In this document: positions 1 to 64,000 of the stretch, one piece after another
How positions within the stretch are numbered: the first letter of the stretch is position 1
Layout: every line of letters begins with the position of its first letter
Origin: Sabellastarte sp. h YS-2021
Lineage: Eukaryota; Annelida; Polychaeta; Sabellida; Sabellidae
Assembly (NCBI GenBank): GCA_964017235.1
Contig: OZ024934.1
Coordinates: 77,776,706 to 77,840,705 of the forward strand
Direction: 5' to 3'
DNA length: 64,000 nucleotides
Made by a program: the position numbers and the translations under genes
Notes under the pieces: model-generated
Databases searched by the model: none
What the model saw: only the letters and a program-made list of their open reading frames with translations
What the model was told of the DNA's origin: nothing

Positions 1-537
1 AGAAACTAATATTGTAGCATATAATGACACAGTTTATGTAACTGAGTATCAGACTGTTGAACATTGTCACATTGCATAATGTAGAAATAATCCATGAGCA
101 CGAATGGATTATTTCTATTCTAACATGACATTTAAGCTTATTTAAGAGATTTTTTTTCATTTTTTAAAATTTTTAAAAGGAATAAATTGTTTTACATAGG
201 TTTGTTTATATTGTGGTGACCTTAGCAACCAGCTGTTCCATCCATTGTACCTGGAAACCGCAGATTTAAAATTTTCTGATACAGGAATATTTAATATGAA
301 TATAATGTGTAATTTTCATTATTCAATTCATATTTAATATTCAATCAAATATAAATAAAAACAATACAGCAACATTACTACTAAAACCCAACGATGAAAC
401 ATGTACGCAGGATGGAAGGGCAGTGCGATTGTTGTCAGATAAATGTGTGCGCGCAGAGCTAAAACTCGTTTCTGCGCACATCGTCATGTTAGAATATGAC
501 AAAAGACAGAGATGAAGCTAGTAGAACTTCTACACAC
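1..537. other. Probable intron 3 of the patatin-like gene; no exon recognised
   Basis: This stretch follows the exon 3 donor on the minus strand. I looked for the next patatin exon, which in the family carries the region before the catalytic Asp, and found nothing convincing. The sequence is AT-rich, so the rest of the gene most likely lies beyond the left edge of the window. Confidence 0.5.
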
Positions 538-674
538 CTCTCTAAATGTGATGTTAGGATTGCCAGTGTTCTCTTCCATGATCTGTTTCAACACATTCAG
601 GAATTTATTAGCCGGATTCCAGCCAAACCTCTTCATCACATTCGGAACCATGGAGATGGCACCAAAGGTACTAT
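538..674 (-). CDS. Patatin-like phospholipase, coding exon 3 (partial gene)
   Basis: This 137-nt exon lies between an acceptor (TAATTTCAG, read on the minus strand) and a GTGTGT donor. With the one base carried over from exon 2 it gives 46 codons, starting D-S-T-F-G and ending T-G-N-P-N-I-T-F-R-E. Patatin-like lipases commonly have a segment of the type F-G-W..G..F..-TGNPDITF-.E about 60-75 residues after the nucleophile serine, and this exon fits that position. The reading frame joins exon 2 without a break (ATA G|AT AGT). The donor is a weaker match than the other donors in the gene, so the exact 3' end is less certain. The gene continues to the left, outside the window. An open frame runs past the donor but has no family similarity there, which supports the splice. 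Function: acyl-hydrolase on membrane lipids, inferred from the family. Confidence 0.78.
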
Positions 675-1275
675 CTGAAATTACATATAAGCATCCCATA
701 GAAATTGCCTCTGTGAGTGATGTAGACAATTTTTGAGGTGGGTTTGTATGGAAAAATACATGAAATCTAAGTAACAGTATCAGAATATTTTCCAATAATA
801 GATACTTAAGTAAAATCTACAGAAAGATTGTAATTTCTATGTTAGTAAAGTTAGATCAACTTGTTTCTTACTAGATTCTAATAGAGAAATAGTTTTTCCA
901 GCCTTCGTTGCAACCCTCACTTTCATACTAAGATAGGAAAGTTTACAGATGGTAAAACAAATAAGCTAGATGATCTTGATTTCAAACTGATTAATAATTG
1001 GCTATCTGTAAGTAACCAATGCTTCAGTGGTGGGTGTCAGATGTTGTATCATTACACCAATAGTGTTACATCTCTTTTCATGCAGTTGGATTAAGACAAA
1101 ATTCTCTGAGTTAGCACCGAATTGGTCTTCTGACATCACTTTAACGAAGCTTATACAGACATAAATAATTTGGAAAAGTAATGTATTTTATCATGACCAC
1201 TATTGACCCTTCACTAGACAGAGAGCTTGAGCCTGTTCATAGATTTTTAATTTAGAAGACATGCAATATAGTTAC

Positions 1276-1423
1276 CTATAAGAAGACTTCTCATTTTCAG
1301 GTGCATCAACTTTTTCACTTTGGAAGCATTTAGGTTAATAGCCAGTAAAGAAGCAATAATGGCTCCCCCACTGGTACCTGCAAACCTCTTACATTGTGGC
1401 AAGATACCAAGCTCTTCTAATGC
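1276..1423 (-). CDS. Patatin-like phospholipase, coding exon 2 with the catalytic serine
   Basis: This 148-nt exon is preceded by a strong polypyrimidine acceptor (TTCTATTTTTTCAG) and followed by a GTAAC donor. It encodes 49 codons plus one base, beginning A-L-E-E-L-G-I-L. It contains R-F-A-G-T-S-G-G-A, the G-x-S-x-G nucleophile elbow of patatin-family lipases, with Ser at bases 1370-1372 (about residue 62 of the joined protein). The family order is glycine-rich oxyanion loop, then 'ALEELGI', then GTSGG, and joining any of the three exon 1 copies to this exon reproduces it exactly in phase 0. I found no second copy of this exon, so all three first exons appear to share it. The catalytic Asp of the Ser-Asp dyad would be encoded further left, outside the window. 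Confidence 0.9.
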
Positions 1424-2085
1424 CTGAAAAAATAGAACATATACTATTTTAGATTCTGATATGACATTCTTGTATCCAAGTAGAAGTTTAATTATGGTAA
1501 AGGTTTTCCTGTATCCATTGTGTATTGGTGAGACCCATCATAAAAAAATCGGCAAGTAATACCAAGGCAATACCTGTTCATGCTGGAGTCACAAGCAACA
1601 TCCAAACAGGATCATGTACTTTTGGTTGAGATTCACTTTGCCACTAATTTGGGAATGAGGTTTTCGCTGGAATTTCGATTGGTTTCATATATTGGTAGTA
1701 CATGGTAGAGTGAATCGAAAAGCAAGCAAAATCACTTGGCATCCACAACCACTTTCTAATAATGTTTCAAGTAGCCATAACGTCCCCTCGCAGGCAGTAT
1801 TAAAATATACACACTGGAGGGGAAGGAGGGGGGTGGTTGTGGTGTTATTCTTATATCATATAGTGACATGTAACAGACAATGCATAAAACACAATTACCT
1901 GTGTCCCCGTGAAGGACGTATTAGTCATTTAACAACATGTTTTAGGAGTTACAATTTTACCATTTTTCATGGACGGTATAATTTTTAAACATTTTGGTTA
2001 TTTTGGTTCTATTTTAAAAAATAATTTTTTTAAGTTTTATGTCAAAAGCTTTACAACAACGTAAAAATGTATTTCATCTTCTATT

Positions 2086-2171
2086 AAGTTTTCAATGCAT
2101 TCAAAGATTCGAATGAGCGACCTAAAAGGTTGAAGGCGAGCACTCTAACTGCTACACCACGAGCACCCTAG
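2086..2171 (-). repeat. tRNA-like sequence, probably a SINE head or tRNA relic
   Basis: On the minus strand this reads like the A box (GTGGTGTAGCAGTTAGAG) and B box (GGTCGCTCATTCGAATC) of a pol III tRNA promoter at about the right spacing. The acceptor and anticodon arms do not fold convincingly, so I treat it as a tRNA-derived repeat head and not as a tRNA gene. Confidence 0.4.
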
Positions 2172-2357
2172 CATATTTCATACACTATCACATATAGAGC
2201 AACCATCCCTGAGGGAGCACAAATCATCACACTGAGAGATAAAACCAGATATTTGTGATAAATGCCTATACAAATTCTGAGGTGCAAATAGAGATCTAGA
2301 CCATTTTTGAAAAGGAGGCACCCACCAGTAGAAACCCACCTTGTGTGAAATGTGACC

Positions 2358-2358
<1 letters not shown>

Positions 2359-2387
<29 letters not shown>
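2359..2387 (+). repeat. Poly-C tract (29 bases)
   Basis: Pure cytosine run in otherwise AT-rich intron sequence. The glycine-rich open frames across it on the minus strand are artefacts of this tract. Confidence 0.95.
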
Positions 2388-2388
<1 letters not shown>

Positions 2389-3745
2389 CAATCCAATGTA
2401 CAGTTATTGAGTTATGCAGTCAGACAAATAAACAATGAACAAATGGATGTGATTACAATACCCTTGACCCTGTCCGTTAGGGACTCGAGGGTAAAAATAT
2501 ATTAACACAACACTGCTCACTGAAATTCAATAAAATATACCATTAACACAGCTTGGATCTTCCAGTGAAGTCCCACAAATTCAGCATGTATTCTGTGTCA
2601 ACATCATGGTAAGATATAAATAAGAATTCAATTGACACTGTACAAATAAATATGCCAACAAAAATACTGTTAACATTAGAATAAAACTTAATTCATGGTG
2701 GGGTTTGTACACAACTTTCAATGACAGTACCAATATTAATATTTGAACAGGACATTTGAATTTCTCACTGAAAGTTGCCATCAGATGCATTCAAATCCAC
2801 TGTGTCCTCTCAGGCAGAAGTCAAATTCCTAGCTCAACATGAAGTAGGAAAGATGGTAGGTGTTTGCCAGTAGCCAGAAATTTGCAGAATGGAATCTTCA
2901 CCATTACAATTTTTTATCCAAACCCTCAACTATTGATCTATACAGTGTGTTAAAAACGATGTTAATCCAAAGTAAAAGAGAGTGCAGACCTCAGTCAAGG
3001 CACATAGTATTAAGTGAAAGGGAAATTTTGATTTCTTTGTATCCAGACAGTGAACCAGATCACTCTAAGATTTAATGGGATCTAAGTAACACCTAGCCCA
3101 TCTTCTATTTTTATCATGAACTTCCAGCTTGTAGTATTTTGTGTAATCATGCTTAAAAACAAACAGACAAACATGCATATAAATGGTCATGAAAATAATA
3201 CTTCCTTGGCAGAGGTAAAATTAATATAAAATTATCAGTCTCCAAAGTTAATCATCACCGGCTACCCACTGACTAAATAATAAAGTCATTACTCCCAGCT
3301 GACTTGCAAATAAACTAACACAAATGTTCATTGGTCTACCCATTTGTTAGGCAAACATTACAAATAAGTGAATAGCAAGGTCTTTCTGTTAATTTGAAAA
3401 ATTGTCAGAGGAATATGGAGTAAATAATGTCCATAACAGACATGTTTCAGTAACTGACAAAGCACTCTGTATATTTTTCCCAATTGATATGAGGCTTCCA
3501 AGATACAGGGGGGATTAAGTTGGCACAGCCTCAACTTAAGATAGAAGCCACCTTTGGAGTAAATAACCAACTAATCAGAACCCATGAAGTCACTGACCAG
3601 AACCAGGACATTAGAGGTAAAGTTAATACTTGGTGCAGCTACAACTTGAAATGGCGTGCACATCTCGAGATGTTTGCCACAACCCCCCCGCCCCTCCCCC
3701 ACGCAAGTTGGCACAAGGAACAATTCAAGTTGTTCACTGCAGCGA

Positions 3746-3972
3746 GTCGGTGCTCAACAGTAACACTCTCGCCCACAACTCTCAAATCAGAGTCTGAATC
3801 TTGGTGTGACCTCATGTGGGAAAGCTGGTAGTTGCTTGCCATTGGACGGTAGTTTACAATATGGAACCTTGACGAACTAATGTACTGGTCTCCTCTACCC
3901 TTCTGATTACCTATCACATTATAATGGATAAGGTACTGTGCGTGATGTAAAACATTAAATAAATAAACAAAC
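3746..3972 (+). mobile_element. tRNA-derived SINE (AAATAAATAAA-tailed family), decayed copy
   Basis: The body phrases GGGAAAGCTGGTAGTTGC and TTGCCATTGG, the near-3' 'GATGTAAAACATTAAATAAATAAA' type tail and the box-A-like AACACTCTCGCC match the full-length copies elsewhere in the window. The head and central region are strongly diverged, so this is an old insertion. Confidence 0.75.
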
Positions 3973-4380
3973 TTACTTATAGCAAAGAATTGCCACTAAC
4001 TAGTATGTCAACTATTGTTGCAACAACTGGACCCAGATGTTTTTACATTCTCAAATGATTTACTTAATGTAAACAAAAGCATGCAGACACATATCTCCTT
4101 GAAAGCCCAAAACCCCCAATTCCTGGATCACAACCAAAATCAAATCATTTGTTTCTTGTGGCTTAGTCAACATTTCCTGAAAATTTCATCAAAATCTGTC
4201 CATAGCTTTTCGGGTTATTTTGCAAACAAAAAGAGAGACAAACAACACACACCGCCCTTTACAGAACCTCCTTGTCGGAGGTCACAAAAGTTTGTTTAAG
4301 GATTGAAAAACTATACTGGACTTCCTTTTTGAAGTGCAAGCCTCGCTAAAGCTCATGCTTCTACAGATCACTTTTTTTTT

Positions 4381-4705
4381 GTCTCCGGACTTTGATGAAA
4401 TTTACCTCTGTATTCTGAATTTACCTCTCTTGCACTCCAATAGCTACAAGGACACATGTCCTTTTGGTTTTTGTCCATACATATGTCCTTTTGTCTTCAC
4501 ACTTTGGTGACACTGACAACACTGCAATAGCTAAAAGGACAGATGTCCTTTCAGCTTTTGTCCATACATATGTCCTTTTGTCTCCGGACTTTGATGACAT
4601 TTACAACACCTATGCATTCTGAATTTACCTCTCTTGCTTTCCAATAGCTAAAAGAACACATGTCCTTTTGGCTTTTCCCCATACATATGCCCTTCTTGCA
4701 TCGGA
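4381..4705 (+). repeat. Three-unit direct repeat with an internal palindrome
   Basis: Three units of roughly 85-117 bp begin at about 4439, 4526 and 4643 with AATAGCTA. Each has a short palindrome (AAAAGGACATATGTCCTT type) followed by CATACATATGTCCTT, and a CTCCGGACTTTGATGA phrase recurs between them. The array runs directly into the 5S-derived SINE at 4715. Confidence 0.75.
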
Positions 4706-4714
4706 CCTTCAGAA

Positions 4715-4905
4715 ATTGTGGCACAGAGTGATGACTATTCGTCTGCTCACCAAAGTTAAGCAGCAATGGGCTATGTTAGTTTGTGGATGGGTGACCGTCT
4801 CAGTTTGGAACCAGCTGTGGGATGTATCTAAGTATCTATGTATTTTTGCGTTTGCGCTAGTGGACCAAAACACCTTTTGGCCTTGTTTAAATAAATATAT
4901 CTTTG
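4715..4905 (+). mobile_element. 5S rRNA-derived SINE (SINE3-type)
   Basis: Bases 4735-4800 resemble the internal promoter half of 5S rRNA: GTCTGCTCACC, AAGTTAAGCAGC, GGGCTATGTTAGT and GGATGGGTGACCG occur in the 5S order and spacing. The 3' part contains GCGCTAGTGGACCAAAAC followed by CCTTTTGGCCTTGTTT and an ATAAATATAT tail. The minus-strand copy at 50290-50520 shares both head and tail, which shows this is a mobile family and not a 5S gene. Confidence 0.8.
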
Positions 4906-5274
4906 AATGTGTTAGAGTTTCACTATTGTTTCATTTTTGGAACTTGTGACAACATGTGGGATGCACTAAAGACCAAAAATGATATGACCTATACTGATAA
5001 GTGGGACCTTGAAACCCCAAATTTGGCTTTGCTTCAGTTTTATATTTCATATAATATTTAACCGAATTTATGGCTTTGTTGAAACTTCTGGCGAAAATAG
5101 GGAGGTTTTCTGATAAGTCTCAAAAGTGGACTTGGGTATAAGCAATGCAATTTTCTTTATTGCATTTCCAAATGTAAAGAATAGACATTGTTTCCCCAAC
5201 AGTTTACAATGATTAATATTATATCCCCAGACAGCAATCTTCCCATATGAATGAGCAAAAAGAGATAGCTAAGA

Positions 5275-5372
5275 ATTTTATCTAAATAGAACTGAACCAG
5301 CTATGATGTATTATTATCACTCTTTTATCTAAATAGAACTGAACTAGCTATGACGTATTATTACATATTATT
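5275..5372 (+). repeat. Two-unit direct repeat, about 50 bp each
   Basis: The phrase TTTTATCTAAATAGAACTGA followed by an AGCTATGAYGTATTATTA segment occurs twice in tandem with only a few differences. Small local duplication. Confidence 0.8.
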
Positions 5373-8300
5373 TTTAAATATATTTGAAATAACCATATTT
5401 CATCGTAAGTAGCTCTACTATCTATCATTTGTGAGCCTTAAGTTGTGCCTTACCTGAACTTAACTCACACATATTTGTTAATTACACTTTGCCAAATATC
5501 ACTAAATAAGTTTTTACCCAGTCATATATTACTATGTTTTTATGTATATTAGATTCTGAGTCATCAGGTAAATTTCTTAATTAGAGATGTATTTTTAATG
5601 AAGGATTCGTTTTCTGAGGGCCAGTTTTTAGGTAGCCGATTTGCTTAGGACCAATATGGCAAAGGGCTCCCTTTCCAAACTCCAGTGACGATGATCATAT
5701 TATCTGGTGCTTCTAATGCTAACACAATTGGGGTGTCAATGACAATTTCCGTATGTAGTTGATTTGTCTGGTTCATCATTTATAGTGTTGCTAAGACTTT
5801 TGACTTTCTGTTGAATCAATACAAATTTCTGAACTCTTCTTGTGATGTGCTGATATTGGTCTTGTCTCCTTTCAATAGCTTTATGAGTTTTAAACCATAT
5901 GTGAAAAAGTATAATATTTGCTGAAGTTCTCCTTTCTTAAGTCCCTGTAGGAATACATTTCTACATTGTAGCATTCATTCTTAGCAATAAACATATTATG
6001 TTACCTCCAGCCCCCAGTACTAACAGAATTAGGTTGTCAATAATAATTTTAGTATGTGTATGGCTTCACAATGGTGTCCCGGTGCTTCTCATACTAGTGA
6101 TGCTTTGATGAATAAAAACTAGATAGCATTCATAGAATGCAAACATAAACTAGAACATGTGTCTGGCAAAAAATGAGTGGTTTTTTTTTTGTATCTAGAA
6201 TATGATCCATATCTTTCCAAAATGTAGTTACTCCTTTTTTTGGCCAGGTCCTAACTACATAAAAACTTCTTGAGGATCCACTCATTATATTTAAAGTAGT
6301 GTCAACCGGAAAGCAAGAGTCATTGAAAATACATTAAAATAGGACCCTTGAAATTCAGGAGTTTGCTACCCAAAAGCAAATTCAATAAATTGCACAGAGA
6401 AATCCAACCAAGACACAGAGTGGACTGTACCACAATGATCCACAACTGACAGTACACAAGCGCATTTGTTTGTAAGTTTGTGATCCCAGCACAGAATGGT
6501 CTGACCGAGGTATTAGCAAAGATGTTTTGGTCTTGCTTTCAAATACACCCCATGACAATAGGTTGGAAACCCCTTTGGTCTGTTTCATTGTGGACAGAAC
6601 TGTTAAAAGATCTATAAATACCTAACTTTGACCAAACATTAAGCTTAATTGCTTTCATTTTCTCTGGGGAACACTGAAGATCTCTAAAGACTTTAATATA
6701 AAGATACCCTTAAGCTTCTTCTATTTTCGTGCATGGCTCAAAAAGCCTTTCAGAAATATTAGCCCTGGGTCTGGCATTAGCACAAATGATCCTCTATATC
6801 TAGGATATAATGGGTACCTGACTGCAAGAAGACTTGTATTTTTGTCGTAGCAGTGCAGACATATATGCCATCGAAGGGAAGTTTTTATACTTGTACGACT
6901 ACAAACCTATATTTTATGTTTATTATGCAAGTGAAAACTCTTACAGGAAGAAATTGCCCTAGTTTGAAAATTATTAAAGTGAAATATTAAAGGATTTTCT
7001 ACAGGCTACTTCATCTTTATGGTTATTTTCTACAATTATTCTTAATTATACAACTCTGATAAATAACAAAACAAAATTAAAAAAATAGAAAACATTTAAT
7101 AGTTTGAAACATATCGATAGCTTCACTCAAGCTTTTTGCAAAAGACATATATACACAAATTAATCAAGTGCATACCTTTGTGGCCTCCCATTCTAAGAGT
7201 GTAACGATATGTGTTATAACAAATTAACATGAGTGATCAAATATGGTGGTATGTAAAGGCTATAAACAAAGTAAAGCCACATTTTGAAAGTAACATAGTG
7301 GTTTATTTAAATGCTTTTCTGACAGTATGTTATTGCTTATTATAGCCCAATCAACACCTTTGATACTTTCTCTAGGTTGACGTAAATATATAGAAACGGA
7401 ATCACACTAAAAAAGTGTTCTGTTTGCATAAAAACCTAAATAACACATTTCTTGATTGGCTGACTCTCTGTGTTCTGATAATGTTCACTTTTATCTGTTG
7501 CTTCCAACACTAAGAATAAATATATTCACACATTTCTACATTGTCTTTGTACCTCTGTCCTGAAAACGGTCATAAAGTCTCTGTTTCTTGCACTGCCAAC
7601 ACAGTCTATTTTTAAGAAAATTTCTCTACTGTCTTGGTACCTCTGTTCTACCAATCATCATATTTTATTTATTGTTTCCGGTACTAACTCAGTTAGTGGG
7701 ATACTGACAATTTCTGTGTGTGAATGATTATCATGTGATTCACATAGTTGCATTGCCCTTCCTTCTCTGCTCTGGGCTCATATGTTCTAATGAACACAAA
7801 ATGATAAAATGTCATTGTTAAACCACACAGTAAACACAATACCACATACAAAAATGTGTAAAGGTCAACGTTGTGGTTTTATGACCTTTTCAATGGCTAA
7901 GGTTATATCAGGACGGTCCCCACAGTGAATTCTACATATTGTCATGAAATGGATTAAAACCCACGACCACCAAGTAGACTTTCTTCAAGTGCTTTGTCTA
8001 AGGTATTATATGAGGACTGAATGACTTTACCAGAATTTGGGGAAAAGAGACCAAATGTATTTCATCACACAGTAGGTTCCCCACTTACCAGGTTGATTCA
8101 TTATGATTCCCTGTATGTGTGATTTTGGTGGTATGAGAAATACAAAGACTTGGGGCAAGTAATCAAATGCCGAACTTACCAACCAATTGGTCACTAAAGA
8201 CTGCCTGTCATCATATCATTACATATAAAGGGTGATAATTATATTTAACAATGTTATACAAGAGCAGTTGGAGAGTACCAACTGCTGCTAAGACCCAAAA

Positions 8301-10134
8301 ATCCTATTTAAAAACTCCTACATCCAGAAATGGTTGATCATTCCAAAAATTAAATTATTTTTGATAGAGCATGTGAAATTGGATGTAGAGCTGTGCAGTA
8401 TTTTTTATATTCTTGCTAACAAACCAACAGACAAAATCCAATGATCTGACAAAGGTTATAACAATATTCATATAGGGTATTAATTATGTAAACAGTTGAT
8501 CAAATGCCAAACTTGTTAACCATTAGGCTAATAAGGCTTCCTAAAGGTATGTAAGGTTTACATTTACCTTAAAAGAAGGGCAGAAATTATGTAGTAGTTG
8601 TAATTTGCAAAATGAAATTAAACTGCTACTTCCAATGGCTATAATGTCAGGGGAATGTAAATGGAATTATATGAACTTGATGACCCATTAAGTAGTGAGC
8701 TGCAGTACAAACATCAATAAAATCTGGTTCTTACTTCTGCATAAAGGAGGACAATCTACATATTATTGGCATGCAAAGCTAATTAACTACCACATTCGTG
8801 CAACAGAGTAATGGTGAAAGGAATTGTCTGAAGGTTATAACCAACACAGCTTGCATAATTTGAGAGTTAATTATGTATTCTCGCTGAATTACAATGTCTT
8901 ATATAAACAAAAAAAAAACAAATATTACCAAGAGAGGTGGGAAAAACAATCATGCTGCCCTTTGGGGTTTCAATGACGCAGACATAAATAAGCTACATGT
9001 AATTAATGGTGGATATGAAAATATAGAGAGACTATACCATTTTCATGCTTTGTTATGATAACAGTAAAATATACTATGTTAATTTATGAGAAAAGTATCA
9101 ATATCGGTGTAAAAACAAATGCAACATAACATGCCATTTGCAATATTTTTTTCACAATGAAGCAAATTCAATAGTATACCCTAGACCTCGTGCAGGAACA
9201 TAATGATTTGTTTCATCTAGGCAGAAACTTGTTTCAGTGCAACATGCCCCCATGTCTCTATGAAAAAGGTTCATTAACACGGTTAGCATATCAGTACATT
9301 TTCTTCTCCTTACTTCCTAAGGGGTTTTTACTTTTTATTCCATGAATTTTTTCTCATTCAGCTAGGAGGGTTTCTAGAGTTGCTCACATGTGTAAACCAC
9401 AAAGTTCAACTCAAGCGGAAGTGAGTTGGAAAAAGACTATACCTTATACGTAAAACACAAAATCATACAATTTATACTTTCAGGTGATAAAATGTTGTAT
9501 TTTACAGCAACAATTCTAAAAGATTTGCAACATTTGTGAGCAAATAGAAAGAAAGGAAATTAAATTATAAACCATACACTGTAAAATAATTCGTATTTTA
9601 GAGGTATACATAAGTGTGACTCAAAACTGATACATAAATCTGTTCCTTTTATCTGTTGCTTTCCGTAATAATAGTAAAAATATTAACACATTTCTACATT
9701 TTCTTTGTACCTCTGTCCTGACAGAAACTGTTACATAAATCTGTTTCTGACTTCTTCTCTTCTCCAATAAATCAAATAGTGCTTGTAAGATACTCTTTTT
9801 ACTCCAAAATGCTGAATCAAATCCAATGAGTTTCTTATTCCATCAGGTTTATCACATCCAACACTGTTTATTGTGTTTTAGTGTTTATGAAGTTTCCACT
9901 ATTTTATTCATGGCTAGAAATCCACTACTACCCCCCAGCTATGGTCTAAATTAGATTCAGAAAACACAGATTGAATAATTGTATGCTAAATTGCATCATC
10001 TTGGTCTTATTGTATTAATAGTAAATGTGGACATCTTTCAACCATTTCATAGTTATTTTTTTTCCCAGTGACTCTGCCATTTTTTGTTCTTTTCACACCT
10101 AAGCAGAACAATAGTGTATTATATACTAGCATAA

Positions 10135-10357
10135 TTTATTTGGGGTTTTACGTCACTTTCAACACTATACAGGTCATATCACGACGGGTAGTTGGAAGGG
10201 CAGAGGAAACCAGTACATACAGTTCGCTAGGGTTGTGTGCTGTAAACTGCCGACCAACGGCAAGAAACTACCAGCTTTCCCACTTAAGGCCGTCATGGGG
10301 ATCAAACCCCGGCCTCAGAGGTGGGAGGCGAGAGTGTTACCACTCTGCCACCGTGGC
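10135..10357 (-). mobile_element. tRNA-derived SINE, minus strand
   Basis: Near full-length copy. It starts on the plus strand with the tail complement (TTTATTTGGGGTTTTACG) and ends with the tRNA-like head complement (CTCTGCCACCGTGGC). The pol III A box (TGGCAGAGTGG) and B box (GGTTTGATCCC) are recognisable in the 5' head. It forms an inverted pair with the plus-strand copy 180 bp to the right. Confidence 0.92.
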
Positions 10358-10538
10358 ATAAAAGCTGCTTTTAAGTTAGTCACTCTGAAGGGCTCGGAGA
10401 GCTGTGTTTATATGTAAAGATTTGTCCCCAACCATTATATATATTTTGAAGAACTGTATATGATTGAAAAGTACAGAATGGAACCTTCCCAGTTATCCAT
10501 ACTAGACAGGGATAAATGTTTTCATATATTGGTATGGT

Positions 10539-10771
10539 GGGGCCACGGTGGCAGAGTGGTAACACTCTCGCCTCCCACCTCTGAGGCCGGGATTCGATTC
10601 CCGGCACGGCCTCCAGTGGGAAAGCTGGTAGTTGCTTGCCATTGGTCGGCAGTTTACAGTACAGAACCCTAACGAACTGTATGTACTGGTTTCCTGTTCC
10701 CTTCCAACCACCCGTCGTGATATGACCTATACAGTGTTGAAAGCGACGTAAAACCCCAAATAAATAAATAA
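10539..10771 (+). mobile_element. tRNA-derived SINE, plus strand, with target-site duplication
   Basis: Head GGGGCCACGGTGGCAGAGTG, B box GGGATTCGATTCCC, body GGGAAAGCTGGTAGTTGC, tail AACCCCAAATAAATAAATA. It is flanked by CATATATTGGTATG on the left and CATATACTGGTATG on the right, a 14-bp duplication with one mismatch. This indicates LINE-type target-primed insertion. Confidence 0.93.
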
Positions 10772-12015
10772 CATATACTGGTATGTCATTCAGGAAGTCT
10801 CCATAGTGTGCTTCCTGGAGCCACTTACTGTGGATAATTAGCGTTACAAATTCCCCAACTAGTGCTCAATTTTTATTAGCATTTCTAAAACCTAAAACTA
10901 TGAAGTATTCATCATTAGAAAAGTATTTTACAGGAGTGTTGTTTGTTTTGGTTGCATTAAAATCTACGCAGAAATAGAGAAGTCATGTTTCTCAGTGGAT
11001 GGGATTTTATACGCAATTTTGGCAATAACATTTCCACTGCGTTTATTCCTATACTTTGCCACTCATTAAAATTTATGCTATGATCCCTTTTACTTGGTCT
11101 GTATTTAGGTTTTTATTATATAGCTGTAAATTTTACAGGTTTGTGGGTTTTTTTCTATTCATAGAAATTGATTGGTTTAATTACAAGAAACAAAATAAAT
11201 ATACCTTTTAATTGTCCTATTGTGAAGAATATCCACAGATATATGTATGTCTCTAATTTAACTTGTATAGCTATTTGGCATTTCGATAAAGGTTATAATA
11301 ACCTTATTTAATGTGTTTTTGTCGTTGATAAATGATAGTGCAACGAAAAATGCTCTAGCCCTTCTTATTTTATCTGCTTTGACACATGAGCTTTGAACTC
11401 AGTAACATTTCTGTTGCCTCATTTTGTTTGATCAGATCAATTTGTTGCCAAATTACCAAGTACTTCTTTAAATGCCATATAAGCCTACCAACAAAGTTTT
11501 TTCTTCACAGATTTGCCATTTACAAGTACCATTTCATTTCAACCAGGCACTTGTAGCATACTACATAGTTATTTAATTGAACAAAACAATTACTAGAGCA
11601 TAGCAGGTCTGTAAAATATGCACATCAACTGTTGCTTTTGTTATGTAAAGTTACTTCAACATAACGAATAACTGAGCTGTAATGTCTTAATGATATAAAA
11701 GATGGTATTATCTACATGTGTAGGTATGCAAATATCTAGCAAACTACTTATGAAAATGTCTCCAAACATACATACACAAATTTTAACACTACAAAATGTC
11801 TGTGGATAGCTACAGAAAGCATAGAATAACACAGTATTCAAAGTTTACTGAAAGCCTTCTGTAATTTTAAGAAGCTCGAGCCTTAGGCAAGGCTAATATG
11901 AAGATAGATGAGTTCTTGCTATTTATTGCTTTACTGCCACAATGAAGCAACCTGAATTGTTAACAGTTTTTGTCGATTGTGTTGATTAAATTAGTACTTG
12001 TGTTTCATGTGTCTT

Positions 12016-12033
12016 CCCCCCCCCCCCCCCCCC
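12016..12033 (+). repeat. Poly-C tract (18 bases)
   Basis: Pure cytosine run within intron sequence. Confidence 0.95.
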
Positions 12034-12811
12034 TCCATGTTCTGTACAGCAAAATATCTGATTACCATCCCTAATTGTCGGCTCAATACAATTTAGAAAA
12101 ATCTGATGGAGATATCTCAGGCTGAATTATATAATTATGTCTTTCAGGTCGATAGTAGATTTCCTGTCAGACACATAAGCATTAGATACTCACATTTTGC
12201 TGCCCATGTAAGTCTTTCCGGCATTCTGTTTGTTTCAACAAGTAAATATTACAGCACAATTGTACATAAATTAGCATGGTTATGTTATTTGTACGACCGA
12301 AAAGGTTATATTTAGCTTACACATTTTGTAGTGTAACTTTAAGGCAAATACTTTAAACTTATAATTTATTTATTCAAAATTTCAATGTTTATAATAACAA
12401 AGTTTATGTAGGACTCTCCTCAAGGAAAGAATAGTTTTATTATAATCTCGACAAGCTGTAAATATTGACATGGATTTATGAAAGTTGCACATGAAAAAAA
12501 TAAGCTATGCAATGCTTATTTTAAAATTTTATCACTCAAGAAGATACATTTATCGATTCATCAACTGTAATGTTCAGCAGTGAACTCTCAACGATCACTA
12601 GTTCAATGGAATAGCCAGGAGACACTAACATACACTAGAAATGGATAAGGAACAGTTGCTGATCATCAAGTAAAATTAGGACTAACCTAGTAATGACTTT
12701 CAAATGTCCCACATGATATCCTAATGTTAATGGAATCTGACAATACTCTCTCCAAAAGGGAATGCTCCCAATAACTATATGTTGAACCAAACCTTCAGGG
12801 ATGATTCCCGA

Positions 12812-13249
12812 ACCAGATCAGGAGTTTAACACACTTTCTGGAATTCCCATAATGTGAAGAGATCTGCCTTGATAAACCAGATCTGGAGCTTAACACACTT
12901 TCTGGAATTCCCATAAGTTGAAGAAATCTGCTTTAATAAACCAGATCAGGAGTTTAACACACCTTCTGGAATTCCCATAATGTGAAGAGATTTGCTTTAC
13001 CAGACCAGAACTTTAACACACCTTCTGGAATTCCCATAATGTGGAGAGATTTGCTTTACCAGACCAGAACTTTAACACACCTTCTGGAATTCCCATAATG
13101 TGAAGAGATTTGCTTTACCAGACCAGAACTTTAACACACCTTCTGGAATTCCCATAATGTGGAGAGATTTGCTTTAATAAACCAGACCAGAACTTTAACA
13201 CACCTTTTGGAATTCCCATAATGTGAAGAAATCTTCTTTAATAAACTTA
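12812..13249 (+). repeat. Seven-unit minisatellite abutting the splice donor of exon 1c
   Basis: Seven tandem units of 59-64 bp start at 12827, 12891, 12955, 13014, 13073, 13132 and 13196. They share TAACACACCTTCTGGAATTC and CCATAATGTGAAGAGAT. Length differs only by a 5-nt AATAA-type indel. The last unit ends directly at the GTAAG donor (minus strand) of exon 1c, so the array occupies the first 440 bases of that intron. Confidence 0.95.
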
Positions 13250-13250
13250 C

Positions 13251-13382
13251 CTTAATACCACCCACATAGGAGGCCATCTTAGCACCACCACCCTCAAACA
13301 CAAGGTTCTCAAATTCAAACTCATACTTTTTAAACTGATTGAGTTTTTCCTGCAGTTCCTCATCTATTTTTATGGTTGCCAT
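13251..13382 (-). CDS. Patatin-like phospholipase, first coding exon, copy c (proximal)
   Basis: This 132-nt exon gives 44 codons from an ATG at 13382-13380 to ATT-AAG, then a GTAAG donor. Residues 25-44 read E-N-L-V-F-E-G-G-G-A-K-M-A-S-Y-V-G-G-I-K, the glycine-rich oxyanion loop that opens patatin domains. The first 24 residues are charged and helix-prone, with no signal peptide. It joins exon 2 in phase 0. The canonical Gly after Lys in G-G-G-x-K-G is Met here, as in the other two copies. It differs from copy b at three residues (12, 15 and 21). The open frame runs through the donor into the intronic minisatellite, but that extension is not protein-like. A GAAAATGG start context is shared with copy b. 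I infer an alternative first exon; a separate gene is possible if downstream exons were lost. Confidence 0.85.
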
Positions 13383-14890
13383 TTTCAGAACATCTTACCA
13401 TTTACTTTCACTTTTAGCCCAAGAGCTTATGACTGTTAATTGGAAATTCGAAAGTATCCATAAAGGTTTACCGTCGGGTAGAATAATGGTATAACATTCA
13501 AAGCATATTAAACATATATCCTATTCCAACTCTATCCAGTAATTTTCTGTTCCGATCCAGTTCAACCATGTACTGTATGTTTAGCACTTCAACCCACAGT
13601 AATATATTAAATTTATTCTGCAAAGTACATACATAAAAAGAACAAAAAGAAGCTGAGCTTAAGAATGTATTAATCCAAATCATCAAATTTGGCATATGTA
13701 TATAGATTACTTTATATCCTTGCAGTGCCTTATCAATTTTATTTGTGGCAATATATAAGCAGGTGAGCATCTAGCCACAGATCCCAAACTTATCAAAAAG
13801 TTCAGTGCATCCCATGATCACTTATGTGACTGTCAAGTGACCAAAAGCAACACCATAAGGCATTTTACGCAAACTGTCGCAAACAGAAAGTATATGTATA
13901 AATTTGCTAACATTTAACTGAACGTTTTCCTGAAATGATGCCACATCAATATGGTGAAGCACGTATGCATGCCTGACTAATCCAAATCAATGTCCATCTA
14001 AGTTTCTATATAGTCTTTTCAAGCACATACTTTCTCACAAATTAATTTAAATAACACTTGATTGTTTTAAGTTAACACGTAAGGTTTACAATTAATCATA
14101 TCACTGCCGTTGCTTTATTATGCTCCTTGTGCATTATTACTGTTTAACACATGTCAGGGCAGAACAACTGAATATGGAAAGGGCAGAAAAACTGAATATG
14201 AAAAAAAAACAATCACCATAAATTAGACTATGATTATGCCGGTAAATAATGAACTACTGTTTTATAGTTGATGAGTGATTTGCATCAGACTGTATGCCAT
14301 CAATCTCTTGAATCCTGTGCTTGTGGATATATCCTGTCATTATTTTAACAGCAGGTAAACAAATGGATACAGAAACTTAAACTCAAATATTGTCCAGAAT
14401 GAGTTGAACTTTCATCCAACATGACTAATTAGATTAATACAAGCTTAGAGGTATTATCCAAAATCACTATAAAACTATTACACAGGGTTTTATTGTATGA
14501 TATATATATCAATCAAGCTATCTCTAACCCTGAACTATCCAAGAGAGTTTGCTCTTTTATGGTAACTAAGCCAAAATGTTAAGCCACTGAGTCACACATT
14601 GCAGCCTAGACATCTAGTCGAGATTTCTAGAAACCACTTCTGCTACTTATACTCTGCTGCATTGTAGGTGAAGTTTTTCACCCTGTGTTAATGATAATAG
14701 TCTTGCTCATGGATCAAGGCTTGGCCTCCAATTTAATTCTTCACCAAATTGTGATAAGTCATATACACTGGTCAGTTAAAGTATGGTTACCCAGTGAAGC
14801 TTATCACCTGTTGAACAAACCCAGGATAACAAATAACCAGTATTGGCTGATTTGCCATTATTTAGACATTTGCTTTTGTCAGAAGTAGCA

Positions 14891-15121
14891 GGGGCCACAG
14901 TGGCGCAGTGGTAACACACTCGCCTCCCACCTCTGAGGTTGGTGGTTCAAATCCCAGTCCTTATGTGGGAAAGTTGGTAGCTACTTACTGATGGTCGGCA
15001 GTTTACAGTACAGAATCTTGACCAACTGTATGTACTGGTTTCCTCTGCCCACAAAACTACCCATCGTGATATAACCTACACAGTGTTGAAAGCGATGTAA
15101 AACCCCAAATAAATAAATAAA
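14891..15121 (+). mobile_element. tRNA-derived SINE with a 12-bp target-site duplication
   Basis: Head GGGGCCACAGTGGCGCAGTG, B-box-like GGTGGTTCAAATCCC, the shared body and a CCCCAAATAAATAAATAAA tail. Flanked on both sides by TTGTCAGAAGTA, a perfect 12-bp target duplication. Confidence 0.93.
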
Positions 15122-16974
15122 ATTGTCAGAAGTAACTCCACAAGATACGACGTTTTATTTGGCTTTTTTATGCTGTCTGGTAATCCCAATTTACACTTTC
15201 CAATGGAAATATAGTTTGAAAATGAGCCCCCAAAGTTTAAGTTCATGTCAAATTAGTTTGAAGAGCAAAAATTTTAGAGTATTTCCAAACTTGCAACTAA
15301 TATTTTTTAACTCAATTCCACCCTCAAGAGATTGTTTCCCAGCTGCTCTGATAGTGTTGTGCCTAGTGTAATCTTATGCTGTATGCATATGACTTTTCTT
15401 TTATTTCCAATAGGGAGTGTAATTGTGGCAACTGTGAATGCTCTATCCCGTTTTAAATAGGATTTTTTTTCACATTTATCAAAGATAGCCAGCTACTTAA
15501 TGTTATCATTAGGGAGGCATGCAATAAAACATGAAAATTACCCGAATAGAGATTTATCATAATTAGAAAGACAAAAACAGAATATTCCAGTTCTAGGACG
15601 AGGATATTATTCTTGGAGTGGTAAGATTTATTTTGAAATATACTTTCGACAAGTTATTGTACATTTATTATAAACCTATTAACCTTAAAGAATGCAAATA
15701 ACTATAGAACCCAACAGTCAACATAAAACTGAATTTTTAACCTTATATTTTCCCCAATTTCTACATAGACCTTAATGTAACAAAACTGAGCAGAAATTGT
15801 GTTAAAATGCATTTGTGGTAACGCATATAATATTGTTAAGGAAATACAGTTCTTAAAACAGTCAAAAAATTGAAATTTGTTTACACAAAATCAGCAAAAA
15901 GTATCCATACTAAAGGGCGCTGAGGAAATGAAAACATTTAACCTCATTTTGGGTTACCAAAGTTTAAATCTTTGTTTACAACAAATATATCATTGTATTA
16001 ATTGATACATTAAAATATACAGTGTCACATAGTTATAAATGTCCTTCATTTTTAAAATCATTGTATTTAAGCAGTTATCCTTTATTATTTAGCCTAATAC
16101 ATGGTTAGTTAATCACCAGGGGGGATATTGATTGATTGGGTACAAGATACCACAGCTTAAGAGCCGGAATTAAGAGTGAGAAAAAAGGCTGACAAAATGT
16201 CAGAGGATTTGCCCGGAGTCAATTTACCTTTACATTAACTATTACGTTGATGAGAAATAGTAAATAAAAAGAGCTTTATGAATAATAGGTTAAATTAAGT
16301 ATGTTTTAGGACAAGTTAAGGCTTAAATTTAATTCAATTAATGCATTTATTGCGTGGCATAAGTTGTCAGACATTACTGCGGGGCTCATAGGACATTAAG
16401 TTTACATAATGGAGTGTCACTCTGCCATTATCTATATGATAATATAAAACTCAGCATATGATTTTGAATGTCTTCAGGGTATCAGCCTTCATAATGGTTT
16501 TTGTCTAGTATGTACTAACCAAATGTAAAATATATCAATCAAAAGAAGTTATATCAAAAAGACAATTATTTTTCATTGATATAAATGTCTTATTTGTTGT
16601 TGTTTTTTTTATATTTTTTTTTCAGTGGTGACATAAAATAAGAAATTTACCAGAACTGCTGGTGATGTTTGTCTTGACTCATGATAAATATAAATTTCCA
16701 ATTTACAAGGGTTTACTTTTTTACATTTATTATTGACCAATTTTTAATAATTCGTAAAGCCTAGTAAAGTCATTTCTGTATGGATTTTATTGCAACAAAA
16801 ACGAATGCAATCTTTCAATAAATATCTTGCTAAAATATTATATAACATATCTAAATGTAACATAGTTTTTAAAATATTGCCCATGGTAAATTCTTTACAA
16901 TTGAATAATTCTTACATGACAATCACGATTTTGTTGTTTGCACATGCAAATTTGTGCTTCAATTATTGGATTTA

Positions 16975-17319
16975 AATTACACCTGAGAGTTTTTCTTTTG
17001 TTAAAAGCGTCCAATATCTTTCATAGGTTAATGGCCAAGTAAGTGTCCAATATTGGAAAATAATGGACTGTTTACGAGGTAAATTACACCGCTTCCTTAA
17101 TTTACAATTTATAATTTTAAGATGTTGTTGAATATCCTTACTTTTTAGTTCTATAGTTCTGTTTTTTTTTAGGTTTTTATGATCATTTTAGTTGAAATAA
17201 ATGTAAAAGGGTTTCTTTGGAAATGTGCTAGAAACCTCTATATTTGGTCAAATCACAAAGTGGCCAATAGTGAAAGATAATGGACACTTTTAACAAACGA
17301 AAAACTCTCAGGTGTAATT
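16975..17319. mobile_element. Foldback MITE, about 345 bp
   Basis: 49-bp terminal inverted repeats (16975-17023 and 17271-17319) begin AATTACACCTGAGAGTTTTT and end near ATCTTTCA, with only a few mismatches. There is no coding capacity inside. Flanking bases give no clear target duplication, so the superfamily is unknown. Confidence 0.85.
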
Positions 17320-17379
17320 CAATGTACCAAAATATGTACCAAAAATATAGAAATGAAGAGTACTGATGTTAAACAATAT

Positions 17380-17545
17380 CTTAATAAGTACAAATTAAGG
17401 AAGAGGTGTAATTAAAGTAGGTTAATAGTCTTGTAAGTGTCCAATATTAGAAAATAATAGATCGCTGACTCAGTCCCTTCCGGACCTCGTAAACAATACA
17501 TCGTTTTCTAATATTGGACACTTACTTGGTCATTATCCTATACAT
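17380..17545. repeat. Second foldback unit related to the adjacent MITE
   Basis: Contains GTAAGTGTCCAATATTAGAA near 17431 and its inverse (TTCTAATATTGGACACTTAC) near 17505. The same phrase lies inside the neighbouring MITE at about 17039. The segment AAATTAAGGAAGAGGTGTAA (17392) is the inverse of 17082-17103. The block appears to be a nested or rearranged second copy. Confidence 0.75.
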
Positions 17546-17610
17546 GGATTCTTGTTTAACAAGGAGTTAAACAGTCATTGTGGTATTTACCATAATGTTA
17601 AAAGTTTTAC

Positions 17611-17642
17611 CTTAATACCACCGACACAGCAGGCGATCTCAG
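17611..17642 (-). pseudogene. Relic of the 3' end of the patatin first exon
   Basis: The plus-strand bases TTACCTTAATACCACC continue into a segment matching the last ~32 bases of exon 1 copies b and c, with about six mismatches, preceded by the complement of a GTAAAA donor-like site. Similarity stops before the GGGAK codons, where the sequence turns into a G-rich stretch and a 21-base C run. It lies only 115 bp downstream of exon 1b. I read it as a broken fourth copy of the exon. Confidence 0.6.
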
Positions 17643-17663
17643 AGGAGGCGGGAGGCAAGCGAG

Positions 17664-17684
17664 CCCCCCCCCCCCCCCCCCCCC
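17664..17684 (+). repeat. Poly-C tract (21 bases)
   Basis: Pure cytosine run between the exon relic and exon 1b. Confidence 0.95.
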
Positions 17685-17755
17685 ACTACAACAAAGATTT
17701 AAACATGCCTTTTGGTACTTTTGTAATGTTATATGATTTATTTCAATAGACTTAC

Positions 17756-17887
17756 CTTAATTCCACCCACATAAGAAGCCATCTTAGCACCACCACCCTC
17801 AAAAACAAGGTTCTCAAACTCAAAGTCATACTTCTTAAACTGATCGAGTTTGTCTTGCAATTCCTCATCAATCTTTATGGTAGCCAT
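17756..17887 (-). CDS. Patatin-like phospholipase, first coding exon, copy b (middle)
   Basis: This 132-nt exon gives 44 codons from ATG at 17887-17885 to ATT-AAG, followed by GTAAGTCTATT, which resembles the copy c donor region (GTAAGTTTATT). Residues 27-44 carry the same glycine-rich loop as copy c (L-V-F-E-G-G-G-A-K-M-A-S-Y-V-G-G-I-K). The three differences from copy c (E12D, N15D, E21D) are all changes to Asp in the helical N-terminus. Length, phase, donor and start context (TTGAAAATGGC) are conserved, so the frame is being maintained. Its frame closes soon after the donor, so a simple open-frame search misses it. Inferred as an alternative first exon spliced to exon 2 at 1423 across a 16.3-kb intron. 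Confidence 0.85.
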
Positions 17888-20800
17888 TTTCAAACCTTTA
17901 ATCATTTACTTTTAAATTATAGGTCACTAGTTTAAGAATGTATATTCCAAATTGTAAAGTTCCCGAAATATTTATCCTTGGAAATTATTGGCATCGCATT
18001 AAAAACATACTTTATTTCTGTCATGACTATATCCTGAATTTTACTTCTGTCCTGATTGAATCCTGAATATACGTTCTGCTTTGGGTAAGTTATGTATATT
18101 TAAAAGTTTGAGTCGTGGTAGTATTTCAAGCTAAATACTTCTAAATTTGATTCATTATGTCTATCATAAGCATTACGTTTGCTATAAATTTAAAAAAACC
18201 TTTATTCTAAGAAGTTTTACTTTATTCGAAAGACTAAATTTAATTTATATATAATGATTTTTTTTTTCAAAAGCAACAAATGAATGAATTACAACTAAAG
18301 AAAAAAAGTTACTTTTTTTGAATTGATCAATTCTACAAAGAGCTCAAGTAACTTAAGTAGAGAATAATTATTTTTAAACAATCAAAAGTGGATCAGAGAA
18401 AAGGGAGAAAAGTCTTTATTGAAGGATTAGAATAGCCCAATCACAGCACGTACCCCAAGATTATTTCTCTCATATCCATGAAATATTTTGGTGGTGAAGA
18501 GTAACTCTTTCAAGTTATATGTTCATCATCCTGATAAAATATTTAAATGTTCAGCTATTTTAAATCAACGACCACTATTCAAAACCAACACACCATAAGA
18601 AGATATATCCAAATTACCAACAGAAGAATATTTTGAAACTGAAATTAGGTTAATTAAAATCAAAGAATTCTGCACTCTCGAGAATATGCTAACTTTATTA
18701 TATCCTTGATATAGTTGACTCCATGCAACACATGAGCTATTCCATCTAGAATGTGCTAATGTGTATAGCTGTTCTTCATTATGGTGACATAAACTACACT
18801 ATATACAAAATAAATAAATGAAAATACAGAAAAAGTTGAGTATACAGTCATCTGATTGGCTGATAGGTCATTTTAAAACAAGATATATGACCATGGGAAA
18901 TTAGGTTAACTGCTGGTCAATAAAAATGATGTCTTTTAAACTAAATATATTCAATATACTGTGCGAGTTGAATATATCCACCTGTAGCTACGTTTGTGTG
19001 CTTTTGATCTCAAATGTCTATATGCTACATTTCACCAATAATATTCCCCTTCAGTTATGTTGGGCTTCTCCCTCGTACTGAGCCAACTTGTTTCTGCATT
19101 TACTCCCTATTATCCAGTCAAGCTCCATTCTGGTAATCTTAGTTTCTCCTTTTGGTGGAGCTTAAATCAGGTTTGGACTCTCCATATTACCTTATTCACA
19201 CCCAACAGTCACATCCTTCTTACAGAGAAGATGGTCACTAATGAAATCTGGCGTGGTGACTCAGGATATCTTCCTAAAGTATTAGCCTTTCTCAAAACTC
19301 AGGGATTTTAGGGAGAAAGAATCAATGGGACATATATTACAGCATTTTCCAAAGTATCATAACTGCAGAGGATATTTTGTATTTTTATGCAAGTACAATG
19401 AAAATACCAATAATTTAGCAACAATTTCTTGGTCTAATACAATGTAGAACTGTTGTAAAATAGCTTTGGGTGGAAGCTACAGCCGCAAATAAGACTGGCA
19501 TGATTTATATTTGTGGTAGCTCAGTGTGTCATTTTGGTCATAATATTTTTTTAACAGGAACAATACACTTACTCCGAGGAACACATGCTGGTATAAGAAG
19601 GTAAGCCAAAAACAGTCATCTAAGTTCCAAATTTAAAATTCTAAAAGACTGTATTTGTAAATTTGAATGTTCTGAATTTTAAACAGTATATTTGGCATTA
19701 TGAATCACTATTCTAATATGTTATTGAAATACTGTATTTTATATTCTGCATTTCGAATTTGGTTGGCTGTTTCAGTTCTTACATAAACGTAAGATGTTCA
19801 AACATGGTCATTTAACTTTTTACTATCTTGGGAATTATTTACACTGCTGTTCCATTTGCTGCCCCCTACCCATCTCATATCTCCCCCATATGCCATTAGT
19901 TTTCATTCACAATAAATACATCCATCATTTTACGTGGTTGTCCACCAAGCTAGTTTGAAGCACTTGATATTCTAACTGTACAAAGATTTTTATTTGCCTT
20001 CTATTGCAGCACGCATAGATATACAAGAAGTATACAAGAACCTCTGCAGTTTCTCCATCCTTCCTTTGTTACAATACATAGCACTATGTTATGGCAGCTG
20101 TTGGAAAAGAGTGGGGATGTCCTACAAATGATATTGAATTAAATACTAGTACCAAGCGTGAAAAATTTAATCCACAGTAGTTAATTCACAACATTATCAA
20201 GCCTAAATTACCAGCCCAGATAAACTACATCAGCGAATACAGTTATCATTTCCATTTTCATTGCTACAACAAAGTCTATCAATAGTCAATGTGTTATTTT
20301 CCATTCTGAAATTGACATTTTCATTGTAATAATTATATAAGCACATTTCAGCTGGAATTAGGTACTGGCAGAGTACAGTACACGATCAAAGAAACATTGA
20401 TTGACTTAAACTGCACACTTAATATTTTTCACAATATAATTACATAAAACTAAACTAGAAGAGTTAATATATTGTGACCTTTATTTTAAATTTGAAGTCT
20501 TTGCTAAGGCTAGTGAAAAACCCCAAAAAACACTGATTGATTGGATTGTAACAAATAACAGACCAAGCCTTGACAACAAGGAATTACCAGCACTTTTGCA
20601 CACCTGGGAATAATGAAAGCTAATAAAAATCAGAATATTGTACTCTAGTGCCCAGATGTTTACTGTTACATAATCACTCCAATTGGCAGATAATTCACTG
20701 CAATATTTTGAAACCTTCAGAGGATAATAAAACAGTGCCGACTGCTACTCTATTCACACTACAGTCATTGTTGACAATTATGTAGGGTTGAAGCAGATTA

Positions 20801-20930
20801 CAGTGTGAATACTTTCAATCCTGGTTGAGTGTGTTCACAAAACAGGGTATATAATCAGCATTGACATATTTCAAAAATATGAGTACAGTATAGCCCCTCA
20901 AATTAGCTTATGAAACATAAACAATTTTGA

Positions 20931-21156
20931 GGGGGCCACGGTGGCAGAGTGGTAACACTCTCGCCTCCCACCTCTGAGGCCGGGGTTCGGTTCCCGGCAC
21001 GGCCTCAAGTGGGAAAGCTGGTAGTTGCTTGCCGTTGGTCGGCAGTTTACAGTACAGAACCCTGACGAATTGTATGTACTGGTTTCCTCTGCCCTTCCAA
21101 CTACCCGTCGTGATATGACCTGTACAGTGTTGAAAGCGACGTAAAACCCCAAATAA
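20931..21156 (+). mobile_element. tRNA-derived SINE with a 14-bp target-site duplication
   Basis: Full-length copy: GGGGCCACGGTGGCAGAGTG head, GGGGTTCGGTTCCC B box, shared body and tail. Perfect flanking duplications ATAAACAATTTTGA at 20917-20930 and 21157-21170 mark a relatively recent insertion. Confidence 0.95.
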
Positions 21157-21250
21157 ATAAACAATTTTGAACTATTAATTTCTGTACTTGATAAAATTTA
21201 TAAAACATGCTAACTACATAGTATTTATGATACAGTTTAATCTGTTTCCT

Positions 21251-21263
21251 AGGTCAAAGGTCA
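21251..21263 (+). promoter_or_regulatory. Perfect DR1 nuclear-receptor half-site pair (possible)
   Basis: AGGTCAAAGGTCA is an exact direct repeat of AGGTCA with one spacer base, the consensus bound by RXR/HNF4-type receptors in animals. It lies 3.4 kb upstream of first exon b in the direction of transcription. The surrounding sequence has other AGGTCA words, so it may be a repeat relic and not a working element. Confidence 0.25.
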
Positions 21264-23884
21264 ATGTGTATAAGGAAGTTGGACCTTCAACTGGAGAGGT
21301 CAAAACAAGGTCAAATTCTCGTTTGATGAATTTACTTACATATTAGTCTGCACAAGATAAAAGTTTTAAAAGTTTTCAAAGATTTGAAAGGTTTTAAAAT
21401 CACCAAGCCCCAACTAAAGCTTGTGTGGAATTATAGCCCACAAAAGTGGTGGGTAAAATTGAGGGGGCCAGGGAGGCGTTATGGAGATAGGTCCAAACTG
21501 CAGCAGCAATTCTCCACAATCCATGGGCCATAATATGCTGTAGCTGAATGTTACTCTCACAGGCCAAAGTAGCCCCAGAACGCCTAAAGGTGTGGAACCC
21601 ATGTCTTGGGAGAGATATGCCAATATGTGTCAGAACATTCCTTAATCCATCCCTGATCGTAGTGTCAATAACTGGATGGAAAGGAAAAGATTAAGTGAAT
21701 GTGTCACCCACTAGACCATAGCAACAGAGCAAACTAGTGACAAACCACAGTGTCAGTGGTGCCCAATGCTGATTTTATCCCTTTTCATTGAGTTTAGTGG
21801 AGTGTTTCCATATCACACCCAGCCTTGACAGACACAGAAGGCCTGTTAATGGGCTTTGTTTTTATTCGACATAATAGAAAAATGGTTTACCTTGGGAGTT
21901 TGGAAAGGAAATAATAGACAAATATCAAATTATTGTCATTTTAACCTTAGGAATGGTGTTCATCAAAATCACTTACTCCTAGGTTACACAGTTCTATGCC
22001 GGCCTCACAAGCTACAAAAATCCAAAATTATTTAATTTGTCTGGGCTTATGTCTGGCTCAAATTGAATGTGTTTGTGGTTGCCTCTGAGGAATAGACACA
22101 GACTTAGACACACCTGGTAACCATGAAATGGAAGCCATGAAAGGTCATTAAGAATATAGACAAAAAAATCTTAAATTTAATTTCTCTTTAACAAGATACT
22201 ATTTTTGCATAAGAAAATAGACTTTAATGAGTGTAACTTTTGAAAATTCAGGCCTGTTTGTATACAGTGTACGACCCGGATCTTATCAGAAAAGTTATAC
22301 AGACACACACATTCGGATTATTAACGATAATACTAGTAAAATACAATAAACTAGCTGTCTACTCATGTGATATGGTGCACACTTTGTTAGTATTCCCCCA
22401 CCCCTTTTGCGTAGTGTTATATAATAATTTATTAAAATATGTCTTGAATGACAAATCTGCGCTAGTTCAAAGGCTTAAAGGCTACAAAACACATTATTCC
22501 TGTACTAAATCAAAAATCATTTTGTTTCATATATAATGACCAAGTGGCGCCAATGGGCCGAAGAGCCATTAAGTTTACATAATGGAAGTACCATGAGGGT
22601 TTTACTTATTATAAAACCCTGTGAATTGAAACCAGTTTATTGATTCAATAATTTGACTCCTTTTACCAAATGGTCAACCTGGACAATCTTTGCAAGGTTT
22701 CCTTTGGTGTGCATACCATATGGGGCTTTCACTAAATTAGTTCTACCGGGTTTTTTCAATACACAATCAACATTGTTTCACTATGCATCACTGGTTTTCC
22801 TTTATGGGGAAAATATAATTTTGGATAAAGCTTGAAAAGTTTGAATTTAATCTAACTGCCACAAAAGTTTAACCATGGATAATGATAATGGATAAAATAT
22901 GTATCTGTGACTTAGATTCTACAGGACAGAAGTACTTTCCAGAAAAAATTAGATTATTCATATGACAGTGTTCATGCAGTGGATAATTGGCTGTGGTGAG
23001 TGTTTCATGCTACTGTAATGATCTGTGCTTATTTTAAGACACTTGGTCACTCAGATAATGGATGGGCTACAAATTTCACCGAATGGTTGACCAAAATGGA
23101 TAATATTCCAAAATTGGAAATTTTGCAAATTGTCCCTTCAATAGAAAAGGGTCTGTAAAATGTTTTAACCAACTTAAATTGTCAATAGTCCTTGGTAAAA
23201 TAAAATACATATGTCTTCTTATCAGTCTTGGTTACAAATTAAATTTAAGTTTAAGTTTGAAGGAAAAAAAATAATTTTATCAAATAAACTGTGCCAGAAC
23301 ATGCCCTTTCCCGCTTCTCCTTAGCTGACCAATACGAGTACATTATAATATATAAAAACAGTTGATATTCATCATGTTACAAGTATTTGTGCATTATGGT
23401 GTAATTTTTAGATATTTACCAGCAATCTGCAGCATCAGCTTACTAGGGTATTTCTACTATTCCTACAATGTCTCAGCAGTACTTTGTCTTCAATAAAACT
23501 TTGTATAAATTGATATTTTGATATATTTATGGGATGTCCAAAAGTGAAAAAAAGCAGAATAAAAGTCTGTAGGACAGTAATTTTTGTCTATTCGATGGAT
23601 AGTATATTAAAATTCTACCTGACAAGGGTTATTTTATATTTGTTATCACATATGCAGTTCTTTTAGTCTTTCTAACTAGGCATAAATCATTACAGTTGTC
23701 AACACTTATAACATAGACAATGAGCCTCATTAATTATTGATAACTTGAAAGTATTTTTTCATATCAAATTATTGTATCGGAGCAAACACAAATAACCCTT
23801 TTGCATTTTACACAGAAACAATGTACCATACACAGACCTCGCATTAAATTCACTATTAGCAAACGTTTATTTGTCATTTTATGG

Positions 23885-24050
23885 CAATTTTAGGCAAACA
23901 GTGGCCTAGTGGGTTAGCATGTTTGGCATATAATCACAAACTGTAACCTCTCTGTGCTCAAACTCCCATTAAGTGGCAATGCTGAGAACCTGTCCTAATG
24001 TGACCCTGGCTGTTGAAGGGCACGTAAAACTATAATCTAAACTTTCTCTA
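23885..24050 (+). mobile_element. tRNA-derived SINE of a second family
   Basis: Head GTGGCCTAGTGGGTTAGCAT GTTTGGCAT followed by a B-box-like CTCAAACTCCC, and a body ending CTGGCTGTTGAAGGGCACGT AAAAC. The minus-strand element at 24480-24640 has the same head and body order. It is followed immediately by the T/G homopolymer block. Confidence 0.7.
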
Positions 24051-24055
24051 ACATT

Positions 24056-24091
24056 CTTTTTTTTTTTTTTTTTTTTTTGGGGGGGGGGGGG
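24056..24091 (+). repeat. T(n)G(n) homopolymer block
   Basis: About 23 T followed directly by 13 G. The long lysine/proline/glycine open frames on the minus strand across 23969-24427 come from this tract and from the C run at 24397. Confidence 0.95.
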
Positions 24092-24396
24092 TGGAAGGGG
24101 AGTGTGCATTGGGGTATGTTGGTGTGTCTTGAGGTTATGGTGCAGAAAAGCAATGCATAGGCTTAAATATATATCCAGTGAATTCATTGTGTATTGACTG
24201 AATGATTTTGGTTTTACATGGATTTGTGAAGGGATGAAGGAGAGTAAACGTGTAATGTTTCTGCACTGGAAACTATCAGGCACTGACAATCCGCTATAAG
24301 GTGTAACATTCCAGACAGAGAATTTGAACCTAGTATCAGAGATGTGGAAGGCCAGTAGATTATCAACTATACCACTGTTGTGACAACAAGACACAA

Positions 24397-24416
24397 CCCC
24401 CCCCCCCCCCCCCCCC
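24397..24416 (+). repeat. Poly-C tract (20 bases)
   Basis: Pure cytosine run, 300 bp from the T/G block. Confidence 0.95.
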
Positions 24417-24479
24417 ACCTTCCCCATTTAAAAAAGCTGAAATGAAAGCCTTTTCAAACATAAAAATTAGACCAAAAGT

Positions 24480-24640
24480 ATTTTCAATCATGGTCGAAGT
24501 TGGTGTTTTATGTCCTGTTCAACTGCCAGGATCATACTGGGACAAGTCATCAGCATCTATGAGAGTCGAACTCACACAGAGGCAACAGCCTTGATAAGAT
24601 GCCAAACATGCAAACCATTAGGCCAATGGAGACCCTTTTC
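24480..24640 (-). mobile_element. tRNA-derived SINE of the second family, minus strand
   Basis: On the minus strand the head reads TTGGCCTAATGGTTTGCATG TTTGGCAT, with B box GAGTTCGACTCTC and body GATCCTGGCAGTTGAACAGG ACATAAAAC. This matches the family of the copy at 23885. Confidence 0.72.
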
Positions 24641-26689
24641 AAGCATTTTTTTATTTTATTTTGTCTGGTATATTTAGACTCGGTGCAATATCTCCTTGCA
24701 CTAATGGGTTCAAAGTGCTATTTGACCCATAATGACTGCACTAGTAAAGTATACATTTTCAAGTGACGGACATTCCCCTAACTGAAGGACAGAGTTTCAA
24801 GTATGACCATTTATGAACCTCACTGAGATTCTTCAATCAGCCACCATTTTGGGAGGACCCAATGATAGAGGTACACCAGATTAATTTGTCATGCAAATAA
24901 TTATGTATCTGCCTGTACCTGGATTCAAACCCACTTGTTCCTAGGTGAGTATTTGATCTACTTTGTCCCAGCTACAGATAAAACTAACGTTTGGTATTCA
25001 CAAAGCACAACAGCATATTAGGAGATATTACATCCCCCACGTTAGCTGGATGTAGTTCTAATAGTTGAAAAATACACCAAAAGATAAGCAGGATATCAAA
25101 GTGAATTAGAACATAGGTCATTCTTAATTATGATACAAAACCACAAAATCTAAATGACAAACCCATGGTGGACTGCATCTGTATGAATTCAAGTACTGCT
25201 CATTTCTTGAAAAGATACTTCATATACAGGATATAAAAGGTTTTATTTCGACCAGTGTTATGCCCATCTGTTTGTCTGTTTTATCATTTTACAGTTATCT
25301 AGAGCATTAACCAAAGCCTGGTTCTTATTTTTCTTTGGTCCTACCAAATTGAAGTGTTCCAGCTGCTATAAAAACAATATGTAAAATATTGTGGTGTTGG
25401 TTTTAGATATTATTTTGACATCTACTAATGTGACTCATCCATTTGAATCACACAATTAAACCAACAGATGATATTATGGTCCCCTCTGAAATTCCACCAG
25501 TACAAATTGCCCCAGTTATGCAGATTGATATGACACTCCCCAGAGGGGGAAAATAAACAACCAAGATTAGATCTAATTCTAGACTGGCCTAAAGCTCAAT
25601 TTTGCACCACAAGACTTTTCAAACATGAACACAAAGGTTTGGTATTCGTAAAGCCACCCCTACTTGTTCCCCAGCATCAGCTCACCAGACATAGCAGTAA
25701 CTAGTATATGTACGAGTACATTATGTAACTTGAAATTTTATTGTGCACACTGAAAGTTTTTCTGAAATATGAAAAAAAATCTCTAGTCTCAAGCAAGGCT
25801 AACTTAATTCTGTTATAACCTTAATAGCTAGCCCAACTTGCATTGCTCTGAATCGTTCTGACAAGCTTTCTAACATTCATTACCAAAGTGGAATTTAAGA
25901 AAGCTATCTAATATATGGAGCAGGAATTGTGAAATGTATCAATGCCTGGAACTGGCCGTTTCTAAATAATTTCATCCATTTAGCTTTTGTTAATTTGCAG
26001 TGAATATTTGCAGATTCATTCAGAGTGGTACCCCTCAGTGACCAAGGTCTTTGTAAGGTCATGTATTTGTTATATACTAAGCAATATATTTGACCAAAAT
26101 ACTGGGATATAAAGACTGGGTAATAACCTTATTATCCCCTACCGTGCCTCATTATGGATAGATTTTGATCTTATTTTGTAAATATTCTTAAAACTTATAC
26201 ATGTGTATGCATAAATATGTCCGAATGAAGAAAGGCACTGTACAGAGCATCTGTTCATTCTGTTACATTAAAATCCATACAGAAATGGCAAAAGAATCTA
26301 AAAAGTTAGAATTTGAGCTTTTCAAATTCACTGGTGCCCCTTACAATGGATATGTTTCACGGTTTAGTTTTAATAGTGGTAATAACAATAAAAACATTTG
26401 TATAGTGCAAAACTGGTGAAGATTCTCTAAAGTGCTGTAATCCAAAGAGGGACAGTCCTATAACCAAGCAAAGTCGTAACCCAGTAAGTGATCACGATAT
26501 CGACACTCCAGAACTGTTTAGGGAGTTTTTGACAATATTTGCCCCATCATTCCCCATAGAGAAATAAAATGCAGAATTGGAGTAAAAATGTTTAAATTTA
26601 TTTTTATTCCAACCATTTTAACATTTAAAGCAGCACATTTTATATGGCACAAATAGTCTTGGTCTCTTTCTACCAACTTTATGAATATT

Positions 26690-27370
26690 TACAAATAACC
26701 CAGGGCCACCAATGACCTTGAGGAAGGTTATTTACATGCCAATGTCAAAAGGGGCGAGCAAGGTCATGACAGTGACCTTGAAACCAGTGAAAGGTCATAA
26801 GCACTCAGTTGAAATAGGTGACCACAAAAGTTCCAAAATTTTGGTAAACATGTAAGCCTCAATGGGCCACAAGCTCATGGTCAAAGGTCGAAAAATGTTA
26901 ATAACATGTCATAGAGGACTGATATGAAATTTTAAACAGCAGAAATGTATGAGGTTATGAAGCAAAAGGGTTTCTTTTAAAGATTATTTCATGTGACATG
27001 TTAGAAACAGATTCCCAAAATGAAATTAAATCTATGAACCAAGGACTTTGAACCCTAGTGAGAAAGGTCAAAAGATGAAACTAGGTCATACCGACCCAAA
27101 GAGCCAGGTCAAAATGTTCCAGAAACTTTATAGTGTGAATTTTCAAGAGGGGTTTCAAAGACCAAGGTTAGAATGTTAAAATCCAATTACTCCTGCAGAA
27201 CTCAGTTCTGTTACAATCAGAAGGTCAAACTAAAAAGATCAAGTTGAATATGAAACGGACAATGCCCAATATTATAAAATCCATTTACACCGCCAGAAAC
27301 ACAGTCTTGCGTTCTGACGCTAAAAGATAGAGGTCATACTGAAAAGATCTCAAACTAAAATTTGTGCACA
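26690..27370. repeat. Decayed AGGTCA-rich repeat region
   Basis: Recurrent short phrases such as AGGTCAT, GACCTTGA, GGTCAAA and AAAGGTCA occur on both strands about every 30-60 bases, with no long unit that can be aligned confidently. It resembles the degenerate repeat at 59.5-60.0 kb in flavour. Confidence 0.45.
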
Positions 27371-27732
27371 AAAGTTGCAATGTTAATAGAAGCAAGATAA
27401 TAACAAGGCTTTGTCCTCCTCAAAGATAACCCGAATCTACATTCACACTTTAAATATTTTTTCAGGGGTTTTCACCAATATCTTGTTCTGGTTACCCAGG
27501 GCAGGGTTGGTGCTCCATCAGATACTGTTTCTATTCTTTGTAATAAGGTACATTAAATGGTGTTATAGTTACATTGATCTCGTTGTGATGTAGTTAAAAT
27601 TATCCACTCATCATCAGCTACTTGCCTGGATTGTTAAGTGGACATCATTTAAGCAGGGACACTTTTAAAAACTTTAATTATCTTGATACATTCAAAAGAG
27701 TTAAAAGACGCAGTGTACATTTTCCCACTTAC

Positions 27733-27864
27733 CTTAATAGCTCCGACATAGCTTCCCATCTTGGCTCCTCCACCTTCAAAAGCCAAATTTTCAAACTCAT
27801 AATGATGTACTTTTAGCTGGTCTAAAGCTTCTCTCAAATTATCCTCTGTTTCTATACATTCCAT
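27733..27864 (-). CDS. Patatin-like phospholipase, first coding exon, copy a (distal)
   Basis: This 132-nt exon gives 44 codons from ATG at 27864-27862 to ATT-AAG with a GTAAG donor. Residues 23-44 carry E-F-E-N-L-A-F-E-G-G-G-A-K-M-G-S-Y-V-G-A-I-K, so the oxyanion loop is kept, while the first 20 residues differ almost completely from copies b and c. This is the most diverged and probably oldest copy, yet length, phase and donor are unchanged, which implies coding constraint. Spliced to exon 2 the intron would be 26.3 kb. It could instead be the first exon of an ancestral separate gene, but no downstream exon of its own is visible before copy b. Confidence 0.82.
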
Positions 27865-29480
27865 GATGTTTTTATCTATGGTATTTTATTGTTTAAAAAT
27901 GGCTCCCTCACAAAAAAGGAATAAAACAGCAGAGTTGGTTCCAAAAAGTCACGTTAATACTCCAAGCTGTCAACCCATTTCATTATTACAAACCCTTATT
28001 GCACCATTAATTTATTTGCCTTGCACAATCTATTACATCATTGCATTGGGTTTTAGTTCCACTGCACACATAAATCAATATGCATTACACCCTTTAAATG
28101 GTAGCTGAATTATGGGTGTCCTTTCATCTTTAGTAATTTTATTGCTAAGAACTGTAATAAAGTCTTCAATTAGACATAGGGAAAGTTTGAATTTTTATTT
28201 AGTTTATTAACAATTACAGCAATGTTTATTGCAAGCACACCCGCACTCAACAAACTCAAATATGTACCCACCTGGTGTTGCTTAAGTTTGTTTTTTTTTT
28301 CAAGTGTCCTATCCTATTTATCATGTTAAAATATCATGTGTATTTGTGTCATCAGGTTTGGTGGGGCTAAACAATAAGAACTCACACATCTATTTATCCA
28401 GGAAATGTATATATATATCTACATATGACTGTGATCTATTCCTCAATTATTCATTGAAAGTAACACACATATATCGAAAAACACTGTGTTATAACAGCAC
28501 AGCTACTAAAAGATTCACATTGCTCAACTGGTGAGTATTAGCTAGCCAGACATGAGGATGACAAATGCTGTGCCATTGCATCAACTCAAGTACTCAACAA
28601 TATTGCAGTATCTCAGCCAGGGATAGTGACAGTAGTCTTAAACTAGAATAAGTTTCACCTCAAAGCTAGGCTGGCTATTAACTGAAAATATTGAAGAAAT
28701 ATATTGCATCTATGCTATAGAAGATAAAAGATACATATATTTTATGGCCCGGCGATTTATATCTATTAAATCTAATAAGATGTAATCTATTCCCATGAAT
28801 CAAATTAGGGTGACAACATAAATCTGTGTGCTTTTAGCATCAATGTTATATGGATGGAGAAGCTTGTTTACAATATAATAGATCCATATGCATTCCCAGT
28901 GAATGATGAAAACGAGGCCACCACATAAAAACAGGAGCCTTACACAAAAGGATGGTGAGCATCATTCGTTCAGCATACGAGATATGTCCTTTTAAAGTGG
29001 CTAAATTTTTGGAGGGGTAAAATAGCTATTGTGTAAAATTGGGGTGAGTCAATAGGGTTTTTAGGGAGAAAACCTTTGAGAGGGTGTGAACGTGTTCTCA
29101 TTGGTTACCCTGACCTTTTTCTCTGACTTGTGAAGTGTTTCAGCATTTAATTGCCCTAAATTCTACTGCCACAAGTTTGTTTTCCAACACTTTGGTAATG
29201 CAGCCCTGGACATTATCTTATTAGTTGTACAATATTTTTACTTGTGTTAGATGGGAGTATAAGCAAGACATTAATGTAGACGCCCACTTAAATGTATTCA
29301 ACATACTTAAAACCCCATTTAGCTAGTTTATACCTTGCCTTACAGTCGTTTATGTACATATTTGCTTTCATCTTGATGACTGTGTCCTCCTTTCTCTGAA
29401 CAGAGACCTCATTTCTTGGTGGTGCACGTTGAAGAATGAGCTGCCCAGTGTATCCATCACCCTTCCAAGATTAACCTATT
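27865..29480. other. Region upstream of first exon a; no gene recognised
   Basis: AT-rich sequence with no supported exon or repeat family. If copy a is the most distal start, its promoter lies here, but I see no convincing TATA or initiator. Confidence 0.4.
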
Positions 29481-29674
29481 TAGTGTTTTATGTAACTCCT
29501 AGTACCTTATCAGTTATATTGTGATGGGTAGTTGGTAGTTGGCAGAAGAAACCAGTACATGTAGTCAAGGTTCTGTACTGTAAACTGCCCGCCCATGCCA
29601 TACAACTAGCAACTTTCCTACAAGAGGTCAGGCCGATATTCAAACTGTGATTTCCACTACACCACCATGGCCCC
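29481..29674 (-). mobile_element. tRNA-derived SINE, decayed, minus strand
   Basis: Tail complement at the left (AGTGTTTTATGTAA), body complements GGTTCTGTACTGTAAACTGC and AGCAACTTTCC, and the head complement CTACACCACCATGGCCCC at the right. More diverged than the other copies and without a clear target duplication. Confidence 0.8.
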
Positions 29675-29973
29675 ATCTCCCTTCCAGTATATATTATTAG
29701 AGCTCTTGAAAGGTTGAAACAGCTATCTTCCTGAGTTGCTTAAAATCACATAGGAGGCATCCCACATCTGAATCTCACAGAATTCAGCCAAAAATATCCT
29801 GTCAAAAAATACAAGGTGGATGAAACAATAAACAAAAGTAGATGAGCCCTTTCAGTCGTGATATAGGTGCTATGACCTATCTTTTTTATGCTTTCGATGA
29901 TAGGATAAATCTTCCAATAAAATTGCAGACACTTGTTCTTGACCAACTTCACTGTTTCACAAGAGACTTTTCA

Positions 29974-30196
29974 CTAGTGGTGGTGGACCAATTCACTCCC
30001 GGGTACCAATTCACGCCCACCCCTAAATTTATCCAAAACAATCGCAGTTAAACAATAAATTACAAATGTAAATGATCCATTTGATGATTATCTATGATGT
30101 GGTAAACGTCTTCTCTATGAAAAATTATAAATCTTCAAGAAAATTGAGGGTGGGCCTGAATTGGTACCCGGGCGTGAACTGGTCCACCACCACTAG
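29974..30196. mobile_element. Short MITE with CTAG termini, 223 bp
   Basis: Terminal inverted repeats of about 50 bp: CTAGTGGTGGTGGACCA at the left and TGGTCCACCACCACTAG at the right, each followed inward by a CCCGGGTACCAATTCA-type segment in opposite orientation. No coding capacity. CTAG could be part of the repeat or a palindromic target duplication. Confidence 0.88.
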
Positions 30197-31180
30197 GGGA
30201 AAAATCATACATTTTCTCGGACTTGTTCCAACCCCTCTTTGACAGGATCAGTCATAGCCTCCTTGCCCTCATCGGCAGGTCTTAGTTTAAAAGTGATGAA
30301 ATTTGGGTATAAAAGACTATCTAATCATTTTAACAACAGAAAAAAATAATATTAAAATTACTTTTTTAATAGTCTTGTCTCAGTGGCTGTTAAAAATAAG
30401 ATATATTATTGCCTACATCTGTCCTGGTTATACTTAGATTACACTGTTCCAGACAGGCCTCACAAAATACATATGAATGTAAAATATTTAACTCGTCCTG
30501 GCTTTTTTTTTGTAGCTGGAGGCTGCTCATGTTTCAGTAGTATTGATTTTCCACAATATATGGGGATTCGCACCTTTGTAGGATTTGTTTGAAGCAGAAT
30601 AGATGCCATTTTGCAGAAGTAACAACTTTTGCCAAATGTTTAGGAAACTAGCTGTGGATTGTCACATGCTAATCTAAAGTGTACACCCTGAAATTGTAAG
30701 AGGAGGGGGTGGCTATAGGGAGCAGGTCATTTTTAAGGACCCAGTTACACATCCAAGGATTGTCAACCAGATCATGCTAGGTTTCCTAATATGGAATATT
30801 TTGAGTGATTTACGGATCATATTTTTCATTTTTGAGCTCATCCTTAACATCCCTAATGTCCTTATGGCATCTACCACAGATGCGATGTGTACACAAGGAC
30901 GCTACAGAAAAATCAAACTGCTTGATTTTTTCTGTAAATACTTTTCTGACCTTATCTGTAATTGATATCCATAACTCATCCGTAACTCATCCCTAATGTC
31001 CTTAAACCCATCCAGGATGTCCTTGTGGCATTCCTAACATCCTTGACTCTTCCACACCAATGAATGCTTGGAAAATTTTTACGGAGATCCCCGGAGGCTA
31101 CAAGGACATTCCTGGAAACCCTATGGCAGAAATGCAATTTTCTTGCTGATATGCACAGACATGCTCAGACGTGTCCAAGG
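30197..31180. other. Left flank of the Harbinger element with short degenerate repeats
   Basis: No gene. From 30835 to 31060 the words CATCC, TAATGTCCTTA and TGGCAT recur at irregular 30-60 base spacing. Such subterminal repetition is common near the ends of DNA transposons, so the outer end of the Harbinger element may lie here, but I could not find a matching inverted terminus on the right side near 36 kb. Confidence 0.35.
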
Positions 31181-31743
31181 GGCCGATTTCACAAAGGGAC
31201 TTAAGTCCAGATTTAGACTTAAATCTAAGACTTTGGTCTTAAATTTTTTCAAAAGAATGTTAAGTCTGTGATCTTAGACTTAGCGGATTTCACAAAGCAG
31301 CTAAGTCCATGAAATTGCTAAGTCAGTGGATTTAACTTTAAGTCTGGGAGGTATTGGGAGGTAAATATGGCCGCCATAAACTTTTCTCCACTTCAAAATT
31401 TGAAATGGCTGTAAATAAATTATAATTTTTCAGAATACCTCACTAAAGTAGTGTTTGGAAAGTTTATATGTGGTAACAAGGTTTTTCATTTCAAAACAGC
31501 ACTTATCCTCTGATAAAATACATCAAATAAAGAATATATGGCACCAATATTATATTTTGAATAGATACATAAGGTCACATGACACAGAAAACCACTGTGG
31601 TTATTTGATAAGCTTGGACTTAGGTAAGTCACCTTTGTGAAATCCATTTTAAGTCCCAGACCTAGCTAAGACCAAAGTCTTAGATTTAAGTCCAAGACTT
31701 AGCCAATAAAGGGACTTAGTTAAGTCATTTAGTGAAATCGGCC
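31181..31743. mobile_element. MITE with GGCCGATTTCAC termini, 563 bp
   Basis: The left end GGCCGATTTCACAAAGGGAC and right end complement GGCCGATTTCACTAAATGAC are inverted. The phrase ACTTAAATCTAAGACTTTGG occurs in both arms, and a nested inner pair (GGATTTCACAAAG near 31284 and CTTTGTGAAATCC near 31636) makes a hairpin within the hairpin. No coding content. No clear target duplication (AGG versus TAG). Confidence 0.82.
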
Positions 31744-31798
31744 TAGGACAATAGGGACGGGGTTTATGGATGATGAAGACGCCTCATGGACAAAAGCC

Positions 31799-31806
31799 TA
31801 TATAAA
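31799..31806 (+). promoter_or_regulatory. TATA box of the transposon MADF gene
   Basis: CCTATATAAAGGGC is a textbook TATA box, 163-170 bases upstream of the ATG at 31969, on the coding strand and just inside the neighbouring MITE boundary. It is the clearest core promoter in the window. Confidence 0.6.
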
Positions 31807-31968
31807 GGGCACTTGGCTTGGCTTTTGCTCACACACATTTTGCATTTCAATGAGGATACAGCAATTCAACAACTTTACAACAGATACTGGAGATATTTGA
31901 GGATACATTTTGCTGGCATATTTTGTCAAAATTATTGAAAAAGGAAATTTGGTGAATATTTCTGTAAA

Positions 31969-33055
31969 ATGCCACCAAGGAAAATGTCAAAGAGAAGAAG
32001 CAATCAAGGGGGAGAGAGGATGTCCACCCAGGCCCGGCCAAGGAATTCAGAAGTGGACGAGTTGAGTTGTGCACCAGAGACTCAGCAGAACCAGCAGGCT
32101 GCTGGGTTGGAGTAGTTGGTGGTGGGAGTGGAGGATCCTCTGGCGATGTCGGATACAGAACAGGGTGATATTGCACTTGAGACACAGCAGGATTCGGATT
32201 CAAGTGATAAGGACATTGCTGACACACAGGCTGCTGGGGGGACACAGAAGAGGAATGACAAGGGCAAGGGCAAGTTATGGACCAGGGAAGGGCAACATTT
32301 GTCAGAAGAGAAGGTTGACAAAAGAAGCAAGAAACCCACTGTTCTGTTCAGTGCAAAGGAGGAGCAAAAATTGGTGACTTTTTGCGCGACAATGAAATTC
32401 TCAACAACCGTTTAATGGACTACAAGGATCGATCAAAGAGGGAGGCTGTGTGGGATAAGTTTTTTGAGAACAACATAGACAAAGATGCCTGCCAAAGATG
32501 GTTTCAGAACCAGCACACACTCTTCAGAAAGGTCACTCACATGAAGTTGGGCCAGGGGGAACCACAGCTGACAGAGAGGCAGAAATGGACCAGGGACAAT
32601 TTTGATTGCCTGAGGGACCACATAGTGAGCCATCTTACTGCAAAAAGTGAATTCAGGGTTACCAGGGGGTCTGTTTCCCAAGCCACTGCTGCAGCAGGCT
32701 CAGCATCCAGACGGGAGACCGTGCACATGGAACCGTTCCAGGATACTTCTCGTCCAGAATCCACTGATGACCCAGCAGAGCTGTCCAACCTGGATACACA
32801 TACCCCTACTCCTAGATCGGGTGGCATTAGTGTGACCTCAAGCTATGCAGAATCCGACCTTCAATCAGCTCTTGCAGAAAGGGGGATAACAGAGTTAAAA
32901 GACATTGTGGTTAAAAAGTTGAATGATGACAAGCCTGAAAACCCAAGACTGTGCTTCTGTGACTTTCTAAAGGTGGAGGTGGTACAACTAACAAGCGACT
33001 CATATGACGAGTTTCAACAAGAGACATTCAACTAAGTGATGAGAATTAAACATAG
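31969..33055 (+). pseudogene. PIF/Harbinger MADF/Myb-like DNA-binding protein, broken
   Basis: The ATG at 31969 opens a basic N-terminus (M-P-P-R-K-M-S-K-R-R-S), but a TAG follows after 48 codons. The same frame then resumes with an acidic, S/Q-rich segment until a one-base loss near 32385. The next frame carries a MADF/Myb-like helical domain (KEEQKLVTF, LRDNEILNNRL, VWDKFFENN, CQRWFQNQHTLFRKV) and a C-terminal motif (FCDFLKVEVVQLTSDSYDEF) like the one next to Harbinger transposases. In PIF/Harbinger elements this second protein helps the transposase enter the nucleus and bind the ends. The C-terminal Gln-rich tail is cut off by the LINE insertion at 33.09 kb and seems to resume near 34.12 kb. 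Confidence 0.78.
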
Positions 33056-33084
33056 AGACAAGCAGCAACAAATGTACCAACATT

Positions 33085-34080
33085 CCAATTCCAATTCAAC
33101 TTTTATAGCGCTTAATCTCTGCCAAAGTGACAGACTCTAAGGTGCAACATCATAAGCATAGTCACAAAAAATCATTGTCCTTATCCATAGCAATGGTCGA
33201 CATCACGGAGAACGCCATATGGGGTGGAAAATACTAAGGAGGATAAGCTTGGCAGAATATGCAGAAGTATGCCTTAAGTTTTTTTTCTGAAGGAAGCAAT
33301 AGAAGTGGCAGATCGTACATCATCCGGGAGTTCATTCCATATTTTGGGAGCATCATATGCAAAGCTTAGACCAAACTGCTTTGTGGATTTGTAAATAGAT
33401 GGTTGGTATTGAGGAACATGTAGAATTATACCATCAGATTGACTCAACCGAGTATTATGGGCACATTGTCTAACTTTGAGGAATGGGCTGAAATATTTTG
33501 GACAGTTAGTATGTAGGTATTTGTACACCAGCAAGGCAGTCTTGAAGATGCAACGGTACCTTATGGGTAGCCAATGAAGGGCTTTTCTTAGTGGAGTGGT
33601 ATGAGAAAGACGAGTGGCTCTACAAACAATTCTGGCCAGACTGTTTTGAATGCATTGTAGCTTGCGTAGGTTAGAAACAGATAGACCCCTAATCAAGGAG
33701 TTACAGTAGTCAAGTCTACTCCCCACAAGTGCATTTGCAGCCATAAGAGCAGCATCACGAGTCAAGTACTGTCGAATTTGTCAAAGATCCTCATCTGGAT
33801 GAAACAAAGTTTACATACACTTTTAACATGTTTGGTGAAGGAAAAGTCTGAGTCAAACCAGACACCCAAATTCTTAACGGCATCTGAAGGTATGAGTGAT
33901 TCACCCAATATGTTTACTGGAAAGAATGGGTTTAACTTATCTTGTTGAGACTTGGAGCCAAATATTATGAAGTCGGTCTTATCGGCATTCAGCTTTATTT
34001 ATTTGCGCACAACCAAAGTTTGACATCTTCGAGACACTTTCCTAGCCGATCGAAGGCAATTTTTGCATTTTTGTGTGTCA
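33085..34080 (-). mobile_element. 5'-truncated CR1/L2-like LINE fragment
   Basis: Minus-strand coding remnant of the C-terminal reverse transcriptase region. It shows LEDVKLWLCANKLKLNADKT and DFIIFGSKS near 34.0 kb, NLGVWFDSDFSFTKHVKSV near 33.85 kb, then SRLDYCNSLIRGL, KLQCIQNSLARIV, ALHWLPIRYR and WNELPDDVRSA (33274-33765). These are the conserved post-RT blocks of CR1/L2-clade elements. The 3' end carries AAGCGCTATAAAAGTTGAAT TGGAATTGGAA, a short ATTGGA microsatellite tail typical of this group. The catalytic RT core and the endonuclease are missing through 5' truncation. It sits inside the Harbinger MADF gene. Confidence 0.85.
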
Positions 34081-34109
34081 GGTGAAAAAATAGAAAGATA
34101 TAGAATTGG

Positions 34110-34300
34110 CAATACAATTGGCACGAGTATGGACCAGACTGCCATATACATTCAGGCTTCGACCTCGCACCAGTATCCTATGGCTCACACCCAGATACAG
34201 GCCACACAGCAGCAGATGCAACAGACATTTACATACATACCACAGTCACTTCCACAGCAGCAGCATCTAAAGCATTACCCTAGAGGAGGGCTTGCTTGCT
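34110..34300 (+). pseudogene. Detached Gln-rich C-terminal piece of the Harbinger MADF gene
   Basis: Right of the LINE insertion, a plus-strand frame encodes H-T-Q-I-Q-A-T-Q-Q-Q-M-Q-Q-T-F and L-P-Q-Q-Q-H. This composition matches the glutamine-rich ending begun at 33.05 kb (R-D-K-Q-Q-Q). I infer it is the displaced C-terminus. Confidence 0.5.
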
Positions 34301-34775
34301 TACCTGTCCGTTGTTTAAAAGCAGTGTATCTCAACCCACAAAGTGGGGTGACACACATTTAGTGTACACAAGAAGAAGAAAAGTAATGCAATGTTTGGCA
34401 TTTTGACAATAGGTGTTTTCTTTACATTATCTTTTCTATATCTGCTGTATTAAAGCACTCAGCCCTTTGGGCTTTGTGGCTTTAATATTCAGCCGATCGA
34501 TTAAAACCATCATAAAGCACTCAAATGTGTCTTTTATTCCTATACTATAGCATACAGACAGGCAATAATCTATGACACATGGAAAAGCATAAAAGAATGA
34601 TCATTATACAAGTATTATTTTAGCTTTTTCCCCATGAGTATCCATAATACTTTTGTAAAGTTCTTCACAGTCCATGAGGTGGTATATAAATTTGAGCATG
34701 AGTGTCATTCAGAGATTTTAACTGGTTTTTGTACTAAAGTGCTTCACTGTTCTACTTACATTTAAAGTGTCACAG

Positions 34776-35017
34776 AGGGGCCACGGTGGCAGAGTGGTAA
34801 CACCCTCGCCTCCCACCTCTGAGGCCGGGGTTCGATCCCCGTCATGGCCTGTAGTGGAAAAGCTGGTAGTTGCTTGCCGTTGGTCGGCAGTTTACAGTAC
34901 AGAACCCTAACGAACTGTATGTACTGGTTTCCTCTGCCCTTCCAACTACCCGCCGTGATATGACCTGTACAGTGTTGAAAGCTATGTAAAACCCCAAATA
35001 AATAAATAAATATATAA
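34776..35017 (+). mobile_element. tRNA-derived SINE inside the Harbinger element, with 14-bp target duplication
   Basis: Full-length head, B box (GGGGTTCGATCCCC), body and AAATAAATAAATAAATATAT tail. Flanked by perfect TTAAAGTGTCACAG duplications at 34762-34775 and 35018-35031. The insertion lies between the MADF gene and the transposase gene. Confidence 0.96.
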
Positions 35018-35101
35018 TTAAAGTGTCACAGTATCACAATATTCTGTCCATTTGCCAGGGGACTTACCCTCATTCATACAATAGTCCCTGAGAATATTCC
35101 T

Positions 35102-36000
35102 CTATGCTTTAGCTGCCTCCAGTGGGTTGCAGTCCTCATATGGAAAATCATTACCCTCGAGCACTATTCTATGCTGGCCCTCTCCCCCAAAGTCATCCTG
35201 TTGACCTGTGGGGTATCTGATCCTCAATAGGTTGTGCAGTACAAGGCAGGCCATGACTACCCTGCCCACCACCGGAGGCTCCTGCTGCATCAGCCTCTGG
35301 AAGATCCTAAAACGAGTGAGGATCCCGAAGGCATTCGCGACCACCCTTCTTCCTTGGCTGATCCTGTAGTTGAAGACTCTCTCCTTCAAGTGCACACCGT
35401 TTCTTGAGCAGGGCTTCATTAACCAGAGCTTGAGGCAGAAAGCATGGTCCCCAAGGATGAAAAGTTCACCTTTGGTCGACCATTCCCCAGGGATTCACTC
35501 TCAGGGAAGCCGATGCTGCTGTCTTCTATTTTGTGCCTCAAATCAGAATGCTTGAAAATCTGAGCATCTGTGCTTGACCCGGCAGCCCCCATCTCCACCC
35601 AGAGGAACTTGAAGCCTCCATCCACCAGGGCCAAGAGTACTATAGAGTGGAAGCCCTTGTAGTTGTGGTAGAGGCTGCCCCCCTCTTGTGGACATCTGAT
35701 TGGAATATGCTTTCTATCCAGGGCACCCAGGACATGATGGATGTTTCATCTCTGGTGGAAGATGAACTCGACCTGCAACCAATCCTCTGGGAGTGTGAGG
35801 CACCACATCTCGATAGGCCTTGATTACAGACCTCAAGCACAAACTTGTTGATGGTCGAACTGGCCACCCTGAAGGCATACTGCAGGGTGGTGTAGCTGTC
35901 TCCACTGGCCAGGTGTCTGAAGGTGACTGCCAACTTGAGTCCTGGACTCACAGGATCACTCATCCAGGTCCTTTCCCTCTAGAGCTCAGCAGTGATTCTC
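35102..36000 (-). pseudogene. PIF/Harbinger DDE transposase, frameshifted
   Basis: Three overlapping minus-strand frames give consecutive pieces of a DDE_Tnp_4 transposase. First comes the N-terminal segment VSPGLKLAVTFRHLASGDSY and YAFRVASSTINKFVLEVC. After a frameshift near 35.74 kb follow LGALDRKHIPIRCPQ (first catalytic Asp), YKGFHSIVLLALVDGGFKF and GAAGSSTDAQIF (second Asp). After a second shift near 35.45 kb come LGDHAFCL, WLMKPCSRNG, VFNYRISQGRRVVANAFGIL and VVMACLVLHNLLRIRYP. The family motif RRVxEN.FG has Ala in place of the catalytic Glu (bases 35336-35338). Sequence before VSPGLK is interrupted by a stop. The element is therefore inactive. It is convergent with the MADF gene, as is common in the superfamily. 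Confidence 0.88.
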
Positions 36001-36469
36001 TGATTCGGATGAGGCTCTAGACCTTATTTTAGCAATTTTTGGTACTTTTTGTCACATTTCTCACTGTAGTGTTATTTTTCCTCGAGCACTGCTTGGCTTA
36101 GGGTTTTACAATTCCAAGGGAAATGGTGAGATGTAAATGCATGAGAATACTCTTCCTGAAAATATGTGTTGCATGTTTTAGTGGTCAAAAAATAAACTTT
36201 TTTTTCTTTATTGGTCCAAGCTTGCTCATGTTAAAATAGGTGACCTAGCACATTGTTATTTCTTTAAAGTTTTACAAGATTGAATTTTTTTTTGAAAGAA
36301 AAAGGAGAAGAAAAAACATTTATGTAACAAACATTTGTACAAGAAAACTGCTGTTCTCATGCTGCAATAGATTCGGATATTTTAATGAAACTAATTGCTT
36401 TGGCATCATTTTACCTTAACATTATTAATATACAACATTATGTTGGTGGAAATTACACTATTAGGATTA
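36001..36469. other. AT-rich spacer between the Harbinger element and the LINE
   Basis: No gene. It probably includes the right flank of the Harbinger element and the 3' untranslated end of the LINE, but neither border can be placed exactly. Confidence 0.4.
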
Positions 36470-39400
36470 GATACTTACCATTTCATAGAATGTACATGTT
36501 GAAATATATACTTGAGGACCATCCATATTTTGTTAAATTTCTCCTGCTTCAAGTCTAGCAGTGCAACAAATTCTTGTTCATCATATACACATTTAACATG
36601 GTGTTTTACCTCGTTGATATCTAATGGCAATGACTTTTGTGACTGAGAAAATGTAACTTTTTGTCACCAATATTATTGTATTAAGAGGAATAAAATTATC
36701 CGGATTCAAATAACCAAATTTTCAACTGTGAGAGTTTCACTGGAATATTACTTCCTCCTGCTATCCATTTTTCTACCTCAATCAATGGTGCTTTAGTGGA
36801 TTCACATTGGCAGAATAGATGAATTAATGTTTCTGGAGAATATCTGCAAAAGGTACACATTGAGGATTGCACTTTTTCCATACTGTGTCGTAATTTCCGG
36901 GTTCCTAATATTCTATGAATGATCCTATACTGAAATCAGATAAGATAATTTTCCTGAATAGCTTTGAAACAGATTCTAAATACTTTTTTTCCAAATATGA
37001 GGTTCTATTTTCATATGAAGTTCTTCATGCCATCTAGTTATGGTTGTTATTTTAACATCCTTTTCACTCAGTAATTGATAAAAACTTTTACTTTTCCTGT
37101 CATTGTTGGTTACAACTGCCACATCAGATGGTATATGTGGTCCAGTATATTCTTTGATATTAATCTTGCTGTCTTTTATATATTTCAGAATGACAGTTCT
37201 CAGTCGTAGTATATGAAGAAAGTTTAATTCTGTGATTTTAAATTCATTTATAAGCCTATCAGTGCTGGTAAAAGTACCAGTACTGTCTATTAAGTCTCCA
37301 ATGGATTCAACACCTTTTTAAACCAGTTTGGGTAGTATAAGATCTGGTATTCTTGGATTATACCAAACAGGTAATGACAGTAACTGCTGTTCACTATTTT
37401 AGTACAGTTGCATAAATTTACCCAAGCATGGAGAACATCTCCAAAAATAATTTTTGTTTTACTATATGCTTGCACCATCCATATCCAAGCTTGGCAATCT
37501 TTCTAACAGGGGATAGAACTGATTCAAACAATTGTAGTCACCCTGATTTGTTTGTTTGAAAGAGCCTTATCATCCATGTTAATTTCAGAGATGAATAGAG
37601 TTGTGTAAGTTTACCATTCCAAGACCTCCCTGACTGTAGTCTAGCGTTACATATTTCATCTTTAGTTTATCAGGTTTACCCCGCAAAGGTATGTAAAAAG
37701 GGTTGAGTTTATATGCTGAATCATTTTTTCACTTGGAGAGGGTATAGATAAAAAAGATGATTGAATTTGGTCAACAGGAAGGTTTTTATTATGGTTATTT
37801 TACCCATTGAAATTAAATTTCTTTTTTTCCACTGATTCAAAGTTTTATGGAAATCATCCATTGTGGTGTTATAATTTAGATCTGGCATTTCTTGCAGATA
37901 AATGGAAAAATTAACACCAAGTAAGCAAAATCTGGTAATATTCCAGTCAAGATTATAATTTACCTTTAATTTTTCACCACAATATCTTTTCATTCCAATC
38001 CAAATAAGCTTGGTTTTGCATGTGTTAATTTTCAAACCTGAGAAGACCCAAATATCTCAATTGTGTTAAGTGCCTGTTGAAGTGAACAATGAGAGCCATT
38101 CAAAAAATTGGTATCATCTGCAAACTCTGTTATCTTAAATTCATTTTCACCTATTCATATTTATACCTTTGATGTCGGGATTATGTTTGATCAAATAGCA
38201 CATTATCTGACCACATAAAATAAATAAATATGGGGAAATAGGGTCCCCTTGCTTACAGCCCCGTTCTACTTTCAGGAAGTCAGACTTTACCCCAACTTGG
38301 ACAATTGCTGCAACTGAAGATGTGTTTAAAAGTTTTATCCAGTTAATATAACTTGAAGGAAATCTTTAAAATTCCAATACATTATACATAAATTTCCAGG
38401 AAATAGAGTCAAATGCTTTTTCAAAATCTATTAGCATTAATAACCCAGTTTTATCAGCCACATCACAGTAATTAATAATGTCATAAACTAATCGTATTGA
38501 TTCCCCTATGTTGTGGCCTTTGACAAACCCAGTTTGAGAGTCAGATATCAACTTATTGGCCAGTGTAGATAACACTTTGTAAAAGACACTTAAAAGACAG
38601 ATGGGGTGCCAATTTTTCAATAGTTCTCTTGATTTATCCATTTTGGTAAGCAATTTATGATGGACTGTCTTAAGGAAATAGGGAGCTGCCCCTTAATGTA
38701 GCAGTAATTCAATACTCTAGTAGCCAAAAATTTCAATTTCCCCAAAAAACTTTTAAAAATCTGCAGGAAAGCCATCAATGCCTGGTGTTTTGTTATGCGT
38801 CTGGTTTTTAATGCATCGCCAAGTTCAGAAGTTGTTAGGTTTCCTTCTAGTAGCAATTTATCACGTTTTCCAAGTTTATTGATTGGAATATTTTGAAGTA
38901 GCTTTTCAAGGTTAACATCTGATAATTCATCATCTCTGCTTTTGAATAAGTTTTGGTAATAAAGTCTCACATTATCTAGTATTTCATTTTGTGTATTTAT
39001 AATTTTACCATTGTCAAGTTGAATTTTTTTCATGGTCTTATCAACGAAATTTTTCCTTTCTAGGTCACAAAAAAATTTTGCTGGGTTTTCTCCATATTTT
39101 ATCCACTGGGCTCTTGATCTCACTGTTTGACCTTTATGTCTGGTTTCCCTAATTTTATAAAGCTCATCTTTCATTTGCTCAAGTGCACTTAATGTTTCTT
39201 CTGTTTCTGCTTTTTCAATCGATTTAATTAACTGCTTTTCTTTTGATAAATTACTGTGTTTGAGGGTTAAACTGAATTTTATTGTAGTGTTCCGTATTTC
39301 CATAAGTAGCATTTCCAATATTAAATCCTCTTTAATGGAGAATTCTAAATGTTGGTCATTTTTTCATTGATGTAGTCTAAGTTGTAAACTGGTACAACAT

Positions 39401-40215
39401 ATTAAGTGGAGATTGTTTGATTTACATTTTCTATATACTCCACATTTTTAATAGGTCGCAGTTAAACTTCCATAAACCTGGCCCTTATTGAAACTGATTT
39501 ATTGTGAGGATGAGCTCAAGAGACGAATGGTCAGATCTATAGCCTGGGTAAATTTTACAACTGTCAACCAAGTCTAGGGATGGATCTGAGACAATAAAAT
39601 AGTCTAGTCAAGCTTGTTTGACAGGGTGTTTTCTTCATGAGTATCTACAAACTTCAGGGTGCAAAACTCGATACACATCTTTAAGATTGAAACACTGCAT
39701 TGTGTCTGAAAGCTTCTGCCGTGACCTGGGGTTGTTAATGTTAATATAATTATGAGTATCTAACTTTGGATCTAGAGCTAAGTTAAAATCACCACACATT
39801 ATTAAGTAATTTTGATTGTTCTCATCAATTAAACTATGCAGATTTTCAAAGAATTGTGGTTTATCTTGGTTTGCTGCATAAATGTTAATCAACCTGATAG
39901 ACAAAGAGGTAATCTTTAAGTCAATGCACAAATAGTTTCCATCAGCATCAGATTTACTATTAATTATTTCATACTCAAAATTGTTTCTCAGTAAAACTGC
40001 CACACCTCTAAGAGTTTGTCCGTGAGCCATTTAAAATACAATGACAGTTACTAAGCTGTTTCAGGCTTGCTTCATCATCCTGTATTAAGTATGTGTCTTG
40101 TAGACAGATAACACCAGGGTGGGTCTGATTTAGGTAGTTAATAACATCTAGTCTCTTACTTTATCTCTAAGACCTTGACAGTTTGCATATAATATCTTCG
40201 ATGTTTGTCCAATAG
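36470..40215 (-). pseudogene. L1/Tx1-like LINE ORF2: endonuclease, reverse transcriptase, CCHC-like tail
   Basis: Read on the minus strand. The endonuclease begins near 40210 (LYANCQGLRDKVRD, then INYLNQTHPGVICLQDTYL), continues with RGVAVLLRNNFEYEI and has the catalytic block LIMCGDFNLALDP near 39.8 kb. The linker shows RAQWIKYGENPAKFFCDLE (about 39.1 kb), characteristic of the L1/Tx1 group. RT blocks follow: NWHPICLLSVFYKVLS, SQTGFVKGHNIGESIRLV, LLMLIDFEKAFDSISWKF, GCKQGDPISPYLF and FADDT (38110-38124). Next are KTKLIWIGMKR and NQWKKRNLISMGKITIIKTF, then a Cys-rich tail (CTFCRYSPETLIHLFCQCES, about 36.83 kb). There are multiple frameshifts and stops, so it cannot be translated intact, but the FADD motif is preserved. 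Upstream on the same strand lies its ORF1. Confidence 0.9.
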
Positions 40216-42056
40216 CCATTTAATATTATTTTGGATGGCAGCAAAAAATATCTGGCCCAATTTTGGCCACAGTTTGAGCTTTGGTCCTTCCTTAATGTGG
40301 CAAATTTTTTTTCCATCTCACAATGAAATTCTCTCATACTTTGAAAATCACAAATTAGCAGCAAAAACAGGTTCTTTTTAAGTAGTTATCAATATCAGCA
40401 AGTGAACAGCAGAAACATACACAGAAAAGCAAAAGAAAACCAGCAATACAGGCCTGAAACAATGAGTAAAATATGGTAAGAACTATCATATTTGCAAACT
40501 GAGTTTTGTATACTGGAATTAAGAATCTCCATTAAAGCAAAAACTTAGTAATATGGCTTGAGCTTCCTTTACTATACCATTGCCACCTGTTAGTTACAAA
40601 CTTTACAAAAAAAATATTCAGTAGCAGCATTTAAAAAGTAGTGAGTCTTTGAATTCAACATCACCATACTGAACACAAAAATTTCAAAATGCTTAAATAC
40701 GTCCTGGGAAAATGTGTTTGTAAAATACCTGAACATGTATAAATTAATACACAAGGGACAAAGTAATATGAGATTATCTGAAGTTACTTAAAACTAACAA
40801 ATAGCATACATTTAATGTAAACTTCATGTTTAACAACTCTAAACTAACAATTGATATTTTCAATAATAAGCATTGAAGTGCACAAACATTTCACAGCTGC
40901 ATGAGTTAAACTACCAAGTACCTGCTACTGAGATATTTACTGATATTAACCCACCAGTACAAAGTATAACCCATTTGCTTACCTTTTTTGAACTACAAAC
41001 ACTTTTTAATCCACTTTTTAATCCACAAAAAATAACTCATTGGTTTACTTTTTTTAGGTACAATCACACATGATAACCATTAAAGTATATATATTTTTCA
41101 CGGGGTGTGCAAAATATTCTATTCAAAGCTGCATTTAAGATTCATTAAAATTCTTGGAGGAAGATTTGTCAAAAAAAAATACATTTAGTGAAAGTGACAT
41201 TTACGAGGTCATTCTATTTCATATATTCATATACTTGCATTTAATGATGACTATCAAAGTTTACCTAATCAACATATTTGTGAAATGTTCAGATTCAGGT
41301 ACATATCTTAGAAGAACCACATTTCCTATAATAATGAATATAATCTAAGTGTATGATAGGCCAATTATCAAAACCCTTTGAGAACACAAAGATATACTTT
41401 ATTCCCTCACTGATACATGATTCATTAACATTTTAAAAAAAGTAAATAATAATAAAAAATATGGAATACTCATCTAGTTAACACATTTTTGAGAACATAT
41501 ATTTGTGTTAAATAGATCTATTTTGGCCTAATCAACATAGTATGGCAGCCCACGTCTCAAAAAAAAAACTTTGAGAACTCAAAAGTAACTGGATTATCTC
41601 ACTAGACTAAATATAATATTTCATTCATCATCATTTTCTAAAATAATTAAAAGCTCACCTAATGGGCACAATTTTGCAAAATTAAGAATACTCCAAACAG
41701 CTTTTAAGAGAAGTATAGTTTAAATTACAATAAGATAATTCAACATATCATACTCTTACAATGTTAGCATATTTTAAATTTTTTCACTAAAAGTTAACTA
41801 ATAGTGAGTAGCAGGTATACAGGATCTTTTCAGGTTACAACAAATAAAATAATAACCTAAATTAAAACCTGATCTTTTCAGGTTACAACAGACAGGAGGC
41901 ACTTATAAAAAGCAGACTTTCACTGGAACCGCAACAATGAATATTAAATCTTGATATAGTTAATTAATTGGTTTATATTATGGCCATGTGAAGTAGCAAG
42001 TTTTATTGCTTTGACAGATTCTTTTTTTTAACTAGTTTACCTTTAAGGAGTGAACA
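40216..42056 (-). other. Inter-ORF region of the LINE
   Basis: About 1.8 kb of AT-rich sequence between the end of ORF1 and the endonuclease. A short minus-strand frame at 40167-40364 shows no recognised domain. No independent gene or clear repeat seen, so it may contain later insertions I cannot delimit. Confidence 0.5.
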
Positions 42057-42945
42057 TTATTGCAATGAGACTTGTACTTTGATAAGAATGTCTCCAAGTA
42101 TGTTTTGTCCCTTCCACATTGACTGGTTATCCAAATTAGGGTCTTGTAGGGATAGTCCACATGAGAAATAGTTGCCCTTTGGATTAACCTCGACCAGAAT
42201 TCCTTCAGTTTGTTTGAGCTTATCTCCTAAGGTCCTGTTCTGCAGATTTTTTTTTGTGCAGGCCTGTAGCATATTCTGAGCAGCCACAGACTTCCACAGT
42301 TCCAAATTAAAATCCTTTATATGATAGTTTAAAGCTTTTGCTTGAGCTGATGAAGCTGCATTGTAAATAGCTGAAGCAGGTTTCCTTATCTTGAAAATAC
42401 AAAGCCTTTTTATACTGGAAATAGTGTTCCACCATCGGGAAGATTAAGTTGTTTTCTTCAATTTGGCATGGGTGAAAGTTACTAAGGAAGCTGTTCTTTC
42501 CAAAGAAAGCTGTCCCGTCACATTTCTGAAGTATCTTCTCTGAAAAACATCCAATTTTGGGCGTATAGAGACCATAGGGTAAGCATTCAAGAGTATCCAC
42601 TGTGTATTTTCTGCCCTCTATTATCAGAACATGGCCATGTAGCTCACAGTTGTGTATGCTTCTATGTTTTCTGGCAGCTTTAGAGAATGGCTCCAGCTTT
42701 TTACGCTATGCCTAAATCACTGGTGGAAAGTCTTCAGCCAAAATATATGCACTGCCTTTCAAGTTAAACCTATTCTTCCAAGCATTATTTCTGTCATTGA
42801 TACACAAAAACCTCACCATAATGTCCCTAGGTTTCTTAACTGTAACTGTTTTAAATGAGGTGGCTGTTTGAAGAAGAATGTTACCTGGATTATTTAGTCT
42901 CAGTTTATTGGCAAGGAAATCCAGAGTTAGTAACATAACATCTTC
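42057..42945 (-). pseudogene. LINE ORF1 C-terminal half: RRM-like, CTD and fused NADAR (YbiA-like) domain
   Basis: Minus strand. Bases 42936-42712 encode the RRM-like part of an L1-type ORF1 protein (KKPRDIMVRFLCINDRNNAW, NLKGSAYILAEDFPPVI). After two stops, KLEPFSKAARKHRSI matches the ORF1 C-terminal domain. The frame then enters a NADAR/DUF1768 domain: TAFFGKNSFLSNFHPCQ, FPMVEHYFQYKKALYFQDKE (with the conserved E-H and K-A), then after a frameshift near 42375 ASSAQAKALNYHIKDFNLEL, WKSVAAQNMLQACTKKNLQN, TLGDKLKQTEGILVEVNP and MWKGQNILGDILIKVQ. NADAR domains are predicted and partly shown to act on ADP-ribose-linked substrates. I infer it is part of the retroelement because it continues directly from ORF1 with no intron. 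The N-terminal half is displaced to 48.8-49.1 kb by a DIRS insertion. Confidence 0.82.
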
Positions 42946-43340
42946 TTTTTATTTCATAAAAATGTAATATACTCTACCACATGAAAACACTTGGGAAAGC
43001 GTGGCTTGGCGTTCAGTGACCGCCACATACACCATACATAGAATTTAAATATGTGAGGGGAGACTCTCTTTAAACCTATATACTTGCTACCTTTGACCCC
43101 TGGTGACCTAATTCACTCTGCCATGCGCAGTAATACAGAAATAGTTCATTCTTTTTGTGGCGGTTGAACTACCAACAGGCGTTTTTGCTACCTCATTAAG
43201 ACCTGCATTTACACATTTTTGATGCTCTGTAAGTAGTTTTTTGCTGTTTTATTCACTCCTCCATTTTCTTTACCTTTTACTTCGGTTTCGGTTGAATTTA
43301 TTGTGTACTTTGGGCAATATTTTTAGGTATTTTTTCAAAA

Positions 43341-43930
43341 TTCGTATTATCGCTCATCTGATCACGTGGTGTTAGAATGTCGGATTGCCTTTGGAGATAT
43401 TCATTTCCTTGGTAAATTAATTTGTTTTATGCACTTCTACAGGCATTATAATTTTAATTTACGGTTTTCCTTCATTCTTTCAACGAAATTCTTCGTTTCA
43501 CTGCATATTTTGACCGTATTGTCACCTTGAGTGTGCATTGTTTTTCCACATAGTTACAAAGTTCGTATTATCGCTCATCGGGTCACGTGGTGTCAGAATG
43601 TTAGATTTCCTTTGGAAATATTCATTTCCGCGGTGAATTAATTTCTTTATGCACTTCTACAGGCATTATAATTCCCCATTTACGGTTTTCCTTCATTCTT
43701 TTCAGGAAATTCTTCGTTTCACCGTGTATATTGACCATATTTTTTTTAGCTTTTTACAAATCATTCCCCAGGTCACATGACGATGACGTCACATCCAAAA
43801 ATGAGGTCAACCAATCGGTTGTCAGAAATATTTATTTTCATACTGGTTACAGCATTTCCAGGTTTGTTTATGCATTCCTTCTACATAATTCTTTTAGTAT
43901 TGTTATGTCAGAGCATAATGTGTAATAATT
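43341..43930 (+). repeat. Imperfect ~220-bp tandem repeats in the DIRS leader, copy A
   Basis: Units start at about 43341 and 43562 with TTCGTATTATCGCTCATC, followed by GTCACGTGGTGT, CCTTTGGA.ATATTCATTTCC, GCACTTCTACAGGCATTATA and a TTCATTCTTT..GAAATTCTTC segment. A third, more diverged unit follows from about 43756. The same arrangement occurs in copy B. Confidence 0.85.
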
Positions 43931-45429
43931 TCCATTGTTAATGCACATTTCATAGCGTGACATTACGGTATTTACTAACTACCATTCACGGTTCATTACT
44001 TGTACAGGCCCTTTCATTTGACATTTCTGGGATACGGTTTCAGTGTTTTTGGGTTCAATTCTGAACCTAGGGTCTCCATTTTCAACCTTTCCCCACCTTC
44101 AAATCTGGAGGATGGTGGTAAACGGTTCATGGGGTTGACTTGTTCTTCCCCTTTGGAGATCCATGTCACTGTTACTGGTTTCCTACATTCCAATTTTGTC
44201 ATTTTGGTCATTTGGTTTCTCAGCCCATTATTAGTCCTTTGGCCTCTTTGTGCCTAAGGCTCAGCCTCATCAGGCTGTCTTTTTGGTGCTGGGATTACTT
44301 TATCAAGACCATTTTTGTTAAGGGTCCCTTAAGAAGAGTTTATCAGTTGAATCCAACTGATTTTGATACTTCCTAAACTCAGCTCCATACTTTTTCTTAA
44401 TCTAGAAAAATTTTTGTTTGGGGCTTGGTGAAAATCTTGTGTTACTCAACAGCTTTCTATTGATTTTCACCATTTTTTAGATCTGACTACCAATGGGCAC
44501 ATCTCACTTTTGGGTAGGTTGGGGTCCCTCTGTCTATAGTTAACCTTTAGGCAGACTTCAGGGACCCTATTCCAATATTTTTGGTGCCCGTCTGTTGGAC
44601 TATATGGATGCTTAGGGCTTCATCCTTCAATCTTCTCCACAGAAGATTTTCAAGGCTTCCTGTCCAACAGAATTAGGGGATAAATTTGACTGCTCTTTCC
44701 TTTGGATCAGTCTTATTTTTCTCGAAGTCATCCACTTTTTCCAGGCTTGGATGTTCCTTTGTGAGGCCAGATACTTACTTTCTGTCACTCATTCATTTTG
44801 GGATCTTCTCATTCTAAGTTTTATAGGTTGGGTAATTACCCAAATTTACCCTCTAAAATTTAGTTTTACCAGGTACAAACCCTCTTCAGAGGGTTTTTTG
44901 GGTTGACTTGCTCAGGTTTCCGGACCTGGAATCTAGCTTGGCCTGGTAGGGAAGACCTCCTCTTCCCTAAGCAGAGGTCCTCTGCTATTAAGGGAGATCT
45001 GAGATCGATCTTCGGGTCCTTAGTACTGTGGGATTTTTTCCTTCAGTCCTGTTTTGTCGATCACTTATTCAAGTTGATTGACCAGGTAATACTTCTCAGT
45101 GGTCTTTTTCATCCACCATACTTTGAACATCTTTTCAGTGGATCTTTCAGCTCCATTTTAGCTGGTTGATCTATGGCCTTATTCAGCCATCTTTGCGCCT
45201 TTTTTTGAGAGATTTTTTATCCATTTCCCTCTCTTGTGCCTAGTCACTTGGTAGAGTAATTTGGGCCAATAAAGACCTTTCTCCTCCCAACTAGGGAGTC
45301 TTCTCTCTAACTTAGTGCTTTAGGGATGTGGTTCCTTTCCAGGTTCCAACATTCTGATGGTGGAATGCCTTCCACAGGTAGAGGCTCAGCCTCAACCTCT
45401 ATCATGGTGTCCTTCAGGAGATAGGAGTG

Positions 45430-48020
45430 TTTTGTTTTATTCAACCTTTCACTCTTACTTCCAGATCCCTCCACTTGCCAGTGGGAGGTCAACTGATTTC
45501 TTCCATTTCATTTGAAATGTTTATGTGCAGCCTTTCTTTTTCCAGCATTCTGGAACTTGGTTCACATTCCAGTGGTCTCTCAGATTCCAATTTCCTGATT
45601 TCTTCTTCAGCTCTTCTCTTCAGAAGAATGCTGTTCTTTGTCAGTCAGTCTCACACTGTCTGTTCACATGAGCAGTTCAAGTATCTTGAGCTCCTGTTTT
45701 CCTGATTTCTTTCAGGGCATTATTTTATGACAAAGATATACTGGAAACCACCATTAGATTTTTATCTTTTCCTGGTTTTCCAACTATCAGGATGCAACTT
45801 ATTAGTTGATCATTTTCTCAGTTGGCCAGTGGGCCACTTCTCTTCCTCAATTTGCCTACTTTCTCTCCTTTGGCTCCTTTGGTTCATTCTTGCTCAGAGT
45901 TTTGCTTTTGGGCAGGGTGTATCACTTTGTGGCAATGCCTTAGGGCCTAGCCACTAGCCTTTCAGGATTTAAGGAAGTAAGGAAAGTTGGCTTTGAGGTT
46001 GGGCATCTCAGTGCACATGTGACTATAATTGGCTCATTAGAGCCAATAGTTGTCAGAGGCTCATTTGGCAACTCTCTTAGAGTTGACTTTCAACTTGGAG
46101 TGGTTCTTAGCAGGAATTATTTAGATCTGTTCTTACAACAGGTCTTCTTCCTGGGTCAGGTTTTTAACCTATCTAAAGGTGTTCCTGACAGGGACAAGGT
46201 TCTGTCTATTCAGCAGCTCTTCCTTCATCTTTGATGTAGCAGTCCAATCTGTTCATCAGTTCTAGAGCTCATAGCTGTCCTTTTTGCTCGGACATTTCTT
46301 CCTGTATTATCCTTTCATCAAAGGATCATCCTTTCAGCCTCAAACAACACAGATGTCTTGTTCTCAAGACATTTGTTCCTCACTTGTCCTTTCTTTAAGG
46401 GACACTTCAGATAGTTTCAGGTAACACTATTGTCTGTGTTTTCTTTTTTATATCAAGAGAGCTTCCACTCTTGGGACATGTGTATCTATTTTGGCACTTT
46501 TTGCCATTATTTTTACAAGAACAAGTCTGTTTTTCCACCTTCTCATGTTCCAGGGGCATGAATACTTGACCGACCATCTCTGGAGGTCTTATCTCACCTT
46601 TCATATAAAGTGGTCGCTCTATTCTTGGATCTTCAGATGGTAGTCTCGGACTTCTCATCTGATTTAGATCTCTTTTGCCATGTGATTCAATCACAAGCTG
46701 CTCTTGCATGTGCCTCCTGTGCTAGATCCTTAGGCTCTGGCAACAGATGCCCTGGAGTGCTTTGGTCCGGAGTACTTGTTTTCGTCCTTCCCTCCTTCAG
46801 CTCTTTGTCCTCTATGGCCAGGAAGTTAATCAACTTTCAGAGCTGTACCATTCTTCTTGTAGCCTTCCTTGGCAAGTGCCAAGTTTTTGGCCTCAAGATC
46901 TCCTTTAAGAAAGCCATTGGCTCTTCCTCTTATTCTTCTATAACAATCTCATCTAGAGTTTTGTTATTAATTTTTATGGAGTTCCTTTTTTCAAGCTTTC
47001 TGGCTGAAGTCTCCTTTAAGAAGAATTTTCAGAGGAGGGGTCTTGGAAGATTTTTATCCTCCATTACTGTCTATGATGCAATGTGGAACTGCATTAAAAA
47101 TTGGGAGGAACATGGCCACTCTGCCATGCCTTAACTGACCCTTTCATTGTTGTTTGTTCCTTTTAAGGAATTATTTTTCAGACAATGGGAATACAGGTCA
47201 GCTCTCTCCAGGTACTACTTGGAGTTGGGTTCCTATAGGGAGCTTGGAAGTCTCTTTTAGAGCTTCTTTAAGTCCACACTAAGGGTACTCATCACCTACC
47301 TTTTGGTACTTAAAACCTTGGTTCTGCAGGCTCTTACCAAGGCTCCTCTTGAACCCTGTTTTCTTGCTGAGCCAAATTTTTCACATATTAGACAGTCTTT
47401 CTTCTCCCTTTCTTTGGGAAGGAGAAGGAGTGATTTTGATTCCTTTATTTAAAGGTTTTCTCTCACTCTCTAGGGATGGCCTAAGTCATCCTTAAGTCAG
47501 ATCTTACTTTCCTGGCTTAAGCCAGTTATCTTCAGAAGGCTCTTCCTGCTTTGACTTTTTGTCTTTGGTCAGGATGACTTAGAGGACCTCTCCTTTCCTA
47601 CAGTCAGATTCCTAAGATACTATCTATCTAGCTTTTCTGACTTTCTTAGGAGGATTTCTACTTGGGCTTTCTTCTGAAGTTCAAAGAGGGTGATATTACT
47701 GCTCAGACAATATCTTTTTGGATAACATTTTATCCTTTATTCCCTCTAATTCTGTTCCACATGTGAAGGCCAATGATGTTTTTGCCCAGGTTTTATTCTG
47801 GTCTCTCCGGTGGTTTCCCACTGCTTCACATCATGGGGATTCCTCTCAGAATTCTTGCACTTCACTTATTTCCCTTCAGAGATGTTGTTCTTAAGAATCT
47901 CTATGATTTCTTAAGTGTAGTGCACTTATGTTTCCACTCAGGCACTTATGTTTCCACTCAGGCCATTCTCTCTCTTCTGCTTAAATTCCTCAATTTAAGT
48001 CATTCTGAGACTTTTTAGTC
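45430..48020 (+). pseudogene. DIRS polyprotein remnants (RT/RNase H and tyrosine recombinase), copy A
   Basis: No long frame is left; recognisable stretches are spread over three plus-strand frames. WSLRFQFP near 45.57 kb resembles the RT of DIRS elements. W-S-G-V-L-V-F-V-L-P-S-F-S-S-L-S followed by ARKLINFQSCTILLVAFLG (46.75-46.9 kb) matches the 'W..YVFPPFSLL..VL.KI......LIAPFWP' block after the DIRS RNase H. VKANDVFAQVLFWSL and then LHLFPFRDVVL (47.76-47.9 kb) match the recombinase end 'AHDVRA..SSW ... YLRDVV', with the conserved Arg of H-x-x-R replaced by Phe. Many stops and frameshifts; inactive. The assignment of individual blocks is by eye. Confidence 0.55.
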
Positions 48021-48354
48021 TGAGAAAAAGGAGGGCAGCATTTCCCTTTTAGGGAATCTGTTCTTCATCTCCATTTTCAGAATCGTGCTTCTTAGTGCCT
48101 TTTGGCATGTTCCTATTCTGAGCACAGTGGCATATTTATGCCTTCTCCTTTGAGCTGACCTAATAGGGTGTAGACAGCAGTGCTGAAGTTCTTGCAGTGG
48201 TTAATTCTACTCATTTAACTCAGTAGAGTTATTTCTTCAGCACAGAAGTTTTTGGGTTCAATTGCACCAGGAAGTATCCTCTTTTTGCAATTTAACCTTA
48301 GGGTGGTTTTCCCCAGTCTGTCTTTTCCCACCATCCTTCCATGTGGGCATTCAA

Positions 48355-48446
48355 CCCAAGTGTTTTCATATGGTAGAGTATATTACATTTTTATGAAATA
48401 AAATTTCATATTTTTAAATGTAAAAAAATGTATATACTTACCATAT
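48355..48446 (+). repeat. Internal complementary region of the DIRS element
   Basis: Bases 48355-48403 are the reverse complement of the element's extreme left end (one mismatch in 49). The abutting bases 48403-48446 are the reverse complement of its extreme right end (TTTCATATTTTTAAATG TAAAA, then ATACTTACCATAT), with a short deletion. Head-to-head complements of both termini form the internal complementary region proposed to template circle closure in DIRS replication. Confidence 0.85.
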
Positions 48447-48790
48447 AAAAACAGCAAATCACCCTCCCGCCTGCAACGCTTTTAAAAGACCTTTTTCCAG
48501 CATTTATGTTTATTCACAAAAAGAATGAACTATTTCTGTATTACTGCGCATGGCAATTAGGTCACCAGGGGTCAAAGGTAGCAAGTATATAGGTTTAAAG
48601 AGGGTCTCCCCTCATATATTTAAATTCTATGTATGGTGTATGTGGCGGTCACTGAACGCCAAGCCACGCTTACCCAAGTGTTTTCATATGGTAAGTATAT
48701 ACATTTTTCTTCATAAAAATGTATTTTACATTTAAAAATATGAAATTTGGTCCCATTTCAGCGACACCTTTTATGATCAAATTATTTTTC

Positions 48791-49150
48791 CTACTGTACG
48801 TTTCTATTTCCTTCAAGTTCCACATTTCTCTTTTCCAGTGTATCTACCTTTTGACACAATTCTTTGATTTCTTTGGAGTTTGTTTCACATTGTGCCTTAT
48901 AAGTATCCACCTCCATTGAAACTGTACTAATCCTATTCAAGTCTTTCATCATGAAACCAAAAACTGCAGCAAACCAGTCCGGAGTATTCCCTTTCACATT
49001 AATAATTGCCTCCTCCCTTTCCTCAAATTCTTCCTTTTGGCTCAGCATATCCACTGTCTTTTCTGTTAACTTTTTGGCATTACTTGAAAATTCATTTTTA
49101 ACATAAAAATCTGATTCAGAGCAGAACTGAGATTTCTTTTTATCATTGCA
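48791..49150 (-). pseudogene. LINE ORF1 N-terminal half: coiled coil
   Basis: The minus-strand frame contains KKLTEKTVDMLSQKEEFEER, WFAAVFGFMMKDLNRI and a heptad-like K-E-I-K-E-L-C-Q-K-V-D-T-L-E-K-R-N-V-E-L, as in the trimerising coiled coil of L1 ORF1 proteins. It stops 40 bases from the DIRS insertion, on whose other side the RRM-like half continues. A stop codon upstream (near 49.15 kb) marks the beginning of what can be read, so the true ORF1 start is lost or upstream. Confidence 0.7.
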
Positions 49151-50285
49151 TTAAATAGTCTTTCAGAAACTATCTAAATTTGTCACAAATTAACTGATCA
49201 CAAAGTATATCAGATTCCAGTCACTGCATAATATCATTGATCCTTTACTGGTGACATTAAAAGCAAAATTTATAGTTTGCCTTAGTTCTAGTTGTTTTTT
49301 TTTCAAGTCTGCTTCTATGTGTTGACTTTGCCAGTCACATAATTAGCAAGTAAAGTGTGCCAGTTGATAAAGGCTGACATCCAGTATTAATGCCTATGTT
49401 TACTCTGTAATCCACATAATAGACTAGAGACCATGCACGTAATTAACAAATAAAGTGTGGTCAATGACAAAGGCTGATATCTAGTATTATAACCTATGTT
49501 TATTCTATAAACTGATTAACACTTCTACTAGAGTAGTGACCACAGACAAACTTGACACCTTGTTCAATGTATGTTACACTTCACTGGTTCTGCAAGATTA
49601 GTTCTTGTAGTAATCCATATTAATGCATAAAGTTTCCTTTCAAATATTCATTTATATATTCATTTATATTCATAATATTCATAAATCTCTGGCAAAAATC
49701 ATTTCCTAAAAAAGTTTCATTCCAGTAAAAAACACACTTCATCTCTGCAAAGTTAAAACATGACTGGTATCTCTTACTTTCCTAATTTCCACCAAACTTT
49801 GCCATCATGAAAATATAGATCACAGATTGCAAATTACAGAAATGAAAAGCCTTAAACAAACTATCCGGTAGTTATTGTTTTTAAATTATTAATTGTTTAT
49901 TGATAAAAATACTGAATTTCCTGCAAGTTCTGTTTCTATTTATGTCTGCCACCATAAACATTGGCTACATGTTAGATGCAGTGGTAGTTTAGTAAACAGT
50001 GGGTGTAATTTGCTGTTTGCTGAAATATGCTTACCACTCCTGTAATGTTTGACGCAGCCTATGTTCCTCTGGGTGAGTATGATAAAGAAACGGAATTAGT
50101 AGTTTGTTTATTTTATTTTATTGTGTGTGTGTGTGGGGGGGGGGGGGGGGGGCAGTAAGAGAGCCAAACTGATAAAAATGTTATCCAACACAACAGTGGA
50201 ACTTCTCCTGACATGTTGGGTTTTTTCTAGTTCTCTTTATTTTAAAGTCTTGAGTCAAATCAATAAATTTGTAGAGTTAAGTTCG
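49151..50285. other. Right flank of the LINE; no gene recognised
   Basis: AT-rich. It contains a partly repeated phrase (TTAGCAAGTAAAGTGTGCCA near 49346 and TTAACAAATAAAGTGTGGTC near 49443, each followed by AAAGGCTGAYATC), a diverged two-unit direct repeat of about 95 bp. Possibly the LINE 5' untranslated region with repeated promoter units. Confidence 0.45.
50121..50152 (+). repeat. (GT)n followed by a poly-G tract
   Basis: Seven GT dinucleotides pass directly into 18 G. Confidence 0.95.
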
Positions 50286-50289
50286 AACA

Positions 50290-50520
50290 ACCAAAAACAA
50301 ACAAGGCCAAAGGGTGTTTTGGTCCCCTAGCGCAAGCACAAAGCCATCAGAGACACGAGTAGTGTACTAGGTTTATGAAAGTCTGGTGACACAAAGAAAT
50401 TCAAATTCAGACAGTCACCCATCCAAGTACTAACATAGCCCATTGCCGCTTAACTTCAGTGACCAGACAAATACTCATCAACAAAGTCCGGATGATGAAA
50501 CCTGAGGAAAGACCGGAGGC
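50290..50520 (-). mobile_element. 5S rRNA-derived SINE, minus strand
   Basis: On the minus strand the 5S-like block reads GTCTGGTCACTGAAGTTAAG CGGCAATGGGC, then GTTAGTACTTGGATGGGTGA C, closer to 5S rRNA than the copy at 4715. The 3' part GCGCTAGGGGACCAAAACAC CCTTTGGCCTTGTTTG is shared with that copy. An additional central segment (50330-50400) is not well matched. Confidence 0.82.
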
Positions 50521-50880
50521 AAAAAAACATGATTCCTACCGAGGCTCACGCTTAATAATGTTCAGTCACACTACAGAGGGTATTGTCTTTATTTTAGTTA
50601 GTTTTGTACAAGGCCTTATTCCTCAATGTATTAATATGGATTTATGTGTCAACCATAAATATTTCATAGGATGAAACATTCTGTCACTTGTTTTGTTAAT
50701 GATAAAAAACAACAGGGTCACTCACTACATGAGGACATAATTACACTTCTGTTAATAAATATTATCATAATGCACTGGTATAATCCTATTAGTCTGAATT
50801 ATGACGTTGTGTCATTTATATGGCACAAATTATCATCTTTAAAATAAGGCTGCTCAAAATAGAATTCAAAACAAAAAAGT

Positions 50881-53800
50881 AAATTTTTATTTCATAAAAA
50901 TGTAATATACCCTACCATATGAAAACACTTGGGTAGGCGTGGCTTGGCATTCAGTGACCACTACATACACCGTACATGGAATTTAAAATATGAGGGGAGA
51001 CCCTCTTTAAACCTATATACTTGCTACCTTTGACCCCTGCTGACCTAATTCACTCTGCGCAGTAATACAGAAATAGTTCATTCTTTTTGTGGCGGTTGAA
51101 GTGTCAAGAGGCGTTTTTGCTACCTCATTAAGACCTGCATTTACACGTATTTGATGCTGTGTGAGTACTTCTTTGCTGTTTTATTCACCTTTCCTCCATT
51201 TCCTTTATCTTTTACTTCGATTTCTGGTGAATTTATTGTATATTTGTTCAATATTTTTACGTATTTTTTCACAATTTGTATTATCGCTCATCTGGTCATG
51301 TGGTGTTAGAATGTCGGATTGCCTTTGGAAATATTCATTTCCTTTGTAAATTAATTCGTTTTATGCACTTCTACAGGCATTATAATTTTAATTTATGGTT
51401 TTCCTTCATTCTTTCCACGAAATTCTTCATTTCACCACGTATTTTGACCGTATTGTTAACTTGAGTGTGCATTGTTTTCACATAATTACAAAGATTTTAT
51501 TATTGTTCATCAGGTCACGTGGTGTCAGAATGTTGGATTTCCTTTGGAAATAGTTATTTCCGTTGTGAATTTTTCATTTCTTCACTTCTACTGGCTTTAT
51601 AATTGCCAATTTAGGTTTTCCATTATTCTTAACACGAAATTCTTCATTTTACCGAATATTTGACCTTATTTTTGAGCTTTATACAAATCATCTCACCAGG
51701 TCACATGACTCTGATGTCATACTTAAAATGGAGGTCAACCGATCGGTTGTTTGAAAATACTCATTTTCTCAGTGATTACAGCATTTCCACATTTCTTTGT
51801 GCATTCCTTTTTCATAATTCTTTGATTATTATTCTTTCAGAGCATTGTGTGTAATACCTCCCTTTGTTATCGCATATTTCATAGTGTAACATTACAGTAT
51901 TCACTACCTACCATTCACGGTTCATTATTTTTACAGGCCCTTTCATTTAACATTTCTGGGATACGGATTCTGGTTTCAGTGTTTTGGGGTTCAATTCTGA
52001 GTCCAGGGTCTCCATTTCAGCCTTTCCCCACCTTCAATTCTGGAGGATGGTGGTTTACGGCTCTTGGGGATGACTTTGTCGTCTACCTTTGGAGATCCAT
52101 ATCACTGTTACTGGTTTCCTACATTCCAAATTTGTCATGTGGTCATTTGCTTTCTCAGTCCATTTTCAGTCTTTTGGCCTCTTTTGTGCCTAAGGCTCAG
52201 CCTAATGAGTCTGTCTTTTTGGGCTGGGATTACTTTCTCAAGACCATTTTTGTTCAGGGTCCCTTAAGAGTTTATCAGTTGAGTCCAACTAATTTTGCTA
52301 CTTCCTAAATACAGATCCATTCATTTTCTAAATCTAGAAAATTTTTGTTTGGGGCTTGGTGGAAATCTTCTGTTACTCAACAGTTTCCTATTGCATTTTC
52401 ACCATTTTTTAGATCTGACTTCCAATGGGCACATCTTCCTTTTGGGTATGTTGGTGTCCCTCTGTCTTTAGTTAACCTTTAGGCAGACTTCAGGGACCCT
52501 ATTCCAATATTTTTGGTGCCAGTCTCCAGTCTGTTAGACTTTATGGATGCTTAGGACTTTGTCGTTCAATCTTCTCCACAGAAGATTTTCAAGGCTTCCT
52601 GTCCAACAGAATTAGGGAATAATTTGACTGCTCTTTGACCAGTCTTATTTCTTTCTTAGTCATCCACTTTTTCCAGGCTTAGAAGTTCCTTTGTGAGGCC
52701 AGATACTTACTTTCTGTCACTCATTCATTTTGGGATCTTCTCATTCTAAGTTTTATAGGTTGGGTAATTACCCAAATTTACTCTCTAAAACTTAGTTTTG
52801 CCAGGTACAAACCCTCTTCAGAGGGTTTTTTGGGTTGACTTGCTCAGGTTTCCGGACCTGGGATCTAGCCTGGTGGGGTTCTGAAGACATTCTCTTCCCT
52901 AGGCAGAGGTCCTTTGCTATTAGGGGAGATCTGAGATGGACCTTCGGGTCCTTAGTACTGTGGGATTTTTTTCCTTTAGTCCTGTTTTGTTGATCATTTA
53001 TTAAGTTGATTGACCAGGCAATACTTCTCAGTGGTCTTTTTCATCCACCATGCTTTGGACATCTTTTCAGTGGATCTTCCAGCTCCATTTTAGCTGGTTG
53101 ATCTACGGCCTTTTTCAACCATCTTTGCACTTTGTTTTGAGAAATTTCTTTATCCATTTCCCTCTCTTGTGCCTAGTCACTTGGTAGGGTAATTTGGGTT
53201 CTCCTCCCAACTAGGGAGTCTTCTCTCTAACTTAGTGCTTTAGGGATGTGGTTCCTTTCCAGGTTCCAACATTCTGATGGTGTAATGCCATCCACAGGCA
53301 GAGGCTCAGCCTCAACCTCTATCATGGTGTCCTTCAGGAGATAGGAGTGTTTTGTTTTATTCAAACTTTCACTCTTACTTCCAGATCCCTCCACTTGCCA
53401 GTGGGAGGTCAACTGATTTCTTCCATTTCATTTGAAATGTTTGGGTGTCAGCCTTTCTTTTTCCAGAAGCCTGGAACTTGGTTTTCACCTTCCAGTGGTC
53501 TCTCAGATTCCATTTTTCCTGATTTCATCTTCTTCAGCTTTTTTGCTGCTCTTCAGAAGTATGCTGCTCTTTGTCATTCAGCCTCACACTTGCTGTTCGT
53601 AGGAGCACTTCAAGTGCCTGGGCTCTCTTTTACCTGATTTTCTCAGGGTCCCTTTTTCCTTGACAAAGAGATAGAAGACTGGAAACCAGCATTGGATTTA
53701 GATCTTTTCCTACATTTGGATCTTTTCCTGGTTCTCCAAACTATCAGAATGGAAACTTTTCAGTTGATCTTTTTCTCACTTCTAATTGGCCAGTGGACCA

Positions 53801-56509
53801 CTTCTCTTCCTCAATATGCCTCCTTTCTCTCCTTTGGTTCACTCGTGTTCAGAGTTTTGCTTTTGGGCAGGGTGTACCACATTGTGGCAGTGCCTTAGGG
53901 CCTAGCCACTAGCCTTTCAGTTTTTACTTCCTTAGTCAAGGAAGTAAGGAAAGTTGGCTTTAAGGTTGGGCATCTCAGTGCACATGTGACTACATATAGG
54001 CTCATTAGAGCCAATAGTTGTCAGAGGCTCATTTGGCAACTCTCTTAGAGTTGACATTCAAGTTGGAATGGGTTTTAGCAGGAAGGATCTGTTCCTACAA
54101 CAGGTCTCCTTCCTGGATCAGGTTCTTAGCCTGTCTAAAGGTGTTCCTCTCAGGGGCAAGGTTCTGTCTATTCAGCAGCTCATCCTTTCTCTGCCTTGGA
54201 ACACCTTTAAATTACCTCTGCAACTGGGCACCTTTATTTCTCTTGGCTTCCACTTGGAAGCCACTTCTTCAAGGTCTCCTGCACATGACACTTCTTCAGT
54301 GTCATCTCAGGACACTTTGATTTTCCTTCTCAAAGGTGCTCTGGATTGTCCATTCTTTGATCCTTCTATGAAGGTTCATTTAAGACGGCACTTTCCTGGG
54401 AACTATGTCTCTGCATACCTCCCTTTTATTCCCTAGTTTTACATCTACTTTCATGGATGTTTCACTTCAGGGTTTGGGAGTTCTTTGTGCTCTTTTGACC
54501 ACCTAAGGTCCATCTTTGATGTAGCAGTCCAATCTGTTCATCACTTCTAGAGCTCATAGCTGTCCTTTTTGCTCAGACATTTGTTTCTGTATTATCCTTT
54601 CATCAAAGGATCATCCTTTCAGCCTGAAACAACACAGATGTCTTGTTCTCAAGACATTTGTTCCTCACTTGTCCTTTCTTTAAGGGACACTTCAGATAGT
54701 TTCAGGTAACACTGTTGTCTGTGCTTTCTTTTTTATATCAAGAGAGCTTCCACTCTTGGGGTGTATCTATTTTGGCACCTTTTGCCATTTATTTTTACAA
54801 GAACAAGTCTGTTCTTCTACCTTCTCGTGTTCCAAAGGTATGAATCCTTGGCAGACCATCTCTGGAGGTCTTATCTCACTTTTCATATAAAGTGGTCTCT
54901 CTATTCTTGGATCTTTAGATGGTAGTCTCAGACTTCTCATTTGATTTAGATCTCTTTTGCCATGTGATTCAATCACAAGCTGCTCTTGCATGTGCCTCCT
55001 GTGCTAGATCCTTAGGCTCTGGCAACAGATGCCCTGGAGTGCTTTGGTCCGGAGTACTTGTTTTACTCCTTCCCTCCTTCAGCTCTTTGTCCTCTATGGC
55101 CAGAAAGTTTAATCAACTTTCAGAGCTGTACCATTCTTCTTGTAGCCTTCCTTGGCAAGTGCCAAGTTTTTGGCCTCAAGATCTCCTTTAAGAAAGCCAT
55201 TGGCTCTTCCTCTTATTCTTCTATAACAATCTCATCTAGAGTTTTGTTATTAATTTTTATGGAGTTCCTTTCTTCAAGCTTTCGGGCTGAAGTCTCCTTT
55301 AAGAAAAATTTTCACAGGAGGGGTCTTGGAGGATTTTTATCCTTCATTACTGTCTATGATGCAATGTGGAACTGCTTCAAAACCTTGTGAGGAACATGGC
55401 CACTCTGCCATGCCTTAACTGTCCCTTTCATTGCTGTTTGTTCCTTTTAAGGAATTATTATTTTCAGGCAATAGGGATACAGGTCAGCTCTCTCCAGGTA
55501 CTACTTGGAGTTGGGTTCTTATAGGGAGCTTGGAAGTCTCTTTTAGAGCTTCTTTAAGTCCACAATAAGGGTAGTAGTCACCTACCTTTTGGTACTTAAA
55601 CCTTGGTTCTGCAGGCTCTTACCAAGGCTCCTCTTGAACCCTGTTTACTTGCTGAGCCAAATTTTTCACATATTAGACAGGTTTTCTCTCACTCTCTAGG
55701 GATGGCCTAAGTCATCCTTAAGTCAGATCTTACTTTCCTGGCTTAAGCCAGTTATCTTCAGAAGGCTCTTCCTGCTTTGACTTTTTGTCTTTGGTCAGGA
55801 TGACTTAGAGGACCTCTCCTTTCCTACAGTCAGATTCCTAAGATACTATCTATCTAGCTGTTCTGACTTTCTTAGGAGGATTTCTTCTTGGTCTTTCTTC
55901 TGAAGTTCAAAGAGGGTGATATTGCTGCTCAGACAATATATATTTTTGGATAACATTTTATCCTTTATTCCCTCTAACTCTGTTCCACATGTGAAGGCCC
56001 ATGATGTTTTTGCCCAGGTTTCATTCTGGTCTCTTCAGTGGTTTCCCACTGCTTCACATCATGGGGGATTCCTATTGGAATTCTTGCACTTCACTTATTT
56101 TCCTTCAGAGATGTTGTTCTTAAGATTCTCTGTGATTTCTTAAGTGTAGTGGACTTTGTTTTCACTCAGCCATTTCTCTCTCTTTTCCACTTAAATTCCT
56201 TAATTTAAGTCCATCTGAAACTTTTAGTCTCAGAAAAAGGGGGGCAGCATTTCCCTTTTAGGGAATCTGTTCTTCATCTCTATTTTCAGAACCATGCTTC
56301 TTAGTGCCTCTTGGCATGTTCCTATTCTGAGCACAGTGGCATATTTATGCCCTCTCCTTTGAGCTGACCTAATACGGTGTAGACAGCAGTGCTGAAGTTC
56401 TTGCAGTGGTTAATTCTACTCATTTAACTCAGTAGAGTTATTTCTTCAGCACAGAGGTTTTGGGTTCAATTGCACCAGTAAGTATTTTACATTTAAAAAT
56501 ATGAAATTT
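50881..56509 (+). mobile_element. DIRS-like retrotransposon, copy B, right end deleted
   Basis: Collinear with copy A from the left terminal repeat (50881-51100) through the leader repeats (51275-51860) to GTTCAATTGCACCAG at 56485. There it jumps to TATTTTACATTTAAAAATAT GAAATTT, the last ~25 bases of the element, so the internal complementary region and nearly the whole right inverted repeat are missing. It also lacks 63 bp present in copy A at 47395-47457 and keeps about 310 bp that copy A lost. The left boundary matches copy A's left boundary. Confidence 0.82.
53350..56150 (+). pseudogene. DIRS polyprotein remnants, copy B
   Basis: As in copy A but with an extra block at 54.1-54.4 kb: KVLSIQQLILSLPWNTFKLP, then SLGFHLEATSSRSP and MKVHLRRHFPG. 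This matches the RT-to-RNase H connection of DIRS elements ('IQ.LI.SL...P......LG.L.SL....P..RLH....' then 'LRWW'). The recombinase remnant reads VKAHDVFAQVSFWSL near 56.0 kb, keeping the His of H-x-x-R but not the Arg. Stops and frameshifts are shared with copy A at many places, which suggests both derive from an already defective or recently common source. Confidence 0.55.
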
Positions 56510-58223
56510 AATCAACTCTCAGTTGACTTTGTTTATTTTTAAATAAGTCAAGAAAAGTTTTAAAATTCTTTACACTCCCCTGGTAAATGAAAACCCAATA
56601 AATCATGATTCAGCCCTCAGCACAGTTTTCTTATAATGTCTCGTGTGTTTAGAATTGGGGTGTGTGATTTTTTTAATGAATTCTTACTACCTAGTGTACC
56701 AGTACTTCTATTTTTAGTTATAGGTTTAGTTTAAGGCACATTTAAATTGAAGATAGCTTGTAAACTTACAAATCGGACATAAGTTTGTCCACATTTACTG
56801 TCAACTTTGTACCTTAAATCAAGGTAACCTCATTGTATGAAAGTGGCCTTTTAAGACTTTTATTGTTCTGTCTTCAACTAAAATTTTATTTGAACTTAAA
56901 CTTAATTCAATTGAACTTAAAAGAAATTAGTTCTAAGTATTTTTAGGAAATAAGCTGGGTTTAAGATGCATTAAATGATAGTTACGATTGTCACTGTGAT
57001 TGTATATAAAATTAAGTTATTTATTAAACTAATCTAGTCTCCTTATATCATGGTGCAATGCCCCTATTATGGTATTTCTGATAGTTACAGAGGAAAGGTA
57101 AAACAAAGACAGAATATTCCACTGTCTGTGAAACCCAGCTCCAAACCTCCAGCAATAGTTTCCAAATCTGGTAGAACAATACCCCACAGTTGCACACAGA
57201 TTTACCAGCTGTTGCAAAAGATACAGTTGGGAGCTCACAAGTAACCTTACGGCAAACAGTTAACTTCAGCAGACAATAAAGAATGACAAAGACTAGAGGT
57301 AAAGCAGCAAAATAACTACAGAAATGATGTGACACCTTAAAGTTATGGATGGTTATGTGCAGTGTACTTTATACGGCCTATGGTAAAAGCTACCACTCAG
57401 GTAGTAATTCAATAGAAAAACTACCATAATACAGTTCATGTAGGAATGGGATGTTATGTACAATATATTGGTAAACTGAGACAATACCGCCTGTAGCTTA
57501 CAGGTAAAAATATAGAGTGGCATTTAATTCAATGTAAAAGGATTGAAATGTATAACATGAATTTGTCTATTGTCTCTATCCTGTTCGAGATATTTAATCA
57601 ACTTAAAAGTTTTAAAAATGAGTTAACACTTTTTGAATTTCGTAAGCAGTCATATCATGCTCTCCCAATTTTCCCATTTCATCATGTATTTTATTGAATA
57701 TTATTTCCTTGACCCCATTAAACTAGGTAACATTTTCACAGAATTAGAAGGTTTCAGTAGTCACTGTGAATAGGACTGTGTAATGTTGCAATACATTCAC
57801 AACACCCGACACCTCACCCGCCTAAAAAGAGGAGAATTTGTAGTTTGTCCATATCATTTCCCTCAAATCTGAGTGAAAGAGTTATTAGCCTTTTTTGTAG
57901 TTGTTGTTTGGCAATTGAAACAGATCAATGAAAAGTAATGATGTTCTTAAAACTATATTTTTTATTTTATTATATCCATCTTAATCTCATTTTCATATCC
58001 ATTGATTTATTTGTGCTATTTTATTACTTACATAGCTTATTTTTACGTAGCTTGCAGTATGGGGTCTTTTTCATCACACAAAAAATAGAAAAATATAAAA
58101 CAAAGAAAAAAGTATACAACTTCAACCTTGAACCGTGTACACAACATCACGAATCAACATACATGCCTTTGAAAACTTTGAGTTCAGAAGTTTCAGTTCA
58201 TATTATGCATTCTTACATAATCT
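56510..58223. other. No gene recognised
   Basis: AT-rich sequence. Open frames on both strands around 57.03-57.34 kb overlap each other and show no family features. No repeat family identified. Confidence 0.45.
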
Positions 58224-58224
58224 G

Positions 58225-58780
58225 GGGCCGTATTCTTCAACAATACTTAGACTGTTCCTAACTCAGATTTTAAGTTTTTCTTAAGCTTTTACTAACTTAG
58301 AATAAAATGGTATTCATCAACGTTCCTAACTCTAAGGTCACCTTAGACCTCTACTTAGATTTCAAGTTATCTGCAAAGGTACCTTAGATGATGGAATGTT
58401 TTTAAAATATGCAGTTATTGCAGAGAATCTTGTGTTTTATTGATATTAAACTGTGACACAATATTAAAAACAGCATTTTCCTTCAAGAAAATGAGCTTTT
58501 TCACCATTTTTAACAAAGCAGGTGAATTAGTAAAAAACAAAGTAGACCTTATGTAAGAATTATTGTGGAATAAGACTCTTCCTAACTTAGATATACTGGT
58601 TCCCATGTTAACAGTTACAGTACAAAGTAAAGGGAGTTTTCCTAACTTAGAATCTAAGTAATACTTAACAAAGTAGAGGTTCATGAATACGAAATCCAAG
58701 TAATACTTAGGTAAGTACAAAACCATTCCTAACTTGGATCTAAGGTGACCTTAGCTAAGTATTGTTGAAGAATACGGCCC
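58225..58780. mobile_element. MITE with GGGCCGTATTCTTCAAC termini, 556 bp
   Basis: Long inverted termini: GGGCCGTATTCTTCAACAAT ACTTAG at the left and its complement at the right. Inner segments (TCTAAGGTCACCTTAG and CTAACTTAGAT) recur in both orientations. Flanking CTG on both sides (58222-58224 and 58781-58783) suggests a 3-bp target duplication, as produced by PIF/Harbinger-type transposases. No coding content. Confidence 0.85.
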
Positions 58781-58846
58781 CTGGTTTTAAATGAGTCAGC
58801 TTCTATGCTTAGCTTCTATATCCTGACATGTATGAGTGTTTTATGA

Positions 58847-59077
58847 TTTTGTTTATTTGGGGTTTTACGTCGCTTTCAACACTGTACAGGTCATATCACG
58901 ACGGGTAGTTGGAAGGGCAGAGGAAACCAGTACATATAGTTCGCTAGGGTTCTGTACTGTAAACTGCCAACCAATGGCAAGCAACTACCAGCTTTCCCAC
59001 TTACGGCCATGATGGGGATCGAACCGCGGCCGCAGAGGTGGGAGACGAGAGTGTTACCACTCTGCCACCGTGGCCCC
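58847..59077 (-). mobile_element. tRNA-derived SINE, minus strand, with 13-bp target duplication
   Basis: Tail complement TTTGTTTATTTGGGGTTTTA at the left and head complement ending CCACCGTGGCCCC at the right. Perfect duplications GAGTGTTTTATGA at 58834-58846 and 59078-59090. Close to consensus apart from changes near the B box. Confidence 0.95.
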
Positions 59078-59172
59078 GAGTGTTTTATGAATATCTGAGT
59101 ACATATCAAAAAGACATAGTACAAATATTTGTCATTGTGAACCCTTCCTGTAGCTGTAAGTATGAATATACA

Positions 59173-59507
59173 GAATAGTAACTGAAATATATATACAATC
59201 CCTTAGTTACTTTGTGTTGTGTTACAATCAAATAATACTGAATAGTAACTGAAATATATACACAATCCCTTAGTTACTTTGTGTTGTGTTACAATCAAAT
59301 AATACTGAATAGTAACTGAAATATGTACACAATCCCTTAGTTACTTTGTGTTGTGTTACAATCAAATAATACTGAATAGTAACTGAAATATGTACGCAAT
59401 CCCTTAGTTACTTTGTGTTGTGTTACAATCAAATAACACTGAATAGTAACTGAAATGTAAACACAATCCCTTAGTTACTTCATGTTGCCATACAATCAAA
59501 AAACACT
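59173..59507 (+). repeat. 67-bp minisatellite, five units
   Basis: Units start with GAATAGTAACTGAAAT at 59173, 59240, 59307, 59374 and 59441 at an exact 67-bp period, containing CAATCCCTTAGTTACTTTGT and GTTGTGTTACAATCAAATAA. The last unit is diverged and grades into the next repeat region. Confidence 0.96.
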
Positions 59508-59519
59508 GATGTCAACTTA

Positions 59520-60010
59520 AATATCACTAGTATTTTGTGACCTCCAGCTTTACCAAAGTGACTTATGTCAAGTTCGAGCTAACTTGTATATTCTGGCCTT
59601 AATTTATAAAAATGTTATTGAGGTCAAGTTCTATTATAAAAGGTCACAGGGGTGGGTTTAAATTAAACTTATGCAAATCTTACTGAGGTCAAGCTCAAGA
59701 TTCCAGGCATTTTATGACATCCTGTTATATTTAAAAGTCACTGGGATTAAGTTCAAATTCATTAGCATATTGAGACCTCAACTTATGCAAAGGCTTATGG
59801 AAATCAGTTTCAACACATCTAGTACATTGTATCCTCAAGTTATATAAAAAGATACTTTGGTCAGATTGATGTTCACAAAAATATACATTGTAACCTTAAA
59901 TTAAATGGAACTGTTACCAAGGCCAAGTTAAAGTTCACTAGTACATTGTGAACCCAAGACACATGTAAATTCGAACGTGATTAAGGTCAAGATCATTAAT
60001 TTGTGGTGAG
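59520..60010 (+). repeat. Decayed tandem repeat with an approximately 55-65 bp period
   Basis: Recurrent order of TTATGYAAA, TTACYRAGGTCAAGTTCAA and TAGTACATTGTGACCTCAA, seen at about 59525, 59610, 59660, 59760, 59820, 59880 and 59940. Too diverged for exact borders. It follows directly after the young 67-bp array. Confidence 0.65.
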
Positions 60011-60974
60011 CAATATGTGTCATTTTGAAGGTATCACATATGTGTGTATGTTCACATAGTTGAACACATTGTGGCAATTAATTATGCATTGTAGTACTCT
60101 GTAGTACCTTGCTGGAAATCTCCATCTGTGGTTTTGAAAGATTAGCAAAGTGAGGCTGTACAATAACCACATTTGTGGGAATTTATTCTGTTTTTTTTTC
60201 TCTGTCTCTGTCAATCATTTGCTACAATAAATCTCCACGTGTCAAACTGACATAAGAAAACACATGAGCAAAGTGATACAATAAAACAACGCATGTGTGG
60301 GAATTTACTCTGTATTTCTGCATTTCGTTAACATAAAAATTCACCTGTCGTATTGATATAAAAACATGCGATTAAATCTGAGTCAATGTAATGACGTTGT
60401 GTCATTGACTAAAATAGAAACATGACAGGTTTATTTTTATCCTATTGAATAAGACATCTCAAGTAATTGATTGTATTCTATTTTTTTTTTCAAAAAAACA
60501 TAGATATAACCTATCAATTACGTTAGACGCGATATTATTAAACCCACTAAATATGTCTACACTACAACAATTGAGCCTTCAGCAAGGTTACAGTGCTGTT
60601 TCTTGACCAACGAGTATGTAATGCAGTCACTACACCTGTACTGTTTTCCTTTCTTGGGTATATTGAATTTAAGAGTTACTCACACTACCACAGTCCCGTA
60701 GCCCAAACTAGTGAGCACTTGATGAGGAAAATATTCTGCTTACTAATTACTATACTGCCACAGAACTCCACTCCTGCACCAAAATTGTCCACAAGTTCAG
60801 TCACCAGGTCCTTCGTGGGTACACAAAACACAATAAACCCCTCATGTCAGTACAGGGGGGTGTCCCCATCAACTGATTCACATGCAAGGAATAAAATTAC
60901 TTTCTGTTAAAATATAAAAAACTAAAACAACCTAACTACTTTTAACTATAGCGGGAGTCCCATTGTCCAGACTG

Positions 60975-61083
60975 AACTGCTACGGTGACCCCAAGCCAAT
61001 AGTTTCCTCTGTCCTCAAAACTACCCGCCGTGATACAACCTTTTCAATCTGTTGAAGGCCACGTTAAACCAAAATAAATAAAA
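60975..61083 (+). mobile_element. 5'-truncated tRNA-derived SINE (3' half only)
   Basis: Matches only the 3' half of the family: TTTCCTCTG, AAACTACCCGCCGTGATA, then TTGAAGGCCACGTTAAACC and an AAAATAAATAAAAAC tail. The head is missing. Confidence 0.7.
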
Positions 61084-61151
61084 ACTGTTTTAACAACTCC
61101 TTGCATGGTTAACATTTTCGGTTTTATGGCAACTCTCTATATACGTCGCCA

Positions 61152-61386
61152 AGGGGCCACAGTGGCAGAGTGGTAACACTCTCGCCTCCCACCTCTGAGG
61201 CCGGGGTTCAATCCCCGTGATGGCCTTAAGTGGGAAAGCTGGTAGTTGCTTGCCATTGGTCGGCAGTTTACAGTACACAACCCTAGCGAACTTTATGTAC
61301 TGGTTTCCTCTGCCCTTCCAACTACCCGTCGTGATATGACCTGTACAGTGTTGAAAGCAATGTAAAACCCCAAATAAATAAATAAA
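61152..61386 (+). mobile_element. tRNA-derived SINE with target duplication
   Basis: Full-length copy with GGGGTTCAATCCCC B box. Flanks TATATACGTCGCCA (61138-61151) and TATATACGTGACCA (61387-61400) form a 14-bp duplication with two mismatches. It lies 70 bp from the truncated copy of the same family. Confidence 0.94.
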
Positions 61387-61400
61387 TATATACGTGACCA

Positions 61401-63050
61401 TTTTATTGCAGAACTTAAGTTAATTATCTGTTCGTAAATGAAAATCTATGATTGCACTTTACATGTGTACATTAAAGACCCATAATACTGCTAAAAAAAT
61501 TCCTGGATCAAGATGGTGATTCCGGATTACCATCAAAATTTAATTTTATGCCACAAACAAACAAATACACACCGGCAGCTACATAACCTCCTTGCAAGGG
61601 ACAAAAATATAAAGCATAAATGAATATGACAATGTCATATGAGTGCGTAGAATGAATATTATATCATTCAACTTCATGATTGATATATCTTTGTATATGT
61701 CTAATTAGGAATGTTTTACTGCCATTATTCCTCATTTTGTATTATTATTATTCTTAAGCAAAATAAGCCCACTATTGAAGAATGACTGATTATGCAATAA
61801 AGGGGAGAAAACTGACAAATCGTGTAATTTGTTCCAGCTGAAAAGATCACTTATAAGACAGACCTTATGGACTGCCTCCAACTACAATGATTTAGAGAGA
61901 TCAAATGTAACACAAGAAAATATTGATAAATTATATAAGGAAATATATGTCACGAATTGGAAAGTTTTTTTATCGGTTACATCAGAGTTTAATAATCATA
62001 AAATATTTTGACATACTCTTCAAAAATAAATTGAACAATGACGTCATGTCCAGCCAATTATGGTCGCTAATATAAATAAATATTATTATTATTATGTATT
62101 TATACTCATGTATACATGTATTTGTAAACTGATTGCTTATTGGTCATGCGCCAAGCTGGAGAGATCATTTTAAGTAGAACTTTTATATTACTTATTTTAA
62201 AAAAAAACAATGTAACAAATGAATTTATATTGAAAGAAACTAAATTACATTTATATGGAGGTCACTTTATATGAGGTCACTAAACCCAAGTTGTCATAAA
62301 ACCATTAGTTTCGTTACATATATTAATAAGTGGTGCCTGGGTGAATACACATTTTCCTCACTGATATTTCATGTTAAGTAACAGCCAAACAAAGACAAAC
62401 GAACAATTTGTCTGATATGGATCAATTTACAACTGGGAGAAGTACTACATATAAATTAATTGTTCAGGACTTGTTTGGGAATTTCATTGACCCAGAAATG
62501 GGGGAAGGTACTACCTATAGCCATAACTTGGCATAAGCCCCAAATGGACACGACACAAACATTTGCAAGAATGTATTATATAGTCCTTGCCAAATGTTGC
62601 AAGGTATTGCCAAAAGAAAGTAATGAACCTGTGTCATCCAACACAGCGTCTTCAGATGGAGGGTTGAGGGTTTTGTAGCTGACAATCTGTCATTGTCAGA
62701 TCGTAAGGTATTCTCAGTGTAATTGTGCTTTGTTGAGGACTAATCTCAGAACAATCTAAAAACGTCGTAGAACATCGGAAAAGTCTTGAAATCTTTAAAA
62801 AAAACATGTGATCACATTTCCCCACCTGTGAGAACTTAAAATCGCCTGTATTCTTTTATATTTGCTAAGATTATCAAAGCACCATCTCCAGTGTGTGACC
62901 TGGGCATAAGAAGCACTCTCCAGCAAAGTGGAACAGGCCTATTATGGGCAACAGGAAATTACCTAATACACAACTGGTTGTATTAAAAATAAGAAAAAAA
63001 GAATGGTCAGGTGAACAGAGATGCAGAAATTCTCATCTTTCTTCTTAAGA
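61401..63050. other. No gene recognised
   Basis: AT-rich intergenic or intronic sequence. Short open frames at 61829-62011 and 62460-62678 lack any family signature, codon bias or splice context that would support them. Confidence 0.45.
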
Positions 63051-63310
63051 GGTGATTCAATAGTTACAGCAATTAAAATTTAATTTTGTTTTATTCATAT
63101 TTATTCTTCCCAAAGGAGTTTACAAATAAGAAATGCAGTTCCCAACACTCAACAGCATTTTTAATATGTGGTTGTACAGTTTTGACCAATTATTACAACA
63201 ATTAAGTGATTTAATAAACGAGGGGACCTAAAAATATTGGTTTTAGGGTTGTTTTTTGTGATTGTGGGTTCCACATCAACTCATGACCACATAGGAGAGA
63301 AATACTGATA
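63051..63310 (+). repeat. Direct duplication, first copy (~260 bp)
   Basis: Starts GGTGATTCAATAGTTACAGC and ends GAGAGAAATACTGATAA. Nearly identical to 63504-63761, with about 5-10% differences and a few small indels. Confidence 0.93.
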
Positions 63311-63357
63311 ACTTGCCCAGTGAATAAAGTGGTATGAAAAAAATTCCACTTTAATTA

Positions 63358-63473
63358 AGCAAAATGGCCTAGTGGGTAACACACTCGCTTAAAACCTACC
63401 TGTACATCGACTGTTTTTTTGTAGTTTTTCTTTTTTTTTTTTTTTTTTTTTTTTTGGGGGGGGGGGGGGGGGG
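63358..63473 (+). repeat. SINE-like head followed by a T(n)G(n) block
   Basis: AAATGGCCTAGTGGGTAACA CACTCGC looks like the head of the second tRNA-SINE family (compare 23885). After some 40 bases of unmatched sequence there are about 25 T (63431-63455) followed by 18 G (63456-63473). The block sits between the two copies of the 260-bp duplication. Confidence 0.7.
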
Positions 63474-63503
63474 TTTGTTGCACCTCAGAGTTCTTTTTGT
63501 ATA

Positions 63504-63761
63504 GGGTGATTCAATAGTTACAGCAATTAAAATTTAATTTTGTTTTATTCATATATATTCTTCCCAAAGGAGTTTACAAATAAGAAGTGCAGTTCCCAAC
63601 ACTCAACAGCATTTTTAATATGTGGTTGTACAGTTTTGACCAATGAGTGCAACAATTCAAGGATTTAACAAACGAGGGGACCTAAAAATGCTGGTTTTGG
63701 GTTGTTTTGTGATTGTGGGTTCTATATCAACTCATGACCACATGTGAGAGAAATACTGATA
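63504..63761 (+). repeat. Direct duplication, second copy (~258 bp)
   Basis: Repeats 63051-63310. Offset between copies is about 453 bp. The 190 bases between them hold the SINE-like head and the T/G block. Confidence 0.93.
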
Positions 63762-64000
63762 AAAATACACATTACAAATGGCTTTATGTACCTATCCTTT
63801 GCATACTGCATTTTATTGATATCTATTTCATGTGTACATGCATGTCTTGTAATTATCATGAGTCATGTTGACGCCAAGCAGTAATCCTACAATGAAACAG
63901 CAAAGTCATATGAGCAAAATTAGATCATTAAGCTATTGGCTTATCTAACAATGTATCACGTTAGGCATTTTAAATTAAACTTCCCTATGTGTGTCATATG

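Follow-up and report, generated by a model that had tools for sequence, protein, structure and literature searches.

A NADAR domain at the end of ORF1 in LINEs of a sabellid annelid: a decayed L1/Tx1-type copy and its open relatives

NADAR domains of the YbiA family have been noted in retroelements before. In one passage, which gives no anatomy, a 2025 report states that several Tx1 LINE families of Crassostrea gigas in Repbase seem to encode such a domain in their ORF1 proteins, and it also mentions Gypsy elements of Ectocarpus that are likewise retroelements with a NADAR, but LTR elements with the NADAR in Pol (PMC12477816). Esterase- and PHD-bearing ORF1s of CR1/L2 elements, as described in PMC4120745, likewise combine an accessory ORF1 domain with the transfer of whole ORF1s between lineages, in that case CR1 and L2, both within the Jockey superfamily. 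We analyzed a 64,000-nt stretch of contig OZ024934.1 from Sabellastarte sp. h YS-2021 (hereafter the window), in which the original prediction had placed a NADAR fused to the ORF1 of an L1/Tx1-like LINE, an architecture that it did not know as a standard LINE ORF1. The decayed LINE copy at this locus is of the L1/Tx1 type and comes from a family whose ORF1 normally ends in a NADAR. The architecture is therefore real but, going by the C. gigas passage, was already reported in kind in 2025 (PMC12477816). Both systems have a YbiA-family NADAR in the ORF1 of a Tx1/L1-type LINE, a likeness drawn from the description and not from sequence; the present analysis adds the order of the domains, the residues, recently made copies, an unbroken relative collinear with the window copy, and the same ORF1 on elements of the CR1/L2 type. 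Among the top-ranked results from open-licence literature, Repbase and subscription papers lying outside the scope, no report of a NADAR in CR1/L2-type LINEs was found.

In the window, the fusion lies on the minus strand: an ORF1 with coiled coil, RRM and CTD leads into a YbiA-type NADAR, and an EN-RT ORF2 follows downstream (Table 1). A single open frame running from 42705 to 42310 spans the ORF1 CTD and the first half of the NADAR, and a frameshift near 42375, inside the domain, places the remainder in another frame (42443-42060). When the halves were compared with the Pfam NADAR profile (PF08719, 163 positions), the first matched positions 9-57 with 26.5 bits, under the 35.1-bit cut-off, and the second matched positions 64-162, over the cut-off. 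Just ahead of the CTD, two in-frame TAG stops occur at about 42714 and 42708. The isolated RRM/CTD pieces of the window were not recognized by Pfam or in the PDB, and Pfam gave no RRM match for them.

The window pieces line up in order with L057, an intact ORF1 of 446 aa from a different contig, at 60-70% identity. By tblastn, residues 9-119 of L057 aligned with window 49141-48812 (63% identity), 101-160 with 48888-48700 (33%), 146-363 with 42945-42310 (60%) and 330-446 with 42410-42060 (70%); by blastn, the identity to 48748-49155 was 72%. The alignment passes straight through the CTD/NADAR junction, where neither an intron nor a transposon border, either of which the original prediction had named as a sign of chance capture, is present. 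L057 and the open genomic copies described below have the same architecture.

The border at 42945 is the edge of a nested transposon of ~5.8 kb that lies in the RRM, beyond which ORF1 resumes at 48748-49155. Self-comparison of the window aligned 42946-48277 with 50884-56485 in two pieces at 87-91% identity, and the inverted ends of the transposon, ~200 bp long (42958-43159 and 48515-48708), are 94% identical. The second window copy of this element lies at about 50876-56510, and part of it was also seen beside another locus (L052); the one frame of the element that was scanned gave no Pfam match.

ORF2 of the window, on the same strand as ORF1, comprises an APE-type endonuclease (EN) and an L1-type reverse transcriptase (RT). 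Pfam recognized the RT (RVT_1, E=8.2e-11), and Exo_endo_phos_2 was matched at E=2.5e-4, under its cut-off; the closest solved structure to the EN is the LINE-1 endonuclease 2v0s (E=9.8e-14). The RT piece is 60% identical to that of L044, and ORF2 aligns, in pieces and in several frames, with residues 1-1258 of a 1265-aa relative. Neither EN nor RT pieces of the window matched CR1/L2-type loci at E<=1e-5. Because the ORF2 matches come in pieces and several frames, in addition to the stops, the frameshift and the nested insertion, we regard the window copy as dead; with no intact ORF left, it is a pseudogene. In all likelihood, the ORF1-ORF2 spacer is part of the element, because its length is similar to that in L044. 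Gaps of about 1.3-3.3 kb between ORF1 and ORF2 were seen in the L1-type elements (window 42059-40220; L044 2072-3917; L055 1972-4574; also L043, L046 and L047), and such long gaps raise the question of how ORF2 is translated.

Table 1. Features of the LINE copy and of an interspersed repeat, in window coordinates
Feature	Position	Strand	Evidence
ORF1 N-terminal part, coiled coil and start of RRM, YSRKNNLIIKGVAE	48748..49155	-	tblastn and blastn with L057
Nested transposon in ORF1, not part of the LINE	42946..48747		second copy, inverted ends, junctions
Rest of RRM and start of CTD, two TAG stops near the end	42706..42945	-	tblastn with L057
CTD and linker, in the same frame as the first NADAR half	42526..42705	-	open frame 42705-42310; L057 alignment
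NADAR first half, active-site E and K in VEHYFQYKK	42376..42525	-	PF08719 E=8.9e-6 (below cut-off); YbiA-type alignment
NADAR second half, shifted frame, LVE kept, D and C-terminal R changed	42060..42375	-	PF08719 E=3.7e-15; 70% identity to L057
ORF1-ORF2 spacer, about 1.84 kb	40220..42059	-	comparison with L044 (about 1.85 kb)
ORF2 apurinic-type endonuclease domain, damaged	39446..40219	-	45% identity to L044 EN; PDB 2v0s E=9.8e-14
ORF2 RT and C-terminal region, several frames, stops	36517..39363	-	RVT_1 E=8.2e-11; L055 ORF2 aa 292-1258, L044 RT
Interspersed repeat of ~230 bp, copies 81-95% identical	10134-10357, 10539-10777, 14890-15121, 20932-21164, 34776-35016, 58848-59077, 61152-61392	both orientations	self-comparison

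The genome (1.786 Gb, 647 contigs) was searched for further NADARs, and the best 150 of 2705 first-look candidates were scored; all 150 passed the Pfam cut-off. By score and frame length, the 38 best resemble stand-alone genes, and the other 112 form an ORF1 class, 50 in frames of at least 400 aa and 62 in shorter frames. Twenty ORF1-class loci, picked for long frames and hence uninformative on the 62 short ones, were read, and in every one an N-terminal tail, coiled coil, RRM, CTD and NADAR share one frame of 443-500 aa. Fifteen of these ORF1s were inspected in full; the remaining five hardly differ from L037 and keep its frame. In 19 of the 20 loci, the ORF1 is followed on its own strand by EN or RT, an arrangement that the original prediction had suggested looking for; in L052, no LINE ORF2 was seen within the 6.7 kb examined. 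RT motif A was present in 18/20 loci and motif C, by pattern, in 17/20, with L053 carrying it as LADD and L050 deleted there. When six ORF2s, three per LINE kind, were run against Pfam, RVT_1 was over its cut-off in all six and an endonuclease family in five, L048 being just below. Three genomic ORF1s matched Pfam NADAR with E-values of 1.4e-43 to 1.6e-42.

Two further searches approached the same group from other sides. With the NADAR half of the window as query, the best 150 of 1310 candidates were scored; the nearest after the query itself shared 70% identity with it and included a copy within an open frame of 446 aa. With the RRM-CTD of L054 as query, 86 of the best 150 of 1197 candidates lay in frames of at least 400 aa, and a NADAR match lay just downstream, by coordinates, in at least 42 of the 150, in 39 cases 22-52 bp away. 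This count is a lower bound, the coordinate matching having taken in the ORF1-class matches, 3 of the 38 stand-alone ones and 12 of the 150 from the search with the window half. Nine of the 108 RRM matches without a paired NADAR match were followed downstream, and a NADAR was found behind all nine, seven in a continuous frame, one past a frameshift and one past a stop. ORF1 copies of this group that lack the domain, the observation named in the original prediction as speaking against it, were absent from the 20 loci and the nine unpaired matches read. The ORF1-NADAR fusion is thus a property of element families and not of one locus. Identity among copies L037-L042 is 99.2-99.9% across stretches of 2.2-6.3 kb; for L051 and L055 it is 99.7% over 7.7 kb. 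In each case the copies lie at different places in the genome, indicating that both element types moved recently.

A profile built from 13 genomic ORF1s was compared with solved structures in the PDB. Profile positions 105-267 matched human LINE-1 ORF1p (2ykp) with E=1.4e-10, and mouse ORF1p comprising only RRM and CTD (2ldy) was matched with E=5.8e-4, whereas the RRM alone (2w7a) reached only 0.11. The coiled-coil part is unspecific, as the profile also matches unrelated coiled coils from E of about 0.001. The layout of ORF1 is that of an L1-type ORF1p, with the order coiled coil, RRM and CTD in common with the human protein, which to our knowledge has no NADAR. The NADAR part matched 8bau, which we take to be the NADAR of P. 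nicotianae, with E=1.4e-34 and E. coli YbiA (2b3w) with E=4.7e-23; both have the domain and catalytic residues in common with the genomic ORF1s, but neither is fused to an ORF1.

The ORF2s that follow these ORF1s are of two kinds. Nine loci in seven families have an L1-type ORF2, and ten loci in five families (L037-L042, L048, L049, L054 and L056) have an ORF2 of a putative CR1/L2 type. In the latter, the RT motif QGS.LGP.LF occurs in nine of ten loci (not L049), and all ten have, close to the beginning of ORF2, a 2A-like stretch, DIE.NPGP; we take these to be marks of the CR1/L2 (Jockey superfamily) kind. L043 alone has a match to the L1-type motif QGDPISP; the other L1-type loci were placed by motif A, EN and the RT tree. 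The clades are named from motifs, and the RT tree, which contains no named reference RTs, separates the two kinds at 100/100.

The identities of ORF1 and RT do not run in parallel. Between L044, which is L1-type, and the five CR1-type families, ORF1s are 49-57% identical but RTs only 23-27%; between L044 and L046, both L1-type, the values are 34% for ORF1 and 54% for RT. The former contrast suggests that the ORF1-NADAR module has passed from one LINE superfamily to another, and a single passage between the two kinds, in either direction, would be the simplest reading. Trees were also compared. Forcing the RT clade of L043, L044, L045, L046 and L055 together on ORF1 was rejected (p-AU 0.0017), for a clade chosen after seeing a tree, against the test's own warning, and the converse test, with RT, had a p value of 0.0596. 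The CR1-type ORF1s group together (75/89), which also counts against a conflict, and in a reduced set without L047 and L053, unrooted trees cannot show a conflict between ORF1 and RT. The identity contrast is the firmer evidence. The transfer between CR1 and L2 lineages described in PMC4120745 stays within Jockey, whereas the sharing seen here spans L1-type and CR1/L2-type elements. The NADAR tree was poorly resolved, the LINE NADARs being split from bacterial and phage references plus a solo genomic NADAR at only 88/87. By tblastn, related sequences were found in 554 phage and 38 plasmid records, all below 60% identity, and most of the plasmid matches carried a NADAR family annotation among the matches listed. 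Scans of viral contigs with window pieces gave no relative.

Mutation is reported to show that guanine-ADPr hydrolysis needs three residues, E, K and a last-strand E/D (PMC11543638). In an alignment of 13 families, read by eye, E, K, D, W and the C-terminal R were each present in 13/13 and LVE in 12/13. The exception is L055, which has K for the E of LVE, although its near-identical sisters L050 and L051 retain E; when L050 was swapped in for L055, all six catalytic positions were invariant. Both the window copy and L057 keep the active-site E and K and the last-strand E. The window copy has lost D and the C-terminal R and has F for W, whereas L057 has F for W but retains D and R; on this account we rejected the idea that the family as a whole lacks D and R. 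The D/R loss in the window copy would accordingly be decay or divergence, and the W-to-F change is common to the two.

Nucleotide comparison of L045 and L050 gave pN 0.168 and pS 0.732 for NADAR (ratio about 0.23), 0.146 and 0.619 for RRM plus CTD (ratio about 0.24), and 0.214 and 0.590 for the N-terminal part of ORF1. In this pair, NADAR is constrained as much as the RNA-binding part. The dN/dS of NADAR between copies, a measure proposed in the original prediction, was low where it could be computed (0.068 for L045-L050 and 0.077 for L048-L056), but these are rough values near saturation (dS 2.8 and 4.2, respectively), and three of five pairs were saturated and not computable. Recently copied elements have preserved NADAR as an open and plausibly catalytic domain.

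In LINEs, ORF1p is the protein that coats the RNA. Our best explanation, to which we give about an even chance of being right, is that the NADAR ending ORF1 strips ADP-ribose from the nucleic acids of the element so that ADP-ribosylation by the host cannot block reverse transcription or integration. By coating the element RNA, ORF1p would place numerous NADAR units on that RNA and at the insertion site, where they would act as ADP-ribosyl hydrolases on nucleic-acid bases, of which guanine is the known substrate, and would remove ADP-ribose from the RNA, the cDNA or the target DNA; host ADP-ribosylation would then no longer block reverse transcription or integration. We infer every step beyond the conserved residues, and the anti-host-defence role draws on the catalytic residues together with published NADAR biochemistry.

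We favor removal of ADP-ribose because NADARs are reported to hydrolyze guanine-linked ADP-ribose on DNA with conserved residues, namely E, K and E/D in the last strand (PMC11543638, PMC11125620), and because PARP1 is reported in nuclear human L1 complexes (PMC5821459). Two published observations count against it: E. coli YbiA has also been described as an N-glycosidase acting on riboflavin intermediates (PMC9303266), and a given ADP-ribosylating toxin is not countered by every NADAR (PMC11125620). The F in place of the conserved W in L057, the nearest relative of the window copy, also speaks against a reading based on catalysis. We know of no host enzyme that modifies these elements. If the NADAR were an active ADP-ribosyl hydrolase, these LINEs would carry their own enzyme against nucleic-acid ADP-ribosylation, in parallel to bacterial NADAR antitoxins and to the NADARs of invertebrate RNA viruses, and would point to an unrecognized host restriction pathway in animals. 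The unbroken young copies make the predicted hydrolase role directly testable.

Among the other explanations, the most probable is that NADAR serves the element's own RNA metabolism, acting on NAD-derived ends or on ADP-ribose products of RNA processing or repair, and has no anti-defence role. The match to LINE-1 ORF1p marks the carrier as an RNA-binding protein, processing of RNA intermediates is suggested in the 2025 report (PMC12477816), and the nematode NADAR protein SNA-3 is described as essential for trans-splicing and dependent on its NADAR residues (PMC9303266). However, the activity reported for NADARs of E. coli strains and a phage is hydrolysis of guanosine-ADPr on DNA (PMC11125620), and no NAD-cap activity of NADARs was found in the literature cited here; we consider this role rather unlikely.

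It is improbable that NADAR clears soluble ADP-ribose signals or toxic by-products of an immune response, with ORF1 as a mere carrier. Such a function was proposed for viral NADARs, chiefly those of phages, in a study that, in the same discussion, favors macromolecular targets for eukaryotic RNA viruses (PMC9503650), and it would leave unexplained why each of the ORF1 loci read has the domain joined to a protein that coats RNA. A NADAR that is now a non-catalytic module binding nucleic acid or ADP-ribose would fit the F for W in L057 and the K for E of LVE in 1 of 13 aligned copies; however, E, K, D and R are retained in all 13 families and in L057, and the single E-to-K copy has near-identical sisters with E, so that we regard a purely binding role as quite improbable. 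Chance capture of a host gene, or a chance neighbor, at this locus only would agree with the broken state of the window copy and its interruption by a nested transposon, but L057 and the many open copies elsewhere in the genome refute it.

Returning to ADP-ribose removal as the preferred reading, a broader proposal can be made tentatively, and we think it less than probable: NADAR was joined to an L1-type ORF1, the resulting mobile module was exchanged between L1/Tx1 and CR1/L2 (Jockey) elements, and it may serve an abundant, recently active group of LINEs as an intrinsic means of countering ADP-ribosylation of their nucleic acids by the host. If so, this animal would restrict LINEs by nucleic-acid ADP-ribosylation. 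An ORF1 module common to two LINE kinds would also represent ORF1 swapping beyond the Jockey superfamily.

A second class of NADAR in this genome consists of stand-alone genes of ~160-170 aa with many similar copies. The 38 best-scoring matches have frames of 167-179 aa; 30 loci were fetched (L007-L036) and three translated. The median nucleotide identity per locus is 83-94%, and the shared stretches measure between about 0.5 and more than 3 kb. In one of these loci, an inhibitor-of-apoptosis gene (L021:2807-3433; BIR E=9.9e-19, RING) lies 0.9 kb from the solo NADAR on the opposite strand.

In the 64,000-nt window as a whole, there were no tRNA or Rfam matches. More diverged pieces of the ~230 bp repeat lie at 3760 and 29477, and a DDE_Tnp_4 transposase fragment lies at 35422-35745 on the minus strand (E=2.9e-10). 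Minus-strand frames at 13134-13394 and 1250-1537 presumably correspond to exons resembling patatin-like phospholipase. Among the genomic LINE loci, a ~133 bp repeat array is common to L042:3590-6129 and L054:7846-9801, with about 91% identity at many offsets; in L042 it lies within the stretch that interrupts ORF2, and in L054 it is found downstream of the LINE.
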